34,853 nt of DNA from the IMG/VR virus record IMGVR_UViG_3300028384_000649, positions 1 to 34,853 of that record; one strand, 5' to 3'. Position 1 is the stretch's first letter, and the number at the start of each line of letters is the position of its first letter. The position numbers and the translations under genes were made by a program. This DNA is from a virus. Below are positions 1 through 34,853 of the stretch, one piece after another. The notes under the pieces were generated by a model that saw only the letters and a program-made list of their open reading frames with translations, ran no database searches and was not told the origin of the DNA.

Positions 1-149
1 GTGTAAAGAACCCTTAGATCCTTGAAAACAACGTAATAAACAAAGGATGTATTAAACATCCTGGTAATGAACACGTAGGAGCGTTTGGTTGCGACTCTTA
101 TGATATATCAGGTACAACCGATGGACAAGGATCTAAGGGTTCTTTACAC
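1..149. repeat. 24-bp perfect inverted repeat at the left edge (arms 1-24 and 126-149)
   Basis: Positions 1-24 are the exact reverse complement of 126-149, and pairing breaks at 25/125. The right arm lies inside terminase codons that read naturally through it. The left arm brings an in-frame stop (15-17) just before terminase-like sequence resumes at about position 24. The simplest reading is a fold-back chimera or an assembly artefact at the contig end rather than a biological hairpin. A genuine terminal structure is possible but less likely. Confidence 0.85.
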
Positions 150-713
150 GGTTTAACTAAGTTTAGTATGGAGGACGCACCTCCTAACACATTTTTTTTA
201 GAATACATAGCAAGACCACAAACAGCTGAAATATTTTTTGAAGATGTTCTTATGGCTCTTGTGTATTACGGAATGCCTTTATTAGCTGAAAATAATAAAC
301 CAAGACTTTTATATCATTTAAAAAGAAGAGGTTATAGAGGTTTTGCAATGAATAGACCTGATAAAATTTGGAATAAATTATCAGTAACTGAAAGAGAAAT
401 TGGTGGAATACCAAACTCATCTGAAGATATTAAACAAGCTCATGCTGCTGCAATTGAAACTTATATAAATAAACACGTAGGTGTTGACGAACAAGGCGGC
501 GGTAACATATATTTTAATAAGACATTAAACGATTGGGCAAAATTTGATATAAATAAAAGAACAAAGTTTGATGCAACTATAAGCTCAGGGCTTGCTATAA
601 TGGCTTGTAACAGGCATTTATATTACCCTAAGCCTAAAGTTGAAAAACAAAATGTAAATTTAAAAATTTCTAGATTTAATAATAAAGGAATGCATTCGCA
701 AATAATACAATAG
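18..713 (+). CDS. terL: Terminase large subunit, C-terminal (nuclease) part, 5'-truncated
   Basis: This is the C-terminal part of the DNA-packaging motor, whose RNase H-like nuclease domain cuts concatemeric DNA at headful or cos sites. The frame is open from 18 and reads LENNVINKG, then GCDSYDISGT, where the first Asp fits nuclease motif I. FFLEYIARPQTAEIFFEDVL (from about 201) follows, and near the end KFDATISSGLA fits the last metal-binding Asp motif. The ATPase half (Walker A/B) is missing and would lie left of the window. An internal ATG at 168 exists, but conserved terminase sequence upstream of it shows that it is not the true start. The stop at 711-713 is one base from the portal start at 715, the usual terL-portal order. 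The first two or three residues fall in the suspect inverted repeat. Family assignment is strong; exact phage lineage is not known. Confidence 0.88.
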   Translation: MLENNVINKGCIKHPGNEHVGAFGCDSYDISGTTDGQGSKGSLHGLTKFSMEDAPPNTFFLEYIARPQTAEIFFEDVLMALVYYGMPLLAENNKPRLLYHLKRRGYRGFAMNRPDKIWNKLSVTEREIGGIPNSSEDIKQAHAAAIETYINKHVGVDEQGGGNIYFNKTLNDWAKFDINKRTKFDATISSGLAIMACNRHLYYPKPKVEKQNVNLKISRFNNKGMHSQIIQ

Positions 714-714
714 C

Positions 715-3138
715 ATGGCAGAAACATTATTAAAAAGCTCATTCCCTAGCCAGATAGCATCTGATGTAGAGAAAGCAACAACTGAGTATGGTTTGAAAGT
801 TGCGCGTGCTATTGAACACGAGTGGTTTAAAAGAGATAGTGGAGCTACAAGGTTTTACTCAAACAGAGATGAATATCACCGATTGCGTTTATATGCAAGA
901 GGAGAACAGTCTGTAAAAAAATATAAAGATGAATTATCTATTAATGGTGATTTATCATATCTTAATTTAGATTGGAAACCAGTACCAATTATACCAAAGT
1001 TTGTTGATATAGTTGTTAATGGTATGTCTGATAGACTTTATGATATTAAAGCTTTCTCACAAGATCCTTCATCTGTAAAGCAAAGAACAGATTATGTTGA
1101 ATCTGTATTAGCGGATATGCAGTCAAAAGAAATATCTGATCAAATACAACAGCAGCTTGGTATAAACGTGTATAGCAACGATAGAGATAGCTTACCTGAA
1201 AACGAAGATGAGCTAGCGCTACACATGCAGCTTGAATATAAGCAAGCTATTGAAATTGCTGAAGAGCAGGCTATAAACTCTTTATTTAATTCTAATAATT
1301 ATGATCTAACACAAAGACGTATTAATTATGATCTTACTGTCATAGGCATTGGAGCAGTGAAAAATGAATTTACAAACTCGGAAGGTATAAAATTAAAATA
1401 TGTTGACCCTGCTGATTTAGTTTATTCATACACGCATTCACCTTACTTTGATGATATATACTATGTTGGAGAGGTTAAATCAGTGACTATCAATGAGTTA
1501 AAGCAACAGTTTCCTGAATTAACAGATGAAGACTTAAGTGAATTAACAAAACAAGGTGTTCAAACAGCAGCTTCACATAACAGATATATTAATGAAGACT
1601 CTGTATTAGATGCGAATACAATACAAGTGTTATACTTTAATTATAAAACATATAACAACGAAGTATTTAAAATAAAGAAAACAGCATCAGGAGCTGATAA
1701 AGCCATTCCTAAAAGCGATCAATTTAATCCACCAAAAGACAATAGGTCTTTATTTACTAAAGCGTCAAGATCAATAGAGGTTGTATATGATGGAGCGTTT
1801 GTTCTTGGAACAAAGCATTTACTTAAATGGGAGATAGCTAAGAATATGGTTCGTCCTAAAAGTGATACAACAAAAGTTATGTTAAACTATAATGTTGTAG
1901 CACCTCGTATATATAAAGGGCGTATTGAATCATTAGTAAGCAGAATAACAGGTTTTGCTGATATGATACAATTAACTCACTTGAAGCTTCAACAGGTGAT
2001 GGCTAGAATGATACCCGATGGAGTTTATTTAGACGCTGACGGACTTGCTGAAATTGATTTGGGTAACGGCACAAACTACAATCCGCAGGAAGCATTGAAT
2101 ATGTTTTTCCAAACAGGTTCTGTTATTGGTAGATCAATGACGCAGGAAGGCGATATGAATCCAGGTCGTATGCCAATACAAGAGCTTACATCAAATGGTG
2201 GTAATAATAAAATAGGTTCACTTATTAATACTTATAATTATTACTTACAAATGATTCGCGATGTAACCGGATTAAATGAAGCACGTGATGGATCACTGCC
2301 TGATAAGAATGCTTTGGTTGGCGTGCAAAAATTAGCAGCCGCAAATTCTAACACAGCAACAAGACATATATTACAGTCTAGTTTGTATCTAGCTGCTAAA
2401 ACAGCAGAGGCGGTAAGTCTAAGAATATCAGATGTATTAGAATTTTCACCAACAAGAGATGCATTTATATCTAGCATTGGAAGATTTAATGTAGCCACTT
2501 TAGAGGATATTAAAAACATGCACTTGCATGACTTTGGCATATTTATCGAGCTTTCTCCTGATGAAGAAGAAAAACAAATGCTAGAAAATAATATACAGCA
2601 AGCACTCGCTAAAGATCAAATTTATTTAGAAGATGCTATTGATGTCCGCGAAATAAAAAATATTAAGCTAGCTAATCAATTATTAAAAGTTCGTAGACGT
2701 AAAAAATTAGAACAAGATCAAGCGAGACAACAACAAAATATTGAAGCGCAAGCAAATGCTAATTCTCAAACAACACAAGTTGCTGCTGAAATGGAAATTA
2801 AAAAGAATCAATCCATAACGCAGCAAAAAGCAGAGTTAGCGCAGATTGAAGCTGACCTTGAAATGCAAAAAATGCAAAATGAAAAAGAACTTAAAAAAGA
2901 GCTTATGCGTTTTGAGTTTGATTTAAATATTGCGTTAAAAGATAAAGAAGGTGAAGTATATACTAATAGAGAACAGTATAAAGAAGATCGTAAAGACGAA
3001 AGAACTAGAATACAAGCTTCACAACAGTCAAAATTAATTGAACAAAGAAAAGATAAAAAAGGAGAACAAGAGTTTGAGTCCGCTGGTAACGATACTATGG
3101 GGAGCGGCTTTAACTTAGAACAATTTGAACCCCGTTAA
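715..3138 (+). CDS. Portal protein
   Basis: At 807 residues, this is the predicted dodecameric portal at the capsid vertex, through which DNA is packaged and to which the tail attaches. Position (directly after terL, before scaffold and capsid genes) and length fit large podovirus portals. Segments I recall as characteristic of marine and crAss-like phage portals are DPADLVYSYTHSPYFDDIYY near residues 230-250 and the stem/crown-like stretch at about 410-475 (RITGFADMIQLTHLKLQQVM, then DGVYLDADGLAEIDLGNG). Residues from about 660 to 790 are rich in Gln, Lys and Glu and look like a long coiled coil, which could form the barrel or an internal extension. The start ATG is at 715, one base after the terL stop, with no Shine-Dalgarno. 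Function is assigned from context and motif resemblance, not from a search. Confidence 0.82.
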   Translation: MAETLLKSSFPSQIASDVEKATTEYGLKVARAIEHEWFKRDSGATRFYSNRDEYHRLRLYARGEQSVKKYKDELSINGDLSYLNLDWKPVPIIPKFVDIVVNGMSDRLYDIKAFSQDPSSVKQRTDYVESVLADMQSKEISDQIQQQLGINVYSNDRDSLPENEDELALHMQLEYKQAIEIAEEQAINSLFNSNNYDLTQRRINYDLTVIGIGAVKNEFTNSEGIKLKYVDPADLVYSYTHSPYFDDIYYVGEVKSVTINELKQQFPELTDEDLSELTKQGVQTAASHNRYINEDSVLDANTIQVLYFNYKTYNNEVFKIKKTASGADKAIPKSDQFNPPKDNRSLFTKASRSIEVVYDGAFVLGTKHLLKWEIAKNMVRPKSDTTKVMLNYNVVAPRIYKGRIESLVSRITGFADMIQLTHLKLQQVMARMIPDGVYLDADGLAEIDLGNGTNYNPQEALNMFFQTGSVIGRSMTQEGDMNPGRMPIQELTSNGGNNKIGSLINTYNYYLQMIRDVTGLNEARDGSLPDKNALVGVQKLAAANSNTATRHILQSSLYLAAKTAEAVSLRISDVLEFSPTRDAFISSIGRFNVATLEDIKNMHLHDFGIFIELSPDEEEKQMLENNIQQALAKDQIYLEDAIDVREIKNIKLANQLLKVRRRKKLEQDQARQQQNIEAQANANSQTTQVAAEMEIKKNQSITQQKAELAQIEADLEMQKMQNEKELKKELMRFEFDLNIALKDKEGEVYTNREQYKEDRKDERTRIQASQQSKLIEQRKDKKGEQEFESAGNDTMGSGFNLEQFEPR

Positions 3139-3161
3139 TTTTATAATATTATATCATGGCA
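3139..3161 (+). promoter_or_regulatory. AT-rich translation leader, copy 1 (near-identical copy at 5948-5970)
   Basis: The 17 nt before the scaffold ATG (ttttataatattatatc) plus the first two codons match the leader of the gene at 5965 with one mismatch in 23 nt. It has no Shine-Dalgarno core. This suggests a reused non-SD ribosome-loading leader, as expected for Bacteroidetes hosts. A promoter role cannot be excluded. Confidence 0.5.
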
Positions 3162-4397
3162 GAAGAAACAACTCAAGTTGAAGAGACTACACAAGAAGCA
3201 GTCGAACAACAAGCAGAAGAAACACAATCCGTTGCTGAAGAGCCACAAGCACCAAGTAACGTTACCGTTGATGAAGACGGGACTATCAAATTAGATTTAC
3301 GAAACTTAAACCAAAACGAAGATGCCGTTCAAGAGCAAAGCACAGATGAGGTTCCTGTACGCGACGGATCCGAAACTAGCGAAGAAGTACAAGAGCAAAA
3401 CAACGAAGCAGCAAATGAAGAGCCTGCCGGAGAAAGTGACACCACTAACGATGAGGTGCTCGAGCTCGTACAGGATGAAGAAGCGGTAACAGAAGAAGCG
3501 ACATTAGCAGATAAAATAAAAGATATCCCTAATAAGCTTAAAGAGGAGTCAGAAGACGTAAATAATAATCAAGAAGACAATGAGTTACCAGAAAATATAA
3601 ATAAGCTGGTTGACTTTATGAAAGAAACAGGAGGAACAGTTGAAGATTATGTAAATCTCAATAAAGATTACTCCGATATGGATGATATGGATGTTTTAAG
3701 AGAACATTATAGACAATCCAAACCTCATTTGAATGAGGACGAAATAAGTTTTTTAATTGAGGATTCTTTTTCATACGACGAGGAAGTTGATGATGAAAGA
3801 GAAGTACGAAGAAAAAAACTTGCATTAAAAGAATCAATCGCAGAGGCTAAATCAACTCTAACTAATTTAAAGAGTAAATATTACGATGATCTTAAGTTAA
3901 GTTCAAAGTTAACTCCGGAACAGAAAGAAGCGGTTCAGTTCTATGATGATTATAAACAAACGCAGGAAATGTCTCAACAACAGCGGTCTGTATTTGAACA
4001 AAAAACAGGTGAACTGTTTTCCAACGATTTCAAAGGTTTTGAATATAGTGTTGGTGAAAACAAATATAGATTTAAAGTAAAAGATGTAAATAGCGTACGT
4101 GAAACCCAGTCAGATATTAATTCTTTAGTCTCGAAATTTGTAGACGATAAAAATAATATGAAAGACGCAAAAGGGTATCATAAAGCGTTATTCACAGCTA
4201 TGAACGCTGATGCTATTGCAAATCATTTTTATGAGCAAGGTAAAGCTGATGCTGTTAAAAGCAGTATGGCTAAAGCCAAGAACATAGATATGGATCCTAG
4301 AGGTACACATGAAAAAGTTACAACTCAAGGAGGCATGCAAGTTAAAGCAATTAGTGGAGATGATTTTAGTCGTTTAAGAGTTAAAATGAAACAATAA
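3156..4397 (+). CDS. Acidic scaffold-like protein
   Basis: This 413-residue hydrophilic protein lies between portal and major capsid protein, the classical place for a capsid assembly scaffold. Residues 1-150 are strongly acidic and Gln/Glu-rich with low complexity (EETTQ-type repeats). The middle and C-terminal parts are charged and helical (for example LALKESIAEAKSTLTNLKSK). The extreme C-terminus is basic (FSRLRVKMKQ), like the coat-binding tails of known scaffolds. No protease motif is visible, so a scaffold-protease fusion is not supported. Transcription is with the portal; the gap to the portal stop is 17 nt and to the capsid start 21 nt. Identity as scaffold is inference from composition and position. 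Confidence 0.68.
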   Translation: MAEETTQVEETTQEAVEQQAEETQSVAEEPQAPSNVTVDEDGTIKLDLRNLNQNEDAVQEQSTDEVPVRDGSETSEEVQEQNNEAANEEPAGESDTTNDEVLELVQDEEAVTEEATLADKIKDIPNKLKEESEDVNNNQEDNELPENINKLVDFMKETGGTVEDYVNLNKDYSDMDDMDVLREHYRQSKPHLNEDEISFLIEDSFSYDEEVDDEREVRRKKLALKESIAEAKSTLTNLKSKYYDDLKLSSKLTPEQKEAVQFYDDYKQTQEMSQQQRSVFEQKTGELFSNDFKGFEYSVGENKYRFKVKDVNSVRETQSDINSLVSKFVDDKNNMKDAKGYHKALFTAMNADAIANHFYEQGKADAVKSSMAKAKNIDMDPRGTHEKVTTQGGMQVKAISGDDFSRLRVKMKQ

Positions 4398-4405
4398 ACT
4401 AATAA

Positions 4406-4434
4406 GATTATTTAAAAAATGGGATTATTTAAAA
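4406..4434 (+). repeat. 12-bp direct repeat straddling the capsid gene start codon
   Basis: The 12-mer gattatttaaaa occurs at 4406-4417 and again at 4423-4434, with the ATG of the capsid gene (4419) between the copies. The second copy encodes part of MGLFKT. It may have arisen by slippage, or may shape an unstructured A-rich ribosome-loading site for the most expressed gene. Confidence 0.6.
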
Positions 4435-5891
4435 CAGGTGGATCGTTTCCCGCAGGATTAACGCCCACCCCAACAAAAACTTTGTTTGGTACTAATTACC
4501 TAACATTTGATGACTCCTCTGGAGGCGGAACATTTACAAAACAATTTTTACCAGACGTATACGAAAAGGAAGTTGAGCGCTATGGAAATCGCTCCGTAGC
4601 TTCTTTCTTGCGTATGGTAGGTGCTGAAATTCCTTCAGCTTCTGATCAAGTTATTTGGTCTGAGCAAGGAAGATTACACATTGCTTATGATAGCGCTTCT
4701 GCAAACACTACAACTGGTGTGATTACTGAAAACGATCACTCTGTAAGAGTTGGTCAAACAGTTGCTATTATCGAAGCTGGTAATTATCCTAATGATGGAG
4801 TAACATGGACTGCTGACAAAGTAGTAAAAGGTGTTGTATCTGCTGTAACAACAAACACATTTACTGTGCTTGCTTATGGTGGTGCTACTCTTACTGCTGC
4901 TGGACTTACTTCTGGAACTACAGTTGCTGTTAAAGTATTTGTATATGGTTCTGAATTTAAGAAAGGTACTGCAGGTATGGACGGATCAGTAGATGCTGGT
5001 TTTCAACAGTTTTCTAATTCACCAATCATCATCAAAGACAAGTATTCTATTTCTGGATCTGATGCTGCACAAATTGGCTGGGTTGAAGTAACAACTGAAA
5101 ATGGAGCTTCTGGTTACTTATGGTATTTAAAGTCTGAGCATGAAACACGCTTACGCTTTGAAGACTACTTAGAGATGTCTATGGTTGAAGGTGAACTTGC
5201 TGCTACTGGTTCTGGAGCTATTGGTGCTTCTTACAAAGGTACAGAAGGTTTATTTGCCGCTGTTGAGTCAAGAGGAAATATTTATCAAAACTTCAATTCT
5301 GGCGAAGATGCATTAGATAACTCTGATGGAGCTGCGCGTGGTGGTTTAGCTGATTTTGATGAAATTCTTAAAAATCTAGACAAGCAAGGTGCTATTGAAG
5401 AAAATATGCTTTTCTTAAATCGTGCTACTGCACTTACGTTTGATGATATGTTAGGAGCTGTTAATGCTCACTATAATGGTGGAACTTCTTACGGAGTATT
5501 CAACAACAGTGAGGATATGGCACTTAACTTAGGATTCAGTGGTTTCCGTCGTGGTTCTTATGACTTCTACAAAACTGATTGGAAATACTTAAACGATGCG
5601 AGCACTCGCGGATTAGGTGGAAATATTGATGGGTTACTTGTTCCTGCTGGAACTTCTACAGTTTACGACCAGCAACTTGGTAAAAACATCAAGCGTCCAT
5701 TCTTACACGTACGTTATAGAGCTTCTGAAGCTGATGATAGAAAAATGAAATCTTGGATCACTGGATCTGTAGGTGGAGTTTACACTTCTGACGTTGACGA
5801 AATGAATGTACACTTCTTATCTGAAAGATGTTTGTGTGTTCAAGGTGCGAATAACTTCGTATTATTTAAGACTGCTTCTCAGGTAGCTTAA
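4419..5891 (+). CDS. Major capsid protein
   Basis: This 490-residue protein follows the scaffold gene and is followed by a strong hairpin terminator, as expected for the most abundant virion protein. It is predicted to have the HK97 fold. Residues about 40-70 (EKEVERYGNRSVASFLRMVG) look like an N-arm and E-loop region. A Gly/Thr/Val-rich stretch around residues 90-180, with alternating hydrophobics, looks like an inserted beta domain. The C-terminal half (DFDEILKNLDKQGAIEENML, later RRGSYDFYKTDWKYLNDAST) resembles capsid proteins I recall from marine and crAss-like podoviruses. Codons differ from the neighbours: Ala, Ser, Thr and Gly are dominated by GCT, TCT, ACT and GGT/GGA, consistent with optimisation for high expression. 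The start is ATG at 4419, with no Shine-Dalgarno but an A-rich leader. Confidence 0.85.
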   Translation: MGLFKTGGSFPAGLTPTPTKTLFGTNYLTFDDSSGGGTFTKQFLPDVYEKEVERYGNRSVASFLRMVGAEIPSASDQVIWSEQGRLHIAYDSASANTTTGVITENDHSVRVGQTVAIIEAGNYPNDGVTWTADKVVKGVVSAVTTNTFTVLAYGGATLTAAGLTSGTTVAVKVFVYGSEFKKGTAGMDGSVDAGFQQFSNSPIIIKDKYSISGSDAAQIGWVEVTTENGASGYLWYLKSEHETRLRFEDYLEMSMVEGELAATGSGAIGASYKGTEGLFAAVESRGNIYQNFNSGEDALDNSDGAARGGLADFDEILKNLDKQGAIEENMLFLNRATALTFDDMLGAVNAHYNGGTSYGVFNNSEDMALNLGFSGFRRGSYDFYKTDWKYLNDASTRGLGGNIDGLLVPAGTSTVYDQQLGKNIKRPFLHVRYRASEADDRKMKSWITGSVGGVYTSDVDEMNVHFLSERCLCVQGANNFVLFKTASQVA

Positions 5892-5899
5892 TACTTAAT

Positions 5900-5941
5900 G
5901 TAAAGACGGGGCACCTTCGGGTGCTCCTATCTTTACTTTTT
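5900..5941 (+). terminator. Rho-independent terminator after the capsid gene (UUCG tetraloop)
   Basis: Stem 5900-5906 pairs with 5930-5936. After a small internal bulge, 5908-5915 pairs with 5920-5927 (one G-U). The loop is TTCG at 5916-5919. Five T residues follow at 5937-5941. It starts 8 nt after the capsid stop and probably attenuates readthrough into downstream tail genes or protects the capsid mRNA 3' end. Confidence 0.85.
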
Positions 5942-5947
5942 ATTCAC

Positions 5948-5970
5948 TTTTATTATATTATATCATGGCA
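5948..5970 (+). promoter_or_regulatory. AT-rich translation leader, copy 2
   Basis: The sequence ttttattatattatatc plus ATGGCA matches 3139-3161 with a single mismatch. It sits just after the capsid terminator, so it could also include promoter elements that restart transcription. No Shine-Dalgarno is present. Confidence 0.45.
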
Positions 5971-6744
5971 ACAAAAACAGCTGCTAAAAAAGCGGTTAAT
6001 CCAGAAAGCGGATGGGTTATAAAAGATAGATCCTACGCATTAAAAGGAGGAAAACAACCTTTAACATTTACACTAGCATCAAGGCATCATTCAAGAACAC
6101 CTTTAATGTGGTGGGATGAAGAAAAAGGTTATTCAAGAGAATTAAGATATGCTACTAATCAAAAATCTCCACTACGCGATGAGCAACAAGGAAGATCTAC
6201 ATTAGGGCACATTGTTTTTAAAGACGGTTTTTTATACGTATCAAAAACAAATCAATCATTACAAAAACTATTATCATTATATCATCCTGGTAAAGACACT
6301 ATATATTTAGAGTTAGATCCAGTAGAAGAAGCAAAAGATGATTTAATTGATTTAGAATTAGAAATAGAAGCTTTAAATATTGCAAAATCTATGGATTTAG
6401 ACCATGCTGAAGCAGTATTGAGAGTTGATCAAGGAAGCGTGGTTTCATCTATGACTTCGCAAGAAATAAAAAGAGACATACTTTTATATGCTAAAAACAA
6501 TGCAGAGCTTTTTTTACAACTTGCAAATGATGACAACGTTCAATTAAGAAATTTTGGTATTAAAGCATCAGAGTTAGCCATAGTGCATTTATCAGAAGAT
6601 CAAAGATCTTGGCATTGGGGAAAAACAAATAGAAAATTATTTTCTGTTCCCTTTGATGAAAATCCATTTTCAGCATTAGCCGCTTGGTTTAAAACTGATG
6701 AAGGAACTGAAGTTTACAAAGCAATTGAAAAACAATTAAAATAA
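5965..6744 (+). CDS. Conserved capsid-proximal protein of unknown function
   Basis: This 259-residue soluble protein has no signal or membrane segment. It resembles a protein I recall next to capsid genes in many marine phages, but I know no experimental function. Visible segments are SGWVIKDRSYALKGGKQPLT (17-36), RELRYATNQKSPLRDEQQGR, LQKLLSLYHP (about 99-108), a helical acidic middle (DLIDLELEIEALNIAKSMDLDHAEAVLRV), EIKRDILLYAKNNAELFLQLA, and a C-terminal PFDENPFSALAAWFKTDEG. The gene is bracketed by two UNCG hairpins (5900-5941 and 6756-6784) and carries its own duplicated leader, so its expression seems tuned apart from both capsid and tail genes. A head-completion or capsid-associated structural role is plausible from position only. 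Confidence 0.6.
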   Translation: MATKTAAKKAVNPESGWVIKDRSYALKGGKQPLTFTLASRHHSRTPLMWWDEEKGYSRELRYATNQKSPLRDEQQGRSTLGHIVFKDGFLYVSKTNQSLQKLLSLYHPGKDTIYLELDPVEEAKDDLIDLELEIEALNIAKSMDLDHAEAVLRVDQGSVVSSMTSQEIKRDILLYAKNNAELFLQLANDDNVQLRNFGIKASELAIVHLSEDQRSWHWGKTNRKLFSVPFDENPFSALAAWFKTDEGTEVYKAIEKQLK

Positions 6745-6755
6745 CCATCTTGTAG

Positions 6756-6784
6756 TGATACGGGTCACTACGGTGGCCCTATCA
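6756..6784 (+). other. RNA hairpin with UACG tetraloop, 16 nt before the next start codon
   Basis: Positions 6756-6760 pair with 6780-6784, and 6762-6768 with 6773-6779 (one T-G pair), closing a TACG loop at 6769-6772. C6761 is bulged. The layout mirrors the hairpin at 5900. No T-run follows, so it is a poor intrinsic terminator. An mRNA-stability or translation-control element is more likely. Confidence 0.7.
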
Positions 6785-6800
6785 TTATAAATACAAAATT

Positions 6801-7484
6801 ATGGCAATAAGCGTAGATACGGTATACCAAAGAGTACAAGCCATTCTTAACAAAGAGAATAGAGGTTATATGACTCCACAAGAGTATAACCTTTTAGCTA
6901 ACCAAGCTCAATTAGAAGTATTTGAGCAATATTTTTATGATCTTAACCAATTCAACAGAGTAGGCGAGATTACAAATGAATACGCTAATATTGTAAATAA
7001 TATAAAGGAAAAAATTAATTTATTCCGAACAACATCTTCACTTACAAAAGCAAATTCTGTTTTTACATTACCTTCAAATTTATATAGGCTAGGCACTGTT
7101 TACTATAATAATACAACAGAGCTAGACGCTATAGACCAAAATGATTTTTTGCATATTAATGCATCAAAATTAACTAAGCCTGACACTAAGAAACCAGTGT
7201 ATATTAGAAATGGTAATGAATTAACTGTATATCCTACGAGCATTGCCGGTTTATCTTGCACGTTTATTAAAAAACCAGCGCAAGTCGTATGGGGCTATGT
7301 TGAAATAAGTAATGTTGCAAAATATGATTCATCTACAGCAACTGATTTTGAATTGCATGAGTCAGATGAAACAACTGTAGTGTATAAAATATTAAGCTAC
7401 GCTGGTCTTGTTATTAAACAACCAGAAATAAGTCAAGTAGCAGAACAGAAAGACAATTTAAAGGTTCAAAAAGAAAAATCATAA
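6801..7484 (+). CDS. Neck/adaptor-region structural protein
   Basis: This 227-residue protein starts with a helical segment (VDTVYQRVQAILNKENRGYM, residues 5-24, then TPQEYNLLANQAQLEVFEQYF) followed by a beta-rich part with SVFTLPSNLYRLGTVYYNNT (about 85-104) and KKPVYIRNGNELTVYPTSI (about 129-147). This pattern of N-terminal helices, then 'P-x-N/D-[FL]-x-R-[IL]' and 'YP' strands is what I recall for phage head-tail joining or tubular proteins of short-tailed marine phages. It lies three bases before the next, similarly organised gene and two genes after the capsid, as a connector would. The start at 6801 is preceded by an A/T leader and the UACG hairpin. The precise role (adaptor ring, gp4-like) is inferred. 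Confidence 0.5.
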   Translation: MAISVDTVYQRVQAILNKENRGYMTPQEYNLLANQAQLEVFEQYFYDLNQFNRVGEITNEYANIVNNIKEKINLFRTTSSLTKANSVFTLPSNLYRLGTVYYNNTTELDAIDQNDFLHINASKLTKPDTKKPVYIRNGNELTVYPTSIAGLSCTFIKKPAQVVWGYVEISNVAKYDSSTATDFELHESDETTVVYKILSYAGLVIKQPEISQVAEQKDNLKVQKEKS

Positions 7485-7487
7485 TAG

Positions 7488-8381
7488 ATGGCTTTAGCAC
7501 AATATACACCCAAAGAATACTACAATAGTAAGAATCAAGGCTATTATCAATTTGTTACAATAGATGATATAATAAGTAATTTTTTGGTTTCATATGTTGG
7601 CGATGATAAAATTATAAAGTCAGCAAAAAGAACTGAAGTTTCTTATCATGCACAGCGTACATTGCAAGAGCTAAGTTATGATACAATAGATAATGTAAAA
7701 TCTATTGAGGTTGAAATACCACCTTCAATGTCTATACCTATTCCTCATGACTTTGTAAGTTATGTAAGAATAACTTGTTTAGACGAAGCAGGATTAGAAA
7801 GACCTTTAAAACCAAATCAAAATACAACCGCACCTACGCCTTATTTGCAAGATGATGAATACAATTATCTATATGATGATAAGGGTAATGTGCTGGTAGC
7901 TAAAGAATCTGAAGCTGTAAAAAGATTTAAAAACCAAAAAGACAATGCTTACAGCACGACGGATGCATCGGATATAACTTATTTAGAAGAAGGGTATGGT
8001 TATAATGTTGATTATGGCAAGCGATATGGAATTGATCCTATATCAGCTAATAAAAATGATACATTTATAATTGATCAACCTAAAGGTGTTATATCATTTA
8101 GCAATGGCGTTAAAAACAAAATTATTATTATAAAATACGTTTCAGACGGATTAAATGTTGACGGCGACATGCAACTTCATAAGTTTGCTGAAGAAGCAAT
8201 GTATAAATCTATAGCGCTTGGTATTATGTCTGCTAAAGCTAATATACCTGAGTATCAAATAAATAGACTTAAAAAAGAAAAGAAAGCAGCAATGCGATCG
8301 GCTAAACTTAGATTAGCTAATATAAATATTGAAGATCTTACGCAGGTTATGCGTGGTAAATCTAAACAAATTAAACACTAA
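7488..8381 (+). CDS. Head-tail connector / tail-tubular-A-like protein
   Basis: This 297-residue protein shows features of P22 gp4/T7 gp11-type adaptors. An N-terminal helical part (TIDDIISNFLVSYVGDDKII, then KRTEVSYHAQRTLQELSYDT) is followed by the strand pair SIEVEIPPSMSIPIPHDFVS (about residues 70-89). A variable middle comes next, then DTFIIDQPKGVISFSNGV with a strand IIIIKYVSDG, and a C-terminal helical region rich in Ala and Lys (FAEEAMYKSIALGIMSAKAN). It starts three bases after the preceding stop and ends in a TAATG fusion with the giant tail gene at 8381, so its translation is coupled to that gene. It would form a ring below the portal. The family call is by pattern only. Confidence 0.55.
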   Translation: MALAQYTPKEYYNSKNQGYYQFVTIDDIISNFLVSYVGDDKIIKSAKRTEVSYHAQRTLQELSYDTIDNVKSIEVEIPPSMSIPIPHDFVSYVRITCLDEAGLERPLKPNQNTTAPTPYLQDDEYNYLYDDKGNVLVAKESEAVKRFKNQKDNAYSTTDASDITYLEEGYGYNVDYGKRYGIDPISANKNDTFIIDQPKGVISFSNGVKNKIIIIKYVSDGLNVDGDMQLHKFAEEAMYKSIALGIMSAKANIPEYQINRLKKEKKAAMRSAKLRLANINIEDLTQVMRGKSKQIKH

Positions 8382-11300
8382 TGGCGGAACTAAAGCACAC
8401 CTTTACGTCGGGTAGAATGAATAAAGACCTAGACGATAGACTTGTACCTAACGGTGAATATATTGATGCTTTAAATATTCAAATTTCGTCTTCAGAAGGT
8501 TCTGACGTAGGAGCTATAGAAAATTTACTTGGTAATAAGCAGTTAAGTGATTTAAATTTAACAAATGCTGTTACTATTGGGTCTATTTCTTATGGCTTGA
8601 AAAACAAAATATATTGGTTTGTTACTTCAGACAATGCTGACGTCGTATTAGAGTTTGATGAAAAGACAAAACAAATTACCACTGTATTAAGAGACGCTAA
8701 ATCTACCGAAACAATAGAGTTAGATTCTGTAGTACTTACTTCTAACATTGACTCAGAATTAATAATTGAAAATTTTATAGACTCTTCTATAAGTAACTCT
8801 TTTAATTTACAAAAAATACCGCTGCTCACAAATGAAGAAGCAATTACAAATAGTAATGTTGATTTGACCTGTGAAGACCCTAGTATAAGTATATCTATTC
8901 CTAAAAATACTATTGTTAAGCGTGACGAAAACAACAAATTAGTATTTAAGAATATAATATATGATTATAGTACTTACGGTAATATAGATGTTACTGCAAC
9001 TTATACTAATTCTGGTATTTTAAATTTTTCAAAAAGCAACAAAATAACGGGTATAAATATTGTGGATGACATGCTGTTCTGGACGGACAATTTAAATCAA
9101 CCACGTAAAATTTATATACCAAAATTTAAAAAATATTCTTTAAATTTTCCTAATGAGGATACTAAAATAGAATATGAAGTAAAAAATCAACAAACTCAAG
9201 TTAAGGAAAAATTAACCCGGCCTTTTACTGAAGATGATATATTAGTAATTAAGAAGTCACCTATTAATGCACCAAGCATTGAGCTTTTTGATAACGCAGC
9301 TGGAGGCTTGGTTGAAATACAAAAGTCATTAAATCTTTTTGACAAGGCTATTGGTGACATTATAAAAATAGAAAATTTACCAGAAAACCCAGTATGGAAG
9401 CCTGGTGATTTTGTAAACATAACATCTGAAGACACAGATATTATAGTGCAGGCAAATGTAAAGTCTATATTTAATGATCCTGCCGTAAATAATTTAATTG
9501 AGTTAACAGTAGTTACTATTGAAAATGAGACTACAAATGAATCATTTAATTTTGATATTTCACTAAAACAAAAGAAACCTTTATACGAACTTAATTTTGC
9601 TAGGTTTGCATATAGATGGAAATATAAAGATGGGGAATACTCTTCTATATCTCCTTTTTCAGTGCCTGCTTTTATTGCCGATGAATTTAAATATGACGGT
9701 AAAGAAGCATACAATCATGGGATGATAAATAAACTACAAAAAGTAGTTTTATCTAGCTTTGATATTCCTGGAGACGACGTAGCAGAAATTGACATACTGT
9801 TTAAAGAAACTAGGAATAACAATATATATGTATACGAAACTAAGAAAAAATTAGATTTCGAAGCTCCAGTTCTTCCTCAAGTTGCGTCTACTGTGGTAAT
9901 TGAAAAAGAAAAAATACATTCAATAATACCAAATGATCAACTTCTTAGAGCATGGGATAATGTGCCTCGCAAGGCAAAGGCTCAAGATGTAACCGCAAAT
10001 AGAATTATATACGGTAATTATGTGCAAAACTACGACGTATATAATGATCCTATTTTTAATATAGGTTTGACGCAGCGTAAAGATGGTTTAAAAAGAACTA
10101 TTAAATCAGATAGAAACTATCAATTAGGTGTAGTGTATATGGACGCATATAATCGTCAAACACCTGTGCTAAGTGGCGATAATAGCAGTAAAAAAATAGA
10201 TAAAGCTAATTCTGTTGTAGAAAATAAATTTACGCTACAATTAAACCACGAGCCGCCTGCTTGGGCTGAATATTTTAAATACTATATAAAAGATAACTCT
10301 GGCGAATATTACAATATAGCTGTTGACAGATTCTATCAAGATATTGAAAATGGTTTTACATATATATCAGTACCATCTAGTGATAGAAACAAAGTAACAA
10401 ATGAGCATTATTTATTATTAAAGAAAAAACACGGGGCTAATGAGCCTGTTTTATCAAAAGATAATAGGTATAAAATAATAGATATATTTAATGAGCCGCC
10501 TGAATTTATTACAAATAGAAAAAGAGAAATATATTCTATTGGCGATATAGTGTTTACTGACGACTATTCGGGTAGCGGTGGCGGAAGTGAAATATTGCAA
10601 AAGGATCAATCTGGGAGCTTCGGAGCCGCGCCTGCTAAAGATTATAATGTAATTCAAATTAAAGGCGCTAGCGGCGGTCAAAACGACGGTGGCATATGGG
10701 ATGGCGTTCCTTCAGAGGATGCAAAACAGTTAAAGCAAGGTAGATTTATTAGATTTACTTTTGGAGATAAAGAATCTGACACGTATGAAATAAAAAGTGT
10801 ACAACAGCACCCGGCAGGATCTATTGAAATTAAATTAACTGTTACTGAACCATTCGGGGAAGACGTTGAAATAATATGGCAAAAAGCATCACCAAATTAT
10901 TTAGGAACTACTTCTGGTGATAGAGCAAACGCTAGTGGTGTTGGTATATTAATTTTAGAAGAATATTCCGCAGCCGGCGATAAAGAATTTGATGGTAGGT
11001 TTTTTATTAAACTAAAAACAAATGCAACTCTTACAGATTCAATAGTAACACAGTCTATTGGGGGTGTGTCATATTTAGCAAAAGATGCTATATTATTAAA
11101 TGGTATATACCCAAAGTCTTATGATAGCTATAGAAATGACAATAACTATAACAATTCAGCAAGGTATAAAAACAGTGCGCTAACTGATCCGCCAAATCAC
11201 TTTGTTGTTTCTGACGGTGGATCTACAACAAATGGCTCAACCGCTGAATCAGGCAAATATTCTACATTAGGAGGCCTTGATTACAATATTACTTTAGAGC

Positions 11301-14300
11301 AGTCTACGCATAGGAATGATGGGGCTTTTGACCAAATAACTAGACAAATAAAAATTGGTGATTTTGTAAGATTTAAAAATTCAGACGGTAGCGATCACCA
11401 CGAAACAGTATATGAAGTAGGGTCTATTAGGTATCACGATAAAAAAGATCAAAAACAAGGCGGCACTAAAAAACGTACAATAAAATGTGTATCTATACGA
11501 TTTATAGATGAGGATGGCGAGTTTAAGGCGCTTGATGAAAAAGTATGCGTGCGTAATCAAAATACCACGGGAAATGAACCCGTGATGGAAATATTGCAAA
11601 AATTAGATAATGAAAAAATAATCATTAAAGAACCTGCAATATTTGAAACAGAACCACTTGAAAGCAAAACAGATTTAGATATATATTATGAAACTGAAAA
11701 AGCTTTTGATATTATTGAGCATGGGCAAATACATGAACTAGATTGGTATAATGCAATAACATTTGGAAACGGTGTAGAGTCAAATAGAATACGTGATGAT
11801 TTTAATTCTATTTTTATTGATAATGGAGTTAGAGCATCTGCTCCTTTAGCAGAACAATTTAAAGAAGAACATAAATTTAATGGATTAATATGGTCTGGCA
11901 TTATAAATTCTAGATCAGGGGTAAATCAAAGTAATCAATTTAATGTAGCTAATCCAATAACAAAAGATTTATTGCCATCATATGGCAGTATACAGAAATT
12001 ATTTTCTCGTGACAACGATATAGTTATATATTGTGAAGATAAAATATTAAAAGCTTTAGCCGATAAAGACATTTTATATAACGCTGATGGGTCATCAAAT
12101 TTAGTTGCATCTAATAGGGTTATAGGTAATGTAATACCTTTTAACGGCGAATATGGGATATCTGAAGTTCCTGAATCTTTTGCTTTTTATGGATTTAGAG
12201 CCTACAGTGCTGATCCTAAAAGAGGCGTGATACTTAGACTTTCAATGGATGGCCTAACTGTTATTTCTGCAAATAACATGAACGACTTCTTTAGAGACCG
12301 CTTAAATAACAACACTATAGCTAGTGCTTCTTACGATAACCGTAATAAATTATATAATATAAGTTTCGATAATTTAGATACTGTATGTTTTAGTGAGGGA
12401 GTTAATGGATGGGTATCAAGAAAGTCTTTTATACCAGAAAATGGTATTTCATTAAATAATTCCTTTTACTCTTATAACAATGGAGAAATTTGGGAGCATG
12501 ACAACCTAACTGTTCCTCATAATAATTTTTACGGAGAACAGTACATAAGTTCTGTTGATTTCATTATTAATGATAATCCGTCTGTAATTAAGAAATTTAA
12601 AACTCTAGGATACGAAGGGACTAATGGATGGAAAGCTAAGACAATAAAGACAGACCAAGTAACAGGCAAGGAAGCATCGTTCATAGAAAAAGAAAACAAG
12701 TATTTTGCTAATATTACACAAGAAGTAAAAACAACAGCCGCACTTGATCAAAAGAATTTTTCTACGCAAGGTATAGGTAGATCTGTTAGAAAAACAAATG
12801 AAAGTGATTATAACACTCAAATAGGAAATGTTTCTAATACTACGGCTACGTTTGTTCTTAACACAGGCAGTACTCTTTTTAATACGGCAAATGTTGTAAA
12901 GACACAACAACCAGGTGAACGCATTTCTTCTATAGTATGGCGAATTAATGCTACATCTGGCTACACTATAAAAGCTAGCGAGTTTTTTGGAAACAATTTT
13001 ACATTTGAGCAATCTTCAAACAATGTGGTTATAGCAACACTAACGCTTGATATGCTGCAGCCTAACTCAGATCAAACATTTAATTATACTATTTCTGGTA
13101 AAGCAAATAAAATACCAATAGTTCAAAAAGGAACATATGCTATAAATAATGGCAATTTTGATTTCACAGGGCAAGCGTCTGGAAGCTATAATGTTAACGG
13201 TGACTTTGGAGTTGAAAGAATAATAAACGAAAGAGTTATTACTGCTAATGCAGGTTATTTTTTAGAGGATAAGAACTTTACGGTAAATAACAGCTTAGTT
13301 ACTTTACAGTTAAACAAAATTTCTTCAAGTGTATATAAAATTATAGAAAAAATTTATATACCTTCTACCACAACAACATTAAATTACGAAGTTACAGTAG
13401 CACCTTCTGAAATTATTGTAGAAGATTTAAAAATATTTTCAAAAACAATAGACACATCTGCTTTAAATAATTTAAAAAGTCAAAGATCACTTGTTGTTAA
13501 AGGAGAAAAAGACGCTGAGGTTAATATTATATTTAGCGATACTTCCTCTACTATATTTGATATAAATGTAAAACTTGATGATAGCGGCAAAAAAGAACTA
13601 CTGCTTGATTTCCCGGCTGGAAACGATGCTGAAACGTATACCATTAAGTTTAAAGCTTTAGACGGAAGTGAATTTGATGATTCTTTTGGAAATCAAACAA
13701 TTACAATATCTAGAGCTGCTAAAATTCGTAAAACTGTAAACTTTGTAGTATATTTTGACGGCAGTAAAACTGAATCTTTTAGCATTACTGATTATATTAA
13801 TACAACACACGATAGAGCATTTTCTATAGAGTTAACTTTAGCAACTGGCACGTATACTATTGGAAGACAACCTAATAATAGTGATGTAGATTTTGGTATA
13901 AATCAAAACGGATCAAGTGTTGTTCTTGATTCTTTAGTTTTCGCAGCTAGTCCAAATACAAATAAGGTTACTATTGCTGGTGATTTAACAATAAGCAATC
14001 TTATAGAAGATGAAACATACGTGCTAAATATATCAAATTTAGTTGGCAAGGATGTTACAACAACTTTTGATTTTGATACTAATTCAAAAGATGGAACAGG
14101 ATCAGGTAATTATACTGCTGATTCCGATACGTATACTGTAACCGGCGGTGCTGGTTTAGAATCAACACCAACAGAAGCTTCATATTTTTGGACTTTAACG
14201 CCTTCTGCCTCGTATTTATTTAAAGACGATATAGACGGTGATGATTTTGAGTTTTTAGATTCTTCAAATGGAAGCGTTATAGATAAATACGCTTTGAATG

Positions 14301-16372
14301 AAGAAATACTTGTTAGAAAAGTAAATGATAATTTAGAGGTTGGATTTAAATCAACGACTTTCACGCAGCCTGCTACAAGCCAAACGTTTACTGTACGGCC
14401 TAAAAATAGCACTACAATTACAGAAGCTAAACCAGCTACCAACGCTCCAACTGTTAATTTAAAAGTTAACTTCAATGCTTATTTAGATAATTTTGATAAC
14501 CCTAAATATATAATACCAAGTGTATCTAATTATGCAGCAGCAAGCGTAAGAAATTTGCCACATTCAACAGATTATCTTTTTCAAGCGGTTATTCCTTTAG
14601 CTACATCAATTAATGATGGTGTTGTAGACTCCGCAAATTTTACAGACGCTGCTAAATTTAAATACATAGAAAAACAAGGAGCTACTAAATTGTCACAGCC
14701 ATCAGCAGGCACGTACAATATTTTAACTGATACTTCAAGCACAAAAGCTATAACTAGTAAGTTCTCCTATGATACAACTAATCATGAACTTACAGCAAAT
14801 GTATTAGTTAATTTACAAAGCGACGCTACAGCAGCTTACTTAGAAGTAGACATTGATTTTTTACTAGATAGTACAAAAAAATACGATGGAACAACTCTTA
14901 AAGATAAGTATCATATAATACAATTAAAACAATTTGTTGATTGTACTCACCAACCCGGAGGTGCAAATGAAGATGAAAAAATATATTCTTCTGATAGTGA
15001 AACAGATAATAATTATCCTAAGTACAGAGCTACCAGCGCAACTCCCAGTGAAGGGGATAGAATATATGTACAATATCAAAGTTCCGATGTTCTTCCTGGA
15101 TATATACTATCAAACAGTGATGGCTATATTATAAAAGATGATATTAATTTATATGATATACGTTCAGAAAAATTAGTTAAAAAAGAAGAGTGCCAAATTA
15201 TTGTAACAGACGATAATAATATTGTTCAGGACCCCGCAAGAGATGCAATATATATGCCTTACTCATTGCCAGCCGGAGGGCCAGGAATGAATTTTTATAA
15301 AGTATATAATGATGTTGTAGTAAATGGCTATCCTATAAAAAGTGATATATATAAGGATCAAAAGGTTAAATTAACTATGGAATGGAACGTAATTGACTTT
15401 TCCAATAGTTCAGCTCCATTTTATAAAGGTGCTCCTTTTTCTACAGAAGCTCAAAAATTTGAATCTAATGCTAAATTAAAAGAATTTATAGAATCAAATA
15501 ATAGCACTACAAATTATAATTATGTAAAAAATCAATTAAGCACCGAAGCTGGTATTGATAATGTATTTGCGGCAGGAGGAAACGTTAAACAATCAAACGT
15601 TATTGGGGATGTTCAAGAAGAACCTATAGTTGTTTCAAACCCAACTACCACTAATAACGGCGTTATAACACAAGTGGTATATTTTAATAGCAACGGAGAA
15701 TCAGCTATTAATCTTGGTGTATATAGAGGCGCAAGAGGTTATGGAGTAGAAATTAAATTACCGGGAGTAAAACCAGAAAGATATAAATTGCTTTACAATT
15801 TATATATAGGTAGAGGGTACGCTGACGCTACAGCGCACCAATATGCTATAGGAGCTGTAACACCTAGAGGATATGGGTATGTAAATCCAACATTACAAAT
15901 ATTTGCACCCCCTATGTACCGTCCTTTACCCGACATATCAGATAATAGCAATCTTGCTCTTTATGGTAGAAACAGTGGAATTTATAGACAAAATGCAGGA
16001 GGTGTTATAAGTTATAATGAGTATGCTTGGCAAAACGGTATATATCGCCCTACTAATAACTTAAGCTATAATTTTTCAGCGTCAAGAGATAATGTAAAAA
16101 TTAAATTATTAGCAGGACCTAGTCTTAATAAACAAGTTCTAGGGGCTAGTGACTTCTATGACGGCAATAAAGATTGGCCCTTTAATTCAACAGATGCAAA
16201 TAAAAAGCATGTTCAAGAAATTATGGGAGCTGGCGGTTTATCATTAAGTGGTAATACGTGGGAATTTATAGATGAATATTTAACCGATATTAAAATAAAT
16301 AGAACTGAATTAAACGGAGGTGATGGTATTTCAGATAGAGATACTAATTACTGGGAGCATGTAACACAATAA
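8381..16372 (+). CDS. Giant tail hub/stabilisation-type structural protein (2663 aa)
   Basis: The N-terminus (MAELKHTFTSGRMNKDLDDR, then LVPNGEYIDALNIQISSSEG) matches a signature I recall from marine phage proteins compared with P22 gp10-type tail stabilisation proteins. The first ~1450 residues are beta-rich and lack membrane segments. Near 1407-1447 is YEGTNGWKAKTIKTD followed by FIEKENKYFANI, again conserved in my recollection. Residues ~1500-2190 consist of Ser/Thr/Asn-rich beta modules. Three segments starting at about 1526, 1625 and 1944 share a pattern: small residue-Tyr, an aromatic or hydrophobic strand, then a closing strand rich in Thr and Phe. These look like Ig-like decorations that could contact the host surface. 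The C-terminal ~470 residues form a distinct region with Gly/Tyr-rich stretches. The start is fused to the upstream stop (TAATG). Receptor binding is inference. Length is far above the P22 gp10 size. Confidence 0.6.
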   Translation: MAELKHTFTSGRMNKDLDDRLVPNGEYIDALNIQISSSEGSDVGAIENLLGNKQLSDLNLTNAVTIGSISYGLKNKIYWFVTSDNADVVLEFDEKTKQITTVLRDAKSTETIELDSVVLTSNIDSELIIENFIDSSISNSFNLQKIPLLTNEEAITNSNVDLTCEDPSISISIPKNTIVKRDENNKLVFKNIIYDYSTYGNIDVTATYTNSGILNFSKSNKITGINIVDDMLFWTDNLNQPRKIYIPKFKKYSLNFPNEDTKIEYEVKNQQTQVKEKLTRPFTEDDILVIKKSPINAPSIELFDNAAGGLVEIQKSLNLFDKAIGDIIKIENLPENPVWKPGDFVNITSEDTDIIVQANVKSIFNDPAVNNLIELTVVTIENETTNESFNFDISLKQKKPLYELNFARFAYRWKYKDGEYSSISPFSVPAFIADEFKYDGKEAYNHGMINKLQKVVLSSFDIPGDDVAEIDILFKETRNNNIYVYETKKKLDFEAPVLPQVASTVVIEKEKIHSIIPNDQLLRAWDNVPRKAKAQDVTANRIIYGNYVQNYDVYNDPIFNIGLTQRKDGLKRTIKSDRNYQLGVVYMDAYNRQTPVLSGDNSSKKIDKANSVVENKFTLQLNHEPPAWAEYFKYYIKDNSGEYYNIAVDRFYQDIENGFTYISVPSSDRNKVTNEHYLLLKKKHGANEPVLSKDNRYKIIDIFNEPPEFITNRKREIYSIGDIVFTDDYSGSGGGSEILQKDQSGSFGAAPAKDYNVIQIKGASGGQNDGGIWDGVPSEDAKQLKQGRFIRFTFGDKESDTYEIKSVQQHPAGSIEIKLTVTEPFGEDVEIIWQKASPNYLGTTSGDRANASGVGILILEEYSAAGDKEFDGRFFIKLKTNATLTDSIVTQSIGGVSYLAKDAILLNGIYPKSYDSYRNDNNYNNSARYKNSALTDPPNHFVVSDGGSTTNGSTAESGKYSTLGGLDYNITLEQSTHRNDGAFDQITRQIKIGDFVRFKNSDGSDHHETVYEVGSIRYHDKKDQKQGGTKKRTIKCVSIRFIDEDGEFKALDEKVCVRNQNTTGNEPVMEILQKLDNEKIIIKEPAIFETEPLESKTDLDIYYETEKAFDIIEHGQIHELDWYNAITFGNGVESNRIRDDFNSIFIDNGVRASAPLAEQFKEEHKFNGLIWSGIINSRSGVNQSNQFNVANPITKDLLPSYGSIQKLFSRDNDIVIYCEDKILKALADKDILYNADGSSNLVASNRVIGNVIPFNGEYGISEVPESFAFYGFRAYSADPKRGVILRLSMDGLTVISANNMNDFFRDRLNNNTIASASYDNRNKLYNISFDNLDTVCFSEGVNGWVSRKSFIPENGISLNNSFYSYNNGEIWEHDNLTVPHNNFYGEQYISSVDFIINDNPSVIKKFKTLGYEGTNGWKAKTIKTDQVTGKEASFIEKENKYFANITQEVKTTAALDQKNFSTQGIGRSVRKTNESDYNTQIGNVSNTTATFVLNTGSTLFNTANVVKTQQPGERISSIVWRINATSGYTIKASEFFGNNFTFEQSSNNVVIATLTLDMLQPNSDQTFNYTISGKANKIPIVQKGTYAINNGNFDFTGQASGSYNVNGDFGVERIINERVITANAGYFLEDKNFTVNNSLVTLQLNKISSSVYKIIEKIYIPSTTTTLNYEVTVAPSEIIVEDLKIFSKTIDTSALNNLKSQRSLVVKGEKDAEVNIIFSDTSSTIFDINVKLDDSGKKELLLDFPAGNDAETYTIKFKALDGSEFDDSFGNQTITISRAAKIRKTVNFVVYFDGSKTESFSITDYINTTHDRAFSIELTLATGTYTIGRQPNNSDVDFGINQNGSSVVLDSLVFAASPNTNKVTIAGDLTISNLIEDETYVLNISNLVGKDVTTTFDFDTNSKDGTGSGNYTADSDTYTVTGGAGLESTPTEASYFWTLTPSASYLFKDDIDGDDFEFLDSSNGSVIDKYALNEEILVRKVNDNLEVGFKSTTFTQPATSQTFTVRPKNSTTITEAKPATNAPTVNLKVNFNAYLDNFDNPKYIIPSVSNYAAASVRNLPHSTDYLFQAVIPLATSINDGVVDSANFTDAAKFKYIEKQGATKLSQPSAGTYNILTDTSSTKAITSKFSYDTTNHELTANVLVNLQSDATAAYLEVDIDFLLDSTKKYDGTTLKDKYHIIQLKQFVDCTHQPGGANEDEKIYSSDSETDNNYPKYRATSATPSEGDRIYVQYQSSDVLPGYILSNSDGYIIKDDINLYDIRSEKLVKKEECQIIVTDDNNIVQDPARDAIYMPYSLPAGGPGMNFYKVYNDVVVNGYPIKSDIYKDQKVKLTMEWNVIDFSNSSAPFYKGAPFSTEAQKFESNAKLKEFIESNNSTTNYNYVKNQLSTEAGIDNVFAAGGNVKQSNVIGDVQEEPIVVSNPTTTNNGVITQVVYFNSNGESAINLGVYRGARGYGVEIKLPGVKPERYKLLYNLYIGRGYADATAHQYAIGAVTPRGYGYVNPTLQIFAPPMYRPLPDISDNSNLALYGRNSGIYRQNAGGVISYNEYAWQNGIYRPTNNLSYNFSASRDNVKIKLLAGPSLNKQVLGASDFYDGNKDWPFNSTDANKKHVQEIMGAGGLSLSGNTWEFIDEYLTDIKINRTELNGGDGISDRDTNYWEHVTQ

Positions 16373-16374
16373 CT

Positions 16375-16698
16375 ATGGCAAATTTAACAATAAATTTTGA
16401 TAACGAGATAAACGCTTCTTTACAAAAAGGAGATACTGTTTTATATTTAAAAGATGAAAATCTTGTTGAACTAGGTTCTTGTGTTTCTGTAGCGTCTAAT
16501 AGAAAAAGTTTTATCGTAGATGTATTAGCAACAGCTCAGCGCCCCAAAATAGGCGATTACTTTATGTTTGCTAAAAATAATGTAATAAATAGTAGTGGAC
16601 TTATTGGCTATCAAGCCACTATAAAAATGGAAAATGATAGCACAGAATTTTGTGAATTATACGCTGTAAACAGCGAAACAATGTTTAGTAGTAATTAA
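16375..16698 (+). CDS. Small virion-region protein, unknown
   Basis: This 107-residue beta-rich protein has no membrane or signal segment. Visible features are LTINFDNEINASLQKGDTVL (3-22) and KIGDYFMFAKNNVINSSGLI (about 58-77), where SGLIGYQATIKMEN resembles the closing strand of small tail or spike-associated proteins. It lies two bases after the giant tail gene and two bases before the next gene, in the tail/ejection block, so it is probably translated with them. I recall similar ~100-residue genes downstream of the giant protein in marine phages. No function is known to me. Confidence 0.5.
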   Translation: MANLTINFDNEINASLQKGDTVLYLKDENLVELGSCVSVASNRKSFIVDVLATAQRPKIGDYFMFAKNNVINSSGLIGYQATIKMENDSTEFCELYAVNSETMFSSN

Positions 16699-16700
16699 TT

Positions 16701-17501
16701 ATGAATAATCAATCACCCTTACAACAAAGACCAGCCGTGTCAACAGCTAGTGCTATAAATCCCGTTGGGTTGCAGTCTTTTGCAACACAAGGGCCAACTG
16801 CTATGAGTGGCAGCGCAATAAACGCTGCATTAAAAGGACCATCTTCTTTACCCTCTGGCCCCAGCGGATTTAGTCAAGCGGTCAAAGGTACAGCTCAAGA
16901 TGATCCTGGCGCATTTGGACAAATAGCACAAGGTTTAGCCGGTATGGCGGGCGGTTTGATTGGTGGTCGTGCACGCAGAAGAGAGCAAAGAGCAGCAAGA
17001 GCAGAATTAGCGCAACAAAGAGCTGCATATGAATCATTTGAATTTAAAGATCCTTCAGCTAATCTAACTAATCCATTTGAAGATTTAACTGTAAATCAAC
17101 AACAAGCACAGTTTGCTTCTCAACAACAGCAACAAGCTTTAGCAGGTACGCTTTCTGGCTTATCTGGAGCTGCTGGTGGATCTGGAATTGCTGCATTAGC
17201 ACAAACATTAGCACAACAGTCTTCAGCTAATTTACAAGCCTCTTCTGCAAGTATTGGTCAACAAGAAAGCGCTAATCAAATGATGAGAGCGAGAGGTCAA
17301 CAAAATCTTGAAACTGCAAGAGCAGCAGGACAGCAAGCTAAAGAAGCAAAGGAATTTGGTAGAACAGAAACATTATTTGGCATGGCTCAACAACGCAAGG
17401 CTGCAGCAGATGAGGCAAGAAGAGCCGCAACAGAAGGCTTAGTTGGTGGAATAGCTAACGTAGCCACAGGAGGCGCTAGAGTATTAGCCGGAGGAATGTA
17501 A
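16701..17501 (+). CDS. Ala/Gln-rich internal virion (ejection) protein candidate
   Basis: This 266-residue protein is dominated by Ala, Gln, Gly and Ser. Two small-residue hydrophobic segments could insert into membranes: residues about 73-89 (GQIAQGLAGMAGGLIGG), followed at once by a basic cluster RARRREQRAAR, and the C-terminus (GLVGGIANVATGGARVLAGG). The middle has long amphipathic helices with QQQQ runs and a GSGIAALAQTLAQQS segment. Composition and place, directly before another helical protein and a 2055-residue giant, match the three-gene ejection cassettes of podoviruses (T7 gp14-15-16 or P22 gp7-20-16), whose products leave the capsid and form a channel across the envelope. Assignment as the gp14-like member is inference. 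Confidence 0.55.
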   Translation: MNNQSPLQQRPAVSTASAINPVGLQSFATQGPTAMSGSAINAALKGPSSLPSGPSGFSQAVKGTAQDDPGAFGQIAQGLAGMAGGLIGGRARRREQRAARAELAQQRAAYESFEFKDPSANLTNPFEDLTVNQQQAQFASQQQQQALAGTLSGLSGAAGGSGIAALAQTLAQQSSANLQASSASIGQQESANQMMRARGQQNLETARAAGQQAKEAKEFGRTETLFGMAQQRKAAADEARRAATEGLVGGIANVATGGARVLAGGM

Positions 17502-17511
17502 AATATAAAAT

Positions 17512-18825
17512 ATGGCAAATCAACAATTAATTAGAGGAGCGCGTCAAGCCGCAGATAAGTTTACCGACGTCGGCAACGTTGTTGGTCAAGCTGTTATGCG
17601 TGGCGAACAAGCTATACTTAGACGTCGTGCTGTAGAAAATAGACGGCAAGAATTACAAGCTCAAGCTATTGCGCAATTACCAATGCTTGATGAATCGCAG
17701 GTTCCTGAACAAATGCGCGAATACGCAATGACTGAAGCTATGAATATTCGTAATGAAGCTATTGCTGCTATTCAAGATAAAAATATAACACCAGTTGAAA
17801 GACAATTAGCTATTAGCAAAGCCATGGGTAAAGTAAATAAGATAGCTACGCAGGCTGGAGATTTTAAACAATGGATTGCTAATCTAGCTGAAATGGGACA
17901 AGACGATTTAAGTAAATTAAATAGTCCTGAGCTTATGGCAAAAGTTGATGACATATATAAAGGAAATTATACTGTAAGCAATGGCCAATTTATTTTTGAA
18001 GATGGTGAAGTAAAAGATTTTGGAGCGCTCGTTAACACAAGACCTATATCAAGAAGATCAGATGCGTTTTTACAACAGTTACAAGTTGTGGGCAACGAAT
18101 ATGAAAAATATGGCTTACAAGGGTGGGATGAAGCTTCTTTTAATAATAAGATTGATAACGAAGTGAGCAACATGAAATATACTGATGCTGATCTTGCTAG
18201 TATATTAGTTGATGAAATGGATGGTGAATTACCTGAAGGATTAGAACAAAAAATAAAAGATGATTTCGAAGATAACGGTAGGTTTGATGATATTGATAAA
18301 AATAATCTTATTAAAATAGTTTCTGATAGATATAAAAACGCGGCTCGCGATGCGTTTAATAGGTCTAAGAAACTATATGATAAAAAAGTATCTGAAAAAA
18401 TAGCTTTGGAAAAAGCAAAATCTAAAACAGGGGACGGTCCTGACACTGATGTTATACTGGGAGCAGAGGAGGCTGCAAAGCTTTTAAATAATCCATCTGA
18501 ATACTTTAGATCTGTTTCAGGAGATAAAACTGATTTTAACGAAACTACACGTGAGTTTAGCCTTATTACTTATGATGATGATGGTAACGAGGTGCCAATA
18601 GTATATGATTTATTAAACGAAAACGATATAACAAGGTTGTTTAATGAAATACAAACTAATAAGTCATATACAGCGGCAACACGTAAAAAGCTTGAAGAAG
18701 GATTAAGAAAACTAATTGCAAGTCCTCAATTTGCAGAATATCAAAAAAGAGGCGAGGCGGGCAGGAGACCAACTGTTGGGCCGATTGACACTGGTGATTT
18801 ACCAATAGGTTTTAAACGAGATTAA
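17512..18825 (+). CDS. Helical internal virion (ejection) protein candidate
   Basis: This 437-residue hydrophilic, mostly alpha-helical protein has no signal peptide or membrane segment. The N-terminal part (GARQAADKFTDVGNVVGQAV, then basic RRRAVENRRQ) is Ala- and Arg-rich. Residues about 210-300 contain alternating acidic and basic helices (EGLEQKIKDDFEDNGRFDDI). The C-terminus is proline/glycine-rich (GRRPTVGPIDTGDLPIGFKR). It sits between the Ala/Gln-rich protein and the 2055-residue giant, one base before the latter, which is the position of T7 gp15-like proteins in ejection cassettes. I do not recognise a named domain, and the role rests on context. The leader ataaaatatATG lacks a Shine-Dalgarno. 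Confidence 0.5.
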   Translation: MANQQLIRGARQAADKFTDVGNVVGQAVMRGEQAILRRRAVENRRQELQAQAIAQLPMLDESQVPEQMREYAMTEAMNIRNEAIAAIQDKNITPVERQLAISKAMGKVNKIATQAGDFKQWIANLAEMGQDDLSKLNSPELMAKVDDIYKGNYTVSNGQFIFEDGEVKDFGALVNTRPISRRSDAFLQQLQVVGNEYEKYGLQGWDEASFNNKIDNEVSNMKYTDADLASILVDEMDGELPEGLEQKIKDDFEDNGRFDDIDKNNLIKIVSDRYKNAARDAFNRSKKLYDKKVSEKIALEKAKSKTGDGPDTDVILGAEEAAKLLNNPSEYFRSVSGDKTDFNETTREFSLITYDDDGNEVPIVYDLLNENDITRLFNEIQTNKSYTAATRKKLEEGLRKLIASPQFAEYQKRGEAGRRPTVGPIDTGDLPIGFKRD

Positions 18826-18826
18826 C

Positions 18827-21800
18827 ATGTTTGAATTTAATAACAAAGAGTATACGCTCGAACAAATACAAGCGGCTGCCGAACAATCTAATATGAAAGT
18901 TGATGATTATATCAAACAATATAAGATTAAAGAGCTGGGAAAGACAACTCCCACATCACCGGGTGCGGATGTGGAGGAAACTGCAGCGCCCGAGTTAACC
19001 GTTACGGAATCACCATCGGTAGATATTTCTTTGGAATCACCTCAAACAGAAACAGTTGATTCAACTGTAGACTTACAGCCAAAAGATGATAGAGCTGGAT
19101 TTTTAGGATCTATAGCTTTATCTCCGTCAAAAATACCCGCTAATATACAAAAGCAAGGAATTGGGCTTAGGGATATGGTATTATTGACTATTGATAGATG
19201 GATAAATCCGGAACTTAGTAGAAAAGAACGTGTAGCTAAACTTAATGAATATTTTAATACTGATGATGATCCAATTGCTGGATATCCTGGCTTGGGTATT
19301 ATAAGAACAGCTGATACAAAAAACGAAGCAGAAGAAGTTGTAAAAGAAATAAGAAATAAACAATTAAAAACTGAATCTCTTAGTATCTATGAATCCATTG
19401 AAAAAGGAAACGTTGTTGATGCTGCTTTTTTAGCAGCTGATGGCTTAATACAAACATTACCTTCAATAGCTTTTAGTGCGTATGGCGGGGGTGGAATTAT
19501 TGCTCATGGAGCGTTAATCGCTGGTGAAAAATTTAATGATGAGTACTTAAATAATCCAGAAGCTTCGGAATCTGCTATTATTGCAAACGCTCTTGGAACA
19601 GGAGCTATTCAGGCTGGAGCAGATTTTTTATTTAGAGGTTTAATGAAAACCAGTGGGGTTATTGCTAAAGAAGGCTCTGCACAACAAGCTAAGCAATTTC
19701 TTAGTAATGGAATATCAAGAATAGCATCAAAATATTTAGCAGTTCCCGCAGAAGGTTTAGTTGAAGTGTCTCAAGATTTAGCAACAAAAGGGCTTGATGA
19801 TTTAACTTTAGGAAGGGATTTTTATGAAAATATAAATAAGTATGAGCTTATAGATAATTTTCTTTTAGGTACATTAATGCAAGGCGGGGTTACTGTTACA
19901 TCTTATATGTCAGGAGCAAACGCAGATCAAGTTGCTTATGCAGAAGGATTATTAATGCCAGAAAATGTAAAACCTGTTTTAGAGTCTTATGCTGAAAATT
20001 ATTCTAATATAGCTAATCAAATAAGCAAAGAACAAAATCCTGAAGCTCAACAAATATTAAAAAATCAATTATTAAATATAGAAGGTAAAATATCTACGTT
20101 AAGAAGAAAATATAGAACTTCGCTGTATGCAATGAATGATGCTGAGCTAACTGAATATGCTACAAATAAAGATAGAATAGAAAAAATAAAGTCTGGTATA
20201 CAGAATGCTACAACGCGGGAAGGTAAAAGAATTTTATATAAAGAAATAGACAATTTAAATAAAGAGAACGCGGAAATACTTAAGGATGCTACAACAAGAA
20301 AGTTTGAAGAAACAACAGCGCAAGCTGAAGCAGACGCTAAAAAACTTGGTATAGATTTTACTGTTATAGAAACAGCCCAAGAATTTGATGAATATATAAA
20401 ATCAAAGGGTGGTGATAGTGAAGCATTATATAGCGGAAATGACGGTGCAATTTTACCACTACCAAATAATAAACAAGAAATAGTAATAAATCAAGAAATA
20501 GCCTTACAAGAACAGGCTGTAAATGTTGCATCTCATGAATTATTGCATGCTGTTCTTAACCGAACCTTATTAGGAAAAGGTGCGGCTTCTGAAAATTTAG
20601 CAAATGCTTTAATAGAAGAATTAGGTAAAATAGATGTAAATAAAGTTGCAGATTCAGACTTAGCCCGTAGATTGCGAGCTTATTCTGCAGAGCCTGAAGC
20701 TGTCCAATATGAAGAGGTTCTTACCTTGTTTTCCGATGCTTTAGCTACCGGCGATATAAAATTTAATGAAGGACTCTTTACTAAAATAGGTGATACAACA
20801 AGAAGACTGTTCAGTGGCTTTGGTAAAGAAATTAAGTTTAACTCAGGCAGAGATGTATTTAATTTTATAAAAGACTTTAATAATAGTGTAGACAAAGGAA
20901 TAATAAAAGGCGCTAAAAAAGGATTTAAAGGCAAACTTGTTAATGTACAAAAAATACAAGAAGAAATACAAGAAGAGGTAAAGCTGTTTTCTAAATCTAA
21001 AGAAGCTTCTAATAGAGTGCAAGAAATATACGAAGCCCAAGGAGCAGCTAATGCAATGGATATAATTGATGAGTTTAAACCTATAACAAACAAAATTGTA
21101 AATAAATATCGTGATGTTCCTGGGTTTGAATTTGAATTATTAAGAGATGAAATAGAAACAGGCAAGCGGGGTATTCTTGATATGATAATGGCATATACGC
21201 CTGAAAAAGCTAAAGGCGCACCACTCGCCGCATACATAAATAGTTTATTACCTAAAAGAGCAATTGAAGCTGCAAACCGCATATTAGATACGGAATTTAA
21301 AGCAGACGTTACAGAAGCAAGAGGAGTAACAGATACAACGACGGAAGAGGCTACAGAGGCAGTAGAAGAAAAGCCTACAAAAGAACTCACAAGTTTGCGC
21401 AAAGTAATGGAGCTTAATGATGAAATAAAGCCTGTAATATTTAGTGCCGTAAGAAAAACATTTGGGACTGTATTACCTAACGTCGATGATAAGACATTTA
21501 GAAAAGAATTAGAAAAAAGATATAGAACAGAGCTTAAAAAACCTATTGCTAAATTATTTGGTAAAGGGGAAGAGTATAGATCTTTTCTTGCTAATAATTT
21601 TGAATCTATTTACAACGCCTTACCGCAATCTATATTTAATAAAAGATTAAAAGAATTTGCAGAGCCTGTGCTAGATAAAGAAGGAAAGCAATTGCGAGAG
21701 CGCACCGCAGAAGGAAATAAAGTATTTACTAAAAAGAAAATTACAAAAGCTGAATTTATTAAATATTTTTTAGGCGATGATGTTAAAAGATCAACTCAAG

Positions 21801-24800
21801 GCACAAGAAAGACTGCTATAGTTGAAGCTGTAGCTGAGGCATTTGCTTTTGATGCTACTATGGAGGTTTTATCTAAACCTGAAGTTGCTCAAAAAGCAAT
21901 GGATATTGCCGAACTTCAAGGAGTAGAATTATCTGATAATTTTGTTGATAAAGTAAGCAATATAATTGGGCGTCCAGTTAATTTTAAATTTAGTAAAACT
22001 AGAAATGCTCTAAATCTTCCGCCTGGAAGTATAAATTTTAAAAATGAATCTCAAGTATTATCCGCTAGAGGATCTCTACTTAAACTAGCTAAAATGCTAG
22101 GTCCTGAAAAAACAGTTCAATATTTATTACCTACCGTACAAGGAGGCTGGGGCGCTATTGGTGGTAAATTTGTTCCTAAAAAAGATATAAATAAATTAAC
22201 AGTAAGAGAACTTCAGTATTCAGATGATAAAAATTCATTTAGAACAAATCAATTTTTATTTTTAGGAAGAGCTGATTTTTTTGAAGAAGCAAAAAAAGTA
22301 TTTGATAAAGTAGAATATAAAAAAAGAGATAGATCTGTTAATATAAATGGTAATCAAATATCAATACTAGCTGTTCCAACCCAAACGCCTAAAGGATTTA
22401 CTAGTGGAAGTTTTGAGGGTGAAGAATTGCAAAACAGATTATATTTTGCTCAAATACAAAGAGAGGGTTTAAAAAGTATTATAAACACCACAAAGCAGCT
22501 ATACGAAAATAATGATATTACAAAAAATGATGTTGGTATGATTTTAGCATCATTTAATTCAAGTATAAATGCTTTAATTAGAACAGCTGCATATCCAGGT
22601 TTACAGTTTAAAATTGACGGGCTACAAGATAGCGACTATAGATATGAGCATACCCAAACAGCATCTGACACGTTAACAGAGCTTGCTAAATATATAACTG
22701 TAAAAGATTATAAATTTACATTTGATAAAATTATGCAGGGTTTTAGAGTTGCTATAATACCCAAAAAATATGATAATATAGTAAACTCTACAGGTTTTAA
22801 AAGCAATGGGCCAAGAGATAATAACGGCGACTTAATAAAAGGCAAAAGTACAGACGTAATTAGATATAAGCAAAAGGAGGTTGTTGAAAAATTTAAAAAC
22901 GAATCTTTACCTGATTTAGAGTTAGAAGATTTATTAAATGATAATTTATCTATAAAATTTTCTAAATCGTTAGATAAAGAATTTAATCAACTACTACAAG
23001 CAACTACTAAAGTTGACTGGACAAAAGAGTTTTCGCCTGTTAAAGCAAAACTTCTTGGCCGAGGTAAAGGAAAAAAAATCTTTATACCTTACTCTGCAGA
23101 TGATTTTGTTGGTTTACTATACGCAACGCTTGGAAAAAAAGAAGTTGGAAATAAACAAATGGAGTGGTATAATGAAAATTTACTGCGACCATATTCACGA
23201 GCCATTCAACAATACGAAGCTCAAAAACAAAAGTCACTTAAAGAATGGATGGTGCTTAAAAAGGAAGCTGCTAAAGACGTACCCGGTGGTTTGAAAAAAC
23301 AAAATGATTCTGGGTTCACTAATCAGGATTCCGTAAGAATATACATTTGGAGAAAGCAAGGCATGGAAATAGAGGGGTTAGATGCTGAATCAATATCTGA
23401 AAATCTTGAAGTTATTAATAATAACCCTAAGCTAAAAGAATTTGCAGATCGTTTAATGGCTTTGAATCCAGAGGGTTATCCTCCTCCAAGCATAGACTGG
23501 AGTGCAGGTGATATTACTACAGATCTCGTTTCTTATATTAATGATGTTAAGCGTTCAGAATATTTAACACAATGGAAAGAAAATGTTGCTGAAATATTTA
23601 ACGACAGAAATAAAAACAAGTTAAAAGCGCTATATGGAGATGCATATGTTAAAGCTTTAGATAACATGCTTTACCGCATGGATAAGGGCCGCAACAGATA
23701 TAAAGATGCAAGTGATGCTGAAAAAGCATTTATGAATTGGACAAACAATTCTGTTGGAGCAATCATGTTCTTTAATGCTAGATCAGCGGTACTACAAACA
23801 TTATCATCTGTAAACTTTATTAATTTTTCAGATAACAACCCTATAAATGCAAGCTTAGCTTTTTTAAATCAAAAACAATATTGGAATGATTTTTCTACAT
23901 TGTTTAATTCAGATTTCTTAAAGCAAAGACGTACTGGTTTACAAACTGATATTAATGCAGATGAAATAGCCAATGCGGCAGCAACATCTAAAAACAAAGC
24001 ACGGGCAGTATTAAGCGCAATACTTAAGTTTGGTTTTACACCAACACAAATTGCAGATAGTTTTGCTATTGCTTCAGGTGGCGCAACGATGTATCGTAAC
24101 CGCATTAAAAAATATTTAAAAGAAGGATTAAGTAAAGAAGAGGCAGAAACAAAAGCATTTACTGACTTTCAAGAAATTGCAGAAGAAACACAGCAATCAG
24201 CAAGACCTGATAGAATATCAATGCAGCAAGCAGGGTCATTAGGGCGCCTTATACTAGCTTTTGGTAACACACCTATGCAATATGCTCGGTTAACTAAAAA
24301 AGCCACGTTAGATTTAATTAATGGGCGGGGAGATTGGAAAACAAATATTAGTAAGATTGCATATTATAGTGTAATACAGAATATTATATTCTCTGCTTTA
24401 CAACAAGGTATGTTTGCGCTACTGTTTGATGATGAAGATGATAAAGAAGTGCAATCAAGATTATTCAGAATAGGCAATAGTAGTGCTGACACTTTACTTC
24501 GTGGGATAGGTGTTTATGGTGCCGCTGCAGCCACTGTTAAGAATATGATATTCAAAATTATAGAAGAGTCTGAAAAATCAAGGCCTGATTATAAGCAATT
24601 AGCAATAGAGGCAACTTCACTATCACCGCCAATCAACTCTAAATTAAGAAAACTTGAGTCAGCTGGTAAAACTTTTACTTATAAGCAATCAAAAGAAAAA
24701 GTATTTACAGAAGGATTTAGTTTAGAAAACCCAGCGTTTTTAGCAGCCGGTAAAGTTGTGTCTGCAGGAACAAACCTACCCGCTGATCGTGTTGTTCAAA

Positions 24801-24994
24801 AAATGGATCACATATATACAGCAATGCAACCCGAAACTGAATTATGGCAAGGTATTGCATTAGCACTTGGCTGGGGCGAATGGGAATTAGGCTTAATTGA
24901 AAAACAAACGAAAAAAAGCCCTAAACCAAAAACAACTTTTAAAACAAAAAGTTTTCAAAAGGGATTTAAAAGAAAAAAATTTAAAACAAACTAA
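18827..24994 (+). CDS. Giant ejected 'polyvalent' virion protein with metallopeptidase motif (2055 aa)
   Basis: This is the probable third and largest member of the ejection cassette, carried in the virion and delivered with the DNA. The N-terminus (FEFNNKEYTLEQIQAAAEQS) is a short module seen on other large phage virion proteins, from memory. A small-residue hydrophobic stretch lies at about 201-236. A zincin motif HELLH at 570-574 sits in VNVASHELLHAVLNRTL, with a plausible third ligand in EEVLTLFSDAL downstream, so a metallopeptidase domain covers roughly 510-680. Three FSK[S/T] motifs at 721, 1055 and 1378 fall at apparent domain joints. The C-terminal third is helical, with hydrophobic segments near 1640-1670 and 1844-1867 (IAYYSVIQNIIFSALQQGMF) that could form a membrane channel. 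No lytic transglycosylase or RNA polymerase motif was seen. Ejection function is inference; the peptidase motif is direct. Confidence 0.6.
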   Translation: MFEFNNKEYTLEQIQAAAEQSNMKVDDYIKQYKIKELGKTTPTSPGADVEETAAPELTVTESPSVDISLESPQTETVDSTVDLQPKDDRAGFLGSIALSPSKIPANIQKQGIGLRDMVLLTIDRWINPELSRKERVAKLNEYFNTDDDPIAGYPGLGIIRTADTKNEAEEVVKEIRNKQLKTESLSIYESIEKGNVVDAAFLAADGLIQTLPSIAFSAYGGGGIIAHGALIAGEKFNDEYLNNPEASESAIIANALGTGAIQAGADFLFRGLMKTSGVIAKEGSAQQAKQFLSNGISRIASKYLAVPAEGLVEVSQDLATKGLDDLTLGRDFYENINKYELIDNFLLGTLMQGGVTVTSYMSGANADQVAYAEGLLMPENVKPVLESYAENYSNIANQISKEQNPEAQQILKNQLLNIEGKISTLRRKYRTSLYAMNDAELTEYATNKDRIEKIKSGIQNATTREGKRILYKEIDNLNKENAEILKDATTRKFEETTAQAEADAKKLGIDFTVIETAQEFDEYIKSKGGDSEALYSGNDGAILPLPNNKQEIVINQEIALQEQAVNVASHELLHAVLNRTLLGKGAASENLANALIEELGKIDVNKVADSDLARRLRAYSAEPEAVQYEEVLTLFSDALATGDIKFNEGLFTKIGDTTRRLFSGFGKEIKFNSGRDVFNFIKDFNNSVDKGIIKGAKKGFKGKLVNVQKIQEEIQEEVKLFSKSKEASNRVQEIYEAQGAANAMDIIDEFKPITNKIVNKYRDVPGFEFELLRDEIETGKRGILDMIMAYTPEKAKGAPLAAYINSLLPKRAIEAANRILDTEFKADVTEARGVTDTTTEEATEAVEEKPTKELTSLRKVMELNDEIKPVIFSAVRKTFGTVLPNVDDKTFRKELEKRYRTELKKPIAKLFGKGEEYRSFLANNFESIYNALPQSIFNKRLKEFAEPVLDKEGKQLRERTAEGNKVFTKKKITKAEFIKYFLGDDVKRSTQGTRKTAIVEAVAEAFAFDATMEVLSKPEVAQKAMDIAELQGVELSDNFVDKVSNIIGRPVNFKFSKTRNALNLPPGSINFKNESQVLSARGSLLKLAKMLGPEKTVQYLLPTVQGGWGAIGGKFVPKKDINKLTVRELQYSDDKNSFRTNQFLFLGRADFFEEAKKVFDKVEYKKRDRSVNINGNQISILAVPTQTPKGFTSGSFEGEELQNRLYFAQIQREGLKSIINTTKQLYENNDITKNDVGMILASFNSSINALIRTAAYPGLQFKIDGLQDSDYRYEHTQTASDTLTELAKYITVKDYKFTFDKIMQGFRVAIIPKKYDNIVNSTGFKSNGPRDNNGDLIKGKSTDVIRYKQKEVVEKFKNESLPDLELEDLLNDNLSIKFSKSLDKEFNQLLQATTKVDWTKEFSPVKAKLLGRGKGKKIFIPYSADDFVGLLYATLGKKEVGNKQMEWYNENLLRPYSRAIQQYEAQKQKSLKEWMVLKKEAAKDVPGGLKKQNDSGFTNQDSVRIYIWRKQGMEIEGLDAESISENLEVINNNPKLKEFADRLMALNPEGYPPPSIDWSAGDITTDLVSYINDVKRSEYLTQWKENVAEIFNDRNKNKLKALYGDAYVKALDNMLYRMDKGRNRYKDASDAEKAFMNWTNNSVGAIMFFNARSAVLQTLSSVNFINFSDNNPINASLAFLNQKQYWNDFSTLFNSDFLKQRRTGLQTDINADEIANAAATSKNKARAVLSAILKFGFTPTQIADSFAIASGGATMYRNRIKKYLKEGLSKEEAETKAFTDFQEIAEETQQSARPDRISMQQAGSLGRLILAFGNTPMQYARLTKKATLDLINGRGDWKTNISKIAYYSVIQNIIFSALQQGMFALLFDDEDDKEVQSRLFRIGNSSADTLLRGIGVYGAAAATVKNMIFKIIEESEKSRPDYKQLAIEATSLSPPINSKLRKLESAGKTFTYKQSKEKVFTEGFSLENPAFLAAGKVVSAGTNLPADRVVQKMDHIYTAMQPETELWQGIALALGWGEWELGLIEKQTKKSPKPKTTFKTKSFQKGFKRKKFKTN

Positions 24995-25146
24995 TGAGAG
25001 AGCCAATAACTAAAAGAACATCAACGCCTTTAATGTTAAAGGATGCTTGTTACAGAAAAGCGAAAGCAAAGTATAGAGTATTTCCTTCAGCTTATGCTTC
25101 TGGATATATAGCTAAGTGCCGTAAAAAAGGTGGTAAACTAGGGTAA
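24994..25146 (+). CDS. Small basic Cys-containing protein (50 aa)
   Basis: This short basic gene starts inside the stop of the giant gene (TAATG at 24992-24996) and ends in another TAATG fusion with the next gene. The protein has a conserved-looking core DACYRKAKAKYRVFPSAYAS (17-36) followed by GYIAKCRKKGGK. The combination Y-x-K/R-A-K-x-[KR]-[YF]-x-V-[FW]-P-S-A-Y-A-S-G is one I recall from small phage and giant-virus proteins, where it sits beside or is fused to a module like the next gene's product. Basic charge suggests nucleic-acid binding or virion packaging. No function is known to me. Confidence 0.7.
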   Translation: MREPITKRTSTPLMLKDACYRKAKAKYRVFPSAYASGYIAKCRKKGGKLG

Positions 25147-25433
25147 TGGCTGTTCGTAAAACTGAAAAAGGAGCTTCGCTTAAACGATGGTTTAAAGAAG
25201 AGTGGACCGACGTAAAAACCGGTAAGCCTTGTGGTAGAAGCAAAGGAGAAAGCAGGGGTACACCATACTGCAGGCCTAAAAAAAGAATATCAAGCAAAAC
25301 GCCAAAGACAGCAAGTGAAATGACTTCGGCGGAAAAAAGAAGTAAAATTAGAGAGAAAACATCTTTAGGACAGCCAGCTGGTAAGCCGCGTAGAGTAAGT
25401 CCTGTTACGATGAAAAGTTCTTGCAAATATTAA
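25146..25433 (+). CDS. Small basic protein with GKPCGR and PYCRP motifs (95 aa)
   Basis: This 95-residue, strongly basic protein begins in a TAATG overlap with the preceding microgene. Residues 11-40 carry LKRWFKEEWTDVKTGKPCGR, then GTPYCRPKKRISSKTPKT; the C-terminus is GKPRRVSPVTMKSSCKY. The W-x(2)-E-x-W plus paired Cys motifs resemble a small family I recall in marine phages and large DNA viruses (loosely DUF5872-like), often next to or fused with a 'FPSAYAS' module such as that at 24994. Three or four cysteines could bind a metal, but spacing is not a classical zinc finger. The virion or late-gene context suggests a packaged basic protein. Function is unknown. Confidence 0.65.
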   Translation: MAVRKTEKGASLKRWFKEEWTDVKTGKPCGRSKGESRGTPYCRPKKRISSKTPKTASEMTSAEKRSKIREKTSLGQPAGKPRRVSPVTMKSSCKY

Positions 25434-25434
25434 T

Positions 25435-25581
25435 ATGATGGAATCATTAAAAGTATACGGATTAAACGTAACAGCATTATTTACAACCATGGCACCCTTA
25501 AACCAATACTTACAAACTATTGTACTATCGCTTACTGCGATATACACTATTATGCAGATTTATAAACAAACAAAAAAATAA
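25435..25581 (+). CDS. Small membrane protein, lysis-region candidate (48 aa)
   Basis: This ORF starts ATGATG one base after the previous stop and ends three bases before the next ATG. The product is 48 residues: a polar N-terminus (MMESLKVYGLNVTALFTTMA), one hydrophobic segment at about 26-43 (TIVLSLTAIYTIMQIY), then a basic tail KQTKK. The topology and place beside another single-pass membrane protein at the end of the late block suggest a holin or antiholin-type component. I recall similar ~50-residue proteins in marine Bacteroidetes phages. No endolysin is in the window to confirm a lysis cassette. Confidence 0.6.
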   Translation: MMESLKVYGLNVTALFTTMAPLNQYLQTIVLSLTAIYTIMQIYKQTKK

Positions 25582-25584
25582 CTT

Positions 25585-25869
25585 ATGGCAAAGGTCGACA
25601 TTGATGGTGACGGAAAAGCTGACTTCAGCATTTCAATTCCCCAAATTATTACTTTAGTCACATTGATTGTCACAATGGCTGGTTCTTATTATAATCTAAA
25701 TTCTAAATTAAATGCAGCTGAAACGGCAATTAAAAAGCTAAAAGAGAATGAACAGAAGTATACATGGCCCAATCAAAGAAAAATGGAACAAGAAATCCAA
25801 CAAATGAAGATTGAGCAAAAAGCTTTTGAAAAGGATATTATGTATCTATTTGAAAAGAAAAGAAAGTAA
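25585..25869 (+). CDS. Single-pass membrane protein with Ca-loop-like N-terminus and coiled coil (94 aa)
   Basis: The N-terminus contains D5-I-D7-G-D9-G-K-A-D13, a textbook EF-hand/dockerin-type calcium loop pattern. A transmembrane segment follows at about 19-36 (PQIITLVTLIVTMAGSYY), then a charged helical tail (residues 40-94) likely to form a coiled coil. This layout suits a holin-like or inner-membrane spanin subunit, although an i-spanin would usually have the membrane segment nearer the N-terminus with the coil in the periplasm, which is compatible here. It is the last gene before the bidirectional terminator and four bases from the preceding small membrane gene, so the two probably act together in lysis. 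Calcium binding is unproven, because a lone loop often has another role. Confidence 0.6.
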   Translation: MAKVDIDGDGKADFSISIPQIITLVTLIVTMAGSYYNLNSKLNAAETAIKKLKENEQKYTWPNQRKMEQEIQQMKIEQKAFEKDIMYLFEKKRK

Positions 25870-25875
25870 ATAAAA

Positions 25876-25903
25876 AAGGGGCCGCAAAGCCCCTTAATTT
25901 TTT
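25876..25903. terminator. Bidirectional terminator between convergent arms
   Basis: Arms 25876-25882 and 25889-25895 pair (aaggggc/gcccctt) around a six-base loop. A T-run follows on the + strand (25898-25903) and an A-run precedes (25873-25877), giving a T-run on the - strand. It ends both the late + transcripts and the - metabolic operon, and its T-run touches the nrdA stop at 25902-25904. Confidence 0.9.
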
Positions 25904-27644
25904 ATCCATCACAACTTATACAATCAGGATTCATAGCATTAGCAGCTATATCACCGCGTAATACCGATTCGGTCCTCATATAATACAAGGTTTTTATACC
26001 TCTTTTCCATGCTTCCAAATGAATCTGATTAATCCATTTAGGCGTGGCTACTGACGGAAAAGCTAAATTCAAACTAACAGACTGATCTATATAGTCTTGT
26101 CTTATACCAGCTTGATTAATCAATTCTAATTGATTAATTTCTTTAAATGTTTTAAATACATTTTTTACTGGTTCTCCTTCTCCTTGGTTAAGTCTTCCAT
26201 TGTAATCGTAAAACCATCCATCAAGTTGTTCAATTCCTTGAACGGATCCACCATCTTCCAGAATTTTGTCCCAAGTTTCTTTATTATCGATACCAATTTT
26301 TCTTAATATTTTTTTAAGTTCTTTATTTTTTCTAATAAAAGTACCCTTTGCTGATTGCTCTGTAAAAACATTTGCAGCCCAAGGTTCTATTCCAGCAGAA
26401 ACATTTCCGCTTAATTTTGAATTTGATACAGTAGGTGCAATAGAACGGAGATGAGTATTGCGCATCCCAGTTCCAGCACACCATAAAGGCTCACCGTAAA
26501 CCTCTGCGAGGTTTCTTGACGCTCTTTCGGTTTCAATTTTAATTTTGCTAAATATTTCACGTGTTTTAAATTGAGCTAATAAACTTTCAAAAGCTATCCC
26601 ATTCTTCTGTAATAGGCTGTGCCAACCAAGGACACCTAATCCAAGAGCCCGCCCTTTTTCCGCACTGCGTACAGAGTTCTCGAACCCCTTCATATTCTTC
26701 GCTCGCTGGATAAATTCTTCTAGCACACCGTCCAGGAACCATACCGCGTCGTAAATTAAATTCGTGTTCTTCCATTCGTCATATTTATCTAAGTTAACAG
26801 ATGAAAGACAACAAACAAAAGAGTGTGATTCATCTGTATGTAATGTTATTTCGCTACATATATTTGTCATATGAACTTTAAGTCCATTTGTTTTATAAGC
26901 TTCTGGGTTAACTTTATTTGTGTTTCCCTTAAATAAGATATAAGGTTCTCCAGTTGCTTTACGCTTTTGGAGTAGTTTCCCCCATTTTCTTCTAGCATCT
27001 TTATCTCCGCTTTCAAGTCTTCGCATAAACTTGTCACCGACCACAGCGCACTGATGGAGATTGAGTGATTGTCTGTTAACATCGCCTTTTGGTTCTCTAA
27101 TTTCCAACCATTCTTCAAAGTCGGCATGGTCAATGTTAATATTAACTGATGCAGCTCCTCTTCTGACAGATCCTTGATTAGTGGCAAGTATTGTCGAATC
27201 GTATATCTTGCAAAAAGGTACCACTCCGTCACTTGTTCCATTACCTGTAATTTTAGCGCCGGCGGGTCTAATCATATTTACTCCTATTCCAACACCGCCT
27301 CCATGCTTGGCTAAGAGCATCATTTCTAAATTTTTATTACCTATATCTTGTATACTATCCGCAACATCAATACCAAAACAACTTATAGGTAAACCTCTGT
27401 CTGTGCCTGTATTAGAAAGCACTGGTGAAGCTAAACACAGCCACCCATCCCATATGTATTGAAAAAACTTTTCAGCTAATTCTGGCTTGTATAAACGCCT
27501 TGCTACAGCATTAGCCACACGCCAATATGCTTCTTTAGGCGATTCGCCTTGATATAAATAACCGCCGGATATTGTTTTTTTGTAAACTTCAGTATCTCCC
27601 CAAATAGGGTAATCTTCACCTTTTTTCCAGTCGTTATTCCACAT
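25902..27644 (-). CDS. nrdA: Ribonucleotide reductase class I large (alpha) subunit
   Basis: This subunit reduces ribonucleoside diphosphates to deoxy forms for phage DNA synthesis, with NrdB supplying the radical. At 580 residues it is much shorter than E. coli NrdA (about 760) and lacks the N-terminal ATP-cone; the protein starts nearly at the catalytic barrel. Key residues are visible: C89 in GLPISCFG (first redox Cys), N261/C263/E265 in MTNICSEI (active-site triad), C278 or C279 (partner Cys) and Y554/Y555 in LYYMRTES (radical transfer). C575 and C578 form the C-terminal CISC shuttle. The substrate-specificity region HGGGVGIGVNMIRPAGA is present. It overlaps the upstream 70-aa gene by 11 nt and is the last gene of the - operon before the terminator. 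Missing the ATP-cone predicts escape from dATP feedback through alpha. Confidence 0.96.
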   Translation of the reverse strand: MWNNDWKKGEDYPIWGDTEVYKKTISGGYLYQGESPKEAYWRVANAVARRLYKPELAEKFFQYIWDGWLCLASPVLSNTGTDRGLPISCFGIDVADSIQDIGNKNLEMMLLAKHGGGVGIGVNMIRPAGAKITGNGTSDGVVPFCKIYDSTILATNQGSVRRGAASVNINIDHADFEEWLEIREPKGDVNRQSLNLHQCAVVGDKFMRRLESGDKDARRKWGKLLQKRKATGEPYILFKGNTNKVNPEAYKTNGLKVHMTNICSEITLHTDESHSFVCCLSSVNLDKYDEWKNTNLIYDAVWFLDGVLEEFIQRAKNMKGFENSVRSAEKGRALGLGVLGWHSLLQKNGIAFESLLAQFKTREIFSKIKIETERASRNLAEVYGEPLWCAGTGMRNTHLRSIAPTVSNSKLSGNVSAGIEPWAANVFTEQSAKGTFIRKNKELKKILRKIGIDNKETWDKILEDGGSVQGIEQLDGWFYDYNGRLNQGEGEPVKNVFKTFKEINQLELINQAGIRQDYIDQSVSLNLAFPSVATPKWINQIHLEAWKRGIKTLYYMRTESVLRGDIAANAMNPDCISCDG

Positions 27645-27846
27645 TATTTTCTTCTTTTTCTTTTTTGTTTTTTAAATCTTCAGTTAAAGCTTCTATTGCT
27701 TTATCATAATCAGGAAGTTTTTTTACAAGGCTCATAGTTCCAACAGATAAATCTCTTAAATTATTTAATTCTTGTATCATTTGTTGTACATTCTGGCCCA
27801 GTATTTCTATCCTGTTCCACATTTCTATTAATTTGCTTTCTTTCAT
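27634..27846 (-). CDS. Small coiled-coil protein between nrdB and nrdA
   Basis: This 70-residue protein starts with a TAATG fusion to the preceding gene and overlaps the nrdA start by 11 nt, so translation is coupled on both sides. The sequence is helical and charged: KLIEMWNRIEILGQNVQQMI with heptad-like hydrophobic spacing (residues 5-24), then LVKKLPDYDKAIEALTEDLK and a Lys/Glu tail. No membrane segment or cysteine is present. I do not recognise a family. Its constant coupling to the reductase genes hints at a role near nucleotide metabolism, or it may be a neutral passenger. Confidence 0.6.
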   Translation of the reverse strand: MKESKLIEMWNRIEILGQNVQQMIQELNNLRDLSVGTMSLVKKLPDYDKAIEALTEDLKNKKEKEENNVE

Positions 27847-28196
27847 TATGTATTATATAAATAAATTAAATATCCTATTGTTACGTTTATATTAACCGCA
27901 ACTAAGTTCCATTGTTTTAAAACTAAAACTTGTGGAGTTAATAATAAACCAGCTATTACATATGTTATTCCTCCAATTTTACCATAGCTTAATAAATGTG
28001 GGGACATCATCATAAAAGCTGTACCCATATATCCTAATCTAAAAGAAATTTTTTCAACAGCTGTTAATTTTCTGTCTTGTACTAATGCTCTTAAAAATCT
28101 TTGCTTAAATCTATATTCGCATTTTTTACAAGTACGTTTACCATAACGAAATTTATTTGTATTTTTTTCTTTATGGCATTTATTGCATTTCCTCAT
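27846..28196 (-). CDS. Zinc-ribbon plus two-pass membrane protein
   Basis: The N-terminus has CNKCHKEKNTNKFRYGKRTC then KKC, a C-x2-C...C-x2-C zinc-ribbon pattern within residues 2-26. A basic helix follows, then two or three hydrophobic segments: GYMGTAFMMMSPHLL, IGGITYVIAGLLLTPQVLVL and VAVNINVTIGYLIYLY. The ATG at 28196 forms a TAATG with the nrdB stop and is preferred over an upstream TTG at 28202, giving 116 residues. The membrane part resembles small membrane proteins I recall near phage reductase genes, in which LKQWNLV and a final GY-hydrophobic helix recur. Function is unknown. A cytosolic zinc-ribbon tethered to the inner membrane is an unusual combination for a phage accessory gene. 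Confidence 0.65.
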   Translation of the reverse strand: MRKCNKCHKEKNTNKFRYGKRTCKKCEYRFKQRFLRALVQDRKLTAVEKISFRLGYMGTAFMMMSPHLLSYGKIGGITYVIAGLLLTPQVLVLKQWNLVAVNINVTIGYLIYLYNT

Positions 28197-29164
28197 TACC
28201 AAATATCTTCAAAATCTTCTCCCTCGTTTGCTTTGGAATAATCAGTCGGGCGAACAGCAAAAAAATCAGTATGAGTATGCCCCCCGGTAAGATGATAGAA
28301 CCAGTCAAGATTTGCTGCTGCTTTTTCGTCAAACGCAAAGTACTGCCCGAGGTCGAGGCAACCCAGTTCTTGTAATTTTTCATTGAGTCGTTTTCTAATG
28401 AATTGTTTGAGATCGTTGGCCTTAAGGTTTTCAATGTCTCCTTGCTCAAACATTTTATCAATATATCGTTCTTCTGCTTCGAGCATTGTGCTTGCTGCTT
28501 TAATAACATCTTCTCTACAATCTTCTAATAAGTTAGGGATTTCTTCGCACATATGTCTAAATAACTGGCAACCCATTCGGCTGTGCAGTGATTCATCACG
28601 CACACTCCATTTCATTTGTTGTCCAATGCCTTTAAGACAGTTTCTAAGCTGAAAAGAATAAAGCACAGCAAAAGCGGAATATAAAGATACTCCTTCAGCA
28701 AATGCGCTAAAGATGGCCAGCGACTTTCCAATTCCCACAGGATCAGAACCGTCATAGGCAACAAGGTTTTCGAACCGCTCTGCTGTAGCAGGCTCATGAA
28801 GAAATGCTTCAAAGTTTTCAAGTCCTAAAGTTTCGTTTAAATAGCTGTAAGCAACAGCATGAATAGTTTCTTGACTACCAAACATCATAGCCATTTGTTG
28901 TATTTCATGTTTTGGAAACCAAGATACAACTTTTTGTGTCCAATAATCAGATACAGCACATTCTGTTTGAGCAAAACCTAATAGTATATTACCAACTAAG
29001 TTTTTTTCTGATTCTGTTAATTTTTCATTCCAATCCTTAACGTCACCTGACATTGGTATTTCGGTATGCAACCAGAACGCTTGAGCTTGTTTAAGCCATC
29101 CCTCAGTATAGTATTCTGGATATTCAAACGGTTTGTACGCAATTCTTTCATCAAATAATCCCAT
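28196..29164 (-). CDS. nrdB: Ribonucleotide reductase class I small (beta) subunit
   Basis: This radical-generating partner of NrdA has 322 residues. Aligning by hand to E. coli NrdB spacing gives metal ligands E68 (TEC; E. coli D84), E99 and H102 (QETIH; E115/H118), E157 (AEG; E204), E191 and H194 (DESLH; E238/H241). The radical Tyr position is Y106 (H+4; Y122). W31 and D190 match the W48-D237 relay. The C-terminus, TDYSKANEGEDFEDIW, has the mobile Tyr and the acidic tail that binds alpha. The unusual point is Glu instead of Asp at the first ligand while the Tyr is kept, discussed in findings. It starts two bases after the 45-aa gene stop and ends in TAATG with the next gene. Confidence 0.96.
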   Translation of the reverse strand: MGLFDERIAYKPFEYPEYYTEGWLKQAQAFWLHTEIPMSGDVKDWNEKLTESEKNLVGNILLGFAQTECAVSDYWTQKVVSWFPKHEIQQMAMMFGSQETIHAVAYSYLNETLGLENFEAFLHEPATAERFENLVAYDGSDPVGIGKSLAIFSAFAEGVSLYSAFAVLYSFQLRNCLKGIGQQMKWSVRDESLHSRMGCQLFRHMCEEIPNLLEDCREDVIKAASTMLEAEERYIDKMFEQGDIENLKANDLKQFIRKRLNEKLQELGCLDLGQYFAFDEKAAANLDWFYHLTGGHTHTDFFAVRPTDYSKANEGEDFEDIW

Positions 29165-29165
29165 A

Positions 29166-29303
29166 TTAGTTTTTATATATAGTTAAACATAATTCCAAAA
29201 AAGGTAAATACAGCACGTGTTCTGTTAAATTATCTTCAACATAACTTCTTACTCCTATTAGTACGCCAGGGTATAATCCTAAACTAAGCTCCCACGCTGT
29301 CAT
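29166..29303 (-). CDS. 45-aa microprotein upstream of nrdB
   Basis: This tiny gene starts in an ATGA overlap with the preceding 44-aa gene (ATG 29303-29301, TGA 29302-29300) and stops two bases before nrdB. The product reads MTAWELSLGLYPGVLIGVRS, then YVEDNLTEHVLYLPFLELCL and TIYKN. The pattern [LF]-x-PG-[VI]-L-[IL]-G-x-RSY plus H-V-[LI]-YLPF-[LV]-[ED]-L-C-L-T-I-Y is one I recall from small proteins in many marine phages carrying reductase genes, so I consider it real despite its size. It is moderately hydrophobic but lacks a clean membrane helix. No function is known to me. Confidence 0.75.
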   Translation of the reverse strand: MTAWELSLGLYPGVLIGVRSYVEDNLTEHVLYLPFLELCLTIYKN

Positions 29304-29434
29304 CTTCCTTGTGAATTATAAGGTTTTTGGTAATTTTTACTAGATTTTAATTTAGACGTTTTTGATTTTGCATGTACGCCTGGTCTTTTTGTTTTATTTT
29401 TTTGTATATAATTTGATGATATTATTTTAGCCAT
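29300..29434 (-). CDS. 44-aa basic microprotein
   Basis: This very basic short protein is MAKIISSNYIQKNKTKRPGV then HAKSKTSKLKSSKNYQKPYN and SQGR. The core R-P-G-[VI]-H-A-K-x-K-[ST]-S-K-x-K-x-S-K-N-Y-x-K-x-Y-x-[GS]-QGR is a pattern I recall from small conserved phage proteins. The gene overlaps the upstream 57-aa gene by 8 nt and the downstream 45-aa gene by 4 nt (ATGA). The high Lys/Ser content suggests nucleic-acid contact or a small regulatory factor, but this is inference. Confidence 0.75.
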   Translation of the reverse strand: MAKIISSNYIQKNKTKRPGVHAKSKTSKLKSSKNYQKPYNSQGR

Positions 29435-29600
29435 AGCACTTTATATTGTATTTTTCATGTATCTCTACCAACTCTTTGTATTTTAAAAAGCCTCTATTAG
29501 TAACCGTCCATTTAATCCATTTTTCAATTTGTCGGTTAGCATAATGTCTTCTAGCTATTTCTTTCGCATCTCCTTTATTATATCTATTACCCTGTCGCAT
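29427..29600 (-). CDS. 57-aa basic microprotein overlapping the endonuclease 3' end
   Basis: This gene starts at ATG 29600-29598 within the last 46 nt of the endonuclease gene in another frame, and ends by overlapping the 44-aa gene. The product MRQGNRYNKGDAKEIARRHY, ANRQIEKWIKWTVTNRGFLK, YKELVEIHEKYNIKCYG is helical and basic with three aromatic-rich clusters. The reading continues well past the endonuclease stop through otherwise unassigned DNA, supporting real coding, and composition matches its neighbours. The true start could be later, but there is no in-frame ATG downstream. Function is unknown. Confidence 0.65.
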   Translation of the reverse strand: MRQGNRYNKGDAKEIARRHYANRQIEKWIKWTVTNRGFLKYKELVEIHEKYNIKCYG

Positions 29601-30004
29601 TCTTTTTGATTTTGTGGTTTAAATAAAACATAATCAGGAAATTGTTCTGAAACTAAACGTTTAAATAGCTTCCATCTTATTGGAAAAGATTCATTTGCTC
29701 TTCCTTTTGTTTCAATAATAAAATCATCACCTATAAAGTCTGGTGTATATTTTATAGGCAATATTCTTTTACTTCCTCTATTTACAAATTCGCCTTTTCC
29801 ATTAGATTGTTTTTCATAAGCTTTGTTTTCAAAATGAAATCCATTTATAAGAACAAACGTTTCCCCTTCATATTTAGCTTTTATTTTAGCTTTCCTAAGG
29901 GCCATATACATATATCTTTCTAAACCAGATGCAAAATTAATTCCATCATAAGTTATTTTTTTAGCCTGTACTGGCCCTTTTTTCTTTTTATATTTCCTGC
30001 GCAT
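29555..30004 (-). CDS. PD-(D/E)XK endonuclease
   Basis: This 149-residue nuclease has the ordered core GINFASGLERYMYMALRKA (E29), KYTPDF (P88-D89) and FIIETKG (E98-x-K100), which is a complete PD-(D/E)XK site. A basic N-terminus (MRRKYKKKKGP) and a C-terminal WKLFKRLVSEQFPDYVLFKP complete the fold. The arrangement resembles DUF1064-type or T7 endonuclease I-like nucleases, so Holliday-junction or branched-DNA resolution before packaging, or host DNA breakdown, are the likely jobs. It overlaps the 75-aa gene by 17 nt upstream. Nuclease class is well supported; substrate is not. Confidence 0.8.
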   Translation of the reverse strand: MRRKYKKKKGPVQAKKITYDGINFASGLERYMYMALRKAKIKAKYEGETFVLINGFHFENKAYEKQSNGKGEFVNRGSKRILPIKYTPDFIGDDFIIETKGRANESFPIRWKLFKRLVSEQFPDYVLFKPQNQKECDRVIDIIKEMRKK

Positions 30005-30215
30005 CTCTTATATAACACTCTTCAATTTCTTCGCGCAATACAGAACGTGCTTTTTCAATATAATTAACAGCATCCATAAGTTCTTCTTGGATGTGTTTTA
30101 GCCACGTATCTAATGACTGATCATCATCTTCAAGTGTTACTCCGTATTTTTTGAAACCAACGTCTGAGCGTGATTTAATTTTATTAATTACTTGTTCAAT
30201 TATTTTATCTCTCAT
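29988..30215 (-). CDS. Small MazG-like protein (75 aa)
   Basis: The sequence VINKIKSRSDVGFKKYGVTL followed by SLDTWLKHIQEELMDAVNYI (about 35-54) matches short all-alpha phage proteins of the MazG/dUTPase-like superfamily. In that family EE-x2-[DE] (here E44, E45, D48) binds metal in a helical bundle. At 75 residues it is only part of a typical ~100-residue domain, so it may act as a dimer or tetramer. It overlaps the preceding MazG fusion gene by 4 nt (ATG at 30215, stop of the larger gene at 30212-30214). A role in dNTP or alarmone hydrolysis is plausible; substrate is unknown. Confidence 0.55.
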   Translation of the reverse strand: MRDKIIEQVINKIKSRSDVGFKKYGVTLEDDDQSLDTWLKHIQEELMDAVNYIEKARSVLREEIEECYIRDAQEI

Positions 30216-30994
30216 AGTGTATCTTTTACAAATGTTCCGTCAATCATTTTACCAGTTCGATTAGAAATTTCATCATAAGCAGACTGAACACAGCTTTCAA
30301 TGTCGTAACCGAGAAGTTTTGAGAGATTAGTGAGTACAACAACACTATCACCAATAGCGTCAATAATACCTGCTTTATCATCTTTAAGTAATGCAGCGGC
30401 GAGTTCTCCTGTTTCTTCATATAATTTAATTAATTGTGTTTTAGGATCACCTTTATCATAGATGCCACGCTCATCTGCCCAGCTTCTAATGAGATCAAAT
30501 AGCTCAACCTTGTTATATGTAGGTTTCGCTAAAAAAGCTTCATAATAAGCTTTATTATATATAAAACAGCGATCGTTGTTATACATGGATGGTTTAGCAT
30601 TGGCTAATATCCATTTTTTTGTTTCATTATTTATTTCAAACTTACCAAGACTAGTTTCCCATGAGAAGCCGTCGTTTTTATCTAAAACTATTTGTAAGTC
30701 TTGCTTTTCACAGTCAAATGTTGAAGTTTGTTCTGTAGGATTAACTTTCATTGATTTAATTTTTATTAAATTAGTATATAGTTGTCTATCAATTTTATAG
30801 CCGTAAAACTCTTGTAGCTTTCTTTCCATTAATGCAGTCTTATCTACATCTCTTGAAGAAAAAAGAACATCATATTCGTTTTTATTATATCCTTGTTCAA
30901 TTTCAACGCGTTTATTTAAATTACACGTCATTCCAATTTTTTGACCAGGAATATGATAAATATAATAAGTTTTTTTATTGCCAGAGCTTGTCAT
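30212..30994 (-). CDS. mazG: GIY-YIG-like / MazG fusion protein
   Basis: Residues ~164-260 form a MazG NTP pyrophosphohydrolase: FDLIRSWADERGIY, YEETGELAAALL (E193, E194, E197), IIDAIGDSVVVLTNL (D212, D216) and AYDEISNRTGKMIDGTFVKD. This domain cleaves (d)NTPs and possibly (p)ppGpp. Residues ~9-75 look like a reduced GIY-YIG nuclease domain: YYIYH (10-14), KIGMT (19-23), R29 and E57 in MERKLQEFYGYKID. The linker 85-150 has TEQTSTF and NNDRCFIYNKAYYEAF. The start ATG at 30994 overlaps the CAP gene by 20 nt. The MazG half is firm. The GIY-YIG reading rests on motif order only and could be a catalytically silent relative. Confidence 0.8.
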   Translation of the reverse strand: MTSSGNKKTYYIYHIPGQKIGMTCNLNKRVEIEQGYNKNEYDVLFSSRDVDKTALMERKLQEFYGYKIDRQLYTNLIKIKSMKVNPTEQTSTFDCEKQDLQIVLDKNDGFSWETSLGKFEINNETKKWILANAKPSMYNNDRCFIYNKAYYEAFLAKPTYNKVELFDLIRSWADERGIYDKGDPKTQLIKLYEETGELAAALLKDDKAGIIDAIGDSVVVLTNLSKLLGYDIESCVQSAYDEISNRTGKMIDGTFVKDTL

Positions 30995-31388
30995 ATTTTG
31001 CTACTATATAAATATATTCAATATTTTCAGATATTCCATATCCTACGCTTGAACAGTCTGAACAAATTGTTTGATTAAAAGATGCTTCATCAGCATCAAT
31101 AGCCCAGCTTACCGCTGCGTCTAAAAACATACTATTAGGCTTAGATACACCCGTTGTTTTTTTAAAGTAATATAAAGTTTCACCTAATGATCCTGGTGAA
31201 AAATCAAACTCATCTGTTAATGCTATTTGATCTGCCCAAGCTTGAGCTTGTTTATTTAAATCAATATTAATAGTATAAGGATTTAAATTGTAATAGCTTC
31301 TTATAGTGTTTTGAAAATTTAACGCGTCAGCATATTGAGCATTACTAAAAATTGGTAAAAATAATAAAATTAAAATTAGTTTTTTCAT
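30975..31388 (-). CDS. Secreted CAP-superfamily (SCP/PR-1-like) protein
   Basis: This 137-residue protein begins with a signal peptide MKKLILILLFLPIFSNAQ, probably cleaved after A17, in the style common in Flavobacteriia. The mature part follows CAP order: AWADQIALTDEF (the helix 'A-x-x-WAxxLA'), SLGETLYY (the CAP 'GEN' motif, E70), DAAVSWAIDADEASF (the 'aV-x-x-W' helix), NQTICSDCSSVGYGIS and YIYIVAKYD (the final strands). The two usual cavity histidines appear replaced (F63 near FDFSPG and S103 in ASFNQ). C109 and C112 may form a disulfide in the periplasm. The gene starts in an ATGA overlap with thyA. A secreted factor in a nucleotide-metabolism operon is unexpected. Function (envelope modification, superinfection exclusion, host interaction) is unknown. 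Confidence 0.72.
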   Translation of the reverse strand: MKKLILILLFLPIFSNAQYADALNFQNTIRSYYNLNPYTINIDLNKQAQAWADQIALTDEFDFSPGSLGETLYYFKKTTGVSKPNSMFLDAAVSWAIDADEASFNQTICSDCSSVGYGISENIEYIYIVAKYDKLWQ

Positions 31389-32209
31389 GTTGATAATTTT
31401 GCTTTAATTGGTTCGTGACATTTATAATTATTTAATTCAATCATATTCTTTGAGGGAATATGTATAAACTTACCGGCACCTTCTCTTAGGGTTAACCCAA
31501 AGGATATGTTTATTTGCGGTAATTCAAAGGTAGTCCTTTCCAGCTGAACTTTAGCAGCATCAACGTGATTATTATATAAATGACAATCACCTAGACTACA
31601 TATTAACTGCTTCGGTTTATATCCATTGCCAGCAGCAAGCATTTCCAATAATAAACCGTACATAACTATATCATATGGCAACCCTAAAAACAAATCAGCT
31701 GATCTTTGCTGCCACATTAAACTCATCTCGCCATTATTGATATAGACTTGAAAACCGTAATGGCAAGGAGGAAGTACCATATCATCAAGATCAATAGGAT
31801 TCCACGCATTAACAACCATTCTGCGAGAATGTGGTTGCTTTTTAATTTCTCTAAGTAAGTTGTACAGCTGATCAACCCCGCCGAAATCGCGCCACTGCTT
31901 ACCATATACGGGACCCAATGTACCATCGGTTCTTCCTGATCGCTTATAATCAGCATCCCAATACTTAACATTGTTGTTATGCAAATAAGCAAGATCTGTG
32001 AAACCGGATAGTATCCATAATAACTCTGTAACAGCTTTTTCAAAATAAATCTTTTTACTAGTTAATATTGGAAATCCAAGTTCCATATCATGTCTAAGCA
32101 TTCTGCCGAAGACAGCACGCGTCCCTGTCCCAGTTCTATCTGGTTTTTCAGTTCCCCCATGGAGTACTGCTGATAATAATCCTCTGTATTCATCTTCTAT
32201 ATTTATCAT
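31385..32209 (-). CDS. thyA: Thymidylate synthase
   Basis: This enzyme makes dTMP from dUMP using methylene-tetrahydrofolate, supplying thymidine to an AT-rich phage. The ATG at 32209 gives 274 residues and aligns with the E. coli start region (EYRGLLSAVLHGG, then DRTGTGT). A longer frame from 32260 would add 17 non-homologous residues and increase overlap with the upstream gene. The active site is complete: phosphate-binding RRMVVNAWNP (R129/R130), catalytic C149 in LPPCHYGFQVY, the QQRSADLFLGLPYDI motif, and the C-terminal H-x-PIKA. The upstream 93-aa gene overlaps by 20 nt, and the CAP gene starts in the ATGA at the stop. Folate-dependent ThyA rather than flavin-dependent ThyX is certain from motifs. 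Confidence 0.97.
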   Translation of the reverse strand: MINIEDEYRGLLSAVLHGGTEKPDRTGTGTRAVFGRMLRHDMELGFPILTSKKIYFEKAVTELLWILSGFTDLAYLHNNNVKYWDADYKRSGRTDGTLGPVYGKQWRDFGGVDQLYNLLREIKKQPHSRRMVVNAWNPIDLDDMVLPPCHYGFQVYINNGEMSLMWQQRSADLFLGLPYDIVMYGLLLEMLAAGNGYKPKQLICSLGDCHLYNNHVDAAKVQLERTTFELPQINISFGLTLREGAGKFIHIPSKNMIELNNYKCHEPIKAKLST

Positions 32210-32471
32210 AATAGTATTTACAAAATTTATAATATTCTGGCCATAATGTATCTTTATCATATAAATGAGGGGCTACATTTGGCTTTTCACCCCGTTTATA
32301 TGGGCCTACATTTATTCCTATACGCCAATGCTCTGCGTCTCCGTTTATACCTAAAGGTGAAATTCTGTAGTTGTTTTGTATACAAAAATCTCTTGCTACA
32401 ATCTCTTCTTCTGAAGGATCATACGAAGGCATCTCATTTCTTTTCTTTTTATTTTTTAACCCACTTCCCAT
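32190..32471 (-). CDS. Small protein of unknown function between helicase and thyA
   Basis: This 93-residue soluble, basic and Tyr-rich protein has an N-terminus MGSGLKNKKKRNEMPSYDPS followed by EEEIVARDFCIQNNYRIS, GINGDAEHWRIGINVGPYKR and a tyrosine/lysine-rich tail (PEYYKFCKYYYDKYRR). The middle GDAEHWRI-x-I-x-x-GPY-K-G-EKPN resembles short proteins I recall in Bacteroidetes phages, but I know no function. It overlaps the helicase 3' end by 16 nt and thyA by 20 nt, so it is translated in the same operon. Confidence 0.65.
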   Translation of the reverse strand: MGSGLKNKKKRNEMPSYDPSEEEIVARDFCIQNNYRISPLGINGDAEHWRIGINVGPYKRGEKPNVAPHLYDKDTLWPEYYKFCKYYYDKYRR

Positions 32472-34171
32472 GGCATAGGTTCATCTATAACAATTTCATT
32501 ATGAGGAATAAAACAACCAGATTTTGGTTCCCATTTAAAATGTGCTTCAGCACCGTTTTCTCCTAAATTTTGAAATTTAACTTTAAGAACTTTTGCTTTA
32601 ACCGTTTTATTATCGTAATCACGGTGAACAAGCAAGCCATGATAAGAAGCATCGTACCACTCACCGCCTCCTTTAATATTATACATAGTTGGTTCTTCAA
32701 TTTTTCCATTTCCATCTTTATACATTTTAGTTGGATGAGCTACAATGATAACTAAAACATCATATTTTTTTGCAAAAATTTCAATTTTAGTAAGGTATTC
32801 CATTGTATACCTATTTACATCTTCTGTTTTAGCATCAACGTCTCTAACTTTATTAAACGGATCAATAACTAGGCACTTAATACCTTTTCTTTTCACTAAC
32901 TCTGCGCCTTTCTTTAAAACTGATTCTAAAGTATAACGCTCCATATCAATAAAGAAAAAGTTATCATTAACGTGCCCAGCTATTTGTTTCCATTTATCTC
33001 CTCCAATATCGGATCTTTTAGGCATATCTTGCCATACTTTACGCATAAGCTTATGAGCATGCAAAAATGTTGGTGCATTTTCAGGTGAAGCAAATGCTGT
33101 TTTCCACCCGTAATTAGCATTATAACCTACAACCATTTGGTCAACAAAATCAGACTTCCCACTAGAAGGAATACCAGTAACAGTAATAAATTGCCCGGTG
33201 TATGTTGAAAATATTTCATCAAAATTTTGTAAGCCAACTTGATAGCCCTTTTTAAATCCATTTTCAACAAAATCTGTAATCTCGCCTTCAATATCGTTAA
33301 GCGTTGTAACATTTTCGAGTGGTACTGGTTTGGCTTTGGTAATACACTGCGCCAGTTTTTCTCGTCCATATTTTAATAAATATTCATTAGCATCTTTACA
33401 ATCTTCAAAGTCTACGATATAACATATTTCCGCTCCTAATCTTCTAACTAATTCAGCACGTAGTGCAACACCTGGTTCATCTTGATCAACAGCTATAATT
33501 ATTTTTTCTTTATCAGTAAAATAATCAATACAGTTATCTAAATAATCTAAATTATTAGAATTTAAAGTGGCTCCATTTGGTACAGATACCACATTAGGTA
33601 TGCCAGCTTCATATAAGCTACAAACATCCATCTCGCCTTCCACAATAATACAATATTCATAACCAACAGTATTATCAATATTATAAAATATTTTTTCGGC
33701 TCCTTTATATAACTTAAAGTTTTTTCTAGCATCACGGTATTTTATGTTTATCAACTCACCCCCGGCATAATAATTGAAATGTATAGCATTTTCTTGCTTA
33801 CCGGTTTGCGGCATATATTCAGGGCCCTCAGTAATTTTTAAATCACTAAGTGTACCCTGAGATATACCACGTGTACCAAACCATTCTACAATCTTACTTC
33901 CTAAATCCTCATGCTTCACTTCTGGTTTTACGTACACTTTATCTGCATTACCTTTTCTTTGATAAGAATGCAGCTGAAAAGTTGAATTACAATTATGACA
34001 CGTACCAAGACCCCGTTCCCAATCATAAGAAGCACACTTACGCTTCTGATTCTCAGGTCTTCTATCAGAAGAACAAAGAGGACAGGTGCCCTCTTTTTTC
34101 CCTATCTGTAGATCGTATTGATTGAATTTATCAATCAAAAAACCATTGATCTCCGTATTATTTATTGTCAT
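32456..34171 (-). CDS. Bifunctional primase-helicase (T7 gp4-like)
   Basis: This 571-residue replication protein has three parts in order. A zinc-binding primase domain uses C30-x2-C33 and C58-x2-C61. A TOPRIM catalytic fold has E178 (VEGEMD) and D229/D231 (AVDQDEPG). A RecA-type DnaB-family helicase has Walker A GIPSSGKS (333-340), Walker B LVIDPFN (D437), VIIVAHPTK (about 474-482) and a C-terminal KGGGEWYDASYHGLLVHRD with the arginine-finger/H4 region. It primes lagging-strand synthesis and unwinds DNA at the fork as a hexamer. Length and architecture match T7 gp4 closely. It begins one base after the SSB-like gene stop and overlaps the next gene by 16 nt. No DNA polymerase is visible in the window, so it presumably lies farther right. 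Confidence 0.95.
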   Translation of the reverse strand: MTINNTEINGFLIDKFNQYDLQIGKKEGTCPLCSSDRRPENQKRKCASYDWERGLGTCHNCNSTFQLHSYQRKGNADKVYVKPEVKHEDLGSKIVEWFGTRGISQGTLSDLKITEGPEYMPQTGKQENAIHFNYYAGGELINIKYRDARKNFKLYKGAEKIFYNIDNTVGYEYCIIVEGEMDVCSLYEAGIPNVVSVPNGATLNSNNLDYLDNCIDYFTDKEKIIIAVDQDEPGVALRAELVRRLGAEICYIVDFEDCKDANEYLLKYGREKLAQCITKAKPVPLENVTTLNDIEGEITDFVENGFKKGYQVGLQNFDEIFSTYTGQFITVTGIPSSGKSDFVDQMVVGYNANYGWKTAFASPENAPTFLHAHKLMRKVWQDMPKRSDIGGDKWKQIAGHVNDNFFFIDMERYTLESVLKKGAELVKRKGIKCLVIDPFNKVRDVDAKTEDVNRYTMEYLTKIEIFAKKYDVLVIIVAHPTKMYKDGNGKIEEPTMYNIKGGGEWYDASYHGLLVHRDYDNKTVKAKVLKVKFQNLGENGAEAHFKWEPKSGCFIPHNEIVIDEPMPWEVG

Positions 34172-34172
34172 A

Positions 34173-34508
34173 TTAGAATGGTAAGTCGTCAGCTACTATT
34201 TGGTCAACAAAATCAGATCGTTTTGCTGGTGCAGATGCAGTTTGTAACGGCTGTCCGTCTCTAGGAACCGGCTGCGGAAATTCTCCGTTAGTCCATGCAA
34301 CTTGTACATTTCCTAAATAAGTTTTTTCCATTTTAGCATCTCTTTCTTCTTTAGTTTGAGATACAATAACTGGCCCTTGATTACCAAATTGGTCTACTTC
34401 ATCGTTGACTGTAATTGTGATAGGTAAGTATTTACCTTTTTTACCTTCAATGATTTTGTCTTTTGGTATGTTACTTAAATTAATACTGGTTTTAATTATT
34501 CCTGCCAT
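34173..34508 (-). CDS. Single-stranded DNA-binding-like protein
   Basis: This 111-residue protein ends in an acidic tail VADDLPF, the hallmark of SSB C-termini that recruit partner enzymes. The body (AGIIKTSINLSNIPKDKIIE, GKKGKYLPITITVNDEVDQF, GNQGPVIVSQTKEERD, KTYLGNVQVAW) is beta-rich and matches small OB-fold SSB-like proteins I recall from marine Bacteroidetes phages. A Pro/Ala linker (FPQPVPRDGQPLQTASAPAK) separates body and tail, as in bacterial SSBs. It lies directly upstream of the primase-helicase, with one base between, consistent with fork function. It is not closely similar to T7 gp2.5. Confidence 0.78.
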   Translation of the reverse strand: MAGIIKTSINLSNIPKDKIIEGKKGKYLPITITVNDEVDQFGNQGPVIVSQTKEERDAKMEKTYLGNVQVAWTNGEFPQPVPRDGQPLQTASAPAKRSDFVDQIVADDLPF

Positions 34509-34510
34509 AA

Positions 34511-34853
34511 TTATAATGTTTGGTTAATAAAATAGTTTTCTGGTTTAAAATTTTCTGTTTTGTAAAATAACTCATAAACATCAGTTGCTTTTTGTACTTT
34601 ATCTAAACCTGTTTGATAAAACTTATCAGACACATCAAATAAACCTAACTGATGAGTATTCTTGTCTACAACAATAAACAAAAAGTCATAATTAAATAAC
34701 TTATTATAGATATATGCTTGGCTGTCGTAATTATAACGCTTTGCACTGTATCTAAATGATTGAATATCATTTGTAGTTTTTAAATCAATAATTAATTTTT
34801 CATCATGATTTACAATATCCGCTTTGCCTTTCCATAAATTGTTTTCTATTTCA
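34511..34853 (-). CDS. PD-(D/E)XK exonuclease (RecB/Cas4-like), 5' part missing
   Basis: The frame is open from the right edge to a stop at 34511-34513, giving the C-terminal ~114 residues. It carries WKGKADIVNHDEKLIIDLKT, in which the D of KADI and the D-x-K of IIDLKT form the nuclease core. FRYSAKRYNYDSQAYIY follows, matching the conserved QxxxY motif (Q...Y) of RecB-family nucleases. The tail is NYFINQTL. Such phage exonucleases usually recombine with an annealing protein or degrade host DNA. It is the first gene of the visible - operon and ends two bases before the SSB-like start at 34508. The N-terminal part lies outside the window. Confidence 0.82.
   Translation of the reverse strand, partial: EIENNLWKGKADIVNHDEKLIIDLKTTNDIQSFRYSAKRYNYDSQAYIYNKLFNYDFLFIVVDKNTHQLGLFDVSDKFYQTGLDKVQKATDVYELFYKTENFKPENYFINQTL

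What the first reader, a model, noticed from the sequence alone, without database searches (positions are those of the whole stretch)
30975..31388. Phage-encoded secreted CAP protein without the usual histidines, inside the DNA-metabolism operon
A signal peptide and CAP-order motifs are clear to the eye, yet the two cavity histidines appear replaced and the context is thyA/mazG. Expressed early with replication genes and exported, it may alter the host envelope, for instance excluding other phages or binding lipids or sterol-like hopanoids. I know of no described phage system of this kind.
Basis: partly seen in the sequence, partly recalled or inferred. Interest (0 to 1): 0.6.

Follow-up and report, generated by a model that had tools for sequence, protein, structure and literature searches.

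The report
Histidine-less exported CAP protein in flavophages
A group of uncultured marine viruses of flavobacteria carries, among its DNA-building genes, a small exported protein with the fold of venom and plant-defence (CAP) proteins but without their metal site; it looks like a conserved, fast-changing gadget for altering the infected cell's envelope, though its job is unproven.

Summary
The 137-aa ORF (30975-31388, minus strand) matches Pfam CAP (E 6e-11), folds as a CAP domain (pLDDT 86.7; best PDB match GAPR-1), and begins with a signal peptide cut before an invariant Gln, as the Bacteroidetes 'Q-rule' predicts. It overlaps thyA by 4 nt and mazG by 20 nt. I found 17 further viral contigs with the gene: 15 in the same thyA-CAP-mazG slot, 2 just after mazG. 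Over 17 distinct phage proteins the second cavity His is always lost, the first in 15, one Glu is kept, and the sterol-binding loop and PxGN motif are gone. The gene is under purifying selection (dN/dS 0.10 to its nearest relative), is the fastest-diverging gene of the operon, and is cleanly absent from close relatives. Degenerate cellular copies occur in 3 of 38 genomes of one flavobacterial genus; one appears to nest inside the phage group. Most likely it is an exported binding protein without metal site that modifies the periplasm during infection; superinfection exclusion of the T4 Spackle kind is the leading, unproven mechanism. Phage CAP genes as such are not new (Bacillus phages Stills and Slash); this lineage and context are.

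The parts
30975..31388 (-). CAP-domain protein, 137 aa, without the two cavity histidines
   Evidence: Pfam PF00188 E 6e-11; AF2 pLDDT 86.7, Foldseek to GAPR-1 E 8e-9; 17 further viral contigs
31338..31388 (-). Signal peptide (residues 1-17 MKKLILILLFLPIFSNA, followed by Q18; Bacteroidetes Q-rule cleavage; no lipobox Cys)
   Evidence: Sequence; Q18 invariant in the alignment; rule from PMC5837995
31385..32260 (-). thyA, thymidylate synthase; overlaps the CAP start by 4 nt (ATGA)
   Evidence: PF00303 E 7.9e-86; coordinates
30212..30994 (-). MazG-domain protein with an N-terminal extra region; overlaps the CAP end by 20 nt
   Evidence: PF03819 E 6.9e-5; phrog_1992 E 3.8e-36
32456..34171 (-). DNA primase/helicase, upstream in the same block
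   Evidence: phrog_239 E 5.5e-85
25902..29164 (-). Ribonucleotide reductase-like large (25902-27644) and small (28196-29164) subunit genes with small ORFs between, downstream in the same block (named by eye, conserved in relatives)
   Evidence: ORF translations and synteny

Best explanation
It is a member of a degenerate CAP lineage carried as an optional gene by a group of marine flavobacterial podovirus-like phages. It is translated in the thyA-mazG block, exported by Sec, cut before Gln and left free in the periplasm (no lipobox, no type IX sorting domain). With both metal-binding histidines and the sterol loop gone, it is not a metal enzyme or a Pry1-type sterol carrier but a compact binding scaffold. 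The most likely job is to bind a periplasmic target during infection and so block entry of competing phages (superinfection exclusion, as T4 Spackle does by binding the incoming tail lysozyme). Shown: fold, family, residue loss, signal peptide pattern, fixed slot, purifying selection, fast divergence, presence/absence. Inferred: periplasmic location, time of expression, binding function, exclusion role.
For: CAP fold and family. Q-rule signal peptide, Q invariant (PMC5837995). Second His lost 17/17, first 15/17, first Glu kept 16/17, PxGN lost 17/17, loop 12-16 against 27-28 residues in most host CAPs. 18 contigs including the window; 16 in the thyA-CAP-mazG slot, 2 after mazG. Purifying selection: dN/dS 0.10 window/L082, 0.10-0.39 in most other pairs, 0.75 in the most divergent pair. 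Fastest-diverging gene of the block: median identity 43% against 61-93% for 14 others. Cleanly absent from close relatives L143 and L144, whose MazG is 85% identical. Precedent: Spackle is an early T4 periplasmic protein that inhibits the incoming gp5 lysozyme (PMC7677548).
Against: No direct functional evidence. No expression data. Fast divergence and patchy presence fit any accessory gene, not only exclusion genes. Cellular relatives exist (L149, L217), so the function may be one that host cells use for something else. No target is identified. Spackle is not claimed to be a CAP protein; the parallel is functional only.
Confidence: 0.38

Rival explanations
1. Mimic or dominant-negative form of a host exported CAP or of its partner: the phage copy competes with a host periplasmic CAP to disarm an envelope stress, protease or defence function.
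For: 294 of 399 genomes of the flavobacterial family carry a CAP gene; the phage lineage joins flavobacterial CAPs in the tree; one cellular copy nests in the phage group, AU p 0.013 against phage monophyly, so genes seem to have moved between the two.
Against: No function is known for the host CAPs; the degenerate subfamily itself is rare in hosts (3 of 38 genomes of one genus; in the 399-genome family sample only G052).
Confidence: 0.2
2. Lipid or hopanoid binder that alters the outer or inner membrane during infection.
For: Some CAP proteins bind sterols and fatty acids; HpVAL-4 lacks the two His yet binds sterol (PMC5893428).
Against: In Pry1 and HpVAL-4 sterol binding is ascribed to the caveolin-binding-motif loop between alpha3 and alpha4; here that stretch is cut to 12-16 residues.
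Confidence: 0.13
3. Accessory lysis or peptidoglycan factor.
For: Exported; a Bacillus phage CAP protein carries a LysM domain (PMC4541274).
Against: It sits in the nucleotide-metabolism block transcribed opposite to the structural genes; no LysM, no catalytic His; no lysis gene beside it.
Confidence: 0.08
4. Host gene caught by chance and decaying in the phage.
For: Both metal-site His lost; nearest cellular copies are also rare and one has an in-frame stop (L150/L201).
Against: dN/dS 0.10 to 0.39 in most pairs, open frames in all 18 contigs, fixed slot in 16 of 18.
Confidence: 0.03

Closest known systems
CAP / SCP-TAPS superfamily (PF00188), GAPR-1/PR-1 type
   Same: alpha-beta-alpha fold; Foldseek best matches GAPR-1 (5vhg, 1smb), P14a, Pry1; Glu of GENLY and Gln of HFTQ kept
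   Different: both cavity His absent in the window protein, alpha3-alpha4 loop shortened by about 12-15 residues, PxGN tail gone, no Cys-rich extension
HpVAL-4 and Na-ASP-1 N-terminal CAP domain (nematode CAPs without the two His)
   Same: CAP central cavity without the two metal-binding His (PMC5893428)
   Different: HpVAL-4 keeps a large sterol-binding loop and a Cys-rich tail; the phage proteins have neither
Phage CAP proteins of Bacillus phages Stills and Slash (LysM + YkwD-like)
   Same: phage-encoded secreted CAP protein, role unknown (PMC4541274)
   Different: LysM fusion and YkwD-type; Gram-positive siphophages; no sequence match to the window protein by tblastn in the phage collection
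T4 Spackle
   Same: small early phage protein exported to the periplasm; proposed here as a functional parallel (PMC7677548)
   Different: target known (gp5 lysozyme); no homology to CAP claimed
Degenerate cellular CAPs L149, L150 and L217 of marine Flavobacteriaceae
   Same: same subfamily, 28-37% identical, second His lost and CxxC in L149 and L217, Gln after the signal peptide
   Different: first His kept; chromosomal or island genes; L149 has an extra N-terminal stretch of about 25 residues; L150 is broken

Membership tests
CAP superfamily (PF00188) | Profile match above Pfam gathering score | tested here: met
   43.7 bits against 21.1, residues 23-129 on profile 1-114 of 117
CAP superfamily (PF00188) | Alpha-beta-alpha sandwich fold | tested here: met
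   AF2 pLDDT 86.7, pTM 0.80; Foldseek GAPR-1 E 8e-9, TM 0.72
CAP superfamily (PF00188) | Cavity tetrad His-Glu-Glu-His (common but not universal in the superfamily) | tested here: not met
   Window F/E/D/S; over 17 phage proteins H1 2/17, E1 16/17, E2 acidic 11/17, H2 0/17
CAP superfamily (PF00188) | CAP2 signature Y-x-P-x-G-N | tested here: not met
   Replaced by KYDK / KYNK, P lost 17/17
CAP superfamily (PF00188) | Secretion signal | tested here: met
   N-terminal hydrophobic segment then A/G/S-Q; Q invariant; by motif, no signal-peptide predictor was available
Pry1-type sterol-binding CAP | Caveolin-binding-motif loop between alpha3 and alpha4 | tested here: not met
   W-to-Q stretch 12-16 residues against 24 in GAPR-1 and 27-28 in most host CAPs
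YkwD-like bacterial/phage CAP (Stills, Slash) | YkwD-type domain with LysM | tested here: not met
   No LysM; Pfam finds only CAP; closest folds are GAPR-1 type
Superinfection exclusion protein | Expression blocks related phages | not testable with these tools
   Needs an infection assay
Superinfection exclusion protein | Exported or membrane protein made early | tested here: inconclusive
   Export signal met; timing only inferred from operon overlap with thyA and mazG

The most novel reading that the evidence does not exclude
A new class of phage superinfection-exclusion or anti-defence factor built on a CAP fold from which metal site and sterol loop have been stripped, exchanged between marine flavobacteria and their phages and evolving under an arms race at the periplasm.
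Probability: 0.3. Interest if true: 0.75.

Novelty: new variant of a known kind. Interest (0 to 1): 0.47.

Why it matters
CAP proteins are known from venom, plant defence and parasite secretions, but little is known of what they do in bacteria. A phage lineage that keeps the fold under selection while discarding the metal site and sterol loop says that the fold has another job, and offers a minimal version of about 120 residues in which to find it. If the job is exclusion of rival phages, it would give an uncultured marine phage group a periplasmic exclusion protein of a fold not known for this role, and suggest what the CAP genes found in about three quarters of the sampled flavobacterial genomes may be for.

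Tried and rejected
tblastn of the CAP protein, of a cellular relative and of a canonical host CAP against 50,697 phage records: no match. A single-protein scan of viral contigs found nothing; it took the neighbouring MazG and portal genes, and then the family alignment, to find the relatives. PHROGs: no family above noise. Isolate Maribacter phage Panino and the assembled genome MW202828 (relatives by portal) have no CAP gene. Decay rejected by dN/dS. The 184-aa reading of some homologues was first taken for a mis-called start: it is a real in-frame extension that is a separate ORF in CAP-less relatives. Phage monophyly against cellular copies rejected (AU p 0.013), with long branches as caveat. 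Paper searches for a phage CAP of this kind or a CAP role in exclusion found none.

Full report
What is there. The window is a 34,853-base virus record. Plus-strand genes are structural: terminase C-terminus, portal (phrog_6547, E 1e-155), a virion structural protein at 4419-5891 (phrog_13704) and further virion proteins; the portal is 44-52% identical to phages of Flavobacterium and Maribacter and to an uncultured podovirus. The minus-strand block carries primase/helicase, thyA, the CAP ORF, a MazG-domain protein, a DUF1064 nuclease-like protein and ribonucleotide reductase-like genes. The CAP ORF at 30975-31388 overlaps thyA by 4 nt and mazG by 20 nt, so all three are almost certainly co-transcribed and translationally coupled (inference from coordinates).

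Family and fold. Pfam CAP matches at 43.7 bits, twice the cut-off. A profile of 13 phage homologues finds GAPR-1, Pry1 and nematode CAPs among solved structures. AlphaFold2 gives pLDDT 86.7 and pTM 0.80, and Foldseek ranks GAPR-1 first (E 8e-9, TM 0.72), followed by plant PR-1 and Pry1. The top entry, 5vhg, is described as a 'pentad mutant' of GAPR-1; in the aligned sequence its two cavity histidines are replaced.

Export. The N-terminus is MKKLILILLFLPIFSNA|QY. The Gln at the cleavage site is invariant in the alignment, as expected for signal peptidase I substrates in Bacteroidetes (PMC5837995). There is no lipobox Cys, whereas several host CAPs look like lipoproteins, and no type IX sorting tail, which some host CAPs appear to have (by eye). 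Periplasm is the predicted place; it was not tested.

The missing site. Aligned with 14 canonical flavobacterial CAPs (all H-E-E-H), 17 distinct phage proteins have lost the second His in all cases (T, S, E or P instead) and the first in 15; the first Glu is kept in 16, the second position is acidic in 11, the Gln of HFTQ is kept in all, the PxGN tail is lost in all, and the stretch from the alpha3 Trp to that Gln is 12-16 residues instead of 20-28 (27-28 in 13 of 14). That stretch holds the sterol-binding loop of Pry1 and HpVAL-4 (PMC5893428). Caveats: the host CAPs compared were the best Pfam matches, so degenerate host copies are under-sampled; a second search with the phage profile over the same sample addressed this in part. 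The GAPR-1 row of that alignment was typed in and agrees with the stretch printed.

Distribution and synteny. The MazG protein led to homologous loci, of which 8 gave a CAP by tblastn. Pfam CAP is present in 14 of 50 related viral records and in three more found with the family alignment: with the window, 18 contigs. In 16 the gene lies between thyA and mazG, in two just after mazG. Close relatives L143 and L144, with MazG 85% identical, lack it and have thyA abutting mazG. Panino and MW202828 lack it.

Selection. Nei-Gojobori dN/dS is 0.10 against L082, 0.10-0.39 for most pairs and 0.75 for the most divergent pair. The gene is kept by selection, but it is the most divergent of 15 genes of the region compared (median identity 43%, others 61-93%).

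Origin. CAP genes occur in 294 of 399 sampled genomes of the flavobacterial family. The phage proteins and L149 form one group among flavobacterial CAPs on a long branch (100/100). Cellular members of this degenerate group were found only in three genomes of one genus (3 of 38): L149, L150 (broken by a stop) and L217. L217, 37% identical to the window protein, sits inside the phage group in the tree (AU p 0.013 against phage monophyly), so the gene seems to have moved between phage and cell. L149 and L217 keep the first His and lack the second, so loss of the second His may predate the phages; direction of transfer is not resolved.

Mechanism. What is shown is a conserved, exported CAP-fold protein without metal site and sterol loop in an optional slot of the replication block. 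From this I infer a binding scaffold acting in the periplasm during infection. Among possible benefits to a lytic phage, exclusion of competitors has the best precedent: T4 Spackle is an early, small periplasmic protein that inhibits the lysozyme of incoming virions (PMC7677548). Patchy presence and fast change fit an arms race but are not specific to it. I give the exclusion mechanism 0.38; mimicry of a host CAP 0.2; lipid binding 0.13; lysis aid 0.08; decay 0.03. Identity as an exported CAP-fold phage protein I hold at about 0.97.

Novelty. Phage CAP proteins as such are known: Bacillus phage Stills encodes a LysM + YkwD-like CAP protein whose role its authors call unknown (PMC4541274); giant viruses and uncultured Caudovirales have SCP-domain proteins. 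His-less CAPs are known in nematodes (PMC5893428). I found no description of this lineage, its host or its operon context, within an open-access library only.

Noticed in passing
L090, L091, L135, L136, L137, L140 (upstream of CAP); L092 about 1938-2075 and L093 about 1850-1987: In one clade the CAP reading frame carries a conserved in-frame N-terminal extension of about 45 aa ahead of the signal peptide (pN/pS 0.51 in frame; other frames have stops); in CAP-less L092/L093 the same sequence is a stand-alone ORF of about 43 aa, so a microprotein is fused to CAP or CAP was inserted behind it.
   Followed up: partly
window protein residues C109 and C112 (about 31053-31064); L149, L217: A CxxC motif (CSDC, CENC, CYSC, CEDC, CKKC, CSEC) stands close behind the lost second His in 7 of 17 phage proteins and in the cellular relatives, and is absent from another phage clade; a possible disulfide or replacement metal site.
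   Followed up: no
L138 5995-6582, L139 6569-6925: In the two contigs where CAP follows mazG, the thyA position holds a thymidylate-synthase-like gene only 23% identical to the window's, perhaps a different pyrimidine-modifying enzyme.
   Followed up: no
8381-16372 (+): The 2663-aa structural protein contains the crAss-like phage muzzle protein C-terminal domain (PF25729, E 9e-12), tying this group to crAss-like tail architecture.
   Followed up: no
18827-24994 (+): The 2055-aa protein carries an HELLH (HExxH) metalloprotease-like motif (seen by eye), with no Pfam support; likely an ejected virion protein.
   Followed up: no
30212-30994 (-), residues 1-100: The MazG protein has an N-terminal part (TYYIYHIPGQKIGMTCNLNKRVE...) that looks by eye like a GIY-YIG-type domain; Pfam did not call it.
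   Followed up: no
L149 1576-8905: The cellular CAP relative lies in a contig with a weak phage/plasmid-type replication protein match, a PD-(D/E)XK nuclease, a DUF2779 protein and a small exported protein; L149 and L150 share a similar small exported neighbour, suggesting a mobile island.
   Followed up: partly
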